Assembly (NCBI GenBank): GCA_020831585.1
Contig: JAFIGE010000015.1
Span: forward strand, 1 to 52,928
Length of the DNA: 52,928 nt
Direction of reading: 5' to 3'
From: Opitutales bacterium
GTDB taxonomy: Bacteria; Verrucomicrobiota; Verrucomicrobiia; Opitutales; Oceanipulchritudinaceae
Shown: positions 1 to 52,928 of the stretch, one piece after another
Layout of the letters: every line of letters begins with the position of its first letter
How positions within the stretch are numbered: the first letter of the stretch is position 1
Made by a program: the position numbers and the translations under genes
Notes under the pieces: generated by a model
The model's input: the letters and a program-made list of their open reading frames with translations, nothing else
Database searches by the model: none
Told to the model about the DNA's origin: nothing

Positions 1-138
1 GGAGATTCTGGATGCCGATGGGGAGCTTTTTGCGCGGCAGGCTCATGATGGGCCACCAGACTCGGCGAAGCGCGCGGTTCTGGCAAGATCCTTCCCCGTC
101 CCCCCCGGCGTCACGGGCGTCATCACGGAGTTTGTCAG

Positions 139-616
139 ACACGCAAGATGCGTGCGCCCCATCCTTCATCCGTGTAATCCTTGAAATCCATGGTGCAAAC
201 CCCAGAGCCCAAGCCAGTTGAACCATCGATCACATGGATGGCATGGATGCTTTGCCCACAGAGCAAAAGCCTTCGTGAGCTTTGTGCCTTTGTGCGAGCC
301 CTTTCAGAGCATAAGCCGTATGCTCCGCATTCATTTCTCTCACAAAGGCGCAAAGCTCACAAAGCGAACAGCACGCCGCCCGCACGCAAGATCCGTGCGC
401 CCCATCCTTCATCCGTGCAATCCTTGAAATCCATGGTTCAAACCCCAGTGCCCAAAGCCAGTTGAAACATCGATCACATGGATGGCAGGGATGCCTTGCC
501 CACAGAGCAAAAGCCTTCGTGAGCTTTGTGCCTTTGTGCGAGCCCTTTCAGAGCATAAGCCGTATGCTCCGCATTCATTTCTCTCACAAAGGCGCAAAGC
601 TCACAAAGCGAACAGG
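139..616. repeat. Tandem ~243-bp intergenic repeat, two diverged copies
   Basis: Two copies follow one another with a period of 243-244 bp (about 139-381 and 382-616). The word gagcaaaagccttcgtgagc occurs at 261 and again at 505. Within each copy, gtgagctttgtgcctttgtg is matched about 70 bp later by its near-perfect reverse complement, so each unit can fold into a long hairpin. Another part of the unit, with alternating ATCCATG/CATGGAT words, recurs in diverged form near 50.5 kb. Open frames across it are low-quality and mirror each other on both strands, so I regard it as non-coding. The rest of 1-726 shows nothing I can name. Confidence 0.8.
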
Positions 617-709
617 ACGGCTCCCGCTGCCCATCGCCCGCGCCCGCCCCCCGGGACCGTCGGGCGGTCAAAAGAGGATTGCCCATCCATCAGCTAGCCT
701 TACCATTTT

Positions 710-719
710 CGAAATTTCG
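710..719. promoter_or_regulatory. 10-bp palindrome just upstream of the AraC-family gene
   Basis: CGAAATTTCG is a perfect palindrome seven bases before the ATG at 727. It could be an operator or part of an AT-rich start region; no Shine-Dalgarno sequence is visible there. Short palindromes arise by chance, so this is weak. Confidence 0.2.
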
Positions 720-726
720 CTTATAG

Positions 727-1782
727 ATGCCGTTACTGCCTTACTCGCATTTTTCGACGGACGATCTCCCCGCAAAAGATCGTTTGGCTTCGTGGCGCGA
801 GGACATTTCGGTGATTTTCGACCATGAACCGGCCCCGATTGCCGATCCGCATCCCTTCCGGGTCGTCTTCGATCTCTACCACTTCGGGCATTCGGTGCTT
901 GCCCGGTTAGACGCTTCGCCGGGCCGCTACGTGCGCTCAACACACAAAGTCTCAAAGGACGGAATGGATTCCGTCCTTCTCCAACTGTTTCTTGAGGGCG
1001 GCGTGCAGTTCGGTGTAGGCCAGCGGACCACCTATGCCGAAGCGGGCGATATCGTGGTGTTCGACATGGCGCAACCGGTGGATAACTTCAATCGGAGATT
1101 CCAGCACATCACAGTCATGTGGCCCCGCCCCGCCCTTGAGGCAGTGGTGCCGGATATCGAACGCTGGCACGGTCTCTGCCTGCCAAGGGAGAATCCCTCC
1201 GTCGCGCTGCTGCGCCAGCACATGATCGCCAGCTACGAACTGGCGAGGCAGCTCACACCGCGGGAAGGCCTGCGCATCGAGGAAGCCACCCTCGCCCTCG
1301 TTGGCGCGGCCATGGGGGGGGTACACGCCGTGAAGGAAACGGTCGTGCCCCCGGCCATGACGGAAGTGCTCATTTTCCAGATTAAGCGCCACATCCGGCA
1401 AAACCTCGCCGCCGCCGATCAGTCCCCGGAACAGATTGCCCGCCACTTCGGGATTTCGCGGCGTCACCTCTACCAACTGCTGGAGCCGGTCGGGGGCATC
1501 GCCCGCTATCAGCGCCAGTTGCGCCTGCAACGCTGCCTGGCGGACCTGCGAAACCCGGAATACGCCAACCTGCAAATCTCGGAAATCGCCTACCGCTGGG
1601 GCTTCAGAAGCGCCACCACCTTCAACCGCAACTTCCGCGGGGCCTTCGGCATCACCCCCACCGGTGCCCGCAACTGCCCACAGGGGGGCCATCCCGCCGC
1701 TCTTTCACCGACTGAGGCACGGCGGCGGGAAGCGCATCGGCAAGCCGAACACCAACAATGGTTCATGGCGCTGGGAATTTGA
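727..1782 (+). CDS. AraC-family transcriptional regulator
   Basis: 351 aa. The C-terminal third carries a double helix-turn-helix of the AraC/XylS type: a first helix-turn-helix around residues 235-260 (EQIARHFGISRRHLYQLL) and a second around 285-310 (ISEIAYRWGFRSATTFNRNF), followed by the usual FGITP-like ending. The N-terminal part (about 1-180) looks like the cupin-like AraC-binding-like sensor domain, with a DRLASWRE-type opening. The ligand cannot be told. It is followed 124 bp later by a plsX-like gene in the same direction; whether they share a transcript is unclear. It follows a repeat-rich region, so its own promoter probably lies in 620-726. Confidence 0.85.
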   Translation: MPLLPYSHFSTDDLPAKDRLASWREDISVIFDHEPAPIADPHPFRVVFDLYHFGHSVLARLDASPGRYVRSTHKVSKDGMDSVLLQLFLEGGVQFGVGQRTTYAEAGDIVVFDMAQPVDNFNRRFQHITVMWPRPALEAVVPDIERWHGLCLPRENPSVALLRQHMIASYELARQLTPREGLRIEEATLALVGAAMGGVHAVKETVVPPAMTEVLIFQIKRHIRQNLAAADQSPEQIARHFGISRRHLYQLLEPVGGIARYQRQLRLQRCLADLRNPEYANLQISEIAYRWGFRSATTFNRNFRGAFGITPTGARNCPQGGHPAALSPTEARRREAHRQAEHQQWFMALGI

Positions 1783-1906
1783 GCGGGCAAATTCAACGCC
1801 CCGTATCCCCGAACATCTGGTTCGGGGCCGCCCGGCCTGCGACCGCTCCGAAGCCAGCGGAAACTTGACGGGAAAGCGGGATGCCCTCCCAGTAGCCCCT
1901 CTTCTC

Positions 1907-2965
1907 ATGAGCGCCGGATACACGGAAAAGATCGCGGTCGACGCGATGGGGGCCGACCAGGGACCGGGCGAAGTCGTTGCCGCCGTGCGCCTGGCGCTTC
2001 TGCGCGGCGATGCGCCCGGCGGTTTCGAGGTCGTGGGGCATCCCGACATCGTGCCGCCCATCCTCAGGCAGATGGGATTGGCCGACCACGCGCTGGTTTC
2101 CTTTTTTCCCGCGTCAGAGGTCATCGGGATGAAGGAAAAGCCCGTTCACAGCCTCAAAACGAAAAGGGACGCATCGCTTGTGAAAGCCATCGAACGGGTC
2201 CAACAAGGTGCCTGCGGTGCCGCTGTGAGCTGTGGCAACACCGGGGCGCTCATGGCCTGTGCCACCCTGCGCCTGAGACCGATCGAAGGCATTGCCAAGC
2301 CGGCTCTGGCCACCGTATGGCCCGGAAAGGACACCCATTTTGTTGTTCTGGATTCCGGGGCCAACCCTCTGTGCAAACCGGAGAACCTTGTGCATTATGC
2401 CATTCTCGGGAGCGCCTATGCCCATGTCGCCCTCGGGCGAAAGAGGCCCCGCGTGGGCCTGCTCTCGATGAGCGCCGGGGAAAGATGCGGGACACCTTTG
2501 ACCAACGCCGCCCACGAGGCACTGCGGCAACTCGGCGGGCAAATTCACTATCTTGGACTCCTCGAAGGGTCCCGCGTCTTTGAGGACGCCGTCGATGTGG
2601 TCGTGACCGATGGCTTCACGGGCAATGTCCTTTTAAAGACCTTCCAATCCTTCTGGGGCCGACTCAAATCCGTGGCTCGGGAAGAGGCGCGCCTCCACCC
2701 GGGGCGCATGTTGGGTGCCTTCCTTCTCCGCGGAGCCCAGCGGCAGGCCCGGCAACGGGTGGACATTCACCGCCACGGGGGCGCGCCCCTCCTCGGGGTG
2801 CGCGGAAACGTGATCAAAGCCCACGGTTCGAGCGGGCGGGACGCCATCGCCGGTTCCATTCAAACCGCCGCCCGCTTGGCCGGAAGCGACTTCCAAGGGA
2901 GACTCTCTGCGGAAATCGCGCGCGCCAACGCCTCCCTCCAAACCCTCCGGGACCGCAACTCCTAA
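1907..2965 (+). CDS. plsX: PlsX-like phosphate acyltransferase, divergent
   Basis: 352 aa from the ATG at 1907, which puts the family N-terminal motif DAMGADQGP at the start; the frame is open further upstream but that part has no family resemblance. PlsX makes acyl-phosphate from acyl-ACP for phospholipid synthesis at the membrane. Visible family motifs are SCGNTGALMA, DSGANP followed by ENLVHYAILGSAYA, DVVVTDGFTGNVLLKT and VIKAHGSS. One segment is atypical: where typical PlsX has a G-x-E-x-x-K-G loop, this one reads SAGERCGTP. The usual neighbours (rpmF, fabH, fabD) are absent, so it may be a second, specialised copy. A weak 6-bp stem hairpin (3079-3094) without a T-run lies downstream and does not look like a good terminator. 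Confidence 0.8.
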   Translation: MSAGYTEKIAVDAMGADQGPGEVVAAVRLALLRGDAPGGFEVVGHPDIVPPILRQMGLADHALVSFFPASEVIGMKEKPVHSLKTKRDASLVKAIERVQQGACGAAVSCGNTGALMACATLRLRPIEGIAKPALATVWPGKDTHFVVLDSGANPLCKPENLVHYAILGSAYAHVALGRKRPRVGLLSMSAGERCGTPLTNAAHEALRQLGGQIHYLGLLEGSRVFEDAVDVVVTDGFTGNVLLKTFQSFWGRLKSVAREEARLHPGRMLGAFLLRGAQRQARQRVDIHRHGGAPLLGVRGNVIKAHGSSGRDAIAGSIQTAARLAGSDFQGRLSAEIARANASLQTLRDRNS

Positions 2966-3165
2966 CCCAAGCCGAACCCACCGAAAGCCCCAGCCGCAAC
3001 CCCGAGCCTCCCGTTTGGGGCACAGCAAAATTTTCGTCACCTGACCCATTTTTTGCTGCGGCCACCTCCCCTGTCGCTTCCTCCAAAAGGAGGATAGGCA
3101 AGGCGCGCATTTTGAGATAGACTTATCGCCCTTATTAGCCTAAATCTGAACTTGTCTTCTTTCCT

Positions 3166-6100
3166 ATGCTGCATCCCAGGAATTTCTCGCGAGGGCTCCG
3201 CGCCATCGGGCTGGCGCTTGCCCTGTTTTTGGGGGCACCCGTTTTGGTCGCGCAGACCTACACGGCCTCGGTGCAGTCGATCGCCCTCACGGGCGGTGAC
3301 AACATCATCGATGCCGATGCGAACATCAGCGACCCCACCTACAACCGCGACATCTTCTCGACGCGCGTCATCACCGATTATACGCGCTCCAACACTTCGG
3401 GACCGAGCTTTGTTGGCTTCCGTTATCGCTTTCGCCTGCTGACCCCCGGTGGAACGACCGTGCCGTTGAAGGATTCCCTGGGAAATGTTTCGACCACGTT
3501 TTTCGTGAACTTCTCGGTGAACTTCGGCACCGGCCTGACCGCGCAGACAAATAATCTTCTCGCCCTCCGCCCGGGAGCGGCGCTCTCGCCCGATCTGGAA
3601 TACCGCCTTGAGGTCACCGTGCAGCGGGATCTCGGCACGGGCTCTTTTGTGAACCTCAACACCGCCATTTCCCTCCCCCGGCGCTACTGGCACTTTACCG
3701 GCCTGCAGGCTGTGGGCCCGCAGCGCAACGTCCTTACCCGCATTGTCAGCGTGTCGTTTGCGAAGGATTACGCCATTACCGCCGGGGCCAGCGAGACCGA
3801 CCGCGCCTTCCTGGCCAATGTCGAAATCGAGGTGCGCCGTTACGACGGCTGGACGCAGGCCGCGCCCAACACCAACAACATCGAATTCCGCGCCACCGCC
3901 CGCCTCGCCAACAGCAACTCGCCAACCGCGATCCCGCTGCACGCGGAGACAGACGGGGTATTGGAGACGACCTTTCCCATCGCCCAATTTGTCCCCAATC
4001 TATCCGTGTCCACCTTCTACGAGCCGGCGGTCTCCTTCCACACCCTGCAAATCCCCCTCCGATCCGATGCCCAACTGGCGACAGTGGCGGAGGAGTTCCG
4101 GATTTTCGCCGATCTCGAACACATCCCCGTGGCCAATACGACGGCTTACACGTTTAACACACAGAACTTCGAGAGCCCGACCGTTCCCCTCTTCCATTTC
4201 AACGGCGATCTCATTGCCGCCGTGCCCGCAACGGTCTTTGTCATGGAGCGCTTCGCCTCGCCCACGATTGGCGGCAGCGCCGTTTCCGGAGGTGCTCTGG
4301 GCGGGGGCGGGACCTACCGCAGCCTCACCGTGAACGTATCCAAAGGCTTCCTCAAAGCCAACCCCGGCTACAGCACGGCAGCGATCATGAAACCCGTGAC
4401 GCTCCAGGTCCGCCTCCTCAATGGTGGAAACGCGCTCTTCATGAGCGGGGGGATTCCCGTGGTCATCCCTCCGGGCGAGGAGATCGGCACGGCCGACGCA
4501 GGCCTCCAATACACCCGCGCCAACTTCCGTTTCGCGCCCAATGGTATTCGCGGCGATATTGAGCTGCTCCTTCCAAAAGGCCTCGGTGTACGCCCCTTCG
4601 ACGGCACCTCCAACCGCATCTTTTACGACCGCCTCGCCACCGAAGACCGGCTCATCGTGCCCGGCGATCTGCGCCCCAACGGCCCCGTCGTCTTCGAACC
4701 GAACGGCGAGCCCTACTTTCTGATCGCCGAGGAAACCAAACCCTTTGAAATTGCCGCCGAGACGATTACGTGGACGGTTCTGACGGGCGAAATCACCCCC
4801 GACCCCGCACCCGCCGGGGTGCCCCGTGTGCGGTTTGTGCGTGAGCGTGAGCACAACTTTCTCAATGCCACCCCGCTCCCGGGGGCCGACAAGATCATCC
4901 GCTCCAACGATGCCCATTTCTTTCAGATCGACCATTCCGCCTCCAATCTCGCCATTACCGCCGATGCCGATGGGAAGGCCGTGCTCGATGGCACCTTTGG
5001 CCTCAAAGCGGGCGAGGCCCATGCCCATTTCCCCTACGGCGTCCGCTTTTCCTGGAACAAGCCGGGCAGCGTTACCTATACCGGGAACCGGATCGATCCC
5101 GCCCTCTCCACCCTCGACGGCACCACCCTCGTGCGCCTCGCCTACCGGCGCACCTGCGATCCGGCGGGGGATACGGATTGCGGTGACATCGCGCCCCTCA
5201 TCGTCGATTTGAGCGCCGGCGGCGCACCCCTGCGTTTCACACCCGACGGCGGCCTCTCCGTTGCCGGACAGATCACGCAAAACGGGTTCCTTCACCTCGG
5301 CTACATCGACGCCCTCACAACCAACCCCTCCTTTCCGTTTTTCGCCCACCGCACGACGGCATTTTCGAGCGCTTCTTTCCTTATGGCCGGGCATGTCCTC
5401 CATGCGGCTGATCGCCCCCCCCCAGCCTTCCCGCCACCGACGGCCCCGGCTATCTCCTCAACTCCGGATTCGCGCCCACCAACCTCACTGTCGCCGAGCG
5501 CCCCGGCACGGTCGCGTATGCGTTGGGTTCGGCCGATTACCCCGGCTTCAACTACCGCGTGGCCGCCGAATCGTCCGGGATCGTTGCCCGCTCTGTCCTG
5601 GGCGGCGAAACCTCGCCCGTCTACGCCCTCGGCCCGCGTTCGAAATACTACACCCGCTTTGGAGGCGTTTCGGGTACCCACGAACCCACGACACTGCCCT
5701 TCCCCGATCCTGTCCTCATCTGCGGCTACCTTTTCGAATTCGAGAACTTCGCCCTCTCCTTCCTCGGCTCGCGTGTGCACGATTCCCGCACTTCGGGCTC
5801 GCTCTACATCCCCGATCCGGCCGTGCCTGCGAACGGATTCACGGTCGAATTCGATCCGCTCTTTTTCTCCTGCCTCGGCGGCCTCACCACCGCCGATCTG
5901 GCCAATGGTCCCTTCGACCACACCCCCTCCTACTGGAACGCCGACCTCAGCGCCCTCGCCGCCTCCTTCACGCCGAAAGTGGGCGCTGAATGCGATCCGG
6001 GCGAGGCCTTCTTCACCCTGGGCGTGCGCGCCTATGCCTCCAACATCGCCACGGCCTTCCACGGCAACCTCCTCTTTTACCCCGACGGCGACCTCGTGCC

Positions 6101-8537
6101 GGGGGCCGACCCCTCCTCGCCGCCCGGACGCGACTCCCGCCTCAGCCCGGCCTCTATTGTGCGATTCGACGGGCCGGGCGGTGAGGTCTACAACTTCACC
6201 CCCCTCCACGCCGCCTACCTCAACCGCCACGCCGATGCCCCTGCCGGTTTCAACGGCACCGCTCAGGGCTTCATCAATCTCGTTGGCCTCCTCGATGTCG
6301 CCTTCTTCCGCGATCTCGAAGTGCACATTCACACCGGTGCCCGGCGCGAAAACACCACCGACCCCATTCACATCGCGGGCGGATGGAGCGAGAGCGGTAG
6401 TGATTTCTTCACGACCGACAATTTCGACCTCGGCAACCGCGGCTTCCCACCCGCCGCCGACCCCGCCGCCTACCGCGCGGGCAACACCCCCGCCTGGCGC
6501 GTGCACGCCCGCCAGGAGTGGCTCGATGTGGTGAATTTCGACTACGATCTCCTCTGGGACACGACCGCCCGCGCCTTCCGCTCCCGCTCGCCCCGCTCCA
6601 GCGACCTCCTCGTCGTCTCCGCGCGCCACCGTCTCAAGCACCTCTCTGCCGCCACCGCCGAGATCGATTTCGGGGCCGCCCTCGACATCGAGGTCCCTGA
6701 AATCAGCCTCGCCGGTCTCACGCCCGCCACGCCTGTCTTTGACGCCGTCAACGGCGTGGCCGATCTCCTCACCGACGCCCTCCTCGACGGACTCAACGCC
6801 TCCGAACGCCTCCTCAATGACCTCGCCGATGATTTCTTCAAAGACGTCTTTGCCGCCACCCTGGATCCCATTACCGATACCCTCGCGGCCGCTCTGAGCG
6901 AACTCGGGGAGGAAGCCAACCTGCAACAGGCCATCGATGACCTGCTCGGTCCCGCCTTCACCGCGCTCCGGAACCAGTTTCTCTTTGCCTCCAACATCGC
7001 CGGCACCGTCACCAATACGATCGACGCCGAACTCGCCCTGATGGAAGCGGGCCTCCAAGCCGCCGCTGACCTCTTCGCCAATGCGGGCACGTCCTCAGAT
7101 CCTCAATACACTCTCGCTTCAACCATTCTCGGGGCCGTTCTCGAAGCGCTCGATGCGCCCATGTATGCCAACCTCCTCGCCTCCATCGGCGGGCCCGCCC
7201 TCGACGCTGCCATCAACCAGGCCCTCCGCGACCGCACCGCCACGATCGAACAGGTCCGGTCCAACCTCCATCAAGTCCGCGCAGTCGTCGCCGCTGTGCG
7301 CTCAGCCGGTCACCTCGGCAACGAAATGCGCGACGCCTTCACCGGTGCGGCTGCTTTTCTCGATGACGCCCAGGACCGCATCCGCGACGCCCTTGATCCC
7401 GATACCTTTGCCGAATGGGCTGCCACCGAAATCAACGTCCTCATCCGCACCGCCGTTCGCGACACCTTCAACGCCTCACCCCTCATCGGCGACTTCCACC
7501 GCATCCTCCGCAGCTACGTCTACGAACTCGACGCCGCCATGCGCTCGGGGCTCGATTCCGCTTTTGCCCAGATCAATATCGCCATCATTGGCCTCGTCGA
7601 TGCCTTCCTTCCTCTCGACGGTCCCCTGGCCGGATTCCTCGGCGACCTCGCGGGCAGCGCCGCCTCCGGACGGATTGACGGTTACGCCCGCATCCAGGGC
7701 GACGCCCTCCGCACCCTCCGCCTCGACGCCGACTTCGAGTTCAGCCTGCCCGATCCTTTTGCCTTCAACGGGTATTTGGAAATCAACCAGCTGAATTCCA
7801 GCGGCTCCTCCACCTGTGCCTTCGGCGCGCCCGGCGATCTTGTCACGGAGGTCAAGCTCGGGGCGGAAAACGTCAAGGTCGGCTGGCTCGGCAAGGAACT
7901 CCGCTTCAACATCGACACCAAATTTACCTTCAACCCCGCCGCCGCCACCCGCCTTGTCGGCATGGCCGGGCAGATGGAAATGACTGGGGGCACGGTCGAT
8001 TTCGAGGCCTTCCAGATCGACGACCTCGGAGCCGCGACCGCCTTTGGCGCGACCGAAAACTACCTCGCCGCGAAAGTCGGCATCCTCTTCAACGGCGACC
8101 GCATCTTCGGCGGGGTTTTCTTCGGCCGCACCTGTTCGCTCGACCCCCTGCAAATGGTCGATCCCGACGTCGCCCGTGTCCTCCCCGCCCCCAACCCCAC
8201 TTTCACCGGTGTCTACGCCTACGGTCAGGCCTTCATCCCCATCGTCAACGTCGGCTGCCTTTTCCGTGTCTCCGCTGTGGCGGGAATTGGCGTCTTCGCC
8301 TTTGCCGAGGACGCCACCGTCGGCGGCAAGATGCTCCTCGGGGCGGATGCCCGCGCAATTTGCGCGGTCAATGTCGGGGGCGAAATCGTGCTCGTCGGCA
8401 CGAAAGCCGGCAACGACATGAACTTCCTCGGCTCCGGGCGCATTTACGGTTCCGCCGGAGCCAAGCCCCTCAAGGTCGAGTTCGATAAAAAAGTCACCCT
8501 CACCTACAAAAACCGGAAATGGGATTATGATTATTGA
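3166..8537 (+). pseudogene. Giant exported protein (about 1790 aa), interrupted by a frameshift in a C9 run
   Basis: The frame starting at ATG 3166 reads well to about 5423, then turns into low-complexity Pro/Ser-rich sequence. A second frame picks up directly after it and runs to 8537. They meet at a run of nine C (5415-5423); one extra C would join them into a single 1790-aa protein. An N-terminal signal peptide is clear (RAIGLALALFLGAPVLVAQ). Residues about 30-1170 look beta-rich with no domain I recognise. About 1175-1510 is strongly alpha-helical and Ala/Leu/Asp-rich (for example VADLLTDALLDGLNASERLL). The last 280 residues are beta-rich and end in aromatic residues (KNRKWDYDY), which could suit an outer-membrane or secreted beta structure. 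First of three co-directional giant exported genes. No function can be assigned. The frameshift may be a sequencing error, a real mutation or a slippage site. Confidence 0.75.
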
Positions 8538-11500
8538 GGATATCAATACGCTCCGCCATCGCGGTCGTTGGAGCAACGTTGCGTGCTTGCTGGCAAGCGC
8601 CCCCGCCGGGGCCACCGTTCCCACCGCAAAGCCGGAGCAAGCTCCGATACCACCGACTGCCCGCGCACCGTTGGAATCCCGCATTCATGCGGTCCCGGCG
8701 GGCAGGCGGAGGTTCCGGGCAGCGGGACCGGCTAAAGCCGGAACTCCAACCTGTGGCACCGCAACGTTGGAATCCCGCATTCATGCGGTCCCGGCGGGCA
8801 GGCGGAGGTTCCGGGCAGCGGGACCGGCTAAAGCCGGAACTCCAACCGTACCCTCCGCTCTATCCCTCCACCACTCCCTTTCCCCCCTCTTCCTCTTCAT
8901 TTCCCTCCTCCTCTTCCTCCTTCCCCTCTCCTCCCTTACCGCCGAAGACTTCCGCATCCTCACCGGGGCCGCTTTCACCGACCCCGCCACGGGCACTCCC
9001 CACGCCTACCTGCGCTGGCAGGCGGCTGATCCGGAAACCCTCCGCACGCTCCGCACCGCCGTTTACGCCAAGGCGGGCAACGCCAATTCCCCCGCCACCC
9101 ACACCCCCGTTGGCGCAACCGGCCTGATTACCAGCCCGGCGGTCATCAACTCGCTCGCCCACGGCTTTCCCCGCGCGCACTTCGATCCCGAAGCCTTCTC
9201 CGGCATAATCGACGACCTTTTTGGCGAGTTCATGCCGGGGCTCAGCCTCACCCACGGGGACAAACTTTCTTTCGTTCTCCAACTCGCGGAGATGGACCCC
9301 GATGTCCATTCGCGCCTCCTCATGCTCGCCTACGCGGAGCCCTTCATGGCTGTGTGCATGGGCCTCGCTGCGGTCGTTCCCATGCCCGCGAGCGTATCCA
9401 CTTTCGAACTATGCGCCCAGGCCGCCGGGGGCGATGATCCCGGCCGGCCCTACAACGTTGTTCTCGGCCGCGTGACCGTGAACGCCGACGCCCCCCCGCC
9501 CCTGCCGACACCCCCCGCGCCCGAGCAGATTCTCGACTACAGCGTGACCGGCCACCTCAACGCCCAACTGCGTTGGAACACAACAACGGCCCTCCTCCGC
9601 GAGACCCCGGCGATCTTCGGCTTCGATATATTCCGCATGACGAAAGCCTTCGCCGAGGCCAACGGTTTCGACACCACGCCGCCCGCGCCAGCCATCATTA
9701 CCGACCTCCTCGACACCGCCCCCGCCGAGGTCCGCCGGGTCAACACCGGCGCGATCCTCCCGGTCGAGGACGGCGATCCCGATACCCCCTTCATCATCGA
9801 CGACAACGACGCCGGTTTCGGCCTCGGCCTGCCCTTCGCCGACGGCGACCAGTTCTACTACTTCGTTGCCGCGCGCGACCTCCTCGGGCGTCCCGGCCCG
9901 CTTTCCCCCGGCACGCTCGTGACCATCTGTGATCGCATGCCGCCGGAGTCACCGCGCCGCGTGGCCGTGTCGAACGTGCGCACCTACGATTCCACCACAG
10001 GCGTGGCCACGACCCGCCTCAAAATCAGCTGGGAAGCCCATCCGAATGCCGCCGACGCGCCGCCCGCCTATTACCGCGTGAGCCGCTGGATTTCGGTCAC
10101 CGATCTCAACAACGCCGCCGCCGACAACAGCGCCTTCGAGGCCGCCGTCGTCTCCCCGCCCATTCCCCACGTTCCCGGCCAAACCGTTTACGAGTGGATC
10201 GCCAACAGTTCCGGTGCCCGCACCCTTGCCGACAACCCCGGCGAAACCACCTGGTACACCGTTCTCGCGGTCAAGGACACCGCCTGCCTCGCCCTTGTCG
10301 GTCCCCCGTCGGCCCCCGCGTGGGGCGCGATCCGCGATTTCGAGAGACCCGAGGCGGGCACGACTTCGATCGTCCTCTCCAGCACGCGCCCGAAAATCGA
10401 GGTTTCCTTCCTCGATCCCATTAATGCCACTCAGGAGATTCTTGCGGAATATGAGGGCAACCTCGAAGACCGCTTTTGGGTAGTCGATCTCACCGCACGG
10501 CGCCTGAATCCGGGTATTACGCGTTTTGCCTACGGGGTGGCGGCGCAACTCCCGGGCGGCGGATTCGGCTTCCAGCACCTCGGCACGGTTGAATTCGGAG
10601 AAAACGCCAACGAGTTTCACTTCAAGCGCCGACTCCCCATCGACCTCTTTTCTTCCGAGATCGACGTTCGCCTTTGGATGATTGCCGAAGACTTCACCGG
10701 TCGCCCGGCCTTTGCGCAAATTCCGCTCAGCCAGATCTTCAATGACCTCATCCTGCCGATCCTCGCCGAAATCGATCTCACGACCGTCTCCGTGAATCTG
10801 AACGACGGAGATCCACCCGACGGCATCGTGCACAACCCCATCGGCCCCGGCGGTTTGGGTGCGCCCCTCAGGCCGCTCCGGTTCGCCGTTGTCACACCCG
10901 CCGATGCGCGCGAATACAAGGTCTACAAGCGGGTCAACGGCGGGCCCCTCATTTTTGTTACCCAAGGCACCGAACTCGATGCCCCCGGCTCCATCGAGGA
11001 GATTGAAGACCTCGGCTTTCCGCCCTACGGGGGCGAACTCTGTTACTTCATCCAGTGGTTTGACGAGCACGGGAACCCCTCCCCCCTCGCTGAACTGGGC
11101 TGCGTCCCTGTGGCCGCGCGGGCACCTATGCCCGTGCCCCTATTGGAGCGACCCCTCGCCATCGGCACGCCTGAGGCCCCGCAGGCCCTCCTCCGATGGT
11201 TTTGCCCGCCCGAGGGCGTGGAGCGCTTCCGCGTCTATGTTGGCGACGGCCTCACCCCCATGGGCTCAACCCCCTCCGGCCTCACTCCCTCGGTCATTCG
11301 CTTCGATCCGCTTCCGGGTTTTGGCTCGTCCGCCCGCGACCCTGGTATCCGTATTGGCGATACAACCTACCGACCCTACGACACCGGACGCGTCGGGGGC
11401 AATTTTGGAAACCCCTTTGAGCCGGGCATCTTCGAACTGGCCGTGGATGTTCAACCGGGTCGCGAATACAACTTCTTTGTCGTGGCTGTTTCCGCCGCCG

Positions 11501-12135
11501 GGGATCGCTCCGCACGCTCCAATATCGAGCCCTTCCTCTGGACAACCCCGCCGGAAACACCGCTGCCGGAAATTCCCTGGCCCGCCCGCTCCCTCCCAGC
11601 GCTCGATTCCGGCTTCATCCCGCAAATCGCCGCCCGCCACATCACTTCAGGGGGAAACCGCTTTAATGGTGCGGGTATTCGTATTGGTAATTTCCAAACA
11701 ACGAGCGAAAATGTTTTCCTCGGCGGCCCATTCCTTGCCGATGGCATTGCTTTCGACACGCCGACCAGCTTTCCCGCCGACAACACGAGCACACTCACGC
11801 TCTTCACCTCCGTCAGCGGCGAAACGATCTTGCCCTGCGTCGTCTACCGCTACGAGGTGCAGGGCCCGCAGGACGACCTCGTCACGGGCAATATCGTCCA
11901 GGTCACGCCCCTCATCGAGGACATTCTCGCGGTCACCAGCGGAGGACAAACGACCCTCTATAACCCCTTCGTCGACCTGTTCCCCGGACTCCTCCAAACC
12001 GGCGTCTACATCAAAGACACCCACCCGGTCATCGCCGGCCGCACCTACCGCTACCTGGTCGTCCGCTTCCGTCCCGATGGCGAAATCGACCGCGTCATCC
12101 GCACCAACCGCGTCTTCATCGCCGACCTCCCCTGA
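8527..12135 (+). CDS. Large exported protein with fibronectin type III-like segments; 5' end invaded by repeats
   Basis: 1202 aa if it starts at ATG 8527, which overlaps the end of the previous gene by 11 bp. A typical hydrophobic signal peptide (LFLFISLLLFLLPLSSLTA) appears only at about residues 120-138, behind two 32-residue repeats encoded by an intergenic-type DNA repeat. No ATG, GTG or TTG lies between the repeats and the signal peptide; in-frame TTG codons at 8671 and 8767 lie at the start of each repeat copy. The original start was probably displaced by the repeat. The mature part is beta-rich with several segments resembling fibronectin type III modules (for example ADGDQFYYFVAARDLLGRPG and REYNFFVVAVSAAGDRSARS). 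Probably co-transcribed with its neighbours; the next gene begins 4 bp after this stop. Function unknown. Confidence 0.7.
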   Translation: MIIEDINTLRHRGRWSNVACLLASAPAGATVPTAKPEQAPIPPTARAPLESRIHAVPAGRRRFRAAGPAKAGTPTCGTATLESRIHAVPAGRRRFRAAGPAKAGTPTVPSALSLHHSLSPLFLFISLLLFLLPLSSLTAEDFRILTGAAFTDPATGTPHAYLRWQAADPETLRTLRTAVYAKAGNANSPATHTPVGATGLITSPAVINSLAHGFPRAHFDPEAFSGIIDDLFGEFMPGLSLTHGDKLSFVLQLAEMDPDVHSRLLMLAYAEPFMAVCMGLAAVVPMPASVSTFELCAQAAGGDDPGRPYNVVLGRVTVNADAPPPLPTPPAPEQILDYSVTGHLNAQLRWNTTTALLRETPAIFGFDIFRMTKAFAEANGFDTTPPAPAIITDLLDTAPAEVRRVNTGAILPVEDGDPDTPFIIDDNDAGFGLGLPFADGDQFYYFVAARDLLGRPGPLSPGTLVTICDRMPPESPRRVAVSNVRTYDSTTGVATTRLKISWEAHPNAADAPPAYYRVSRWISVTDLNNAAADNSAFEAAVVSPPIPHVPGQTVYEWIANSSGARTLADNPGETTWYTVLAVKDTACLALVGPPSAPAWGAIRDFERPEAGTTSIVLSSTRPKIEVSFLDPINATQEILAEYEGNLEDRFWVVDLTARRLNPGITRFAYGVAAQLPGGGFGFQHLGTVEFGENANEFHFKRRLPIDLFSSEIDVRLWMIAEDFTGRPAFAQIPLSQIFNDLILPILAEIDLTTVSVNLNDGDPPDGIVHNPIGPGGLGAPLRPLRFAVVTPADAREYKVYKRVNGGPLIFVTQGTELDAPGSIEEIEDLGFPPYGGELCYFIQWFDEHGNPSPLAELGCVPVAARAPMPVPLLERPLAIGTPEAPQALLRWFCPPEGVERFRVYVGDGLTPMGSTPSGLTPSVIRFDPLPGFGSSARDPGIRIGDTTYRPYDTGRVGGNFGNPFEPGIFELAVDVQPGREYNFFVVAVSAAGDRSARSNIEPFLWTTPPETPLPEIPWPARSLPALDSGFIPQIAARHITSGGNRFNGAGIRIGNFQTTSENVFLGGPFLADGIAFDTPTSFPADNTSTLTLFTSVSGETILPCVVYRYEVQGPQDDLVTGNIVQVTPLIEDILAVTSGGQTTLYNPFVDLFPGLLQTGVYIKDTHPVIAGRTYRYLVVRFRPDGEIDRVIRTNRVFIADLP
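8671..8846. repeat. 80-bp element in tandem, 96-bp period, inside a coding frame
   Basis: Two copies (8671-8750 and 8767-8846) are identical over 80 bp by eye, separated by 16 bp. Each contains the perfect hairpin CCGCAT-TC-ATGCGG and a second palindromic stretch around CCGGCTAAAGCCGG. The 96-bp period is divisible by three, so the reading frame of the surrounding gene stays open. The word ggctaaagcc also occurs in the repeat blocks at 50.8 and 52.4 kb, so this belongs to the same palindromic repeat family. Confidence 0.85.
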
Positions 12136-12139
12136 CCCC

Positions 12140-15100
12140 ATGCACCCGCGCACCTTTCTTTCCCCTATCGTCGTCTGCTTACTCTGGCTCCCCGCGCTTG
12201 GGGCCGCCACCTACCTGCCGCGCCAGTCCGTTGTCACCGCCGCCGAGATCATCGGCTACGGTGACTTCGGCGGCGACGGCCAGGTTCAGGCCATCGTTGT
12301 CGACCGCGCCACCGGCCTTTACCGCCGCGCTCTTCCGCAGGGCAACGGTTCCCTCCTTTTCACCGCGCCCGCGCCCACCGGTTTGGGGTCCGCCGATGCC
12401 CTTGCCGTCGGCTCGATCACGGAGACCGACCGCGATCAGCTCGCCATCGCGGGGGTCGCCGCCAACCGCACCCACATCATTGATCCCACTGCGCCCGCCG
12501 CCTTTCCCACGGCGGCCTTTACCCTGGGCGTGGGCCACCGGGCGCTCGCTGCCATCGATATCAATTTTTCGGGCAATGATCCCGCGCGCATGGACCTCTA
12601 TGTCCTCACCGGTTGGCACGATGAACTCTCCACCGCCGCCCTCATCCAGTCAACGGCCTCGGGTCTTGCCACGGTGAGCGAGGGCCCCGCGCCCACCATT
12701 GCCGCCGCCCACCGCGTGCGCCTCGCCGAGGGCCATGTGGACAGGCTCCTGCTGATCATGCGTAACCCCGATGGCTCCGAAGAAGCCGTCTCGCTTTCCG
12801 ATCCGCAGACGCCCGCGTCCCCGCCCTTGCAGACGCTCTTTGGTTTTCCCGTCGATACCCGCGTGACCCACGGCCCCCTGCGCGGCAGCACGAACAACCA
12901 GTTTCTCTTCCACAGCCCCGGCAGCCCGGTTCTCCGGGTGAGCACGGCGAGCCCGGGCACCCTCCTTGGCACACCCGTGGCCCACGATCTTGGCGCACCC
13001 ATTGCCTCCCTTCACCTGGCCCACAATGGCAGCCGCCTCGGCTTTTTCGTGATCTTCGAAGGCGGCACGCAGGCGACTTACTATGGCCTCAATGCCAGCT
13101 TCGCCCCCTTCGTCATCGCCACCCTTTCCGCCCCGCCGGGGGAGCGTTTCAATGGAGTCATCGCGCCGGTCAATGGACACGCCACCTTGCTCACCGGCCC
13201 CGCCTCAGGCGGTCCGAGCACCGCTGCCGCGCATTACGCCGCCAGCGGCTCCAACTGGAACCACCAGTCGACCACGCCCCTCGCCCCCCTCGGCATAAAC
13301 ACCGCCCTGCAAAACCTCTTCCTCTATAACGGAGAACCCTTCGTGAACCCCGCCGCCGGTCTCCGCTACACCGCCCACATCCCCGACTGGACGGGCGGCC
13401 TCACGGTCACCTCCCTCGTGCGTTTTGGCGCGGCCCTCTTCGGGGAGAACGGTCTCAGTTCCGGCACCGCCATCAACCTTGGCGCGCCCCCACCCGGTGT
13501 CACCCACGGCCTCGCCAACCAATACCGCCCCCACATCTCCTTTTCCGGCCTCTCCCGCGAGACCGGTGCGCGCCCGCCGCCCGTCGAGGCCAACCCCCTC
13601 CCGGGAGCCTACGGACGCTACTTCACCGTCACCCTCAGCAGCCCCGAACCGGGCGTCACCATCCACTACCGCGACTCCGCCGCCGCCACTTGGAGCAGCG
13701 CCCCCGGCCCCGTCGAAATCGCCCCGCCGGGCAACACCCTCACGCCCTTCTTCATCCGCTACTTCGGGGAGAAGGATGGCCTCCGCTCCGCCGTCGTGAC
13801 GGCTCACTACAGCTTCACGGGCGATCCCGGCAGCCTTGATTCCGATGGCGACGGCATCCCCGACTACGTCAAGCTCGCCCTTGGTCTCGATCCGCGCGGC
13901 GGCCCCGACAGCGACTTCGACGGCTATTCCGACCTGCGCGAAATCCTCGCCGGGACCGATCCCGCCAATCCCGCCAGCACCCCCGCCGCCCTCGATCCCC
14001 TCAATCTGCAAAACGTCTTCGACCTCGCCCTGCGCCCGCTTTCCTTCAGCACTTTCACGACCACCACCCCCACCCGCCCGGCGCTTCCCGAGACCGGCGA
14101 TCCCAACTTCCCACCCCCCGCCAACCTCCGCGCCCACGACCTCGACGGGCGTCTCCTCCGGTCCACGCAAACCCGCCTCAATCCCCAGGACAGCTTCACC
14201 GGGGCCTCCGCTTACCTCGCCGGGCTCCCGGCATCGCCCCGCGACGGCTTTGTCGTTGCCTCGACCGACCGCACCTTTGCCATCCAGCCTGCCCCGTCCC
14301 GCCCCATCCTCGACGACCAGGGAATTGAACTCCTTGCCCTCGTGCCGATTCCCGGCCTGCGCCTCGATCCTGTGTCCTACACCCCACCCCCCGGCACCGA
14401 TCCCGTTGCCGCCGCCAACGCCTGGATCGCCGCCGCCCAGGCCCACTACGCCGCCCTCGCACGCCCCCTCATCGAACAGGACCTCACCTACCTCGACACC
14501 CTCAAGCTCCTCCTCACCGAGCGCGTCCTCGCCCTTCTCCTCCACGAGCGCGATCCCACCTTCCCCCGCGACAGCTTTTCCCTCACCGGGTTCCGCGATC
14601 CCGTGCCCGCCGCCGACATCCCCGCCGAGGCCCTCCTCGCCCTCCAAAGCGGTCCCAGCGCCCACCGCCTGCACGAAATCTTTGCCACCGTCTCGGCCGG
14701 CATCGATAGCCCCTTCCACACCAGCCTCACCCGCCTCCGCAGCCTCGGCCTCCAGGTTTACCGCACGGCCAATCTTCAGGCTGCCGCCTCTCCCGGCCTC
14801 TACCCTTCCCCCATAGACACCCTCCGGGCTTTCCTCCGCGGGGAAGACCTCCCCGGTCATCCCGATACCAGCTACGCCGCCGCCGTCACCCTCACCAGCG
14901 CGCAGCTCGCCGCCGCCCGCACCGCCCCGGCCATCGTCCGTAACGCCCTCAGCCCCCGCCCCACCGCCACCTTTCACGCCACCGTGTCCGCGCAAACCTT
15001 CGCCAGTCCCGTCCCCGTCCTCCGCAATCTCGGCGACGACACCCCGCTGCGTCTCTACGACGCCGCCGGCGACCCCTTCCCCTTCCCCCGCGGCCTCGCC

Positions 15101-15643
15101 CTCCTCCCCGGCACCGAACTCGAAATCCTCGCCTACAACGACCGCACCGACGCCCCCTTTGTCCCCAACGAAGCCGTCGAGACCCTCGCCGTCACCGTCA
15201 CCCGCCTGCCCGTGCCCGCCCCCGTCGACACCGACGGCAACGCCCTCGACGACGCGTGGGAACGCTACCTCTTCGGCACCACCGGCAACGACCCCTTCGC
15301 CGACGCCTCCGGCAACGGCTACACCAACCTCCAAGCCTTCCTCGACGGCACCCACCCGCTTGTCCCCGCGAGCACGCCGCCAACCGACCCCATCCCCGCC
15401 GGCCCGCCCCCCGTGGCCGTCCACCTCCAGGGCGGCGAACTCGCCTTCCGCATCCAGTTCCCCACCCGCTACGCCGCCCAGATTGGCTTCCAACTCCAAT
15501 CCAGCCCGACCCTCGAAGCCTTCACCGACACCCCCCTCGCCGCCACCCCCAACGGCCAAACCTTCGCCCTCAACATCCCCCACAACCCCACCTCCCCCGC
15601 CACCTCCTTCCACCGCTTCCGCCTCTTCCTGCGGACGCCGTGA
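12140..15643 (+). CDS. Large exported protein with FG-GAP-like, chitobiase-C-like and Ca-binding motifs
   Basis: 1167 aa from ATG 12140, four bases after the previous stop. Signal peptide RTFLSPIVVCLLWLPALGAA. The N-terminal part contains FG-GAP/VCBS-like strands (IIGYGDFGGDGQVQAIVVD). Around residue 480 a segment (GVTIHYRDSAAATWSSAPGP) resembles the small C-terminal domain of chitobiases. Then follow thrombospondin type 3-like calcium motifs (DSDGDGIPDYVKLALGLDP and SDFDGYSDLREI), a long Leu/Ala-rich helical stretch, and near the end a further motif (DTDGNALDDAWERYLFG) that is very common at the C-terminus of verrucomicrobial exported proteins. Last gene of the three-gene set. Function unknown; adhesion, polymer binding or a surface structure are possible. 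Confidence 0.75.
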   Translation: MHPRTFLSPIVVCLLWLPALGAATYLPRQSVVTAAEIIGYGDFGGDGQVQAIVVDRATGLYRRALPQGNGSLLFTAPAPTGLGSADALAVGSITETDRDQLAIAGVAANRTHIIDPTAPAAFPTAAFTLGVGHRALAAIDINFSGNDPARMDLYVLTGWHDELSTAALIQSTASGLATVSEGPAPTIAAAHRVRLAEGHVDRLLLIMRNPDGSEEAVSLSDPQTPASPPLQTLFGFPVDTRVTHGPLRGSTNNQFLFHSPGSPVLRVSTASPGTLLGTPVAHDLGAPIASLHLAHNGSRLGFFVIFEGGTQATYYGLNASFAPFVIATLSAPPGERFNGVIAPVNGHATLLTGPASGGPSTAAAHYAASGSNWNHQSTTPLAPLGINTALQNLFLYNGEPFVNPAAGLRYTAHIPDWTGGLTVTSLVRFGAALFGENGLSSGTAINLGAPPPGVTHGLANQYRPHISFSGLSRETGARPPPVEANPLPGAYGRYFTVTLSSPEPGVTIHYRDSAAATWSSAPGPVEIAPPGNTLTPFFIRYFGEKDGLRSAVVTAHYSFTGDPGSLDSDGDGIPDYVKLALGLDPRGGPDSDFDGYSDLREILAGTDPANPASTPAALDPLNLQNVFDLALRPLSFSTFTTTTPTRPALPETGDPNFPPPANLRAHDLDGRLLRSTQTRLNPQDSFTGASAYLAGLPASPRDGFVVASTDRTFAIQPAPSRPILDDQGIELLALVPIPGLRLDPVSYTPPPGTDPVAAANAWIAAAQAHYAALARPLIEQDLTYLDTLKLLLTERVLALLLHERDPTFPRDSFSLTGFRDPVPAADIPAEALLALQSGPSAHRLHEIFATVSAGIDSPFHTSLTRLRSLGLQVYRTANLQAAASPGLYPSPIDTLRAFLRGEDLPGHPDTSYAAAVTLTSAQLAAARTAPAIVRNALSPRPTATFHATVSAQTFASPVPVLRNLGDDTPLRLYDAAGDPFPFPRGLALLPGTELEILAYNDRTDAPFVPNEAVETLAVTVTRLPVPAPVDTDGNALDDAWERYLFGTTGNDPFADASGNGYTNLQAFLDGTHPLVPASTPPTDPIPAGPPPVAVHLQGGELAFRIQFPTRYAAQIGFQLQSSPTLEAFTDTPLAATPNGQTFALNIPHNPTSPATSFHRFRLFLRTP

Positions 15644-15652
15644 GAAGACCAC

Positions 15653-15780
15653 CGTAGCTGGGCGGCCATCCTGGCCCCCAGCCCCGCAGCTTCCGCATCG
15701 GCGAAGGCGCATGGAGAATCTTCACGGCTGCGGATCTCCCCGCATCCCGTGCGCTGACCCCAAGGTGGGGTCGCGCTACG
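15653..15780. repeat. 128-bp direct repeat, copy 1
   Basis: Runs from cgtagctgggcggccatcc to ggggtcgcgctacg. It is matched at a constant offset of 885 bp by copy 2 (16538-16665) with only a couple of differences and no gaps. It lies between the end of the giant-gene set and the RelE/Phd pair. Confidence 0.9.
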
Positions 15781-15833
15781 GCGGACGGAACTGCTCGGAA
15801 GCAGGCCGCTTTCTCCAGCTTCAGCCCGCTGCG

Positions 15834-16139
15834 TCAATCGCGCCCGGAGATTTTTGTCATGTCGAACTGTCTTTCCGATCGGGTCACGTGGATAATGATG
15901 ACCTTCACTCCCTCAACCCGATAATACACATAAACCGGGTTCACCACCAACTTGCGGTAGGGCGTGTCGAACAAGTCGCGGGGCACCCGGCCAAGTGAGG
16001 GATTTTCCCGCAGCAAATCAACGCGTTCGAATACTTTCTGAATCAATCGGCGCGCTGCATTGTAATCGTCGAGGGCGATGTAATCCCCGACGGCGTCCAG
16101 ATCGGTGAGCGCAGGGTCGGTCCAGATTATTTCAGCCAT
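15834..16139 (-). CDS. RelE/ParE-family toxin
   Basis: 101 aa. It has the family opening EIIWTDPALTDLDAVGDYI and the characteristic core PYRKLVVNPVYVYYRVEG followed by VIIIHVTRSERQF. Proteins of this family are small alpha/beta toxins that cleave mRNA on the ribosome (RelE) or poison gyrase (ParE); the sequence does not decide between them. It lies downstream of its antitoxin gene with a 13-bp overlap, the usual arrangement for antitoxin-first modules. Confidence 0.85.
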   Translation of the reverse strand: MAEIIWTDPALTDLDAVGDYIALDDYNAARRLIQKVFERVDLLRENPSLGRVPRDLFDTPYRKLVVNPVYVYYRVEGVKVIIIHVTRSERQFDMTKISGRD

Positions 16140-16384
16140 CGCGCCATTCGCTCTTTCGCCTCGGAATGCCCACAGACCCGGCCTTCAGAAAAGGCTTTTT
16201 CTCCCCGGGCCAGGCCCTCGAGCAACTCCATTCGCCGCTTATCCCGCTCAAAACTTTCCACATCAACAAGATAAGCCGCCGGCTTACCGTGTTCCGTAAT
16301 CAATACAGGCGTCTGCGTTTCGCGCAGGTCGCCGAGAATGCGCGTGGCCTGACGCTTCAGAGTCGTCACCAGTTCCGTTTTCAT
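16127..16384 (-). CDS. Phd/YefM-family antitoxin
   Basis: 85 aa from the internal ATG (MKTELVTTLKRQATRIL), which fits the family N-terminus better than an upstream ATG at 16414. The Phd/YefM core LVTTLKRQATRILGDLRET then VLITEHGKPAAYLVDVESFE is clear. The N-terminal domain binds DNA and autoregulates; the C-terminal tail wraps the toxin. It overlaps the toxin gene by 13 bp. Confidence 0.85.
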   Translation of the reverse strand: MKTELVTTLKRQATRILGDLRETQTPVLITEHGKPAAYLVDVESFERDKRRMELLEGLARGEKAFSEGRVCGHSEAKERMARWLK

Positions 16385-16537
16385 GAGTGCCACTTTAGTA
16401 GCACATTTTTCCAAAGCAACCTGTTTTTAAAGAGGCGTTCGCCCCGTCAAGCCGGATTTTGATGAACAGGTTTGTTGCCAAAAGATGGGGGCCTACACCG
16501 CCCCTGCACCCTGTCGGCACCGTAAATAACGACACCC

Positions 16538-16665
16538 CGTAGCTGGGCGGCCATCCTGGCCCCCAGCCCCGCAGCTTCCGCATCGGCGAAGGCGCATGGA
16601 GAATCTTCACGGCTGCGGATCTCCCCGCATCCCGTGCGCTGACCCCAGGATGGGGTCGCGCTACG
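16538..16665. repeat. 128-bp direct repeat, copy 2
   Basis: Near-identical to 15653-15780 in the same orientation. The two copies frame the Phd/RelE module. The rest of the non-coding stretch 16385-16759 holds only this repeat and the promoter area of the next toxin-antitoxin pair. Confidence 0.9.
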
Positions 16666-16724
16666 TTTGAAACACCGGGCGTTTCCAAGACCCTCGCCAA
16701 CCAATTGCTACGTTCCGGGGACTC

Positions 16725-16758
16725 TTGACAAAACCCGCTGAAAGTGGGAATTTCCCAC
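16725..16758 (+). promoter_or_regulatory. TTGACA box and palindromic operator before vapB
   Basis: TTGACA at 16725-16730 matches a -35 box. The inverted repeat GTGGGAA-T-TTCCCAC (16744-16758) ends one base before the antitoxin ATG. Antitoxins of this kind commonly bind a palindrome at their own promoter, so this is a good candidate for the autoregulatory operator. A clear -10 box was not seen. Confidence 0.5.
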
Positions 16759-16759
16759 C

Positions 16760-16990
16760 ATGAAAGTCGCCACCGTCGATGCCAAGCGTCGCCTCATTCT
16801 CCCGGGAGCCAAACCTGGAGAAACCTACGCGGTGCGGGAAGCTGCCCCGGGACACTACGAACTCGCCAAAGTGATCCCCGCCCCCCGGCCGAAGCCCACC
16901 GCCCGTGAACTGGATGCTTTGCTCGCCTCCTCGCCCCTCACCCCAAAAATGAGCTGGGAAGAACTCCGCCGCCTCACGCGTGAGCCATGA
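16760..16990 (+). CDS. VapB-type antitoxin
   Basis: 76 aa, with an AbrB/MazE-like swapped-hairpin N-terminus (KVATVDAKRRLILPGAKPGETY) and a charged C-terminal tail ending in WEELRRLTREP that would bind the toxin. The stop overlaps the toxin start (ATGA), indicating translational coupling. The palindrome directly upstream supports autoregulation. Confidence 0.8.
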   Translation: MKVATVDAKRRLILPGAKPGETYAVREAAPGHYELAKVIPAPRPKPTARELDALLASSPLTPKMSWEELRRLTREP

Positions 16991-17421
16991 TTCTTCTCGA
17001 CACCAATGTGTTGATCTATGGCTTTGATCCGGACTCCCCCCTGCACTCTTGGGCCCGGGGCATCATCCGCAGCAGTTTGCTCGGCGACGGAGCGGCGATC
17101 ACCCCGGTGATCCTGGCGGAATACCTCGTCGGGGAAGAGGTGCGGGAGACCGTCATCCCCCGCCTCTCCGCCCTGGGGATCGCCCTTCTCGACCTTCCCG
17201 CGCTGGTTGCGCCCCGTTGCGCGGAGGCCTACGCCCGCTACCTCGAAAACCGTCGCGACCAAGCCTCGCCGCCCGCGCCCAAATCCCCCCTTCCCGATTT
17301 CTTCATCGGTGCCCATGCTGCTGTATTGAGTCTGCCCCTGGCCACGGCTGATGCCGACCGCTACCAGACCTACTTTCCTGAAATCGAACTCATCACCCCG
17401 GATTCAACCCGGCGCAGCTGA
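16987..17421 (+). CDS. VapC-type PIN-domain ribonuclease toxin
   Basis: 144 aa. The PIN-domain acidic residues are in place: D5 in MILLDTNVLIY, E45 in VILAEYL, D104 in PLPDFFIGAHA and D122/D124 in ATADADRY. These coordinate the metal ions used for RNA cleavage. It overlaps its antitoxin gene by 4 bp. The target RNA cannot be inferred. Confidence 0.85.
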   Translation: MILLDTNVLIYGFDPDSPLHSWARGIIRSSLLGDGAAITPVILAEYLVGEEVRETVIPRLSALGIALLDLPALVAPRCAEAYARYLENRRDQASPPAPKSPLPDFFIGAHAAVLSLPLATADADRYQTYFPEIELITPDSTRRS

Positions 17422-17447
17422 TACCGGGATGAACAGTGAAGGGTGCG

Positions 17448-17491
17448 GGTTCAGGACATGGGTAACAAAAAAGGTTCAAGACATAGGTAAC
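17448..17491. repeat. Two 19-bp imperfect direct repeats
   Basis: ggttcaggacatgggtaac (17448-17466) and ggttcaagacataggtaac (17473-17491) differ at two positions. The wording resembles insertion-sequence ends I associate with transposon remnants, but no transposase is adjacent, so this can only be called a possible IS-end remnant. Confidence 0.5.
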
Positions 17492-17625
17492 GATATTGAC
17501 CGAACGCCGAACGCCCCAACGGGGCGACCGCATACCAGCCCGGGGCAACCGCCCTGGGAAGACCGAACGCCCCCGTTCCGCGTTCTGAAGGAACGCCGCA
17601 TGCCTCCTCGATTTGCAGCTTGAAC
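17492..17625. repeat. Palindromic intergenic element
   Basis: Contains the hairpin CGCCCC-AAC-GGGGCG (17512-17526) followed by a second GC palindrome of the form CCCGGGGC/GCCCTGGG, and the word gaccgaacgc appears on both sides. Non-coding. Nothing else was seen between vapC and hsdM. Confidence 0.45.
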
Positions 17626-17814
17626 AGTCTCAAGGATTTACCAAATCTACGGTGGATGCCTGTATTCGATAACAATCGCGTAAAAGCTCTGTGGGAATGC
17701 TTTTTTCAATGATCGCCCATCCCGCCACCAAAGACTTCGGCCCGACCGTTAATGGATCTGCGCAGTCGAAGATTTCAATCGAAACCCGCAGCGCATCTTT
17801 CAGCTAAAGACCCT

Positions 17815-19272
17815 ATGTTCGAGCAAACTTTCAAAAATATCGACGACGTGATGTGGAAAGACGCCGGCTGCACCAGCGAGCTGGACTACTCCGAGCAGAG
17901 TTCCTGGCTGCTCTTCCTGAAATACCTCGACAGCCTGGAGCACGACAAGGCGCAGGAGGCCGCGCTCGAAGGGCGGAAATACACCCACATTCTCGATGAG
18001 CCCTACCGCTGGGCCACCTGGGCTGCCCCCAAGGATGCCTTCGGAAAGATCGATCACAACCAAACGCTCACCGGCGACGACCTGCGCGATTTCATCAACC
18101 AGCAGCTCTTCCCCTACCTCCAGGGCTTCAAGCAGCGGGCCACCGGGCCGGACACCATCGAATACAAGATCGGCGAGATTTTTGGCGAAATCCGCAACAA
18201 GATCCAGAGCGGCTACAACCTCCGCGAAATCATCGACCACATCGACGAACTGCGCTTCGGCTCGCAGAAGGAAAAACACGAACTCTCCCACCTCTACGAA
18301 GCCAAGATCAAGAACATGGGCAACGCCGGGCGCAATGGCGGCGAGTATTACACCCCGCGCCCACTCATCCGCGCCGTCGTCCACGTGCTCAAGCCGAAGA
18401 TTGGCGAGACCATCTACGACGGCGCCTGCGGGTCCGCCGGGTTCCATTGCGAGGCCTTCGATTACCTCAAATCCGGCACCCAGCTCACCACCAAGGATCT
18501 CGTCACGCTTCAGAAGCACACCTTCTACGGCAAGGAGAAGAAGTCGCTCGCCTACGTCATCGGCGTGATGAACATGATCCTCCACGGCATCGAGGCCCCC
18601 AACATCATCCACACCAACACGCTCACCGGGAACATCGCCGACATCCAGGAAAAGGACCGCTACGACATCGTCATGGCCAACCCGCCCTTCGGCGGCAAGG
18701 AGCGCAAGGAGGTGCAGCAGAATTTCCCGATCCGCACCGGCGAGACCGCCTTCCTCTTCCTTCAGCACTTCATCAAGATCCTCCGGGCCGGCGGCCGCGC
18801 GGGCATCGTGATCAAGAACACCTTCCTTTCCAACACCGACAACGCCTCCGTCGCCCTGCGCAAGCTGCTGCTCGAAAGCTGCAACCTCCACACCGTGCTC
18901 GACTGCCCCGGCGGCACCTTCCTCGGCGCGGGCGTGAAAACCGTCGTCCTGTTCTTCGAAAAAGGCGCGCCTACCCGCAAGGTCTGGTTCTACCAGCTCG
19001 ACCCCGGCCGCAACATGGGGAAAACCAACCCGCTCAACGACAACGACCTCGCCGAGTTCATCGACCTCCAACGGACCTTTGCCGACTCGGAAAAAAGCTG
19101 GAGCGTGGCGGTGAACGACATCGACCCGAAGACCTTCGACCTCTCCGTGAAAAACCCCAACGGCGGCGAGGCAATCACCCACCGCAGCCCGGAGGAGATT
19201 ATGAAAGAAATCGCGGAGCTGGATGCCGAAAGCGCGAAGGTGCTGGGGAACATCAGGAAGCTGCTGAAATAA
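17815..19272 (+). CDS. hsdM: Type I restriction-modification DNA methyltransferase subunit
   Basis: 485 aa from ATG 17815 (MFEQTFKNIDDVMWKDAGC), the usual HsdM opening; the upstream extension to 17752 is not family-like. HsdM transfers a methyl group from S-adenosylmethionine to adenine N6 in the host recognition site. The N-terminal helical domain spans about 1-170. The SAM-binding motif is YDGACGSAGF (about residue 203) and the catalytic motif is NPPF (about 289). The frame ends in helical sequence that would contact HsdS. First gene of a same-direction hsd operon; the next gene starts 28 bp later. Confidence 0.95.
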   Translation: MFEQTFKNIDDVMWKDAGCTSELDYSEQSSWLLFLKYLDSLEHDKAQEAALEGRKYTHILDEPYRWATWAAPKDAFGKIDHNQTLTGDDLRDFINQQLFPYLQGFKQRATGPDTIEYKIGEIFGEIRNKIQSGYNLREIIDHIDELRFGSQKEKHELSHLYEAKIKNMGNAGRNGGEYYTPRPLIRAVVHVLKPKIGETIYDGACGSAGFHCEAFDYLKSGTQLTTKDLVTLQKHTFYGKEKKSLAYVIGVMNMILHGIEAPNIIHTNTLTGNIADIQEKDRYDIVMANPPFGGKERKEVQQNFPIRTGETAFLFLQHFIKILRAGGRAGIVIKNTFLSNTDNASVALRKLLLESCNLHTVLDCPGGTFLGAGVKTVVLFFEKGAPTRKVWFYQLDPGRNMGKTNPLNDNDLAEFIDLQRTFADSEKSWSVAVNDIDPKTFDLSVKNPNGGEAITHRSPEEIMKEIAELDAESAKVLGNIRKLLK

Positions 19273-19300
19273 GTCCCATAGGGCCTATAAGACTCATCCC

Positions 19301-19873
19301 ATGCCTGAAGACGCCTCCATACTCCCGCCTTACGGCAACTACGCCGAGCTACTTTCCTACCAGAAAGCGGAGGTCGTATATGACCTCACCTTCCGGTTTT
19401 GCGAACGCTTTCTAAAACGCGGCGACCGCACCATTGACCAAATGGTGCAAGCCGCCCGCTCCGGCAAACAGAACATTGCCGAGGCCAGCAAAGCCTCCGG
19501 TACTTCGAAGGAAACAGAACTCAAGCTCACCAATGTCGCCCGGGCGAGTCTCGAGGAGCTTCTACTCGACTATCAGGATTTCCTTCGCGTCCGTGACTTC
19601 CCTCTTTGGGCCAAGGATTCCAAGGAGGCGCTCTATGTGCGACGCATCGGCAACAAGCCCCACACCACCTACGAAACCTACCGCGAATTTTGCGAAACCC
19701 GCCCGCCCGAAATTGTCGCCAACATCGCCATCTGCCTCATCCACCAGACCAACTACCTTCTCGACCAGCAACTGCGCGCGCTTGAAAAGGATTTTCTCAA
19801 CCAAGGCGGCCTCCGCGAACGCATGTTCCAAGCCCGCCTCAAGCACCGCCGCCAAAACCCACCCAAACCATGA
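19301..19873 (+). CDS. Four-helix-bundle protein (23S rRNA IVS/Avd-like) with suffix domain
   Basis: 190 aa. The core QMVQAARSGKQNIAEASKAS followed by TSKETELKLTNVARASLEEL is the signature of the four-helix-bundle family found in 23S rRNA intervening sequences. The C-terminal part (about 140-190) matches the 'suffix' extension also present in the second copy at 21335. The DGR accessory protein Avd has a related fold. Here the gene sits between hsdM and hsdS, with an ATGA overlap to the next frame, so it is probably co-expressed with the restriction system. Its role there is unknown; an RNA- or DNA-binding helper is an inference. Confidence 0.8.
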   Translation: MPEDASILPPYGNYAELLSYQKAEVVYDLTFRFCERFLKRGDRTIDQMVQAARSGKQNIAEASKASGTSKETELKLTNVARASLEELLLDYQDFLRVRDFPLWAKDSKEALYVRRIGNKPHTTYETYREFCETRPPEIVANIAICLIHQTNYLLDQQLRALEKDFLNQGGLRERMFQARLKHRRQNPPKP

Positions 19874-20100
19874 CCCCCACGGCATCCATAAGTCCCATAT
19901 CTCCCATTCGGTGCCACACCCTCGAATTCCTCGGCCTCTGGGAGCAGATCAACAACCCCCGTTTTAATCCCGTCGAATTCGATGGGATTAGAATGCAGGC
20001 GGGTCTCAACAGAATCACCCAGATCGCCATCCAACAGATGAAACTGCTCACCGCGGAGAATCGCCTACCCAACCTGCCAGAGGGGAGGAAGGGGGAATGA
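19870..20100 (+). pseudogene. KilA-N-type protein remnant with internal deletion
   Basis: 76 aa. The part LGLWEQINNPRFNPVEFDG followed by RMQAGLN matches what I recall of KilA-N domain proteins often encoded within type I restriction operons. The next residues (LNRITQIAIQQMKLLT) resemble the C-terminal end of the same proteins. The middle part with the rest of the DNA-binding domain is missing, so I read this as an in-frame deletion remnant. It overlaps the gene before it and hsdS after it by 4 bp each, so it may still be translated and serve to couple hsdS expression. Confidence 0.5.
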
Positions 20101-21212
20101 AGAAGGGATGGGAGATGAAATCGCTTGGTGATGTTTGTGAAATCGTAAACGGTGGAACACCGAAGACGGGTATTTCAAAGTTTTGGGATGGAGAACACAG
20201 GTGGATTACCCCCGCCGAAATGGGTAAGCGAAATTCTCCTTACGTATCTGAAACCAAAAGAACTCTGTCAGACGCTGGTCTTACAAATAGCTCTGCACAA
20301 ACACTGCCGCCGTTTTCGGTGATATTGTCATCACGTGCACCTATAGGACACTTGGTGATTAACGAAATTCCAATGGCAACCAACCAGGGTTGCAAAGGTT
20401 TGATTCCATCGCAGAAAATTGAGTGTAAATATCTCTATTACTATCTGAGTAGCATTGTTGATCTTCTCAATGACTTAGGCACGGGAGCTACATTTAAGGA
20501 ACTTTCCGGCGGCAAACTTAGAGAGGTTTCTATCCCTCTTGCCCCCCTCCCCGAGCAACGCCGCATTGTCGCCGTCCTCGACGAAGCGTTTGCGGGCCTC
20601 GCCACCGCCAAAGCCAACGCCGAAACCAACCTCCAAAACGCCCGCGCCCTCTTCGAAAGCCACCTCCATGTCGAACATGCCGAGAAAGCCAGGCTTGGAG
20701 ATTTGGTGCATATCAAAACCGGGAAGCTCGATGCGAATGCTGCCGTTGAGGGTGGTAAGTTTCCTTTCTTCACTTGTTCAAGAGACATTTATGCAATCGA
20801 CAACTACGCATTCGATTGCGAGGCGATCCTTTTAGCGGGCAACAACGCTGTCGGAGATTTCAACGTGAAACACTACAAAGGAAAGTTTAATGCTTACCAG
20901 CGTACTTACGTCATCACGGTGAATGAGAAAAATCAGGTGCTCTACCGTTTTCTCTATTTCCAAATGCTCAAGAGCTTGAAAAAATTCAAAGCCCAGTCAG
21001 TGGGTGCCGGGACGAAGTTCTTGAAATTGGGAATGATCAAGGATTTGGAAATCGAGTTGCCGAGCCTTACAGAACAACGACGCATGGTTGCCACGATGGA
21101 ATCTGTGCACGAAGAAACCACCCGCCTCGCCGCCATCTACCAGCAAAAGCTCGCCGCGCTGGAGGTCTTGAAGCAATCGCTGCTGCACCAGGCGTTCAGC
21201 GGGGCGCTTTGA
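20097..21212 (+). CDS. hsdS: Type I restriction-modification specificity subunit
   Basis: 371 aa. Two target-recognition domains (about 1-145 and 195-320) are each followed by a conserved helical spacer with the motif LPEQRRIVAVLDEAF and LTEQRRMVATMESV. The subunit ends in QSLLHQAFSGAL, a classic HsdS ending. It determines the bipartite DNA site for both methylation and restriction. A strong Shine-Dalgarno (ggaggaaggggg) precedes ATG 20097. The recognition-domain DNA (about 20100-20530 and 20690-21060) is visibly more AT-rich than the spacers, as expected for domains exchanged by recombination. Confidence 0.95.
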   Translation: MKKGWEMKSLGDVCEIVNGGTPKTGISKFWDGEHRWITPAEMGKRNSPYVSETKRTLSDAGLTNSSAQTLPPFSVILSSRAPIGHLVINEIPMATNQGCKGLIPSQKIECKYLYYYLSSIVDLLNDLGTGATFKELSGGKLREVSIPLAPLPEQRRIVAVLDEAFAGLATAKANAETNLQNARALFESHLHVEHAEKARLGDLVHIKTGKLDANAAVEGGKFPFFTCSRDIYAIDNYAFDCEAILLAGNNAVGDFNVKHYKGKFNAYQRTYVITVNEKNQVLYRFLYFQMLKSLKKFKAQSVGAGTKFLKLGMIKDLEIELPSLTEQRRMVATMESVHEETTRLAAIYQQKLAALEVLKQSLLHQAFSGAL

Positions 21213-21334
21213 AATGAACTTCCCCGCAGGAGCCATGATGACAATATTGACACCCATGACAGCATTGAGACTTGCCATTCGGTCAACAAGGTCAATCCGG
21301 TCGGTCCTGTCCTCCATCAGGAAGGAGGCGGGCC

Positions 21335-22132
21335 GTGCCCGGGCTTTTTGACAAACACGGCGGTTTCCGCAAGCTGCATTCGTTCACGCTGGCTACCATC
21401 GTGCAGCTCGAGACGCTGCGTTTCTGCCGCCGCTTCCTGACCCAGGACCCCCGGCAGGTCGGCGAAAGATTCTACGACCCCAAGGGCCGGCAATACGACC
21501 AGATGACCCAGGCCGCGCGCAGCGGACGCCAGAACATCATCGAGGGTTCCGAGCGCTCGTCCACCTCGAAGGACACCGAGATGAAGCTCACCGACGTCGC
21601 CCGCGCCAGCCTCAGCGAACTGCGCGGCGACTACGAGGTCTTCATCATCGACCGCGGCGAGCTTCCATGGTCAGCCCACTCGCCGGAAGCCCGCGCGGTG
21701 AACGCCATTTCCATCGACCCCGCGCCGTTCACCGACGACCTGGTACACGAATCCGCCAAACATGCGCTTGCCCAACGCGGCAAATACGCGCCTTGGCTGG
21801 ATTCGCCAGACCCGGTGGTCGTGGCCAACGCCATGCACCTCATCATCGGGCGCGCGCTCAACATGCTGAAATCCCAGATCGCCGCCCAAGGCAAGGCCTT
21901 CGAAGAAACCGGCGGGTTCAGCGAGCGCCTCCACACCCGCCGCCTCGAAGCCCGCGAGGGCCAACGCGCCGCCGAACCCTCGCCCGATTGCCCGCAATGC
22001 AACCAACCCATGCGCCGACGTAGATCCGCCAAAGGCGAGTTCTGGGGATGCACCGCGTATCCGGACTGCAAAGGAACCAAGCCGCTTGCACACTCCCAGT
22101 CCAATGGTCAACACCGCCATTCCGGTCAATGA
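21335..22132 (+). CDS. Four-helix-bundle suffix protein fused to a topoisomerase-type zinc ribbon
   Basis: 265 aa from GTG 21335, chosen because GGAGG (21324-21328) lies six bases upstream. Paralog of the protein at 19301: QMTQAARSGRQNIIEGSERS followed by TSKDTEMKLTDVARASLSEL, with the same suffix segment near residues 165-215. It carries an extra C-terminal domain with four cysteines (CPQCNQPM ... WGCTAYPDCKG), the zinc ribbon seen at the C-terminus of bacterial topoisomerase I. That domain usually binds single-stranded nucleic acid. It lies between hsdS and hsdR. I infer a nucleic-acid-binding accessory, but no activity can be stated. Confidence 0.8.
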   Translation: MPGLFDKHGGFRKLHSFTLATIVQLETLRFCRRFLTQDPRQVGERFYDPKGRQYDQMTQAARSGRQNIIEGSERSSTSKDTEMKLTDVARASLSELRGDYEVFIIDRGELPWSAHSPEARAVNAISIDPAPFTDDLVHESAKHALAQRGKYAPWLDSPDPVVVANAMHLIIGRALNMLKSQIAAQGKAFEETGGFSERLHTRRLEAREGQRAAEPSPDCPQCNQPMRRRRSAKGEFWGCTAYPDCKGTKPLAHSQSNGQHRHSGQ

Positions 22133-22154
22133 AGTCCCCAAACCCCGCCGCTGC

Positions 22155-24476
22155 ATGAACGAAGCCGAAACCCGCGCCGAATACATCGACCCCGCCCTCA
22201 AGGTGGCGGGCTGGGGTGTGGTGGAGGGCAGCCGCATTCTCCGCGAATACCACATCAGTCCCGGGCGCATCGAGGGACGCGGTAGGCGTGGCAAGGCGGA
22301 GATCGCGGACTACGTACTGGTTTACCGCAACCTCAAGCTGGGGATCAACGAGGCCAAGGCATGGGACAAACCGCTGACGGAAGGCGTCGCGCAGGCAAAG
22401 GCCTACGCAGCGAAAATGGAAATCCGCTTCACCTTCGCCACCAACGGCCAAGGCATCTACATGATCGACATGGAGACGGGCCAGGAAGGCGAGATATCCA
22501 GCTACCCCACGCCCGATGAACTCTGGAATCTAACGTTCGCCAAGCAGGACCGCTGGCGCGATGCCTTCGCGGCGGTGCCCTTTGAGGATCGCAGCGGTTT
22601 TTTCCAAGCCCGCTACTATCAGGAAATTGCGGTGCAGAGTGTGCTCAACGCGCTGATCGCCGGAGAATCCCGCATCCTGCTCACGCTGGCCACCGGCACC
22701 GGCAAGACGTTCATCGCCTTCCAGATCGCGTGGAAGCTCTTCCACAGCCGCTGGAATCGCACCGGCGAGCCGACGCGGCGCCCGCGCATTCTTTTTCTGG
22801 CGGATCGAAACATCCTCGCCGACCAGGCATTCAATGCCTTCTCCGCGTTTCCCGAGGACGCGCTGGTGCGCATCGAGCCGGACGACATCCGCAAGAAAGG
22901 AAAGGTCCCCAAGAACGGCAGCCTGTTTTTCACCATCTTCCAGACCTTTATGTCGGGTTGGCCAGTTGATGGTGAGCCATCTCCTCACTTTGGCGAATAC
23001 CCGGCGGACTTTTTCGACTTCATCGTCATCGACGAATGCCACCGCGGCGGTGCGAACGACGAGGGGAACTGGCGCGGCATCATGGAGCATTTCTCGCCGG
23101 CGGTGCAGCTCGGCCTCACCGCCACGCCAAAGCGCAAGGAAAACGCCGACACCTACGCCTATTTCGGCGAGCCGGTTTACACCTACTCACTCAAGGACGG
23201 CATCAATGACGGCTACCTCACGCCCTTCCGCGTGAAGCAGATCCAGACGACGGTCGACTACTACATCTTCACCCCCGACGACACCGTGATTGAGGGCGAA
23301 ATCGAGGTGGACCGGGTTTACGAAGAGCCGGACTTCAACCGGAACATCGAAATCGCCGAGCGAGAGAAGAAGCGGGTGGAGATCTTCATGGGCATGATCG
23401 ACCAACGGGAGAAGACGCTCGTCTTTTGCGCCACCCAGGAGCACGCGCTGCTGGTCCGCGACTTCATCAACCAGACCAAGACCAGCACCGACCCGAACTA
23501 CTGCCAGCGCGTCACCGCAAACGATGGCGCACGGGGCGAGCAGTATCTCCGCGATTTTCAGGACAACGAAAAGACCTTCCCGACCATCCTCACCACCTCG
23601 CAGAAGCTTTCGACGGGCGTGGATGCGCGCAACATCCGCAACATCGTGCTGATGCGGCCGATCAACTCGATGATCGAGTTCAAGCAGATCATCGGGCGGG
23701 GCACCCGCCTCTACGACGGCAAGGACTACTTCACGATCTACGACTTCGTGAAGGCCCACCTCCATTTCAACGACGCCGAGTGGGATGGCGAACCCGTCGA
23801 GCCGGAACCCAAGGAGCCGAAGGATCCCGATCCGGGGCCGCCAAAGCCGCCAGCCCCCATGCCCGGGCCTAGGAATCCCGAACCCCGGCGCAGAATCAAA
23901 GTGAAGCTCGCCGACGGCAAAGAAAGGTCGATCCAGCACATGACCGCCACCTCGTTTTGGCACCCCGACGGCACGCCGATGTCGGCTCAACAGTTCATGG
24001 AGTCGCTTTTTGGCAAGCTGCCCGCATTTTTCAAGGACGAGAACGAATTGCGCACCCTCTGGAGTCACCCCGAGACCCGCAAACGGCTCCTTGAGGGCCT
24101 TGCTGAACAAGGCTTCGGAAGCGAACAACTTGCCGAAATGCAGAGGCTTATTGAAGCGGTTAATTCCGATATTTTCGATGTGCTTTCCTACGTCGCCTAT
24201 GCGTTGCCGCCAGTGACCCGCCAAGAGAGGGCACAAAATGCGCGCGTATCCATCCACTCACACTTCAGCGACAAACAGCAGGGCTTTCTGGATTTCGTCC
24301 TCGCGCATTACGTCAGCGTCGGTGTTGAGGAATTGGATATGTCGAAGCTCGCGCCATTGCTCCGTCTGAAATATCAAAACTCGATCCCCGACGCGGTGGC
24401 CGACCTCGGCCCGGCGGAGACGATTTCCCAGGCCTTCAGCGGATTCCAGAAGTTCTTATACGGACCAGCGGCGTGA
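22155..24476 (+). CDS. hsdR: Type I restriction endonuclease motor subunit (EcoEI-like)
   Basis: 773 aa from ATG 22155 (MNEAETRAEYIDPALKVAGW), the usual EcoEI-type opening; earlier in-frame starts (22086, 22104) would overlap the previous gene. The subunit translocates DNA and cuts it when two complexes collide. The nuclease region includes EAKAWDKPL (about 64-72). Motor motifs are LATGTGKTF (Walker A, about 177), VIDECHRGG (DECH box, about 292), GLTATPKR (about 320) and a helicase C-terminal motif IIGRGTRLYDG. The Pro-rich linker near residue 560 and a C-terminal helical domain complete it. Last gene of the hsd operon. Confidence 0.93.
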   Translation: MNEAETRAEYIDPALKVAGWGVVEGSRILREYHISPGRIEGRGRRGKAEIADYVLVYRNLKLGINEAKAWDKPLTEGVAQAKAYAAKMEIRFTFATNGQGIYMIDMETGQEGEISSYPTPDELWNLTFAKQDRWRDAFAAVPFEDRSGFFQARYYQEIAVQSVLNALIAGESRILLTLATGTGKTFIAFQIAWKLFHSRWNRTGEPTRRPRILFLADRNILADQAFNAFSAFPEDALVRIEPDDIRKKGKVPKNGSLFFTIFQTFMSGWPVDGEPSPHFGEYPADFFDFIVIDECHRGGANDEGNWRGIMEHFSPAVQLGLTATPKRKENADTYAYFGEPVYTYSLKDGINDGYLTPFRVKQIQTTVDYYIFTPDDTVIEGEIEVDRVYEEPDFNRNIEIAEREKKRVEIFMGMIDQREKTLVFCATQEHALLVRDFINQTKTSTDPNYCQRVTANDGARGEQYLRDFQDNEKTFPTILTTSQKLSTGVDARNIRNIVLMRPINSMIEFKQIIGRGTRLYDGKDYFTIYDFVKAHLHFNDAEWDGEPVEPEPKEPKDPDPGPPKPPAPMPGPRNPEPRRRIKVKLADGKERSIQHMTATSFWHPDGTPMSAQQFMESLFGKLPAFFKDENELRTLWSHPETRKRLLEGLAEQGFGSEQLAEMQRLIEAVNSDIFDVLSYVAYALPPVTRQERAQNARVSIHSHFSDKQQGFLDFVLAHYVSVGVEELDMSKLAPLLRLKYQNSIPDAVADLGPAETISQAFSGFQKFLYGPAA

Positions 24477-25166
24477 TTGAGTCGGGTGTTGATCAAGTTT
24501 AGACCGGAGGCGGGCAAAAGGGGGCTGGCGGTACTTCAGCGTTCGATCCATTTTCATGCGTTTTGGTTGGCTTCACTCGATTCACAGTTGTAACTCGCCG
24601 ACTCCCCGGCGCACCCAAGGACTTGCTCGGGGTAATTCGTGGCCAAGCGCATAACGATCCTGGCGCTCGGCGGCGGTTGAAGCGTGGTTGAGGGCACCGA
24701 ACGGCAATCGCTATGGGGAGGCAATCATCGTCGTTTAGGCGGCGACCATCCAAGGAGGGGCTGCATCCTGCTGCCCAGCAAGCCAAGCGCGCAAGCCCGG
24801 CTATTGCTGCTTTCATACGTGGGAGCAGAATGCAGCCTCTCCTTGAGGGCAAGAAAGGGTCTTTTTTTCCTACGTCATCTCCGTTTCCCTCCGTCATGCA
24901 TTTTGGACCCCAGCCGTGCCTCTATTGAACTTGGACGATTGAGGTGTTGGAACGGTTGTTTTTGCTTCGCCTGCTGCCCGCCTGACACCGCAATCGGAGA
25001 AAACGCCGGTCAAGAGTCCAGAGCCGGATCTCACGGATACCGGGCCGAGATAAATCCGCTTGTGAGCGCAGCTTCCGCCGTTAGGTTAATGGATCATGGA
25101 AAACGCCCGCCTACCGGAATCTTGCTCGCTGTTCAATCGGCTTCGCCGATATGGAGTCTTCTGAAG
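24477..25166. other. Intergenic region, 690 bp, mostly unassigned
   Basis: No gene is supported. The open frame from 24684 that runs into the next gene lacks family resemblance before 25167. The only clear structure is the inverted repeat at 24751-24845. A GTTAGGT word near 25083 superficially resembles an integron attC core, but no matching partner arm was found. Confidence 0.5.
24751..24845. repeat. Imperfect 26-bp inverted repeat with 42-bp spacer
   Basis: The left arm (caaggaggggctgcatcctg then ctgccca, 24751-24777) pairs with the right arm (tgggagcagaatgcagcctc then tccttg, 24820-24845) with few mismatches. No T-run follows, so a simple terminator is unlikely. It may be a miniature mobile element or a structured RNA. 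Confidence 0.6.
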
Positions 25167-25586
25167 ATGGTGGTGCAAGAAGCATGGAGCGTTCGGACGC
25201 GGGGGGCGGGTCCGTTGGAGCTGACGGCCAGGTTGCGTGAGCTTGTGCAGCGAAACAGGGTGAGCCGGGGCATTGTCACGGTATTCTGCTCCCATACAAG
25301 TTGCAGCCTGGTGCTGATGGAGAATGCAGACCCGAGCGCTTGGGGAGATCTGGAGGATTGGATGAACCGCCTGGTCCGGCCGAATGATCCCGCTTTCCGG
25401 CACACCTACGAGGGTCCGGATGATATGCCGAGCCATATCAAGATGGCTCTCACGCGGTCGAGCGAAACAATTCCAGTAGTCGACGGCGATCTCGATCTGG
25501 GGACTTGGCAAGGGCTGTTTCTATGGGAACACCGGTCCGCTCCGCACACACGCCGGCTCCGAGTGACCTTGCTGGGGGAGGTCTGA
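25167..25586 (+). CDS. YjbQ/UPF0047 family protein
   Basis: 139 aa from ATG 25167. The family core is clear: GIVTVFCSHTSCSLVLMENAD, then MPSHIKMALTRSSETIPVVDG and GTWQGLFLWEHR. Members are small trimeric proteins; some show weak thiamine-phosphate synthase activity, but the physiological role is unsettled. It converges on the coiled-coil gene with only 16 bp between the stops. Confidence 0.85.
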   Translation: MVVQEAWSVRTRGAGPLELTARLRELVQRNRVSRGIVTVFCSHTSCSLVLMENADPSAWGDLEDWMNRLVRPNDPAFRHTYEGPDDMPSHIKMALTRSSETIPVVDGDLDLGTWQGLFLWEHRSAPHTRRLRVTLLGEV

Positions 25587-25602
25587 AGAGTAAAATGGCC
25601 GC

Positions 25603-26376
25603 TCAATGGCCTTCGCCGGAGCCGGCTAGGCGCTGCTCGATTTCCGCTTCGAGGATCTGGAGTTCCTGAGCACGCTCGAAGAGCACATTTTCGCTCTTCT
25701 CCACAAAGGCTTCACGCTCCTTCAGCATAGCTTCTTTTTGGGAGAGCTGCTGCTCCCAATCACTCAAGGTGTTTTCACAGGGCGGAGCCGCTTGAGCAGA
25801 CGGTGGAGCGCTCGCCGCGCGGACTTCCAATTGAGCTTCCCGTTGATCCAGCTCCCGCGCACGGCGGGCACAGCGCTCCGCCAGGACACGGACTTCTTCC
25901 TCGCGGCGTTGGAGGGCGGCAAGCGCACGGCTCAGTTCCTCGCGTTCGTTTCCATTCTCAGCAGCCGGCTCCGGGGAGACCTCATCGAGGTTGGCGAGCA
26001 GGGTTTGCTCCCGCCTGCGGAGCGTCTGTTCCCTCAGTTCGACAAGGCGGTCCCACTCAAGGAGTTCACGCTCTTTCTCCTGCAGGTGGATCTCCATTTC
26101 ACGGAGTTCGCGTCGGCGGCTGTCGAGTGCGTGTTCGGCCGCATCGACCGCCTCCTCCCGCGCGAGAAGTTCCTTCTGCTGGCGATAAACGGAACGGTCC
26201 ACAACCGGGCGCGTGCGGGAGATAATCGCATCAATCGAGGGGAGATCCTCCGATGCGGTTTCCGCAGGCGCGTCGGCAGAACTTGAACCGGACGGTGCCG
26301 CCGGAGGCGGGGTCTGCCGATTGAGTCGTGCCCACGTGCTCGAGCGAAGTTTTGGTTTAGATTGGGGCGCGTCCAT
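25603..26376 (-). CDS. Coiled-coil protein of unknown function
   Basis: 257 aa. A Pro/Ser-rich N-terminal segment (1-45) is followed by about 200 residues of nearly continuous heptad-rich, highly charged coiled coil (for example REMEIHLQEKERELLEWDRL), with one short Pro-rich break near 205-215. No signal peptide or membrane segment. It is the last gene of a minus-strand set with a ParA-type ATPase gene and a 321-aa protein gene, separated by 52 bp. A structural or scaffold partner of the ATPase is an inference from context. Confidence 0.7.
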   Translation of the reverse strand: MDAPQSKPKLRSSTWARLNRQTPPPAAPSGSSSADAPAETASEDLPSIDAIISRTRPVVDRSVYRQQKELLAREEAVDAAEHALDSRRRELREMEIHLQEKERELLEWDRLVELREQTLRRREQTLLANLDEVSPEPAAENGNEREELSRALAALQRREEEVRVLAERCARRARELDQREAQLEVRAASAPPSAQAAPPCENTLSDWEQQLSQKEAMLKEREAFVEKSENVLFERAQELQILEAEIEQRLAGSGEGH

Positions 26377-26428
26377 CGGAAGACGTTAGGAAAGGCGGTT
26401 GGAGACCGTGGAATCGCCCCGGCACAAT

Positions 26429-27394
26429 TCAGCGACCGAAGAGCGCGGCCAAACGGGCGAGGAATCCCTTCGGCTTCTCTTCTTCCACCTCTTTTGGCTC
26501 GAGCGTCATCCGGGAGAGACCGATGGCAACGGTTTCCTTGTTCGGGTTTTCCAGATGCATGAAATAGCGCTCAAGCGAGGAGCCGCCCTCGACCAACCGG
26601 TCACGCAGCACGTCCGTTTGATCACTGAACCAATTGAAAACCTTCTCACAGCGTTCCACCACGGAGGCTTCCGCTGCGGCCACTTCCTCCGGGGCCAGTT
26701 TGGCCACACCTTTGCGATCATCGGCAGTCGGTTGGCCACCAAAGGTTTCGAGGAAATACAGATACTCTTCCTTGGAAAGGTTCTCCACAAGGTGGCCCAA
26801 TGCTTCCGGCAGATGGAGGCCCTTGCGGCTGGGACGAAGAGGAAGGAAGGAGGCAATGGCCCGCTCGTCCTTATGAACGAAGCTGTTGAGAAAGGCACGG
26901 AAATCCCCCCCTACGACCACACTTTGCGCCATCGTTTGGGTAAACTCCAAAAACGAGCCGATGGTCTCCAATCCCTCGGAAATGCAAAACTGGCGGGTTT
27001 CCGGAGAGATGCGGCAAAGCTCGATGGGGAACTCGGCGGGCACCTCCAGCTCTTGCATCACTTTGTATGCACTTTCGTCCTTCTTCGAGGAGGAGTCCAC
27101 GTGCTCCGCCATTTCCCCGAAGGGATCATCAAAGGCGAGAGTCTCCGCAAAAATATCCACAAGGGTACGGATGCGGGTCGGATTCTCGGCGATTCCCGGC
27201 ACAAACAGAAGCTCGTCCAGGGTAAGCGGAAGATACTTCAGCGGAACTTCGTCCTTACCGCGGAGCGGCCAGGTGACGTCGATGTTTTGACCCAGCTTGT
27301 AGAGCTCCGTCTTCACCATAAGAGAGTGGCGAAAGCGACCGCGAATATTGTCCCACTCTTCCGGGGTTACGCCAGAGGTATTTTCGATTTCCAT
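26429..27394 (-). CDS. Unknown protein, middle gene of the ParA operon
   Basis: 321 aa from ATG 27394 (MEIENTSGVTPEEWDNIRGR). Mostly alpha-helical and acidic; it ends in KGFLARLAALFGR, an amphipathic helix that might touch the membrane. I recognise no family. It lies 31 bp downstream of the ParA-type gene and 52 bp upstream of the coiled-coil gene, so the three are probably one transcript. A role in positioning or assembling a cellular structure together with the ATPase is plausible but unproven. Confidence 0.65.
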   Translation of the reverse strand: MEIENTSGVTPEEWDNIRGRFRHSLMVKTELYKLGQNIDVTWPLRGKDEVPLKYLPLTLDELLFVPGIAENPTRIRTLVDIFAETLAFDDPFGEMAEHVDSSSKKDESAYKVMQELEVPAEFPIELCRISPETRQFCISEGLETIGSFLEFTQTMAQSVVVGGDFRAFLNSFVHKDERAIASFLPLRPSRKGLHLPEALGHLVENLSKEEYLYFLETFGGQPTADDRKGVAKLAPEEVAAAEASVVERCEKVFNWFSDQTDVLRDRLVEGGSSLERYFMHLENPNKETVAIGLSRMTLEPKEVEEEKPKGFLARLAALFGR

Positions 27395-27425
27395 GGGTCT
27401 TGTGTTCGTTGGGTTAAGGATGGGC

Positions 27426-28322
27426 TCAAGCCACCGCACTCTCTTCGCCGTGGCGGACAATTTGCTTGGTGAGGTTCTTGTAGTCGGAAAGCACGCCTTC
27501 GGTTCCGGGCGTCTGAGCGACACAATTCACCGGAAGCCCGAGGGTGACGGCCCGGCGCACGACCACCGCATCGCGGATGGACGCACCAAAGATTTTCGCG
27601 TTGGGCGCAACCTTCTTTTGATTCCGGTATTGGTTGAGGCGAAACTGCATGCGCATCTTCGGCACCTCAATGTCCACGTTGGGCTTGATCGCATTGAAGA
27701 CAATGCCTTGGATCTGAGCCGCCTTGCCCATCCCGCTGCGACGAAAACTCGCCGAACGCTCGCTGAACTGCAAAAGTTTGCCCGTAAGGAGCGTGAACCC
27801 GATCAGGGACAGCGCATCCGGGTTGGAGGGCACATACACTTCGTTGGCGTTGAAGAGGCCGCATTGAGCCGCCCGCATGACATTCGGCGGGCAATCGTAG
27901 AGGACAAAATCGTAGTTGTTTTCAATCTCCGAGAGCTGATCCTGAAAACGCGCATACGCCGGGATTCCGTCCGGGGGATTATACTCGTGCTCAATATCGA
28001 TGAGATTGAAGGACGTGGGGATGAGATCGAGGCCGGGCAGGATGGACTTTCCCGCGCGATCGATCACCACGTCCTTAAAGATGATGTCCTTCAGCCGATC
28101 GCGCGCCGGATCGAATATCGAAAAGACCGACCCTTGCCCGTTCACATTGAGGTTGTTCCACCGCTCCAGACGCATCAGCCAGATACTCGCGTTTGACTGG
28201 GCATCCAAATCAATCAGCAGCACACGGTAGCCCGTCTCTGCCAAACAGGCGGCCACATTGACAATACAGGAGGTCTTTCCAACCCCTCCCTTGTAGTTAA
28301 TAAAGGCAATTCTTCGCGGCAT
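27426..28322 (-). CDS. ParA-family ATPase
   Basis: 298 aa from ATG 28322. It has the deviant Walker A motif KGGVGKTS (residues 11-18), the Walker A' motif LIDLDAQSNAS and the Walker B-like VLYDCPPNV. ParA-type ATPases form ATP-dependent dimers on DNA or membrane and position plasmids, chromosomes or protein clusters. No ParB gene is next to it and its partners are an unknown protein and a coiled-coil protein, which argues for cargo positioning rather than chromosome partition. A palindrome about 90 bp upstream may be its operator. Confidence 0.85.
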   Translation of the reverse strand: MPRRIAFINYKGGVGKTSCIVNVAACLAETGYRVLLIDLDAQSNASIWLMRLERWNNLNVNGQGSVFSIFDPARDRLKDIIFKDVVIDRAGKSILPGLDLIPTSFNLIDIEHEYNPPDGIPAYARFQDQLSEIENNYDFVLYDCPPNVMRAAQCGLFNANEVYVPSNPDALSLIGFTLLTGKLLQFSERSASFRRSGMGKAAQIQGIVFNAIKPNVDIEVPKMRMQFRLNQYRNQKKVAPNAKIFGASIRDAVVVRRAVTLGLPVNCVAQTPGTEGVLSDYKNLTKQIVRHGEESAVA

Positions 28323-28413
28323 AATTATCGAGATTCCGCACGCAACCTTCCCTAAATGCAAGCCTGCGGCAAACGGCACCTTAAGTTTTGAAGGAGTATC
28401 TATTGCAACTCTG

Positions 28414-28442
28414 CTTTTACAAATCAACCGAAATTGTAAAAG
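28414..28442. promoter_or_regulatory. 9-bp-arm inverted repeat upstream of the ParA operon
   Basis: CTTTTACAA (28414-28422) and TTGTAAAAG (28434-28442) are perfect reverse complements with an 11-bp spacer. The surrounding DNA is AT-rich compared with the rest of the window, and the site lies about 90 bp before the ParA-type start on the minus strand. It is a candidate operator; a centromere-like site is less likely without a ParB. The rest of 28323-28603 shows nothing else. Confidence 0.4.
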
Positions 28443-28603
28443 ACTCCAAGGCAAAAAGGCTTTTTATAGATTTCTCACAGCCCTGCCGCCCTTTGCGAAA
28501 TCGCACACGCAGACAGCCAGAGCCTGAAGCCCGCCCCCACAGGGCGTACCTTCGTTTACATTCTTTTTACGCGCGCTGGGTGAGCAGTTTCCGCGAGAAT
28601 TCT

Positions 28604-29929
28604 TTACGTATCAAAGGAGATTTCGGTCTGTTCGATGCGGGCGGGCGCGACCAATTCGGCCTCCCCATCATGGAAACGCGCCCGCAGGCGCATTCCGGGA
28701 CGGAGATCGCTCCGTGAATGCAAGAGGCGGCCACCGGGGCCATGAAGGAGAACAAAGCCCCGCCGGAGAGTAGCGGACACATCGAAAGCACGCAGGGCAT
28801 CCTCCAGGGTGGTGACCTTTTGGCGCAACCAGCGGAGGCGCTCTTCCGGGCGGATTTCCCGCAGAGCCCGGGCGCTGTTTTGGAGTTCATCGCGGGCAAA
28901 ATCGAGCCGCTGCCTTGCCTGCCGTTGCATACGTCCCTGCAAATCATCGAGCCGCAAAGCTGCATTTTGTAAACGCATCTGCGGGTGGAAGCGGGCCGCC
29001 CGCGCCTTCCACAACTCCATTCGCTCCCGTGCCCGCCGCAGCCGATCCAGCAAAGTACGGTCGAGTTCCTCGCGGACAGCGGCAAAGCTTTCCAAAAACT
29101 CCAAAAATGAGCTGGAAATCATTTCGGCGGCCGCCGAGGGCGTCTCCGCCCGCACGTCAGCGGCCAGATCGCTGAGGGCCACATCAATCTCGTGACCGAC
29201 TGCCGACACGGTGGGGATGCGCGAAGCTGCGATTGCCCGAACGACCACCTCCTCATTGAACGCCCAGAGATCCTCAAGGCTGCCGCCTCCCCGACCCACG
29301 ATGAGGATTTCGCAACGCGCTTGCGCGTTTGCCCGCGCGATCATGGCCGCGATTTCCTCGGCCGCCCCGTTCCCCTGCACACGTGCGGGGTAGACCCAAA
29401 CCTCACCGCGCCAACCACGGCGCTCCAGAATCCGCTTAAAATCCTGCAAAGCCGCGCCCGTGGGCGAAGTGACAAACCCGACCCGAAGGGGCACACGCGG
29501 CAGAGTCCGCTTGCGCGCAGCGTCGAAGAGCCCCTCCTCGCCAAGCCGCGCCTTGAGCGCTTCAAAAGCTCGCCGCAGGCGCCCGGCACCCTCGTCCACA
29601 AGAAGGCGGAAGATCACTTGATAGGTACCCCGCTGCGCGTAGAGAGAGACCCGCCCAAAGCCCACCACCTCCATTCCGTCGCGGAGGTCGATGTTTTGGC
29701 GGGCCGCGTCCATGCGGAAGAGAACGGCACTTACCTGGGCATCGCCGTCTTTGAGGGAAAAATAACAATGGCCGCTGCTCTGGCGACGGAAGTTGCTCAC
29801 CTCACCCCTCACCCAAATTTCGGGGAACGCCCCCTCCAAACGCTCGCGGATGGCTTCCGTGAGTTCACTGACGGTCCAGATTTCGGCTTTCTCCGCCGGT
29901 CGTGGCAGGGTGCTCATACTAGTGGACAT
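28604..29929 (-). CDS. xseA: Exodeoxyribonuclease VII large subunit
   Basis: 441 aa. The enzyme degrades single-stranded DNA from both ends in mismatch and recombination repair. The N-terminal OB-fold domain covers about residues 15-110 (WTVSELTEAIRERLEGAFPE, then EIWVRGEVSNFR), followed by the catalytic domain with RVGFVTSPTGAALQDF, the glycine-rich motif IVGRGGGSLEDLWAFNEE and VSAVGHEIDVALSDLAADVR, and a helical C-terminal part. GGAGG lies just ahead of the first ATG; a second ATG four codons in is also possible. No xseB is seen in the window. Downstream partner in a pnp-fur-xseA minus-strand operon, 9 bp after the Fur-family gene. Confidence 0.93.
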   Translation of the reverse strand: MSTSMSTLPRPAEKAEIWTVSELTEAIRERLEGAFPEIWVRGEVSNFRRQSSGHCYFSLKDGDAQVSAVLFRMDAARQNIDLRDGMEVVGFGRVSLYAQRGTYQVIFRLLVDEGAGRLRRAFEALKARLGEEGLFDAARKRTLPRVPLRVGFVTSPTGAALQDFKRILERRGWRGEVWVYPARVQGNGAAEEIAAMIARANAQARCEILIVGRGGGSLEDLWAFNEEVVVRAIAASRIPTVSAVGHEIDVALSDLAADVRAETPSAAAEMISSSFLEFLESFAAVREELDRTLLDRLRRARERMELWKARAARFHPQMRLQNAALRLDDLQGRMQRQARQRLDFARDELQNSARALREIRPEERLRWLRQKVTTLEDALRAFDVSATLRRGFVLLHGPGGRLLHSRSDLRPGMRLRARFHDGEAELVAPARIEQTEISFDT

Positions 29930-29938
29930 GGCCTCCGC

Positions 29939-30496
29939 TCAATGACCGTGGCGGCAACCGGACTCAACCGCGCCCGCCGGTGCAGACGACGATCCTTGAT
30001 TCCGCGGGGCGGCGGGGTCACCGCAATCAGCACAAATCCCGAACAATTCCAAATGGTGGGTAATCTCCCGGAAGCCCAAGTCTACCGCCATCGCCTCCAG
30101 GGGCCCGAGCCCACAGGCGGAAATCCGCTCGGCCCGTTGGCAGGACCGACAGATGACCAGGTGATAATGCTGATTCTGTTCGTTTAGCTGAAAAAGTGAC
30201 TTTCCTTGTTCTGTGTGAGACCGATGGAGAATCCCCGCCCGATCAAACGCCTCCAGATTCCGGTAAATCGTCACCAAATCCTGGCTTCCCCCGCCGGCGC
30301 GGTGCAAATCTTCGGCACTCAATGGCTGCCGGGCCTCCGTCAGTTGCCGAAGAAGGAGGCGGCGCGGTTGGGTGATCCGCAGACCCGCCGTCCGCAGCAG
30401 CCCGAGGGCGAGTTGCATCCGCGGAAGGTTTCGCTGGGGAAGGGGGGGCTCTGGCTTCGCTCTCACGTGAAAGAGAGGAAGGATCGCCCCGCTCAT
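29939..30496 (-). CDS. Fur-family metal-dependent regulator
   Basis: 185 aa if it starts at ATG 30496; a start at 30418 (MQLALGLLRTAGLRIT) would give the usual 160-residue family size. The winged-helix domain (RITQPRRLLLRQLTEARQPL, then AEDLHR ... VTIYRNLEAFDRAGI) and the metal-binding dimerisation domain (HYHLVICRSC and, near the end, CADCGD) are clear. Two CxxC pairs give a structural zinc site. Whether it senses iron, zinc or peroxide cannot be told; the long C-terminal tail rich in His/Cys (ESGCRHGH) is unusual. It follows the purine phosphorylase gene by 24 bp. Confidence 0.85.
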   Translation of the reverse strand: MSGAILPLFHVRAKPEPPLPQRNLPRMQLALGLLRTAGLRITQPRRLLLRQLTEARQPLSAEDLHRAGGGSQDLVTIYRNLEAFDRAGILHRSHTEQGKSLFQLNEQNQHYHLVICRSCQRAERISACGLGPLEAMAVDLGFREITHHLELFGICADCGDPAAPRNQGSSSAPAGAVESGCRHGH

Positions 30497-30520
30497 CCTG
30501 TCAACCCGGAGACCCAAACC

Positions 30521-31336
30521 TCAACCCGCCCGGGCGGCCCAACCGGCAAGCACTTGAGCAAAGGGTTCGCGCACCCGGTCGGCGGTCTCCGCGACCTCGC
30601 CATGGGACAGGGGATTCGCCGCACCCAGTCCGGCGGCATGGTTCGTTATACACGAAATCGCGCCCACCCGAATCCCGCAATGACGCGCCACGATGCACTC
30701 CGGCACCGTCGACATGCCCACCGCATCCGCGCCCAAAACACCCAGCGCGCGGACCTCCGCAGGCGTCTCAAAACTCGGCCCCGTCATGCACGCGTAAATG
30801 CCTTCTTTGAGGGTGACCCCGCAAGCCGCCGCAGCCTCGTGGGCGAGCGCCCGGAGACGCTTGCCATACGGCACACTCATATCGGGAAACCGGGGCCCGA
30901 AACGATTTTCGTTTGGCCCGCGCAGCGGATTTTGTCCCAGGCAATTGATGTGATCCGTAAGGAGCATGAGGTCGCCCGGTTCCAAATCCTTGCGGATCCC
31001 GCCAGCTGCGTTGGTAAGCAACAAGGTCTCCACCCCCAGTTCCTTCATCATGCGGATCGGAAGCGTCACTTCTTCCAGAGAGTAGCCCTCGTAGTAGTGA
31101 AAGCGCCCCTGCAAGCAAATCACCGTTGAAGGCCCGACATGCCCGCAGACAAGGCGGCCCGCGTGGCCTTCCACCGTGGAAACAGGAAAACCCGGAATAT
31201 CCGCGTAATCCAAAGTGCATACGGGCTCGATTGCCTCATCGGCGAAAAAGCCCAAACCCGACCCCAGCACCATACCCACACGCGGTAAAAAATTCCCCAG
31301 TTTTTCGGAGACATATTTTGACGCTTCAAGTTTCAT
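30521..31336 (-). CDS. Purine nucleoside phosphorylase (PNP-I type)
   Basis: 271 aa from ATG 31336. It cleaves purine nucleosides with phosphate for salvage. Visible motifs: phosphate-binding VLGSGLG (residues 23-29), GHAGRLVCG, LQGRFHYYEGY, LLTNAAGGI, DHINCLGQNPLRGPN, and the purine-site motif FETPAEVRALGVLGADAVGMST. It lies at the head of a minus-strand operon with the Fur-family gene and xseA, and is divergent from accB. Confidence 0.93.
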   Translation of the reverse strand: MKLEASKYVSEKLGNFLPRVGMVLGSGLGFFADEAIEPVCTLDYADIPGFPVSTVEGHAGRLVCGHVGPSTVICLQGRFHYYEGYSLEEVTLPIRMMKELGVETLLLTNAAGGIRKDLEPGDLMLLTDHINCLGQNPLRGPNENRFGPRFPDMSVPYGKRLRALAHEAAAACGVTLKEGIYACMTGPSFETPAEVRALGVLGADAVGMSTVPECIVARHCGIRVGAISCITNHAAGLGAANPLSHGEVAETADRVREPFAQVLAGWAARAG

Positions 31337-31528
31337 TCGGACGGGGCTAAGGCAACGCCTCTCAATCAGCAAGCCTACAAGCGGCGGTCATCACAAAGTT
31401 GGGCAGAACCCACATACAGCCGGCGGATTTCAACAGCCGGGGAGCCTGTCTTTTCCGTTGCACGACGGATGCGAAAGGTTCTAGGCTGACTCTTTTATTT
31501 TTTCTGAATTTTCACCCAAGGAGGTCTT

Positions 31529-31981
31529 TTGGACATTAAAGAAATCAAAGCCATCGTCGATCTAATGAAGCGCTCGGAACTGACCGAGTTTGAGATCGAG
31601 GAGAAAGATCTGAAGCTGCGCATTAAACGCCGCGACGACTCGGCACCCGTGGTTTACGGGCCCCTGCCCGCCGCTCCGGTCGCACCCGCGCCAGCAGCCG
31701 CCGCAGCTGCCCCCTCTCCGGCCACCGCCGCCCCCGAAAAGGATGAGGGACGGTACATCAAATCCCCCATGGTGGGCACCTTTTACGCGGCTCCCTCGCC
31801 CGAGAGCCCGCCCTTTGTGAAGACTGGAGATACCGTGGAGCCGGAGACGCTCGTCTGCATCATCGAGGCCATGAAAGTGATGAACGAAATCAAAGCGGAA
31901 ACGAGCGGCCGCCTCGTGGAAGTTCTCGTGAAAAACGGCGAGAGCGTGGAGTATGGTCAAAACCTCTTCAAAATCACCTGA
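31529..31981 (+). CDS. accB: Acetyl-CoA carboxylase biotin carboxyl carrier protein
   Basis: 150 aa. The start is probably TTG 31529: AAGGAGGT (31518-31525) sits directly ahead and the protein then begins with the family sequence [12 protein letters not shown]. It carries biotin between the carboxylase and the transferase halves of acetyl-CoA carboxylase. An Ala/Pro linker (about 45-70) leads into the lipoyl-like domain. The biotin attachment lysine is K116 in [10 protein letters not shown]. It is followed by accC 48 bp later. Confidence 0.95.
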
Positions 31982-32029
31982 TCCGCGCGCCCCTTCTTTC
32001 TCTTCGCCCCGCTGAGCGGCCATTCAACC

Positions 32030-33424
32030 ATGCTGAAAAAAATCCTCATCGCCAATCGTGGCGAAATTGCCCTGCGCATCATCCGCGCTTGCCGGGAGTT
32101 GGGCATCGAAACCGTCGCCGTCTACTCGGAGGCGGATGAACAATCGCTGCACGTCCAACTCGCTGACGCGGCGATCTGCATCGGCCCCGCACCCGCCTCC
32201 GAAAGTTACCTTCGGGCCGAGCGCATCATCGCGGCAGCGGAAATCGCCGATGTTGACGGCATTCACCCCGGTTATGGCTTCCTCTCGGAAGACCCTGAGT
32301 TCGCCGAGCAGTGCGAGGAGTGCAACATCAAGTTCATCGGTCCCCACTCCCGCAGTATCCGCCTGATGGGCGATAAAGCGCGGGCGCGCGAGACTGTCCG
32401 CAGCGTCGGCGTGCCCACCGTGCCGGGTAGCCCGGGCGTCATCGAAAGCTCCGAGGAAGCAGTGCACGTGGCGCAACAGATCGGGTATCCGGTTCTCATC
32501 AAAGCAGTCGCCGGCGGCGGCGGGCGGGGAATGCGCATCGCCCACAACGCCATGTCCTTCCAAAAGGAATTCAACGCGGCAAGCAACGAAGCGGCCAAGG
32601 CATTCGGCAACGGCGCGGTCTACATCGAAAAATACATTGAGGAGCCCCGGCACATCGAAATCCAGATTCTGGCCGACGAACACGGCAATCGCATTCACCT
32701 CGGCGAGCGCGACTGCTCCGTGCAGCGGCGGCACCAGAAAGTGATCGAAGAAGCCCCCTCCCCCTTCGTCACCCCCGAACTCCGGGCCGCCATGGGCGAG
32801 GCCGCCCTCAAAGCCGCCGCCGCTTGTGACTATTGGAATGCCGGCACAATCGAGTTTCTCGTCGATAAGGACCGCAACTTCTACTTCATCGAGATGAACA
32901 CCCGCATCCAGGTGGAGCACGCTATCACCGAGGAAGTCACGGGAATTGATTTGATCAAACAGCAACTGCGCATCGCTTCGGGCGAACCCCTGCGCTACAA
33001 GCAATCCGATATCCAGATCTCACGCCACGCCATTGAAGTGCGCATCTGCGCGGAAGACCCCTCTCGCAATTTCGCCCCATGCCCCGGCGAGATCACCCTC
33101 TATTACCCGCCGGGAGGCCACGGTGTCCGTCTGGATAGCCACATCTACGGCGGGTATGTCGTGCCCCCGTTTTACGACAGCATGATCGGCAAAGTGGTCA
33201 CCTACGCGCCCACCCGCGAACTGGCCCTCGACCGCATGAACCGCGCCCTCAGCGAATACCTCATACGCGGCATCCGCACCAATATAAGCTTTTGCCGCGC
33301 CATCATTCGCGACCCCGTTTTCCGTGAAGGCGGGGCCACCACCAAATTTGTTGAAACCTTTCTCGCGCGCACCCCGCACGAAATCTTCACAAAAACGAAC
33401 GAAAATCTCGACCAATCGCCCTAA
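32030..33424 (+). CDS. accC: Acetyl-CoA carboxylase biotin carboxylase subunit
   Basis: 464 aa, close to the usual 450. It uses ATP and bicarbonate to carboxylate the biotin on AccB, the first step of fatty acid synthesis. It opens with [19 protein letters not shown]. The glycine-rich ATP loop [12 protein letters not shown], the [13 protein letters not shown] segment and the active-site region [20 protein letters not shown] are all present. In an operon accB-accC-asp23-amaP; the next gene begins 21 bp downstream. Confidence 0.97.
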
Positions 33425-33445
33425 ATCCGCCTAAGCTAACTCATC

Positions 33446-33874
33446 ATGCAAGAAAACGAAAATCAAGACGAACTCGAAGCCTCCATCAGCATCCAGGAAG
33501 ATTCGGACCTCGGCAGCATCCATATCAACCACGAAGTGGTGGCCACCATCGTTTCCCTCGCCGCCCGTGAGGTACCTGGTGTTGTTTCCCTCGCCGGAGG
33601 CAGTATTCGCGATGGACTCACCGGATTTCTCGGCGGTCGCCGGAGCGATATCGTTGGGGTCTCCATCTCCGAGGACGAAGACAAAAATTACGTCATTGGC
33701 GTGAAAGTCATCCTCCTCTTCGGTTCGCCCCTCGCCAAAGTGGCCGAAGACATCCAGATCGCCGTGCGCGATCAGGTGGAAAACATGACCAATAAAGACG
33801 TGGCGCGGGTGGATGTGGTCGTCGACGGCATCAAGCGCGTTGAACCGGAAGACGAAGACAACGGCGACGATTGA
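33446..33874 (+). CDS. Asp23/Gls24-family envelope stress protein
   Basis: 142 aa. The Asp23 core is seen: GSIHINHEVVATIVSLAARE, then VPGVVSLAGG and VIGVKVILLFGSPLAKVAED ... RDQVENMTNKDVARVDVVV. An acidic C-terminal tail (EPEDEDNGDD) follows. In Firmicutes, Asp23 is held at the membrane by AmaP, and here the next gene looks like AmaP. A strong terminator follows, so it is the last gene of the accBC transcript. Confidence 0.9.
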   Translation: MQENENQDELEASISIQEDSDLGSIHINHEVVATIVSLAAREVPGVVSLAGGSIRDGLTGFLGGRRSDIVGVSISEDEDKNYVIGVKVILLFGSPLAKVAEDIQIAVRDQVENMTNKDVARVDVVVDGIKRVEPEDEDNGDD

Positions 33875-33891
33875 TGACCCTCCCCTTTTTC

Positions 33892-33922
33892 ATCCCGCCG
33901 CTTCCCCGGCGGGATTTTTTTT
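33892..33922 (+). terminator. Rho-independent terminator after asp23
   Basis: Perfect 9-bp stem (ATCCCGCCG / CGGCGGGAT) with a 6-base loop, followed by eight T. It ends the accB-accC-asp23 transcript, although amaP may have its own promoter or be reached by read-through. Confidence 0.92.
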
Positions 33923-33958
33923 CATTCTGAATTATCTCCTCTCTCATCCGCGCCCGCC

Positions 33959-34561
33959 ATGACCGACTATACCGAATCGCTGAACGAATCGCTGCAACTT
34001 CTGCTCGAACCGCCCCTCCTCTTTTACGCGATCGGCCTCCTCGTTGCCTTCATTCTGATCCTCTATGCCGTTAGCCGCTACAGGCGGGCTTGCAGAGGTA
34101 TCGAGCCCTTCAAGTCAAACGGCGGGCGGGTCGAAATCGCCCCGGCCACCGTGAAGATGCTCATCGTCCATGTGGTCGGCGACATCAACGGAGTCGAGTG
34201 GGTCGGGTGTCGCCTGCGCCACGGGCGCAAACTCGTCGTTTCCCTCGCCCTTCACGTGCGCGCCGTCACCCCCCTGCGGGAAATCGAGACCGAAACCAAG
34301 CGCAAGGTGCGCTACGCCCTCAAACACCAGTTCGGCATTGATCAGGTCGACGCCGTACACATCCGCGTGACCAAGGTGATCGGCTCCCCCCCTATCATTG
34401 AGGAAGAGCCGGAACCGGAACCCGTTCGTCTGCGCAAACCAGAACCCCGCGAAGATCCCTTCACCGCGCCGCCCCCGGAAGAACCACCGGTCGAAACGCC
34501 CCCCACCGAACGTTTCGCGGAACAGGACAAACCGCCCCCGCCCCCCGGCCGGCCCGTCTAA
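33959..34561 (+). CDS. AmaP-like membrane anchor protein
   Basis: 200 aa. One N-terminal membrane segment (LLFYAIGLLVAFILILYAVS, about residues 20-40), then a domain of about 100 residues similar to the AmaP/Asp23-type fold (LVVSLALHVRAVTPLREIET), and a Pro/Glu-rich cytoplasmic tail of about 50 residues. In Firmicutes AmaP anchors Asp23 at the membrane. It lies 84 bp after the asp23 gene, past a terminator. The AmaP call is supported mainly by topology and neighbourhood. Confidence 0.65.
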   Translation: MTDYTESLNESLQLLLEPPLLFYAIGLLVAFILILYAVSRYRRACRGIEPFKSNGGRVEIAPATVKMLIVHVVGDINGVEWVGCRLRHGRKLVVSLALHVRAVTPLREIETETKRKVRYALKHQFGIDQVDAVHIRVTKVIGSPPIIEEEPEPEPVRLRKPEPREDPFTAPPPEEPPVETPPTERFAEQDKPPPPPGRPV

Positions 34562-34907
34562 AACATCGGCGAATCCCGCCCTGGGGAGCCGGACACTTGC
34601 CGCCCGCTCAAGGGTGTTGACCCGCTTCAGCCCCGCCGCCCCCCTTTGCCCGAGATGCATTTCGTCGCCGCTTCAAGCGCGCTGCGATTCTGCATTACTT
34701 AGCAGGCATTTTCCTGGTGTGCTGCCATTATCCGGCGCGGAAATTCGGGTCTTTGAATGTTCAGAAATAAAACACTTGCTTTTTTTCAACAGCGATCACC
34801 CCGGAGCGCTGAAGAACGAAACAACGGTGGTGGCTGTTCGATCCTCGGCGACGGGCAATCGCCTGAGAGCATTGACGCCGACGCCGACACTCTTCGATTC
34901 TCTCCCG
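34562..34907. other. Intergenic region, nothing identified
   Basis: 346 bp before the SNF2 gene. A T-rich stretch (around 34770-34790) may hold a promoter. No gene or repeat is visible. Confidence 0.4.
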
Positions 34908-37850
34908 ATGCCGTCGAAGCGACTCATCTACATGCTTGACGCGGCACCGCGCCGACGGCTGCGGTGCCGTCCTTTCGTGGCACCGCACCTGAACTGGTCA
35001 ACTTTCCAACCGGCCAACACGGAGGGCTTCGGGGATTTGCTCAAAACGAAATATGCCGAAGCCGTCGAGAAGGCCGACCGGCGGCTCATTGCTCATCTCA
35101 TCCACGCGGAGGAGCGGGCGGACTGGGAGACCGTGGCGCTTCTGGCGCAAAAACCGGGTGCAATCTTCCTCCTCGAAGCCCTCGAAACCGGTCGCCTTTT
35201 TCATGCTAAAGGTAACCACCTCCGCCTCGTTCCGGGGGAGGATCTGCCAGTCCACCCAGTTTGGCGACAGACCCCGGAAGGCACTTGGCTGCCTGATTTC
35301 GAGCCCGCCGCCGGATGCCCCGCCACCGCATCCCTCCACGCAGTCTCCACCGATCCGCCCCTTTACCTCGATCTCGCTTCTTCCAGAAACCGCCTCGGGC
35401 GGCTCTGTTTCGCTTGGCCGGATAACCTCGCCTGCTCCTGGCTCGACACCGAGAGCATGGACACGGAAGCTGTGGCCGCGTTCCGCCTGCGCCTCCTCAA
35501 GCGCCACCCGGAGGCGGCTATCCCCGACCTGCCCACGGCTCCATCGCCCGCCGAAGTCATCGTGCGCCCAACTCCTCGCCTCACCGTATGGCAAACCAAC
35601 GGCGGGGGCGATGCCCCGGATCCGGGCGTGTTAGCCGACGCGGCCAAGCTGCTCATCGTTCGCCTTAGTTTTGTGTATGGTACCCGCGCCATCCCGGCGG
35701 ACCATGCGGAAGGAGTCGTTCATTACCAGGAGGGGCCGCGTGTGGCTTCAGCAAAGCGCGACCGCGCCTCCGAAGCCGCCCTCTTGGCGGATCTCATCGG
35801 GGCGGGCTTTCGTCCTCATGGCGGGAAGGTCGCCGAGGGGTTTCTGTTCACAACAGATGCCGACGCCTACGAACTGGGAGATGGCTCTTGGCAGCGAGTG
35901 TTGAGCGAGCGCTTCCCGCAATGGCAGGCAGAGGGCTGGGAAATCCGCCTTCCCGCCTCGATCAATCTGCGCGCGGTCGACGAAAACGCCCTCGAAGCCA
36001 GCCTTACTCCCGACGAAGAAAGCGATTACGCGTATCGAGCGGAAGTGATCGCTGGCGAACGGCGTCATTCCCTTCTCCCCGCACTCGTCGCTTACCTCAA
36101 GGCAAACAAGCGCCGGACACGCTCCGAGTTCATCGCACAGATGAAGGGGCGCGCTTTCTGGTGGTGCCCGGAGGTGTTGGTGACCACTACCCCGAGCGTT
36201 TTCCTACTCTCCGGTGAGCGCCTCGCCGAAATCGCCGAGACGGTTTACGAGCTGGGCGAATCAAAAGCCATGCGCAACAAAGAGGCGGTGCGCCTCGACC
36301 GCTTCCGCGCCGGCGAGGTGGCGGCGGATTTACAGCTGAAGGGAGCACCGGAGGTCTTCTCTCTCGAAACCCTCCGCCGTTTTTGGCAGGACCGTCCCGA
36401 CCGTATCGACTTTACGCCCCCGGACAACCTGCCCCCTTCTGCCGAAATCCTCCGCCCCTACCAAAGGGAGAGCCTGGGCTGGTTCAGCTTTCTCCGCCAG
36501 AGCGGCACCCACGGAATCCTTGCCGACGACATGGGCCTCGGCAAAACGCTCCAAACCCTCGTCTACCTCGATCACGAAAAGGCCTGCGGGCGGCTCCAGC
36601 GGCCCGTCCTTTTAATCGTGCCCACCAGCGTGCTCTCCAACTGGGGGCGCGAAGCGACCGAACGCACCCCCGGGCTCCGCGTCCGCCTCCATCACGGGAG
36701 CACCCGCGCGCCCCTCACCGCCGAAAGCTTGGAACGGACCGACGTCGTGATCACCTCCTATGGCCTCCTCGTGCAAGAGGCCGCCGTCCTCGCCGCGCTC
36801 GAATGGTCCCACCTTATTCTCGACGAAGCGCAAAATATAAAAAACCGCGAAGCCCGCCGCACGCAGGCCGCGCGGGCCATCCCCGCCGAACGCCGCCTCT
36901 GTCTCTCGGGTACGCCGCTGGAGAACCACCTCGGGGAGCTCTGGTCGCTCTTTAACTTTCTCATGCCCGGCTTCCTCGGTAGCTACGGAACCTTCGAAAC
37001 CCGCTTTCGCAAACCTATCGAGGACGCCGAAGACCCCGCCGAGGCCCGCCAACGCTCCGCCGCCCTCGCGCGGCGCATCCGCCCCTTCATTCTCCGCCGT
37101 ACAAAAGAACAAGTCGCCCGCGACCTCCCTGAACGCAGCGAGACAACCCACCGCCTCCCGCTTGAACCGGCCCAGGCTGCCCTTTACGAGCGCCACCGCA
37201 CGAACATGCTTGAATCCGTGCGCGAGCGCATTCGCGAGAGCGGCCTCAACAACAGCCGTATGCACATTCTCGAAGCCCTTCTGCGCCTGCGCCAGATCTG
37301 TTGTGACCCCCGCCTCCTCGGTGAGGAAGGGGAGAGCGCGGCGGGGGCATCCGCCAAACTCGACCGCCTCCTCGACATGCTCGAAGAATTGCGCGCCGAG
37401 GGACACCGCACCCTCGTCTTCTCGCAGTTTGTCGGGATGCTTGACCTTATCGCCGCCGCCTGCGCTGAGCGGGGCTGGGAGACCCTCCTTTTCACCGGGG
37501 CAACAACCGACCGACAGGCGATCATTGACACCTTCAACAAAGGCAGCTGCCCCATTCTGCTCATCAGTTTGAAGGCCGGGGGCGCAGGCCTTAACCTCAC
37601 GGGGGCGGATACCGTCATCCACTACGATCCTTGGTGGAACCCCGCCACCGAGCAACAAGCCACCGACCGCGCTCACCGCATCGGCCAGACCCGTCCCGTT
37701 TTTATCCACCGGCTCATCGCCGAGAGCACCGTGGAGGAACGCATTCTTGCCCTTCACGAGCAAAAGCGCGCCCTCGTCGAGGATCTCCTCGCCGGCCTCC
37801 CCTCCGACCACATCGAACTCGACGAATCCATCCTCGAAGCCTTCGAGTGA
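34908..37850 (+). CDS. SNF2-family DEAD/DEAH-box helicase
   Basis: 980 aa from ATG 34908 (MPSKRLIYML); ATG 34932 is an alternative, and the open frame extends upstream without family sequence. The first 500 residues are a less conserved bacterial SNF2 N-terminal domain. The ATPase core follows: ILADDMGLGKTLQTLVYL (Walker A, about 540), LILDEAQNIKN (DEAQ box, about 637), LCLSGTPLEN, then the C-terminal helicase half with LVFSQFVGMLDLI, SLKAGGAGLNLTGAD and DRAHRIGQTRPVFIHRL (about 923). These proteins translocate along double-stranded DNA and remodel protein-DNA complexes, often RNA polymerase. It stands alone here and converges with the M14 peptidase gene. Confidence 0.93.
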   Translation: MPSKRLIYMLDAAPRRRLRCRPFVAPHLNWSTFQPANTEGFGDLLKTKYAEAVEKADRRLIAHLIHAEERADWETVALLAQKPGAIFLLEALETGRLFHAKGNHLRLVPGEDLPVHPVWRQTPEGTWLPDFEPAAGCPATASLHAVSTDPPLYLDLASSRNRLGRLCFAWPDNLACSWLDTESMDTEAVAAFRLRLLKRHPEAAIPDLPTAPSPAEVIVRPTPRLTVWQTNGGGDAPDPGVLADAAKLLIVRLSFVYGTRAIPADHAEGVVHYQEGPRVASAKRDRASEAALLADLIGAGFRPHGGKVAEGFLFTTDADAYELGDGSWQRVLSERFPQWQAEGWEIRLPASINLRAVDENALEASLTPDEESDYAYRAEVIAGERRHSLLPALVAYLKANKRRTRSEFIAQMKGRAFWWCPEVLVTTTPSVFLLSGERLAEIAETVYELGESKAMRNKEAVRLDRFRAGEVAADLQLKGAPEVFSLETLRRFWQDRPDRIDFTPPDNLPPSAEILRPYQRESLGWFSFLRQSGTHGILADDMGLGKTLQTLVYLDHEKACGRLQRPVLLIVPTSVLSNWGREATERTPGLRVRLHHGSTRAPLTAESLERTDVVITSYGLLVQEAAVLAALEWSHLILDEAQNIKNREARRTQAARAIPAERRLCLSGTPLENHLGELWSLFNFLMPGFLGSYGTFETRFRKPIEDAEDPAEARQRSAALARRIRPFILRRTKEQVARDLPERSETTHRLPLEPAQAALYERHRTNMLESVRERIRESGLNNSRMHILEALLRLRQICCDPRLLGEEGESAAGASAKLDRLLDMLEELRAEGHRTLVFSQFVGMLDLIAAACAERGWETLLFTGATTDRQAIIDTFNKGSCPILLISLKAGGAGLNLTGADTVIHYDPWWNPATEQQATDRAHRIGQTRPVFIHRLIAESTVEERILALHEQKRALVEDLLAGLPSDHIELDESILEAFE

Positions 37851-37916
37851 CGGGACGACTTGGCCTACCTCAAGGAAGGTTGGCGACGATGGTGGGTTCC
37901 CATCGATGATCCCGGA

Positions 37917-38702
37917 TCACCGGGGTTGGCGACGGGGATACACAGTCGGCGAAGAAAAAGCACCGATGAGCGAGAGAATGACGGCAACCTGCGTCTCCAT
38001 ACGCTGCGCCGCCGGGGCGCGGGTGGGTGTCTCCAACGTGAGGCAGCAGTCAGTATGCTCGAAAAACAGGCAGAGCGCCTCGGGCAGATCCGTGCGCTCC
38101 CGCGCATGCGCCTCCGCCGGGGGATAGACCTGCCCGCCGCAGGCCGGCATCCCGTCGATCTCGCGGCGTGTGTCCGTGGGCATGTGGGCACGGCTGGCGG
38201 CGAGCGCCACTGCGGCTAGGGACGGATGCCCGGGAGCGCAGAGTTCGTAAAGGTAGAAACCCGCGGCATCCGTATCTTCATGCAGGCAAAGGGCCAGGTC
38301 GAAACGCTGCCCGCCCAGCCACGCCTTGTGCAGACGCGCCTCAGCGGAGGCGGGCTGCGGTCCGTAATCGCGGTTCACATCCACGCCCTCGGGTGTCTCA
38401 CGGGTGCCCGCTTCGAGCGCGCGGGGATTCACCAGCGGCACCAGCGAGTAGTGCGGACCTTCGGGCAACAGACGCTTGCGGATGAGATGGAGCAGCGCCA
38501 GCGGACCCGCCGGTTCATCCCCGTGCACGCCCGCCGAAAGATAAATGTGCAGCGCTCCCGGATCGCCCGCACGCGTAAACACCGGAAGCGACCAATCACC
38601 CGTTTCTCCGTAAAAGGCTCCTTGAAAGCCCGCCGCCCGCGCCGCCTCCAACAGGCGGTCATGTAGAGTTTGCACACGCATGAGAATGCGGGGACTTTGC
38701 AT
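37917..38702 (-). CDS. M14-like metallocarboxypeptidase
   Basis: 261 aa from ATG 38702; ATG 38681 (MRVQTLHDRLL) is an equally good start. Zinc ligands are H60 and E63 in SAGVHGDEPAG and H141 in CLHEDTDA; the substrate-binding NR pair is N110-R111 in VDVNRDYG and the catalytic glutamate is E224 in LTLETPT. The arrangement matches succinylglutamate desuccinylase/aspartoacylase and MpaA-like amidases. No signal peptide, so it acts in the cytoplasm; the substrate is unknown. Last gene of the minus-strand KAS-ACP-oxidoreductase set, 71 bp after the oxidoreductase, so it may release or trim a product of that pathway. Confidence 0.8.
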   Translation of the reverse strand: MQSPRILMRVQTLHDRLLEAARAAGFQGAFYGETGDWSLPVFTRAGDPGALHIYLSAGVHGDEPAGPLALLHLIRKRLLPEGPHYSLVPLVNPRALEAGTRETPEGVDVNRDYGPQPASAEARLHKAWLGGQRFDLALCLHEDTDAAGFYLYELCAPGHPSLAAVALAASRAHMPTDTRREIDGMPACGGQVYPPAEAHARERTDLPEALCLFFEHTDCCLTLETPTRAPAAQRMETQVAVILSLIGAFSSPTVYPRRQPR

Positions 38703-38773
38703 AGATTTTGTCAGGTGACCAGATTTTTGCTCAGCGCGCCCCTGCCCGATGCGCAGACCGTTGAGCAACCCCT

Positions 38774-40192
38774 CTATCCGCCCGCGAGGACGTGGCGGTT
38801 GGCCATGCTGATGCCGCTGAGCATCGCTCCGGTGATACCGAGGAAGCCCTGATCGGTGCCCGCCAGGAAGAGGTTCCCGAAAGCCGTGGTGCCGTCGCGC
38901 GTCTTCACCGGTGAACCGTAAACCGCCCCATCGAGGTGGCGGGTGAACTTTTCCACCGTGCGCGGCGTGAACATATCGACGAAGCGGCGTTTGGCTTCAA
39001 CTCCGGCCCAATCGAAGCCCGGAAGGAAGGCCGTGGCGGCGGATTGCATGCGCCTATACCAGGCCTCCTTTTCGCTCCGGTAGGTGGCCTCGTCGAGGCC
39101 TTTCCAATATGCGTAGTTGGCGAGGGCGGTGACCCGAAAGAAGCCTTCTTCGAGCTGCCGCTCCGCGCCGTATTCGTAGTTGTTCGGAAAGCAGATCACA
39201 CCGCTGCGCAGGTCGACCGGGTCCGCCGGGCGCTCGTAGGCGAAGGTGGGCGCGGCGTTGAAGAAGATAATCGTCTCCTCCGCGCCGAAGTTCTTTGGCT
39301 GCCCGTCGAAAACCGTGATGGTCTCGACAAAGCTGAGGCGCGGACCCGCTTCGGGGGCCGCCGTCTCCCCGCAGAGGAGGGCGGTCTCCGGAGCCCCTGC
39401 GGTTGAGATGATGCGGTCCGCCGTGACGGTGTAGCCGTCCTCCAGCTCGACCGCGGTGATGCGTGATCCGTCGCTGTGCAGGTGGCGCACGCCACACTTC
39501 ATGCGCCGCTCCACACCCGTGGCGCGGGCACGATCAAGGAGAGCGCGAATGACCACCCGCACGCCTTCGAGGGGCCGCCCAAAACCTTCCTCGAATATGG
39601 AGCGCCAGAGGATCACAAACTGATCGAAGTCGATGTCGTTTTCGCGCGCGCTGCCGTAGTAAAGCAGCGGACACAGGATCATGTCCGTGAGGAGGGGCGA
39701 ACGGATGAAGGCCTGGAGAACGGAACGGGTGGAGCGCACTTCCAGGCCCGCATCGAAGGGATCATAGGCGGCCACATGGTCGCGGAGGCGGGTGAAGCCA
39801 TCTATCTCCTCCGGAAACGCCGCAGCGACGGACTCCGCCAACTCGCGGAAGCCGTTGCGAAAGCGCAGATCCACCCCGGGGAAAGCGATTCGGCTGGAGA
39901 CTTGCTCAGAGAGGTCGAGCGCCTCGCGGGGAATGCGCAATTGCCGGAGCAGCTTGCCCAGGGGCGTGCCCCTCGCGCCGGGCGGCACGAAATTTGTCAC
40001 CGCATGGAGCCCCACATCGAATTTCCGGCCCTGCAGGGCGTAGAAGCTGTTCAACCCGCCGGGCGCGTTGTGGCTTTCGACCACCAGAACCGACCGGTCA
40101 AACATGGCCAGACGTATGGCCGCAGCCAGCCCCGCCATGCCGCACCCGATGACCACCGCATCATAATGCGATCGTTTGGGCGGCGACCCCAT
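38774..40192 (-). CDS. FAD-dependent oxidoreductase, phytoene desaturase/CrtI-like
   Basis: 472 aa. It begins with a dinucleotide-binding motif (DAVVIGCGMAGLAAAIRLA, residues 11-29) followed by VVESHNAPGGLNSFY, and ends with NLFLAGTDQGFLGITGAMLSG, the C-terminal flavin motif. This is the carotenoid desaturase/isomerase family, which also includes enzymes acting on other polyene or fatty chains. No carotenoid genes are nearby. It lies 29 bp downstream of an acyl carrier protein gene and after a ketosynthase, so a chain carried on that ACP is the likely substrate or its derivative (inference). Confidence 0.85.
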   Translation of the reverse strand: MGSPPKRSHYDAVVIGCGMAGLAAAIRLAMFDRSVLVVESHNAPGGLNSFYALQGRKFDVGLHAVTNFVPPGARGTPLGKLLRQLRIPREALDLSEQVSSRIAFPGVDLRFRNGFRELAESVAAAFPEEIDGFTRLRDHVAAYDPFDAGLEVRSTRSVLQAFIRSPLLTDMILCPLLYYGSARENDIDFDQFVILWRSIFEEGFGRPLEGVRVVIRALLDRARATGVERRMKCGVRHLHSDGSRITAVELEDGYTVTADRIISTAGAPETALLCGETAAPEAGPRLSFVETITVFDGQPKNFGAEETIIFFNAAPTFAYERPADPVDLRSGVICFPNNYEYGAERQLEEGFFRVTALANYAYWKGLDEATYRSEKEAWYRRMQSAATAFLPGFDWAGVEAKRRFVDMFTPRTVEKFTRHLDGAVYGSPVKTRDGTTAFGNLFLAGTDQGFLGITGAMLSGISMANRHVLAGG

Positions 40193-40221
40193 GGGAAGAC
40201 TTCAGGACCCTCCGCGGGGGC

Positions 40222-40479
40222 CTATGCGCTCACGGCGTTGAACTTCGGCGTGAGGTATTCCGCGCAGCTGTCCAAGGATGCGAGTTGAGGGTAATCCTCC
40301 TCGGGCACCTCAATACCGTGCTGCTTGCGCAGCTCCATCACGATATCGAGAAAATCCATCGAATCGAGATCGAGCTGATCCCGCAGGCGAACGTCGTGCT
40401 TCAATCCGTCGAGGCTCTCATCGGGAGCAATGTCGCTGATGATATCCAGCACTACCTGTTTGCACTCTTCTTTCGTCAT
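40222..40479 (-). CDS. Acyl carrier protein
   Basis: 85 aa from ATG 40479 (MTKEECKQVVLDIISDIAPD). The phosphopantetheine attachment serine is S40 in LDLDSMDFLDIVMEL. It lies 28 bp after the ketosynthase and 29 bp before the CrtI-like gene. It is separate from the housekeeping fab genes, none of which appear here, so it is probably dedicated to this pathway. Confidence 0.92.
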   Translation of the reverse strand: MTKEECKQVVLDIISDIAPDESLDGLKHDVRLRDQLDLDSMDFLDIVMELRKQHGIEVPEEDYPQLASLDSCAEYLTPKFNAVSA

Positions 40480-40507
40480 ATTCAATGGGCGGTGTAGGGA
40501 ATTCGGA

Positions 40508-41761
40508 TCAGTCTGCAAACTTTTTCACGATGAGGCTCGAATTGATTCCCAGCATCCCGAAGGAGTTGTTCAGGATCGTGCGGATCTCCGGGTGCTGCTC
40601 GGCCTGGTTGAGCACGAGGTTCCCCGTGTCGCAGGCCGGATCGAGGTCATCCACATTGATGCACGGGTGCACCCAGCCGTCTTCGAAGGCCGGGAGGTTG
40701 CCTGCCAGCTCCAGCGCACCAGCCGCGCCCATGGCGTGCCCGATGTAGCCCTTGGTGTTGTTCACCCGCGTGCGCGGACAGGTCTCCACCGGAAAAACCG
40801 CCCGGATCGCCTCGCACTCCTGAATGTCCCCCTGGGGAGTCGATGTGGCGTGGGTGTTCACGATGTCGATGTCGGCGGGTGTCAGGCCCGCCTTGGCAAT
40901 CGCCGCGCGCATGCACTCGGCCTGGCGGGTGGCGTTGGGCAAAACGGCGTCGACCGCGTCGGAATTCATGTGATACCCGATGATCTCCGCGAGAATGTGC
41001 GCCCCCCGCGCCCGCGCGTCGCTCAGCCGCTCCATCGTATAGATCGCCCCACCCTCGCTCACCACAATGCCATTGCGCGCTTTGTCGAAAGGTCGGCTGG
41101 CTTTGTTCGGGTCCTCATGCACCGCGAGCGCCCCCTGGCTCTTGAAGCCTGCAAAAATCCCGAAAGTGCGGATGGATTCACTCACCCCCCCGGCCAGCGC
41201 CAGATCGACCTCGCCCAGGCGCAGCATGAAATACGCCTGGATGATCCCCGCATTGCCCGCCGCACACGCCGCACCGATCGTGTAGTGCGGCCCCGTGATG
41301 CCCATATTCAGGGTGACCTCCCCCGCCGGGTTGTTCGCCACCGTCCGGGGATTGTGGTGGTGGGTCCAGTAGCGCGTGTCGTAGTTGAACTGGGAAATGT
41401 TGAAGACCTCGTTCTCCGTCTCCACGTTGCCGTGCTCCGTGATACCGAGATAAACGCCCACGCGGCTCTTTTCCACCGCCTCCCAGTCGAGACCCGCCGC
41501 CTTCACCGCCTCCCGCGCACAATAGATCGACACCGACCCCACCCGCGTGGAATTGCGCAGCTCCCGGCGCGACTGGTAACGCTTCGCATCAAAATGGCAC
41601 ACCCCGGCATGCACCGTGCCCATGTAGCGCATCTCGATGTTCTCGATATGTGCCCGGCCCTCGATCAGAGCCTTGCGAAAGGTCGGGAGATCGTCGCCGA
41701 GCGGAGACGTCAGCCCGACGCCCGTCATCACGATTCGTTGATTGTCCGGAAGAGAATCCAT
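40508..41761 (-). CDS. Beta-ketoacyl-ACP synthase (FabF/KAS II type)
   Basis: 417 aa from ATG 41761 (MDSLPDNQRIVMTGVGLTSP). The Cys-His-His triad is present: C166 in TIGAACAAGN, H304 in VNTHATSTPQGD and H342 in NTKGYIGHAMGAAGA, with K337. It elongates acyl chains by decarboxylative condensation. Compared with housekeeping FabF it has atypical segments near 110-160 (for example YWTHHHNPRT). First gene of a minus-strand operon with the acyl carrier protein, the CrtI-like oxidoreductase and possibly the M14 enzyme. A run of nine T comes directly before the ATG in place of a clear Shine-Dalgarno. Confidence 0.9.
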   Translation of the reverse strand: MDSLPDNQRIVMTGVGLTSPLGDDLPTFRKALIEGRAHIENIEMRYMGTVHAGVCHFDAKRYQSRRELRNSTRVGSVSIYCAREAVKAAGLDWEAVEKSRVGVYLGITEHGNVETENEVFNISQFNYDTRYWTHHHNPRTVANNPAGEVTLNMGITGPHYTIGAACAAGNAGIIQAYFMLRLGEVDLALAGGVSESIRTFGIFAGFKSQGALAVHEDPNKASRPFDKARNGIVVSEGGAIYTMERLSDARARGAHILAEIIGYHMNSDAVDAVLPNATRQAECMRAAIAKAGLTPADIDIVNTHATSTPQGDIQECEAIRAVFPVETCPRTRVNNTKGYIGHAMGAAGALELAGNLPAFEDGWVHPCINVDDLDPACDTGNLVLNQAEQHPEIRTILNNSFGMLGINSSLIVKKFAD

Positions 41762-42288
41762 AAAAAAAAAGGCCCCGGCATTTGGGCACAGAACCAACAC
41801 AAAAGCCGAATGCGCTCCCTTCTTCAAGTCAACCCAAAGGATAACCCCCTCTTCCAACACACTATGTAAAAGTCAATAAATTTTACCAGGCATTTTGATT
41901 GAGCCGTGAGCCGGTGGATTGATCGGAAAACGAACCAAAACGTGCATCTATCATGTCGCCGATTTATCCCTGTATCGACTTCATAATTTACAAGTTTTAA
42001 TATTGTTGTCATGTGTCGCGAATTCATTCAATAGTTTCATGGAGAAATATAGAGCTGGCGAATGCCCGGATAAACGAGAGAAGAGAGAGGGATAAAGATC
42101 GATTGAAAGGTGCTGCCTGCATATAAGCGCGCTGTGAAAAAGCGTCTGAATCGCGCTGCACAAAACTCAAAAATGTGTCAAGGCGGGGCCGGATCAGGCG
42201 GGCGGATTGACCTTGGACGGAAACGTGTTAAACCATTCGCAACGAGTGCCCCCTCCCGACTGCCTAGTTTTCACTACTACATTTCAAG
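41762..42288. other. AT-rich divergent intergenic region
   Basis: 527 bp between the divergently transcribed ketosynthase and subtilase genes. Base composition is much more AT-rich than the genes (around 41860-42060), as expected for a two-way promoter region, but I cannot point to definite boxes. No gene or repeat is visible. Confidence 0.5.
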
Positions 42289-45200
42289 ATGACCCTGCGA
42301 AAATCGATCTCACTGGTTTTAGCCACTGCGTTTATTATTGGCGCAGTGCCGTTCTCAATTGCGCGGGAACTCCCGACGGACCGGTCACCGGTCAGCGAAA
42401 GGGAGAGCAATGGTGCCTCCCCTAACCGGTCTGTCCCTGAGGAATCCGCGCGTGCTTCTCAAGCGGGAAGCATGCCGCGCGGGCTCCCCGCACCCCGTTC
42501 ACTCCGGCCGCATCCATCCGACGCCGCGTCTCCCCCGCCGTCATTAGCCGGGGCCTTTGCGCACACACAGATCCGCGCTGCGGCGGTGGAGCGTCTCCGT
42601 GCGCAAGCTGAAAATCAGAGCCAGATAGCGGCAGCCCATGCAATCGCCCACGGAATCCAGCTCCGCACGGAAGAGCCGGACGGCACCGTGCGCGAGCTCG
42701 TCGGTGTGTCCGAATCGGGCGAGCCCCTCTTTCTCACAACAATGAACCGGGAGGCCGCCATCAGCATCGGCGCGGACACCTTGCAGGCCGCCCCCTCGAA
42801 CCTGAATGGTGCCGGGCTCACCATTGGGATGTGGGACGGGGGCGCAGGCCGGGTGACCCACCAGGAATTTCAGGGGCGGATGTTTAACATCAATGGAGCC
42901 GGGGCGATTACCCACGCGACCCACGTGGGCGGCACCCTCATCGCTGCCGGCATCGATCCGCGCGCGAAGGGCATGGCTCCGGCGGCCTTGGTGGACTCTT
43001 ACGACTGGAACAACGACCTCGCCGAGATGACCGCTGCCGCCGCCGCCGCTCCCAACGAGCCGGGCAAGATCGCCATCTCCAACCACAGCTATGGATTCAT
43101 TCGCGGATGGCATTTTGATAGCGGGAAAAACGGATTTGTCTGGTATGGCCCTGCGGGGGCCAACGCCTCCGGCTTCGACCCCAACTTCGGGGCCTACAAT
43201 TTCCGCGCCGCCCTCAACGACGAGTTGGTCTACAACGCGCCCCACTATCTGCCCTTTTGGGCGGCGGGCAATGACCGCTCAGATAACCCGCCGGTGGGCA
43301 ATCCCGTATTTCTCACCTCTTCCGCGACCACTTCGGTGGCCTACGATCCCGCCCTCCATCCTCCCGGTGATGCGGTTTACCGGAATGGCTTCCGCACGAT
43401 CTCGGACGACGGGATTGCGAAAAACGTCATTACCGTGGGTGCCGTCACCGAAGCTGTGGTCAACGGCCTGCGGGATCCCTCCGTGGCAACCATGACCGGC
43501 TTTTCCTCCTGGGGTCCCACCGACGACGGGCGCATCAAGCCGGACGTCGTGGCCAAGGGAGCTAGCGTGTTTTCCGCGAGCACCACCAGCAATTCCAGCT
43601 ACGCGATCCTGAGCGGAACGAGCATGGCCTCGCCCAACGCGGCCGGGGGAGCGGCTCTCCTCCTGCGAAAATATGGCGACCTCTTCCCCGGCGATGCTCC
43701 CCTTGCGAGCACACTCAAGGGCCTCCTCATCCACACCGCGGACGATCTGGGCAATCCCGGACCCGATTACCGCTTCGGGTGGGGACTGGTGAATGTGGAA
43801 GGGGCAGCCAACCACATCGCGGCGCAGGCAGCGGACCCGGCCTCGCCCCGTATGCTCGAAGACACGATTTCGGCAGGGGACGATTTTGTTTTCTACGAGT
43901 TTGCCTGGGACGGCTTCTCCCCCATCCGCGCCACGCTGGTGTGGACCGATCCCCCCGCCGATCCGGCCAGCGTGGCCGAGGACCGCGCACCCCGCCTCGT
44001 CAACGATCTCGACCTCCACATCGAGGACCCGGAGGGCAACCGGCACGATCCCTGGGTCATGCCGTTTGTCGGCTCGTGGACGGTGGAGTCCATGAATCTC
44101 CCGGCAACCCGCGGGCGGAATGCCACCGACAACGTCGAGCAAGTCCTCATCGAAAACCCCTTGCTTCCAGGCGTATACCGGGCGGTGGTGAGCCACACCG
44201 GGCCGCTGACCAACTCCGCGCAGACCTATTCCCTGCTCATCTCGGGAGTATCCGGCGAAGCGTTGCCACTCAGCCTCACGTCCATTTCCCCCGCCCAGGG
44301 TCTCTCCGGCGATACCGTGCAAATCCTTTTCCGCGGGACCGGCTTTTCGGCGGAGAGTGTCTTTCGCCTCACCCACCCCACGCTCGCCGACTTGACCGGT
44401 TTCAACATAACGTTCAGCGGTGTGGGCGCGACCGTCACCTTCGATCTCACCGGACAACCGCCGGGCATCTGGACGGCCGAAGTGCAAAACAACGGCGACG
44501 ATCTGGTCACCCTCGAAGACGCTTTCGAGGTGCGCTTCCCGGTCTTCGCGGAGAATTTTGAAAACATCCTCCCCGGCTGGATCACGGAGAGCGAAATCGC
44601 GTCGAACGAATGGTTTCTCATTACCGGCTTCGCCCAATCTCCGCCCATCTCCGCCTATATCGAAGGCGTGGCCGCCCGCTCCCTCACCAACCTGTATTCC
44701 CCCGCCTTCCCGATCCCTTCCGGTGCCAGCAACCTGCGGCTGAGTTTCTGGCAATGGCGCGGCTTCAGCGGCAACAATCATGCCGGCAAACTCGAATACA
44801 CCCTCGACGGCCAAAACTGGACCGATGTGGCGGCCTCCGGCTCAAGTGTCACCTTCGTGCAAAATGGATACAACGGCACCGTGAACAACACCGGCGGCGC
44901 TCCCGCCAACCGCAACCCTTTCCAAGGTGAATCCGCCTGGGTCAACTCCACGCCCGATTTTGTGGAATCGATCCTGCAACTGGACGCGGCGGTATTCGCC
45001 GGGCAAACCGTCGCGCTACGCTGGCGGCACGCCACCAACCAAGGCACCGCTGCGACCGGCTGGATCATCGACTCCATCCTCCTCCTGGGCGACGACATTT
45101 TCCCGGACCCCCTGCCGGTCGCCCTCTCCATCTCCCCGCCAAGCTCCACCCTTTTCTACGACGACGAAATCCAATTTTCGGCCATCGTGACCGATCAATA

Positions 45201-46026
45201 CGCCGATCCGATCGATCCAGCCCCCGGAGAAATCACTTGGTCGGCCACCGGCGGCGGAACCATTAGCGCGACCGGTCTTTTCGCGGCGGACACAGTCGGC
45301 GGGCCCTTTACGATCCAGGCAAGCTTGGGCAGCCTGACCGCCACCGCCACCGTCCAGGTAGACCCCGCGCCCGCCACGGTCTTCCTCACCGACCTGATGC
45401 AAGCCTTCGACGGGGCGCCGAAGCCAGTCACTGTGAGCACAGACCCGGCAGGATTGAGCGTGGAGATTCTCTACGACGGCCTCGCCCAACCACCGTCCGA
45501 CGTGGGCATCTACAGCGTCGCGGCGTCCATCACGGATGCGCGGTATGTCGGTTCGGCCGACGGGACCCTGGAGATTTTCGCTCACGAAACCGCCGCCGAC
45601 CCGCTGGAAATCTGGATCGCCGAGTTCTTCCCTGAAGCCGACCCCGAAGACCCCATTGACCCCCGCGCGGACCACAACGGCAGCGGCTGGGCCACCCTCG
45701 CCGACATGGCCTTTGGCAACGATCCATCCGCTCTCACACCGCAGCGCTTTGTGCCAACTGTGGAAACGACGCTGGAGGAAGACGTCTTCACCTACCCGCT
45801 GACCCCGCGCGCGCTCGACATCCTGCAGGTGGAGGTTCTTTCCACACACGATCTGGTATCCTGGAGTCCCGTCGATTCCTTGCCCGGAGCGGAGGTGGAA
45901 CAAGTTCCCGGCGGTTTCCGCGAAGGCAACGCATCCACCGAACAAGTCGACCGCATCACCATCCGCCTGCCGCGCGTCCCCGGCCTTCCCCGTCTCTTCC
46001 GTATCGATTTCACCTACGAGCCTTGA
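42289..46026 (+). CDS. Secreted subtilisin-like serine protease (S8)
   Basis: 1245 aa. Signal peptide SISLVLATAFIIGAVPFSIA, then a probable propeptide to about residue 175. The catalytic triad is D183 in IGMWDGGAG, H212 in HATHVGGTLIAAG and S445 in LSGTSMASPNAAGG; the oxyanion Asn lies in FWAAGNDRSD. A jelly-roll P-domain-like segment follows (about 520-650), then an IPT-like segment and immunoglobulin-like segments, one of which (EITWSATGGGTISATGLFAA, about 980) resembles Big-type folds. It ends in the C-terminal DPRADHNGSGWATLADMAFG motif common in verrucomicrobial exported proteins. The stop overlaps the next start (TTGA). Probably digests external protein. Confidence 0.92.
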   Translation: MTLRKSISLVLATAFIIGAVPFSIARELPTDRSPVSERESNGASPNRSVPEESARASQAGSMPRGLPAPRSLRPHPSDAASPPPSLAGAFAHTQIRAAAVERLRAQAENQSQIAAAHAIAHGIQLRTEEPDGTVRELVGVSESGEPLFLTTMNREAAISIGADTLQAAPSNLNGAGLTIGMWDGGAGRVTHQEFQGRMFNINGAGAITHATHVGGTLIAAGIDPRAKGMAPAALVDSYDWNNDLAEMTAAAAAAPNEPGKIAISNHSYGFIRGWHFDSGKNGFVWYGPAGANASGFDPNFGAYNFRAALNDELVYNAPHYLPFWAAGNDRSDNPPVGNPVFLTSSATTSVAYDPALHPPGDAVYRNGFRTISDDGIAKNVITVGAVTEAVVNGLRDPSVATMTGFSSWGPTDDGRIKPDVVAKGASVFSASTTSNSSYAILSGTSMASPNAAGGAALLLRKYGDLFPGDAPLASTLKGLLIHTADDLGNPGPDYRFGWGLVNVEGAANHIAAQAADPASPRMLEDTISAGDDFVFYEFAWDGFSPIRATLVWTDPPADPASVAEDRAPRLVNDLDLHIEDPEGNRHDPWVMPFVGSWTVESMNLPATRGRNATDNVEQVLIENPLLPGVYRAVVSHTGPLTNSAQTYSLLISGVSGEALPLSLTSISPAQGLSGDTVQILFRGTGFSAESVFRLTHPTLADLTGFNITFSGVGATVTFDLTGQPPGIWTAEVQNNGDDLVTLEDAFEVRFPVFAENFENILPGWITESEIASNEWFLITGFAQSPPISAYIEGVAARSLTNLYSPAFPIPSGASNLRLSFWQWRGFSGNNHAGKLEYTLDGQNWTDVAASGSSVTFVQNGYNGTVNNTGGAPANRNPFQGESAWVNSTPDFVESILQLDAAVFAGQTVALRWRHATNQGTAATGWIIDSILLLGDDIFPDPLPVALSISPPSSTLFYDDEIQFSAIVTDQYADPIDPAPGEITWSATGGGTISATGLFAADTVGGPFTIQASLGSLTATATVQVDPAPATVFLTDLMQAFDGAPKPVTVSTDPAGLSVEILYDGLAQPPSDVGIYSVAASITDARYVGSADGTLEIFAHETAADPLEIWIAEFFPEADPEDPIDPRADHNGSGWATLADMAFGNDPSALTPQRFVPTVETTLEEDVFTYPLTPRALDILQVEVLSTHDLVSWSPVDSLPGAEVEQVPGGFREGNASTEQVDRITIRLPRVPGLPRLFRIDFTYEP

Positions 46027-46916
46027 ACAAAAGATTCCGCATCGGCTTCATTGGCGCGGGCGACATGGGTGGCCCGATGTGTGCCCACCTTCTCCGCGCC
46101 GAATTTCCCCTGATCGTCTGCGACCGCGATCCCGCGCGCCTCGCCCCGCTCCTGGCGGCAGGGGCCACTGAAGGGAAAGACGCCCCTTCCCTGGCGGCCG
46201 CAAGCGACGTCATCCTGACCAGCCTGCCCTCCTCTGAGTCCTGACTCAACCTTGTTCAGGAAGAGCTACTGCCCGTCCTCAAAGAGGGGCAGATCCTCAT
46301 CGACTTCGGAACGGTGTGCCCCCACCGGGCGCGGGCCACGGGAGAGACCCTGGCGGAAAGAGGAGTGCACTTCATCGACGCCCCCGTAAGCGGAGGTCCA
46401 GCCGGTGCCCGGGCGCAGCGGCTCTATGTCTTCATGGGTGGCGAGGCCGGAGTCGTGGAGGCGGTCCGTCCGATCATCGAGGCCGTGGCCGGGCCTCATT
46501 ACATCACGCACTGCGGCCCGATTGGCAGCGGTCAGATTGCCAAAGGCGTGAACCAGCTCATGATGGCCTTGGCCAACGCCGCCGCTCTCGAGGCCATCGC
46601 CTTCGGGGTCAACAACGGACTGGCCCCGGAATTGATCGCCCGGGCCATCGGCGAAACCGATCCGCTCCGCCAAAGTATCGCCGCCATCGCACGGGCCATT
46701 GCAGCCGGTGAAAGCAACACCATCGACTACAAGTTCCGCGAACTCCCCTACTTCCTCGACGACGCCCGCGAAAACGGATTTTCCCTGCCCCTGACCGAGG
46801 CCCTGCACGACTTTTGTGCGCCGGGTGAGCGGGTGACCATCCTGGACAAGCGCCCGGCCCCGGGCTTCTGGCACGAACTCACTGCCGCCATGAAAAAGTT
46901 CACGCCGGAAGCGTGA
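46023..46916 (+). pseudogene. Beta-hydroxyacid dehydrogenase gene with in-frame TGA
   Basis: One frame codes for a complete 297-codon protein except for TGA at 46242-46244. The part before is the NAD(P)-binding N-terminus (RIGFIGAGDMGGPMCAHLLR, from TTG 46023). After the stop the frame continues without a break into EELLPVLKEGQILIDFGTV, HFIDAPVSGGPAGARAQRL and the catalytic-lysine region IGSGQIAKGVNQLMMALANA. Family members reduce or oxidise 3-hydroxyacids such as 3-hydroxyisobutyrate or tartronate semialdehyde. Translation could restart near 46314 but would lack the cofactor domain. The stop falls at a variable position, not a catalytic one, so a recent nonsense mutation or a base-call error is likelier than selenocysteine. 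TTGA overlap with the protease suggests translational coupling. Confidence 0.8.
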
Positions 46917-47035
46917 GCCCCTTTCACACTGTGAGCATCGGATCGCGCTACGGCGCGGGCAGGCTGCGGGATGAAGGGACCGCGTCGAATTTACCTTCAC
47001 AAGGCGGAAGGCCAACTCATGAGCGATCCGTACAA

Positions 47036-47069
47036 GAAAAGAGCCGGGGGCCAATTTGGCCACCCGGCT
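47036..47069 (-). terminator. Rho-independent terminator of the PEP-CTERM gene
   Basis: On the minus strand the hairpin AGCCGGGTGGCC-AAATT-GGCCCCCGGCT (one mismatch or bulge) is followed by CTTTT. It lies about 40 bp past the stop of the PEP-CTERM gene. Confidence 0.8.
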
Positions 47070-47107
47070 TCAGAGAATCATTCGTTCCCAAGAAACGGTT
47101 GGGGAAC

Positions 47108-47929
47108 TCAGCGACGACGGCGCCAAGCAACGAGGCCAAGAGCCAGCAACCCGAAGAGAGCAGCGTAAGTGGACGGCTCGGGGATGAGGGCGAGGTCGTC
47201 GATGGAGGCGCGCTGGCCACCTTGACCGCTCAGGCGGATTTCGAGCAGGTAGGTGCCGGGATTGATCGTAGTGATGGTGGAAGTGGAAACCACCGGACCG
47301 GCCCCCGCGCCGATAACGCCACTGCCCACGGAAACGGCGTCAGCAAACTCCACCGTGCCGTCGTTGCCAGAGATGGTGATCGGGCTGATTCGAACCTCGA
47401 AGTCGCCGTTGTTGGCGGCGGTGTTGACATCCCAAGAGCCGTTTGTCGCCGCCGTGCCCGCGCGGAAAGAGATTTCCGGGGCGAAGGCGGTGCCCACCGT
47501 GAAGACGAGGTTGAAGACGGCCACGTTCATGGGAGCGGCAGCTGAACCACCGACGCTTCCAGCGTTGAATTGGAAGTTGGCGCGGTCGGCCTCGGTTGTG
47601 CCGGTGGTGCGGACATCGGAAGCAGCACCGCTGCGCCAAACACCACCATCTCTGGTTGTGAGAACAAGACCAGCCCCGATGTTGGCCCACGTGTAGTCGC
47701 CCATGGTGAGGGTGCCGGTGATGGCCGCGAGACCGAGGCCACCGCCGGTGGTCCAGGTCGCCCCGGAAACACCCACATTGCGGTTGCCGTTGGCGGTCGC
47801 ATCGTTGGCGTCGGTGTGCGCGACACCTACGCGGCTCACGCCGCTGAAGTCGGATTGGAGGATCTGGCCTTGAACGGCCAAGACTCCGCCAAGAATGGGA
47901 AGAATCAGAAACAGGAGTGATTTTTTCAT
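47108..47929 (-). CDS. PEP-CTERM exported protein
   Basis: 273 aa. Signal peptide KKSLLFLILPILGGVLAVQG; the C-terminus has the PEP-CTERM sorting signal: IPEPSTY, a hydrophobic helix (AALFGLLALGLVAW) and a basic RRRR end. Such proteins are cut and handled by an exosortase and linked with extracellular polymer. The mature part is beta-rich, Gly/Thr/Asn-rich and low in charge. No exosortase gene is in the window. It is divergent from the XylR-like regulator, which could control it. Confidence 0.93.
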   Translation of the reverse strand: MKKSLLFLILPILGGVLAVQGQILQSDFSGVSRVGVAHTDANDATANGNRNVGVSGATWTTGGGLGLAAITGTLTMGDYTWANIGAGLVLTTRDGGVWRSGAASDVRTTGTTEADRANFQFNAGSVGGSAAAPMNVAVFNLVFTVGTAFAPEISFRAGTAATNGSWDVNTAANNGDFEVRISPITISGNDGTVEFADAVSVGSGVIGAGAGPVVSTSTITTINPGTYLLEIRLSGQGGQRASIDDLALIPEPSTYAALFGLLALGLVAWRRRR

Positions 47930-48078
47930 GAGTAGGATGTAATCAATTATTGAGGGTTGGCCCCCAGCTTGTCAGCAGACTGGAAGCACCCATAAGTATG
48001 ACACACTCGGGAATTTACCGCTTCCCATCCGCGACAAATAAACTTCCCTTTTTCGGCAATATTTGCGAAATCCCCCTC

Positions 48079-49245
48079 ATGCCTCCAACCGGCTACCTCC
48101 TCGTTCACACCCTCGGCTCGCTAGGCATATGCCAAACAGTCTCATCGGCCTTCCTGGAACGATGGGCGGCCGTGGGACAGGGGGTGCGCTCTTTTGAAAT
48201 CAACCACCTGGGAAAGGTCGAAGACTGGGAAAAAAAGTGCCTCGCCCTGCTCGCTTTCGCCGGAAACAAGGACCTCTCCGGTGCCGTGGCTAAGTTGAAA
48301 TGCCCGGTGATCAATTATTCCCACCGGTTCGAGGCGAATGCTTCTTTATACAACCTCTTTGTGGATGAAGCTGAAATCGGTCGACTGGCCGCCGACCACC
48401 TCCTCGCGCGCGGACACAGCGAATTTTTATTTCTTCATCTAAGCGGCTTCACCTTTTCGATGGAACGTGGCCGGGCCTTCCAGGAACGAATCGCCGCCGC
48501 CGGTCACCGCGTCCGGTGGTTGAACGTTAGCAATGAGTGGCCCAAGGGGCCCCTTGCCTACCACACGGCTTATGATGAAGCCTTGCTGGAGCTTTTGAGC
48601 GATTCCCACATGGCACCGGGTGTCTTCTGCACGAACGATGAAACAGCCGCCGATTTCCGCAGGCGTCTCGGCAAACTCATGCCCGACCGGTGCGACCTCT
48701 TCGGCATCGTGGGGGTCGATAATCTAGCGGGTTTGCAACCGGGAAACCCCTTGTATAGCGGGCTCACGAGTGTCGAGCCCCCCTTTGCCCTGTTGGGAGA
48801 GCGGGCGGCTGATTTGTTCGCCGCCTTCCTTGCCGGTCAGCTGGATTTTGCGCGCGGAACGCTCGAAATCATCGCCGGGGCGCGTGTCATTGAGCGCAGC
48901 TCAACGATGGGCAAGGCCGTTGGCGATCCCTTTATCAACCGGCTCCTGAGCGATATCCACCGGGCACTGGAAAAAAACGTCTCGCTGCGCGCGGAAGAAG
49001 TCGCCCCATCCCTCGGCATCCCCGCCCGAACCCTCCGCGACCGCTTTTCCAAAGCCACCGGCACGAGCCTGCGCGACTACCTGCTCCACCTCCGCCTCCG
49101 CCGGGCCGCGCGCCTCTTGCGGGAGACGGACCGGCCAATCACGGAGATCGCCCTCGACTGCGGTTTCAACAAGCCGGGAGCCCTCTCCACGCATTTCCAG
49201 AAACACCACGGCTGCTCGCCCCGCAACTACCGGAGCCGATCCTGA
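48079..49245 (+). CDS. XylR-like AraC-family regulator with LacI-type sugar sensor
   Basis: 388 aa from ATG 48079, which begins close to the sensor domain and gives a length near that of E. coli XylR; ATG 47998 is also possible. The N-terminal 265 residues resemble the periplasmic-binding-protein-like sensor of LacI/XylR (LFVDEAEIGRLAADHLLARG, then GVFCTNDETAADFRRRLGKL and LFGIVGVDNLAG). The C-terminal part has an AraC-type double helix-turn-helix (AEEVAPSLGIPARTLRDRFS and ITEIALDCGFNKPGALSTHF). It probably senses a sugar. It lies divergent from the PEP-CTERM gene. Confidence 0.88.
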   Translation: MPPTGYLLVHTLGSLGICQTVSSAFLERWAAVGQGVRSFEINHLGKVEDWEKKCLALLAFAGNKDLSGAVAKLKCPVINYSHRFEANASLYNLFVDEAEIGRLAADHLLARGHSEFLFLHLSGFTFSMERGRAFQERIAAAGHRVRWLNVSNEWPKGPLAYHTAYDEALLELLSDSHMAPGVFCTNDETAADFRRRLGKLMPDRCDLFGIVGVDNLAGLQPGNPLYSGLTSVEPPFALLGERAADLFAAFLAGQLDFARGTLEIIAGARVIERSSTMGKAVGDPFINRLLSDIHRALEKNVSLRAEEVAPSLGIPARTLRDRFSKATGTSLRDYLLHLRLRRAARLLRETDRPITEIALDCGFNKPGALSTHFQKHHGCSPRNYRSRS

Positions 49246-49324
49246 ATTGAGCCCGGGAGGCCGACAAAGACAGCGACCATTTGCCGGGCTGGTTGGTCGC
49301 GTAAACATTGATCGGGGAAAACAG

Positions 49325-49361
49325 AAAAAGGGGGCTCGACCCTGCTATCGGGCCGGCCCCC
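49325..49361 (-). terminator. Rho-independent terminator
   Basis: On the minus strand GGGGGC...GCCCCC, with an inner GCCC/GGGT pair, is followed by TTTTTC. It lies about 30 bp past the stop of the small exported protein at 49389-49961. Confidence 0.8.
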
Positions 49362-49388
49362 TCCAAAGAAACCTGCTTAACCGTGCGC

Positions 49389-49961
49389 TCAAGCGCCCGG
49401 ATTGAAGGGAATGGTCGACTTGTGCAGAACGATGCGCAGATTCTGGCAATCGGCGCGGCGGAAACCAAAGGTCTTTTCAACCGTCACCTCGTCGCCGGCT
49501 CCATTGACGAGGGTGAAGTGCCCCATCGTGATGCCGGTGTTGCCCTCAATGAAGAAAGCCACGTTGCGCGGATGCACCGATACCCAGTCCTTCAGAGCGA
49601 AGCCATTGTCGTTCGGGAAGGCCGGATCGCCCCCGACGAAGTAGGCCAGGGCCCCGTCGAAGGAGGTGCGGAAGGTTTGCTCGCCGTGGGTCAAGGTGGG
49701 CTTGAAGAGCACCGGCCCCGCCTGGAAGTTGTATCCATTGTGCAGGACGTTTTTCGCGGCGGCACGGTAGTCCCCGCTATCCCGATGCGCGGCGGAGATG
49801 GAGAGCAGGCCGGCGATCCAGCCCTGCTGCGCTTCAATGAGGCATTGCTCTGTGATGGGCGCGGGGCCGCCGATCTGAACGGAAGGCTGGCTCGCCGCCA
49901 TGTAGCCCGCCGAAAGGGAAGTAGCGAAGGCCGTTAAAGTGAGAAGGCTGAACATTTTCAT
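49389..49961 (-). CDS. Small exported protein, possibly NTF2/SnoaL-like
   Basis: 190 aa from ATG 49961, chosen because GGAG lies eight bases upstream; an ATG at 49976 is the alternative. Signal peptide MKMFSLLTLTAFATSLSAGY. The body (TFRTSFDGALAYFVGGDP, then VHPRNVAFFIEGNTGITMGH and VEKTFGFRRA ... LRIVLHKSTIPF) resembles a cone-shaped NTF2/SnoaL-type fold known in many small exported proteins of unclear role. The final HKSTIPF-type ending is typical of that group as I recall it. No operon partner. A terminator follows. Confidence 0.65.
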   Translation of the reverse strand: MKMFSLLTLTAFATSLSAGYMAASQPSVQIGGPAPITEQCLIEAQQGWIAGLLSISAAHRDSGDYRAAAKNVLHNGYNFQAGPVLFKPTLTHGEQTFRTSFDGALAYFVGGDPAFPNDNGFALKDWVSVHPRNVAFFIEGNTGITMGHFTLVNGAGDEVTVEKTFGFRRADCQNLRIVLHKSTIPFNPGA

Positions 49962-50083
49962 AATGGTTATCTCCATGTGAAGGGTGAATGGAACAAACGT
50001 GAAGCTCTCCTAATAGGAGATAAAAATCCCATTTCAACCGCCCCAAACCGATTTTCGTTCGATTTTTCATTTGCCGCTTTGCC

Positions 50084-50212
50084 TTACTTTCCCACGCCCT
50101 TCCATGCCGCCTCCAGCACGTCCAACCGGTAAATCCGCTCATACAGGGCGTAGAAACGGAACTTTGGCTCCTGTTTCGCTTTCTGGTTCAGCTTCCATGG
50201 TTGCACGTTCAC
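50084..50212 (-). pseudogene. Reverse transcriptase N-terminal fragment (group II intron type)
   Basis: The frame reading from 50212 down to a TAA at 50084-50086 gives [20 protein letters not shown] followed by [22 protein letters not shown]. This matches what I know of the N-terminal region of group II intron-encoded reverse transcriptases ([19 protein letters not shown]-type). It then stops, so only about 43 residues remain and the polymerase motifs are gone. Sequence upstream on the same strand (to about 50424) stays open in another frame and may be part of the same remnant. Confidence 0.55.
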
Positions 50213-50520
50213 AGCAGGTCCCCTTCGCTCCACGACCGTTGAGCCTCTTCCTCAGCGATGGCAGGCTTCAGCTCAATCGGCAGCTTGGCCACTTTCGGGT
50301 AATCTAACGGGGCCGAATCGAGTTCACTTGCGTTACGGCTCACGGATTTGCCTTCGCGGGCTTCACCTTGGGGATTGCTCCTTTCAGTGCCGCGTCGGCT
50401 ACATGGTGTGCATACCTTTGTCATGTCAGTTCCGTTTCATACTGATAGAGACGTCAGGCTTCTCCTGACGCACCGATGTCGATTTCGATGCTTGTGAGCG
50501 CACGCACGCCTTACCCCCTT

Positions 50521-50604
50521 CATCCATGGAATCCATGAAATCGATGGTGAAAAGGTCCCGGGCCAGCGGCTGGGGCCATGGATGGCATGGATAACGGGGA
50601 TTTT
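50521..50604. repeat. ATCCATG/CATGGAT repeat
   Basis: Alternating words (catccatggaatccatgaaa, then tcgatggtg, and ccatggatggcatgg) match, in inverse orientation and diverged, the unit near 160-250 at the other end of the window. Non-coding. Confidence 0.5.
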
Positions 50605-50772
50605 CCATTTCCAGGGACCGCTGCCAAAGTTGTCGCGTCGCCTTGCCGCGCGATCCGGGAGCGTGAGCCTGCCCGCGATGGGCCTACGTACCGCAATCGG
50701 CGGCTGAAAGCACGCCGCTCCTGTGGGCTCCCGCCAATGGCGCTCGGTTAAGATCTCCCTCGAAATCGGCAT

Positions 50773-51100
50773 CGACGGACGAAGGGGTGGTATCCGAGCA
50801 CCCTTAGGGGCTCACGCTTCCAGCGTGAAAGCATCCCGGCTAAAGCCGCGCGTCCGGCGGAAAGCGGCGGACATGCCGGGGCCGTTTGGGATGCAGCGGG
50901 CAGGCCGGGACGTTGGCATCTCGGGAGCCCTGACAAACTGCGCCATTACCCCCGCGAAGTCTTCCGTGCTCAGGACTTCCCGGCAATTCACTTTGCCCCC
51001 GGCACCTTTGGCTCGTGTCACGGGCGAAGGCACCGCACCGCTCGGCGGCTGAAAGCACGCCGCTCCCCTCCGCATTCGGCGGCTAAAGCGCACCGCTCCC
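50773..51100. repeat. Dispersed repeat block, copy A (about 330 bp)
   Basis: Starts at cgacggacgaaggggtgg and shares most of its sequence with copy B (52314-52695), which has about 55 extra bp. Both contain the hairpin CACGCT-TCC-AGCGTG, the words ggcggctgaaagcacgccgc and ggcggctaaagcgc, and, on the minus strand, a fragment coding CREVLSTEDFAGVMA (about 50936-51003) that belongs to the HRDC-like gene described below. Confidence 0.85.
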
Positions 51101-51106
51101 AAGCCC

Positions 51107-51223
51107 CCCGCCCGGGCGGGCGAGCCGGAATCCGTTGTTGTTCGACCGGTTGGAGACGGTGGCGTTGTTCGCGTTGTTGTTCCACGAGCCTCCGCGGATG
51201 CGGCGGTTGGGGCCATCGTCTCA
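51107..51223 (-). other. DGR template-repeat-like segment
   Basis: On the minus strand, directly after a TGA (51221-51223), one frame reads DDGPNRRIRGGSW, then NNNANNATVSNRSNNN and GFRLARPGGG. This is the C-terminal RGGSW...GFR motif of SUMF/C-type-lectin-like proteins, but here it is an orphan without the rest of the domain. All nine Asn codons are AAC, the hallmark of template repeats in diversity-generating retroelements, whose adenines are mutated during copying. The perfect 14-bp palindrome CCCGCCCGGGCGGG (51107-51120) follows, reminiscent of the GC-rich hairpin near the end of DGR repeats. It could instead be the tail of a decayed sulfatase-modifying-type gene. Confidence 0.5.
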
Positions 51224-51311
51224 CCTATGGCGGTGGCCCGAAAGTGCGGTGCCAGCACATGCCGACGAAAGTTGTAGGAGCAAGCGGTTTGAGCGAAGGC
51301 GCACACGGCGA

Positions 51312-51415
51312 GGGCGTGCGGCTGGGCACGCCCTGAAAGGGCACATGTCCAAAGCCCGGGGTTTCAACCCCGTGGACATCCAGACACCCCACGGATTTCG
51401 CGCCCTGAAAGGACG
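51312..51415. repeat. Palindrome array, left side of the IS200-type gene
   Basis: Contains the hairpins GGGCGTGC/GCACGCCC (51312-51333), CGGGGTTTCAACCCCG and GCGCCCTGAAAGGACGC. The same set occurs in inverted orientation at 51896-51980, so the two arrays flank the transposase gene as terminal-like elements. Confidence 0.75.
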
Positions 51416-51426
51416 CCGGAGTGGCG

Positions 51427-51879
51427 CTAATCCCAGACATAACGTTCATCGAAATCGACGCCGTATTGCCTGAGGAATTTCCGGAACTCATCTTGAAACG
51501 ATTCCCTTTGGTGATGGGCTTTCTGGGAATGCACGTAGTCGCAGGCTGCCTCCAACCCACGCGGCCCTACGCTAAACCACCCGTAGCCTGCCTGCCAGGC
51601 AAACCCACCCGCCACGAACGCGCTTTCGTTCACCCATTTGGAACTCCCGCCTTTGAGGTCTTTCATCATCTGGATGTCGGTTACCGACTTGGAGTCGCGA
51701 ATGATCAGATGCACATGGTCGGGCATCCCGCCAATGGCCAAGAGCCGCGCTCCGTGATCGCGCAGAATTCCACCGAGATAAGCGAACAGGCGCGGCTCAA
51801 AATCCGCCGAAATGAGGGGCGCACGATTTTTCGTGCTGAACACTAGATGCGAGTATTTGACGTGGAGGGATTGGCCCAT
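51427..51879 (-). CDS. tnpA: IS200/IS605-family Y1 transposase
   Basis: 150 aa, the usual size. The HUH motif is HVHLII in GGMPDHVHLIIRD, and the catalytic tyrosine lies in ACDYVHSQKAHH. The N-terminus (LHVKYSHLVFSTKNR) and the C-terminus (VDFDERYVWD) match the family. The enzyme cuts and joins single-stranded DNA at short hairpins. It appears intact. The inverted palindrome arrays on both sides are likely its substrates or the repeats it spread (REP-like). Confidence 0.93.
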   Translation of the reverse strand: MGQSLHVKYSHLVFSTKNRAPLISADFEPRLFAYLGGILRDHGARLLAIGGMPDHVHLIIRDSKSVTDIQMMKDLKGGSSKWVNESAFVAGGFAWQAGYGWFSVGPRGLEAACDYVHSQKAHHQRESFQDEFRKFLRQYGVDFDERYVWD

Positions 51880-51895
51880 TGCGCAAGGTTCACCC

Positions 51896-51980
51896 GCGTC
51901 CCTTCAGGACGCAAAATTTTTTGCCTCCACATACCGGGGTTGAAACCCCGGCCTTTGCACAGACGTGCTTTCAGCACGAA
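51896..51980. repeat. Palindrome array, right side of the IS200-type gene
   Basis: Contains GCGTCCCTTCAGGACGC (51896-51912), CCGGGGTTGAAACCCCGG (51934-51951) and CGTGCTTTCAGCACG (51964-51978). Read on the other strand these come in the same order as the left array, so the arrays are inverted copies. Confidence 0.75.
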
Positions 51981-51995
51981 GAACCTGAAAACGGC

Positions 51996-52150
51996 CCGGC
52001 AGGCCCCCCTTCATCGGCGAACTTTTCCACCTTCGCTTCACCGATCCCCGCCAGTTGCCCCAGCGCATTGCGGGTTTGCCGGCGCGCCTCCGGGTACTTC
52101 GGAAATTCTGTGAAAAAAACGCCCGTGGGTGTGAACGACGCAGATGTCAT
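51996..52150 (-). pseudogene. C-terminal fragment of an HRDC-like protein
   Basis: The minus-strand frame reads PEARRQTRNALGQLAGIGEA followed by KVEKFADE, a helix-hairpin-helix motif typical of HRDC domains. The part before it (TSASFTPTGVFFTEFPKYPE) is not family-like. It probably belongs with the N-terminal fragment at 52659-52790 and the middle fragment at 52533-52600, all on the same strand in the correct order. Confidence 0.45.
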
Positions 52151-52313
52151 GATTCCCTTTGCGCCGAAGGGGCTCACGCCCTTGGCGCTCAGTTGAGCTC
52201 TCCCTCGAAAACCGTTATCGACGGAGCGAATCGGAGATGGCGTAGCAAATTGAAATCGATAAGGCGCCACAACGGAGTCATTCGATTTGGAGACCCGATT
52301 TCGATGTCGATTT

Positions 52314-52695
52314 CGACGGACGAAGGGGTGGCTTATCCGGGCACCCTGAGGGGCTCACGCTTCCAGCGTGAAAGCATCCCGGGCCTTGCCGCGCGTCCGG
52401 CGGAAAGCGGCGCGGAGCGCACGCACTCCAAAAGACGGCGGACATGCCGGGGCCGTTTTGGAGTGCGGCGCTGTGCGCCGCTTTGGATGCGGCGGGCAGG
52501 CCGGGACGTTGGCATCTCGGGAGCCCTCACAACCTTCGCCATTACACCCGCGAAGTCTTCCGTGCTGAGAACTTCGCGGTAGTCCACTTTGCTCCCAGCC
52601 CCTTTGCCCCGTGCGGAGGGCGAAGGCACCGCACGGCTCGGCGGCTGAAAGCACGCCGCTACCCTCCGCATTCGGCGGCTAAAGCGCGCCGCTCC
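52314..52695. repeat. Dispersed repeat block, copy B (about 380 bp)
   Basis: Second copy of the block at 50773-51100, with about 55 extra bp (around 52410-52490, words such as gagtgcggcgctgtgcgccg). On the minus strand it contains KVDYREVLSTEDFAGVMA (about 52533-52600), the middle of the HRDC-like gene. A smaller related piece (ctctccctcgaaaaccgttatcgacgg) precedes it near 52200. The last 130 bp of the window hold nothing I can name beyond the start of the HRDC-like gene. Confidence 0.85.
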
Positions 52696-52790
52696 ACCTG
52701 CAGCACTTTGTGCCCCGAAAGGAAGCCGTTCAGCTCCGCCTCCAGGGCCGCATCCCCCTCCGCTGAAATTCGGAAAAATTTCAAGCCCAC
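52659..52790 (-). pseudogene. N-terminal fragment of an HRDC-like DGR accessory protein
   Basis: GTG 52790 opens GLKFFRISAEGDAALEAELN then GFLSGHKVLQVERR. This matches, as I recall, the N-terminus of HRDC-domain proteins found beside diversity-generating retroelement reverse transcriptases. Directly after VERR the sequence enters the palindromic repeat (ggcggctaaagcgcgccgc) and meets a TAG at 52659-52661, so the gene is cut by the repeat. The middle and C-terminal pieces survive further along in other frames. Confidence 0.45.
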
Positions 52791-52928
52791 GCGGAGACCC
52801 TCGGATCCAAAAATCGTACGCCGCAAGAGGGGAAGTTTCCCCTCTTGACTCCCCTCTTCAAAGCCTCTGCGGCCTGCCCTTCATCCATGCTGGAGTTCCG
52901 CCAGCGGGTCCGCTCTCCGCTCCGCTCC

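Follow-up and report, generated by a model that had tools for sequence, protein, structure and literature searches.

Three genes, denoted here A, B and C, that follow one another on the forward strand of contig C126 in an Opitutales genome (5.28 Mb in 262 contigs) constitute, on the basis of sequence comparison, a single unit that encodes more than 4000 residues in total and that appears to be new as a system, being partly built from known domain types. This unit can be tentatively described, at less than even confidence, as an undescribed class of surface machine in Verrucomicrobiota and Kiritimatiellota, consisting of three proteins anchored at the outer membrane, that would be maintained as a diverged multi-copy set with exchangeable N-terminal heads for differing partners or materials. 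In the window (the whole stretch of 52,928 nucleotides that was analyzed), A spans positions 3166-8537 and literally overlaps B by 11 bp (8527-8537), and a gap of 4 bp (12136-12139) separates B from C (Table 1), which verifies the tight packing described in an earlier note on this DNA. The sizes given there for B and C, which are open frames of 1202 and 1167 aa, stand as well, but the single 1790-residue frame attributed to A does not, the length of its interval being indivisible by three.

Table 1. Coordinates of the features of the A-B-C unit and of the break sites in the copies of the same genome
Feature	Position	Strand	Remarks
Gene A, first frame: signal peptide and N-terminal beta-rich part	3166..6534	+	A-family frame only to ~5415
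Nine-C run, site of the A frame change	5415..5423	+	Absent from the relative G009, which reads through
Gene A, second frame (P0002): beta-rich part, helical domain, C-terminal strand domain	5412..8537	+	Profile 742-1848
A helical domain	6708..7649 (P0002 residues 396-709)	+	Structure model, pLDDT ~60-82
A C-terminal domain: 15-16 long antiparallel strands, porin-like	7659..8531 (P0002 residues 713-1003)	+	Structure model
Gene B: signal peptide from ~residue 115, then several Fn3-like modules	8527..12135	+	True start uncertain
Interspersed repeat, 83 bp, two tandem copies	8671-8753, 8767-8847	+	64 matches in own genome
Gene C: signal peptide, seven-bladed propeller, TSP3 repeats, helical middle, C-terminal beta domain	12140..15643	+	
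C seven-bladed beta-propeller, residues 34-383	12239..13288	+	Model pLDDT mostly 83-97
C TSP3-type calcium-binding repeat, residues 563-611	13826..13972	+	Pfam TSP3_bac E 3.5e-4
C second, similar TSP3-type repeat, residues 1026-1073	15215-15358	+	Sequence and family consensus
A/B break sites, own genome	Window 5415; L100 1628-1630; L101 ~14487-14538; L102 ~1725; L104 ~5422-5470, ~11558		

When 17 genomes of the family were searched with each of the three proteins, A, B and C were found to adjoin in every case, contig ends excepted. The window genome itself carries about seven units, located on contigs C126, C183, C36, C199, C143 and C52, with one more split between C181 and C142, which we infer from the contig ends to belong together; among the family relatives, two genomes encompass about five to seven units and three have one. 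When the alignment of A proteins was used to scan the genome collection, 65 loci were obtained, a lower bound because the scan relied on one short motif. They belong to Opitutia, Verrucomicrobiia, Kiritimatiellales and a MAG that carries the label Sumerlaeota; isolates with A loci include Roseibacillus persicicus, Luteolibacter marinus, two Pontiellaceae strains and Verrucomicrobiaceae strain E54. In this independent collection, B lies directly 3' of A in 60 of the 64 testable loci and C lies 3' of B in 48 of 48. Among the four loci that deviate from the order, three have A downstream of C (the full B-C-A arrangement is seen in L158; L148 and L149 start inside C), and in the fourth, from Roseibacillus, B-C is kept on another contig. 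Furthermore, strong matches (E < 1e-20) to A and to B are found in the same 21 of the 337 genomes of the phylum that were surveyed (Fisher p 8e-34).

The components of the unit also diverge together. Pairwise distances across 36 units are highly correlated (r 0.89 for A-B, 0.86 for A-C and 0.93 for B-C; 0 of 5000 permutations as high), and nearest neighbors are mostly concordant among the three trees, so that the units are inherited whole. Nucleotide changes are predominantly synonymous, far more so than amino-acid-altering: the dN/dS values of A, B and C, for the pairs where they are computable and leaving out B of the window versus that of G009, fall between 0.05 and 0.23, which corresponds to purifying selection. 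Sec-type signal peptides were detected by a heuristic scan in 42 of 51 A, 59 of 61 B and 39 of 46 C proteins. At the level of sequence, these patterns establish the predicted export, common fate and constraint of the three proteins. The most distant members, L180 and L183, retain the second half of A, the entire B and the middle of C, and thus the core of the unit excludes the N-terminal heads. The earlier note had proposed exported, surface-type proteins forming one unit without a recognized counterpart; the signal peptides and domains back the former claim, and the fixed order and correlated divergence strongly support the latter, given that the genes adjoin across several families and scattering was not seen in relatives.

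Neither A nor B belongs to a curated family of Pfam, NCBIfam, PHROGs or PADLOC, beyond scattered fn3 and generic helix matches, and only common modules (TSP3, FG-GAP, CHB) are recognized in C. Sequence searches of the PDB retrieved no solved structure except for generic helices in A, and no anti-phage defense family of PADLOC was matched. An origin from a virus or plasmid was rejected, as searches of viral contigs and plasmids revealed no relatives of A-B-C, and viral structures gave weak matches only. A search of the literature, incomplete in its coverage, found no description of the unit.

The flanks of the units in the window genome vary; judging by the visible reading frames, they include, for example, gyrA/gyrB, clpX, miaB and asparagine synthetase. 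Given that flanking genes differ between units, the unit is autonomous. Clustering of recurrent neighbors revealed no overall fixed neighbor, no conserved gene indicative of a substrate and no immunity-like partner. The neighbors that do recur in this clustering, some of them identified by Pfam, are a protein kinase (8 loci), a sigma-like factor (5 loci) and a DUF1573 protein (5 loci). In some Verrucomicrobiia loci, these are represented by a WD40-repeat protein kinase (L149 7998-11291), a sigma-70-like factor (L167 3464-4240) and a DUF1573 protein (L141 20085-20852), which may regulate the unit. A and B are separated in one genome by a gene (L193 5829-12200) whose secreted product of ~2124 residues, as judged by eye, may form a right-handed beta-helix. 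In the window, a plsX-type fatty acid synthesis gene identified by Pfam (1436-2965) is located directly upstream of A, and a plsX-like frame was noticed by eye in the corresponding place in G009 (L106 6485-7621); this shared position suggests that the window copy was inherited vertically. Other genes of the window include a Type I restriction-modification locus with methylase, specificity and restriction subunits (17752-24476) and a 1245-residue subtilase that contains an MBG domain (42289-46026).

The earlier note overlooked both a frame break in A and a repeat at the start of B. Similarity to the A family follows frame 1 up to ~5403 and frame 3 from ~5433, with the C9 run between them. Profile positions 37-743 of the family fall in the first frame, whose A part is 77% identical to the intact relative G009:C290; in G009, the closest relative, which represents another genus of the same family, A is intact at ~1795 residues and is 86% identical over the second part. 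The frame break rules out A of the window as a single ORF. A programmed frameshift is unsupported because A of the relatives is read in a single frame and the closest of them lacks the C run; phase variation at the C9 run is possible. Runs of C are common in the window genome, and other broken A copies lack a long run at the break. Altogether, A is broken in five of the seven copies in this genome (four frameshifts and one in-frame stop) compared to 3 of 65 loci elsewhere (Fisher p 8e-5), and among the same units B is broken once and C never. The broken A copies could reflect decay, phase variation or assembly error.

Proteins of the B family consist of about 1100 residues (range 1050-1200 aa) and share 10 invariant columns across 46 sequences. 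Of 15 members, 3 match fn3, and profile comparisons within the sequences lend weak support to a repetition of Fn3-like units. In the window, an 83-bp interspersed repeat, present twice in tandem, makes up the first ~110 codons of the B frame, and there is no in-frame ATG, GTG or TTG between the repeat and the signal peptide of B. The signal peptides that the earlier note assigned to A, B and C are all present, and the displacement that it described in B is explained by the repeat sequence that occupies the A-B junction; with repeat copies at the beginning of B, the overlap with A may misplace the true start of this gene. In G009, a single divergent copy of the repeat is found at the same place between A and B. 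The repeat also flanks gene B in the C142 copy.

In agreement with the FG-GAP, chitobiase-C-like and calcium-binding motifs mentioned in the earlier note, C contains TSP3 calcium-binding repeats and a propeller, and its homologs match FG-GAP and CHB_HEX_C. The TSP3_bac domain is present in 14 of 27 C homologs and FG-GAP_3 in 7 of 27. The propeller is of the integrin type and aligns with many propellers, including those of integrin alpha and lectins (VIA-align Z 21-23), and with integrin alphaM in a Foldseek search (E 1e-7). Thus, the N-terminal domain of C has the fold of integrin alpha/FG-GAP propellers, and FG-GAP-type repeats are found in C homologs; however, identity to these propellers is 9-13%, and C extends beyond this domain into TSP3 repeats and a helical region. 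Given the wide range of ligands of propellers, the fold alone does not imply a shared function. In the minimal members L180 and L183, C matches the profile only from position ~385.

The architecture of A combines variable and conserved parts. The N-terminal third evolves fast, being 50-75% identical where the C-terminus is 85-98% identical, and some A proteins have a different N-terminal propeller. A cysteine-containing beta part precedes the large helical domain, which the earlier note had recognized from the sequence and which is seen in the structure model; the aromatic C-terminus that it reported is KWDYDY. The C-terminal domain is the most conserved part of A, with the GGVFFGRTC motif within it, and its strands are 11-17 residues long each (the A model as a whole has pTM 0.55). 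Among the VIA-align matches of this domain, outer-membrane barrels predominate (Z 11-13.7), but with rmsd of 9-11 A; porins reach a Foldseek probability of ~0.9 with E of ~0.1-0.2. The modeled 15-16 long, meandering strands of A resemble those of outer-membrane porins and of TonB-dependent receptors (OmpT of Vibrio, Omp32, BtuB, Fiu), but these proteins differ by the same rmsd of 9-11 A and show no sequence similarity, and in A a large helical domain and ~700 N-terminal residues precede the strands. As in barrel proteins, hydrophobic or aromatic residues occupy the C-terminal positions -1, -3 and -5 in 36 of 61 distinct A termini, compared to 1 of 60 in B and 0 of 51 in C; the motif is missing from the other 25 of 61 A termini, many of which have an acidic residue at -2. 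The amphipathicity of the strands is within the range of four E. coli barrels (OmpC, OmpF, BtuB and FadL), and the soluble-looking beta part of A is equally amphipathic. Thus, the C-terminus of A suggests outer-membrane anchoring, and an outer-membrane barrel is the favored interpretation of the modeled C-terminal domain.

Combined with the propeller, Fn3-like and TSP3 domains, which favor a binding or adhesion complex among the roles that the earlier note suggested (a surface appendage, an export complex or a polymer-binding machine), this points to a tentative scheme, less than evenly probable in our view, in which A would be the outer-membrane anchor for B and C, and the three together would serve in adhesion or recognition. 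Complex formation, insertion of A into the outer membrane and the binding function are what we infer here. The three proteins would leave the cytoplasm by Sec and act together as a dedicated system, with the C-terminal strand domain of A inserted as a porin-like barrel and its fast-evolving N-terminal part exposed. B could be a rod of Fn3-like modules that would be assembled on A as a spacer or scaffold, and C could provide a calcium-dependent, integrin-like propeller head that would bind together with the variable N-terminus of A. The many diverged copies per genome might then represent a repertoire of complexes with different targets.

A structural alternative, in which A-B-C would not be a specific receptor or adhesin but would build a layer, sheath or fiber on the cell surface that stands on A in the membrane, is unlikely but not negligible. 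Giant, modular, beta-rich secreted proteins present in several copies per genome are compatible with such a role, and the S-layer deinoxanthin-binding complex protein SlpA of Deinococcus radiodurans, a large surface protein with a barrel end, as A may be, is among the Foldseek matches of A (probability 0.9, E 0.16). However, no SLH domain was found in A, which has two obligate partner genes. Pfam detected no SLH domain in the A homologs either, and no S-layer family was matched; moreover, several strongly diverged paralogs per genome would be unusual in a lattice, and of the 337 genomes surveyed in the phylum, only 21 have the unit.

Two other alternatives seem improbable to us. In the first, A-B-C would be an export machine in which B and C reach the surface through a pore formed by the A barrel, as in two-partner secretion. 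The barrel-like C-terminus, VIA-align matches that include FhaC as well as the ushers FimD and PapC, and the strict linkage of A to two secreted proteins are in line with this possibility, but many unrelated barrels match equally well, ~700 more exposed-looking residues precede the conserved part of A, and Pfam searches with A and 18 homologs identified no autotransporter, POTRA, FhaC-type or usher family. In the second, to which we give a similarly low probability, A would bind lipids with its helical domain and an open amphipathic sheet, as ApoB, MTP or vitellogenin do, and A-B-C would be a secreted lipid carrier. Indeed, the two best Foldseek matches of A are not porins but the lipid-transfer proteins ApoB100 and microsomal triglyceride transfer protein (MTP), the sole matches at E < 0.001 (E 3e-4), followed by lipovitellin and vitellogenin; ApoB100 also reaches a VIA Z of 13.4, and Apolipoprotein is matched in 2 of 18 A homologs. 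In ApoB100, MTP and vitellogenin, as in the A model, a helical domain lies beside an amphipathic beta sheet. Nevertheless, the TM-scores are no higher than 0.04-0.11 with rmsd of 40-65 A, Pfam detects no vitellogenin family, the Apolipoprotein matches are generic amphipathic helices, and a lipid carrier leaves no place for the C propeller. The likeness is probably limited to a similar order of secondary structure elements.

Finally, a three-component secreted toxin or lytic system whose A helices would enter target membranes is highly improbable: there are three fixed components and the helices weakly resemble tripartite alpha-pore toxins and MakA (E 0.2-0.5, probability 0.1-0.3), but these structural matches are generic long helices, no toxin family of Pfam, NCBIfam or PHROGs is matched, a variable C-terminal effector is lacking, as the C-termini of A and C are conserved, and no immunity-like partner is found among the recurrent neighbors. 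The Tc toxin complexes (TcA, TcB, TcC) likewise consist of three large co-encoded proteins, one of them partly helical and one with a propeller; unlike these, A-B-C have signal peptides and no variable effector end, and no TcA, SpvB/TcB or RHS match to them was found in Pfam, NCBIfam or PHROGs.

Altogether, a conserved unit of more than 4000 residues that is found in two phyla and in about seven copies in one genome represents a large investment. Its presence in the cultured R. persicicus and L. marinus and in Pontiellaceae isolates makes its role directly testable. Should A-B-C indeed be a surface recognition system, it would raise the question of how these environmental bacteria choose surfaces, particles or partners.

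Follow-up and report, generated by a model that had tools for sequence, protein, structure and literature searches.

The window analysed here, a 52,928-nt stretch of DNA, carries near its right-hand end and on the minus strand the remains of an HRDC-like gene in three pieces, each in a different reading frame (52784–52686, 52620–52549 and 52132–52013). Read along the minus strand, the N-terminal HRDC piece is followed by a REP A doublet, the middle HRDC piece, the left part of a MITE-like element, the palindrome REP C and the C-terminal HRDC piece, and then by a Y1-transposase element, the tail of a reverse transcriptase (RT), a template repeat and a second block of REP A, HRDC, MITE-like and REP C sequence. 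An HMM of 17 intact HRDC proteins matches the N-terminal piece (LKFFRIS...LQVERR, 52686–52784, a DGR accessory gene by homology) at model positions 3–38 in frame 0 (i-E 5.1e-9), the middle piece (..KGAGSKVDYREVLSTEDFA, 52549–52620) at positions 57–81 in frame 2 (i-E 6.9e-6) and the C-terminal piece (TRNALGQLAGIGEAKVEKFADE, 52013–52132) at positions 116–140 in frame 1 (i-E 8.7e-6), where the i-E values refer to a tiny search of six translated frames only. The N-terminal assignment is shared by tblastn with L092 and other homologs; for the C-terminal piece, the HMM match covers 52087–52013 and tblastn matches from 52132. Model positions 39–56, 82–115 and 141–163 have no match in the window. The protein set comprised L092–L106, L090 and the HRDC protein of contig C94 from the same genome; L089 (C-terminus truncated), L091 (C-terminal match only), L107 (truncated, with the same protein as L089) and L108 (stops in the frame read) were left out. 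The Pfam HRDC model reaches only 11.8 bits on the C-terminal piece (E 0.25; cut-off 23.8), and the gene name therefore rests on the homologs.

The initial annotation had described an HRDC-like gene split by a multi-copy palindrome, and this description holds: its two protein segments, GLKFFRIS..VERR and KVDYREVL.., are the first two HMM pieces and lie in different frames. The minus-strand orientation of the gene and the third piece, outside 52533–52790, were not part of it. The first open reading frame reads through unit 1 of the doublet and ends at the TAG of the GTAG that opens unit 2 (52661–52659). It is very unlikely that an HRDC protein is now made from this gene. A perfect 10-bp stem with a 4-base loop lies just upstream of the HRDC piece (52824–52847); the window holds two such structures, the other starting at 955. 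We rejected it as a candidate for the hairpin found behind DGR target genes, since the other HRDC genes checked have no stem, or a different one, in front of them.

Comparison with the intact homologs shows that the gene is broken, but not by a clean insertion. At the REP A doublet, the gene has lost 18 model positions; the block FV..G..SFW..CV.YLEG, conserved in the intact homologs, is absent from it. From V-E-R-R to KVDY the window gene measures 95 nt (52685–52591), and in each of the 17 intact genes this distance is 90–108 nt. Since ~74 nt of this unchanged spacing are REP sequence, the gene lacks about as much of its own. The second gap grew from the 135 nt that all 17 intact genes have to 494 nt (52548–52055). 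The homolog comparison that had been proposed as the check on the interruption thus came out in its favour as far as the repeat is concerned: all 17 proteins lack the inserted segment and have conserved residues in its place, and none of the 21 HRDC-bearing loci checked contains the REP A word.

Beyond the Y1-transposase element, the 3′ tail of a DGR reverse transcriptase is preserved (51210–51327, minus strand, firm from ~51300), and the rest of the gene is absent. The tail aligns with the contig end of C168, and the longer copy there matches C94 RT residues 260–337 (E 2.6e-4). The tail is followed by a DGR template-like repeat (51116–51196, minus strand, core RGGSWNNNANNATVSNRSNNNGFRLAR), comparable with the template repeats of contigs C70 and C94. 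The RVT_1 model has five matches in the genome, on C61, C46, C94 (two) and C70, and none on the window contig, so that the locus is a remnant and not a working DGR. A DGR-type RT directly follows the HRDC gene in 16 of 20 related loci (the exceptions are L089, L091, L102 and L107) and also on C94. Seventeen of the 20 loci came from the genome scan and three from a search for relatives, in which 4 of 133 genomes had an HRDC match, our own genome included; L089 and L107, whose proteins are identical, probably represent a single locus, which leaves 19 distinct loci at most. When viral contigs were scanned with the HRDC protein of C94, there were 12 pattern matches, none of them a relative.

Two further DGRs of the same genome look intact. 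On C94 the order is target gene, HRDC gene, reverse transcriptase and template repeat, and 15 of 17 differences between template and variable repeat fall at template adenines (75 nt aligned). The C70 DGR (L004, C70:65060–68695) has a different small open reading frame before its reverse transcriptase, and all of its 21 differences are at template adenines (140 nt aligned). In the most likely reading, the window locus is what is left of a DGR in which an HRDC gene, a reverse transcriptase and a template repeat followed one another. The DGRs of Treponema denticola likewise have an HRDC accessory gene adjoining the RT, together with a template repeat (PMC4891356); in that system the accessory gene stands between the template and the RT, whereas the window has the order HRDC, RT, template, with the RT body and the HRDC gene destroyed.

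Several sequences elsewhere in the genome resemble parts of this system. A gene end on C46 (RGGSWRSSAFNATVSNHSLNRPDRRWPDLGFRLVRTP; L066, ~4650–4870) resembles a variable repeat of the window template type. As the best variable-repeat candidate, C46 shows 13 A and 16 non-A differences from the window template over 84 aligned positions; with differences not confined to adenines it is not a clean match, and no other partner was found. Further copies of the window template-repeat type lie near contig ends on C168 (L063, 6485–6604) and C155 (L064, 149–210). Another damaged DGR (L087, G000:C248:22000–26521, at 4151–4483) has ~30 HRDC residues fused in frame to an internal part of its RT; this fusion stands just after a variable-repeat-like gene end, and the contig ends there.

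The repeat in the first gap, REP A, consists of GGAG or GTAG followed by CGGCG.GCTTT.AGCCGCCG, and thus shows the tetranucleotide 5′ of a G+C-rich palindrome that characterises GTAG REPs. In the gene it forms a doublet of two units in direct orientation, GGAG-CGGCGCGCTTTAGCCGCCG (52695–52673) and GTAG-CGGCGTGCTTTCAGCCGCCG (52662–52639); alignment within the genome, the pattern census and coordinates place the doublet at 52622–52695 on the minus strand (right edge approximate). The observation in the initial annotation that the hairpin words recur nearby was borne out, with a second doublet at 51099–51043 and a single GGAG-tagged unit at 50721–50698 (minus strand). Across the genome we count 15 matches within two mismatches, compared to 2 for a reversed-pattern control; 14 of the 15 carry GGAG and one GTAG. 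In each of the two doublets of the window the first unit has one base fewer, a short loop and a GGAG tag, and escapes the census pattern. A doublet with like spacing is tandemly repeated on C40. Among 105 other genomes, none of which is of the same genus, five contain a match within one mismatch, and of six places fetched from them only G013:C451 has the GGAG tag. Folded as a single DNA strand, the doublet shows no advantage over shuffled sequences (z −0.69); the hairpin of the second unit appears in the predicted fold.

More than 100 copies per genome are described as usual for REPs (PMC2817692), and the 15 matches of REP A, in a fragmented assembly, stay far below that number. The 5.28-Mb assembly has 262 contigs, of which the window is one complete contig, C126; the REP A units of C40, C49 and C242 are found no farther than ~400 nt from a contig end, as might be expected if the locus were an assembly chimera joined at repeats near a contig end. 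We regard such a chimera as very improbable, because the two copies of the duplicated block differ (185 of 208 positions identical), unlike a collapsed repeat, and the gene pieces are in order.

The left end of REP A in the gene can be compared between two copies, copy a within the gene and copy b after the template repeat. The two copies, which lie in different flanks, begin with GGAGCGGCGC or GGAGCGGTGC, and since these unrelated flanks diverge at GGAG, the left end of the REP is fixed. In copy a, the start bases also encode E-R-R of the gene. The initial annotation expected that the repeat boundary could be set to the base; this expectation fails, because the first ten bases of the doublet also spell the V-E-R-R codons (52697–52686). 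Four to nine bases at the left junction could thus belong to either the gene or the repeat.

Among the 17 homologs, [VI][ED]RR occupies the junction position in four, and GGAG stands exactly at the junction codon in one, L092 (codons GTG GAG CGG CGG). L092 has GGAGCGGCGG there, which matches the first ten REP bases at 9 of 10 and is not bettered at any of the 438 positions of L092. In a rank test over 15 proteins of the set (C94 and L090 excluded), L094 and L102 have no position above the 8 scored at the junction, and 12 of the 15 have better-matching positions elsewhere. With GGAG in one of 17 homologs and better positions in 12 of 15, a GGAG already present in the window gene before the repeat arrived is something that we infer rather than observe.

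The unchanged spacing, seen against all 17 homologs, and the 9 of 10 bases that the left junction shares with L092 also suit a patch replacement without transposition, in which single-stranded REP DNA, or template switching at a stalled fork, would anneal via GGAGCGGCG and swap an equal length of sequence. We consider this unlikely: equal length in a single event may be coincidence, the second gap of the same gene grew from 135 to 494 nt, and the right-hand overlap is undefinable owing to the variable linker. The broader proposition, that REPs get into genes by a length-neutral exchange of patches with their own tetranucleotide as the anchor, we hold to be quite improbable. If it were true, the GGAG of the gene and the bases next to it would anneal to the REP end, a stretch of doublet length would be exchanged, and REPs would spread by strand replacement, not by added insertion.

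The second copy of the block (50723–51099, minus strand) aligns with the REP A doublet, the HRDC middle piece, the MITE-like left part and REP C. The 185 of 208 identical positions lie in its first block, and its far end rests on an 85% match at 50725–50765. The HMM finds one weak HRDC match in it (i-E 0.006). Two occurrences of the block with the same GGAG start in unrelated flanks could indicate that the middle HRDC piece is not native to the gene and that REP A, HRDC piece, MITE and REP C travel as a mobile cassette with a captured fragment. This is improbable in view of the position of copy a between the N- and C-terminal pieces, in the right order and on the right strand, of the conserved DY that is retained in copy a and lost in copy b, and of the finding of the HRDC part in only two genome copies.

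The MITE-like element is represented in the gene by its left part (CGGGTGTAAT... end; 52383–52551, minus strand, right edge approximate), the 3′ part having been lost or replaced, as judged by alignment with copies on C3, C221, C72, C180 and C121. The copies on C3, C221 and C121 have both terminal inverted repeats and measure 174–257 nt, and are thus short elements with terminal inverted repeats, as is characteristic of MITEs. A recognised right end is absent from both window copies and from the C72 copy, and the C180 copy has no match to the end pattern. No target-site duplication is consistently visible by eye in the sequences next to the three full copies. REP C (GGGGCTCACGCTTCCAGCGTG; 52349–52372, plus strand) occurs at 41 places in the genome within two mismatches (control 0).

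The Y1-transposase element (51333–51974, minus strand) is bounded by inverted repeats at 51935–51974 and 51333–51372 and contains an open, IS200-like frame of 150 aa with DHVH (51427–51879, minus strand). This frame scores 78.1 bits with Pfam Y1_Tnp (cut-off 23), 52.9 bits with NCBIfam IS200, which is below the cut-off of 55, and 22.2 bits with the model of REP-associated transposases (RAYTs; cut-off 80). The RAYT motif NP[VL][RK]xG (PMC2817692) is absent from it (L141). The central palindrome of the element has two matches in the genome within one mismatch, its own two ends (control 1). We therefore rejected this neighbouring gene as the mover of REP A, given a palindrome confined to its own ends, a low RAYT score and the absence of the motif. 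The element resembles the TIRtrons (PMC3733652) in that a Y1 frame is flanked by long palindromic inverted repeats unlike the REPs of the genome, and differs from the TIRtrons of that account in being IS200-sized (150 aa) and in that the RAYT motif was not seen. The genome as a whole (5.3 Mb; G000, L140–L159) has at least 134 Y1-transposase (PF01797) matches, with 150 of 198 candidates scored, many of them in open reading frames near 340 aa; NPVRAG, the RAYT motif, is encoded at 10 of the 20 Y1 loci fetched. Eighteen of the 134 matches begin in the first 400 nt of a contig, and this very large family may help to explain the fragmented assembly. At none of the 20 Y1 loci read, out of the 134 matches, does a REP A word come within 250 nt of the frame picked, and neither these loci nor the neighbouring element yielded a cognate transposase for REP A.

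Several different mobile repeats are thus piled up at the locus. The suggestion that it gives a direct view of how one palindrome family enters genes does not stand, since it mixes at least four repeats: REP A, the MITE-like element, REP C and the Y1 element.

Opitutus terrae belongs to the Opitutales. In this verrucomicrobium, REPs and REP dimers interrupt genes and encode amino acids, and GTAG REPs habitually end the upstream open reading frame with their TAG (PMC3733652). The window shares with the cases described there the tagged palindromes, single or as dimers, in verrucomicrobial genes, and the termination of the upstream frame by the TAG of the REP. It differs from them in a tag that is mostly GGAG (14 of 15), in low copy number, and in a gene that is dead, not extended, with a patch missing. 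Given the printed O. terrae precedent for REP dimers inside genes, the HRDC gene might be taken for a working gene decorated with amino-acid-encoding REPs; this reading, to which we give next to no credence, is already contradicted by the frame changes at both gaps, the stop at GTAG, the lost blocks and the lack of an RT match on the contig. A REP doublet also recalls REPINs, for which tandem clusters are known as well (PMC3116915), but both REP A units are direct and not in the inverted orientation by which REPINs are recognised.

Taken together, we favour, with a probability of about 70%, a history in which an HRDC-type DGR died and was broken up by REPs, MITE-like and Y1 elements, REP A having arrived at a GGAG. 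The gaps are occupied by REPs, the truncated MITE-like element and the Y1-transposase element, and two HRDC blocks, the end of the gene and most of the RT are missing. The REP A doublet would have arrived beside the existing GGAG of the gene (GTG-GAG in V-E), a position that fits the prediction for single-strand (HUH/Y1) transposition with a 5′ tetranucleotide; transposases of the IS200/IS605 group follow a rule of flanking target tetranucleotides (PMC6006769). About 70–80 nt of adjoining gene sequence would have disappeared along with this arrival or afterwards. A segment starting from the same GGAG would later have been copied to a place just after the template repeat; either transposition or recombination of one REP unit with another could have done this. 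An intermediate strain would be needed to separate transposition with loss from patch replacement, both of which the sequences would accommodate.

REPs inside Opitutus genes, HRDC-type DGRs and tyrosine transposases flanked by terminal inverted repeats are already in print. Length-neutral replacement by REPs was not found in the portions consulted of the open-licence literature on REP insertion (including PMC8266576, PMC2817692 and PMC3116915), and the only part of the locus that might be new is such a replacement at the GGAG overlap. The locus is mostly the ordinary decay of a known system by known repeats, with one unusual junction. Its value lies in a dead DGR beside two intact-looking DGRs of the same genome, which shows how such loci erode, and in a left junction where the end of a REP can be compared with intact genes at the same place; a sister strain would directly test the use of a pre-existing tetranucleotide by REPs.
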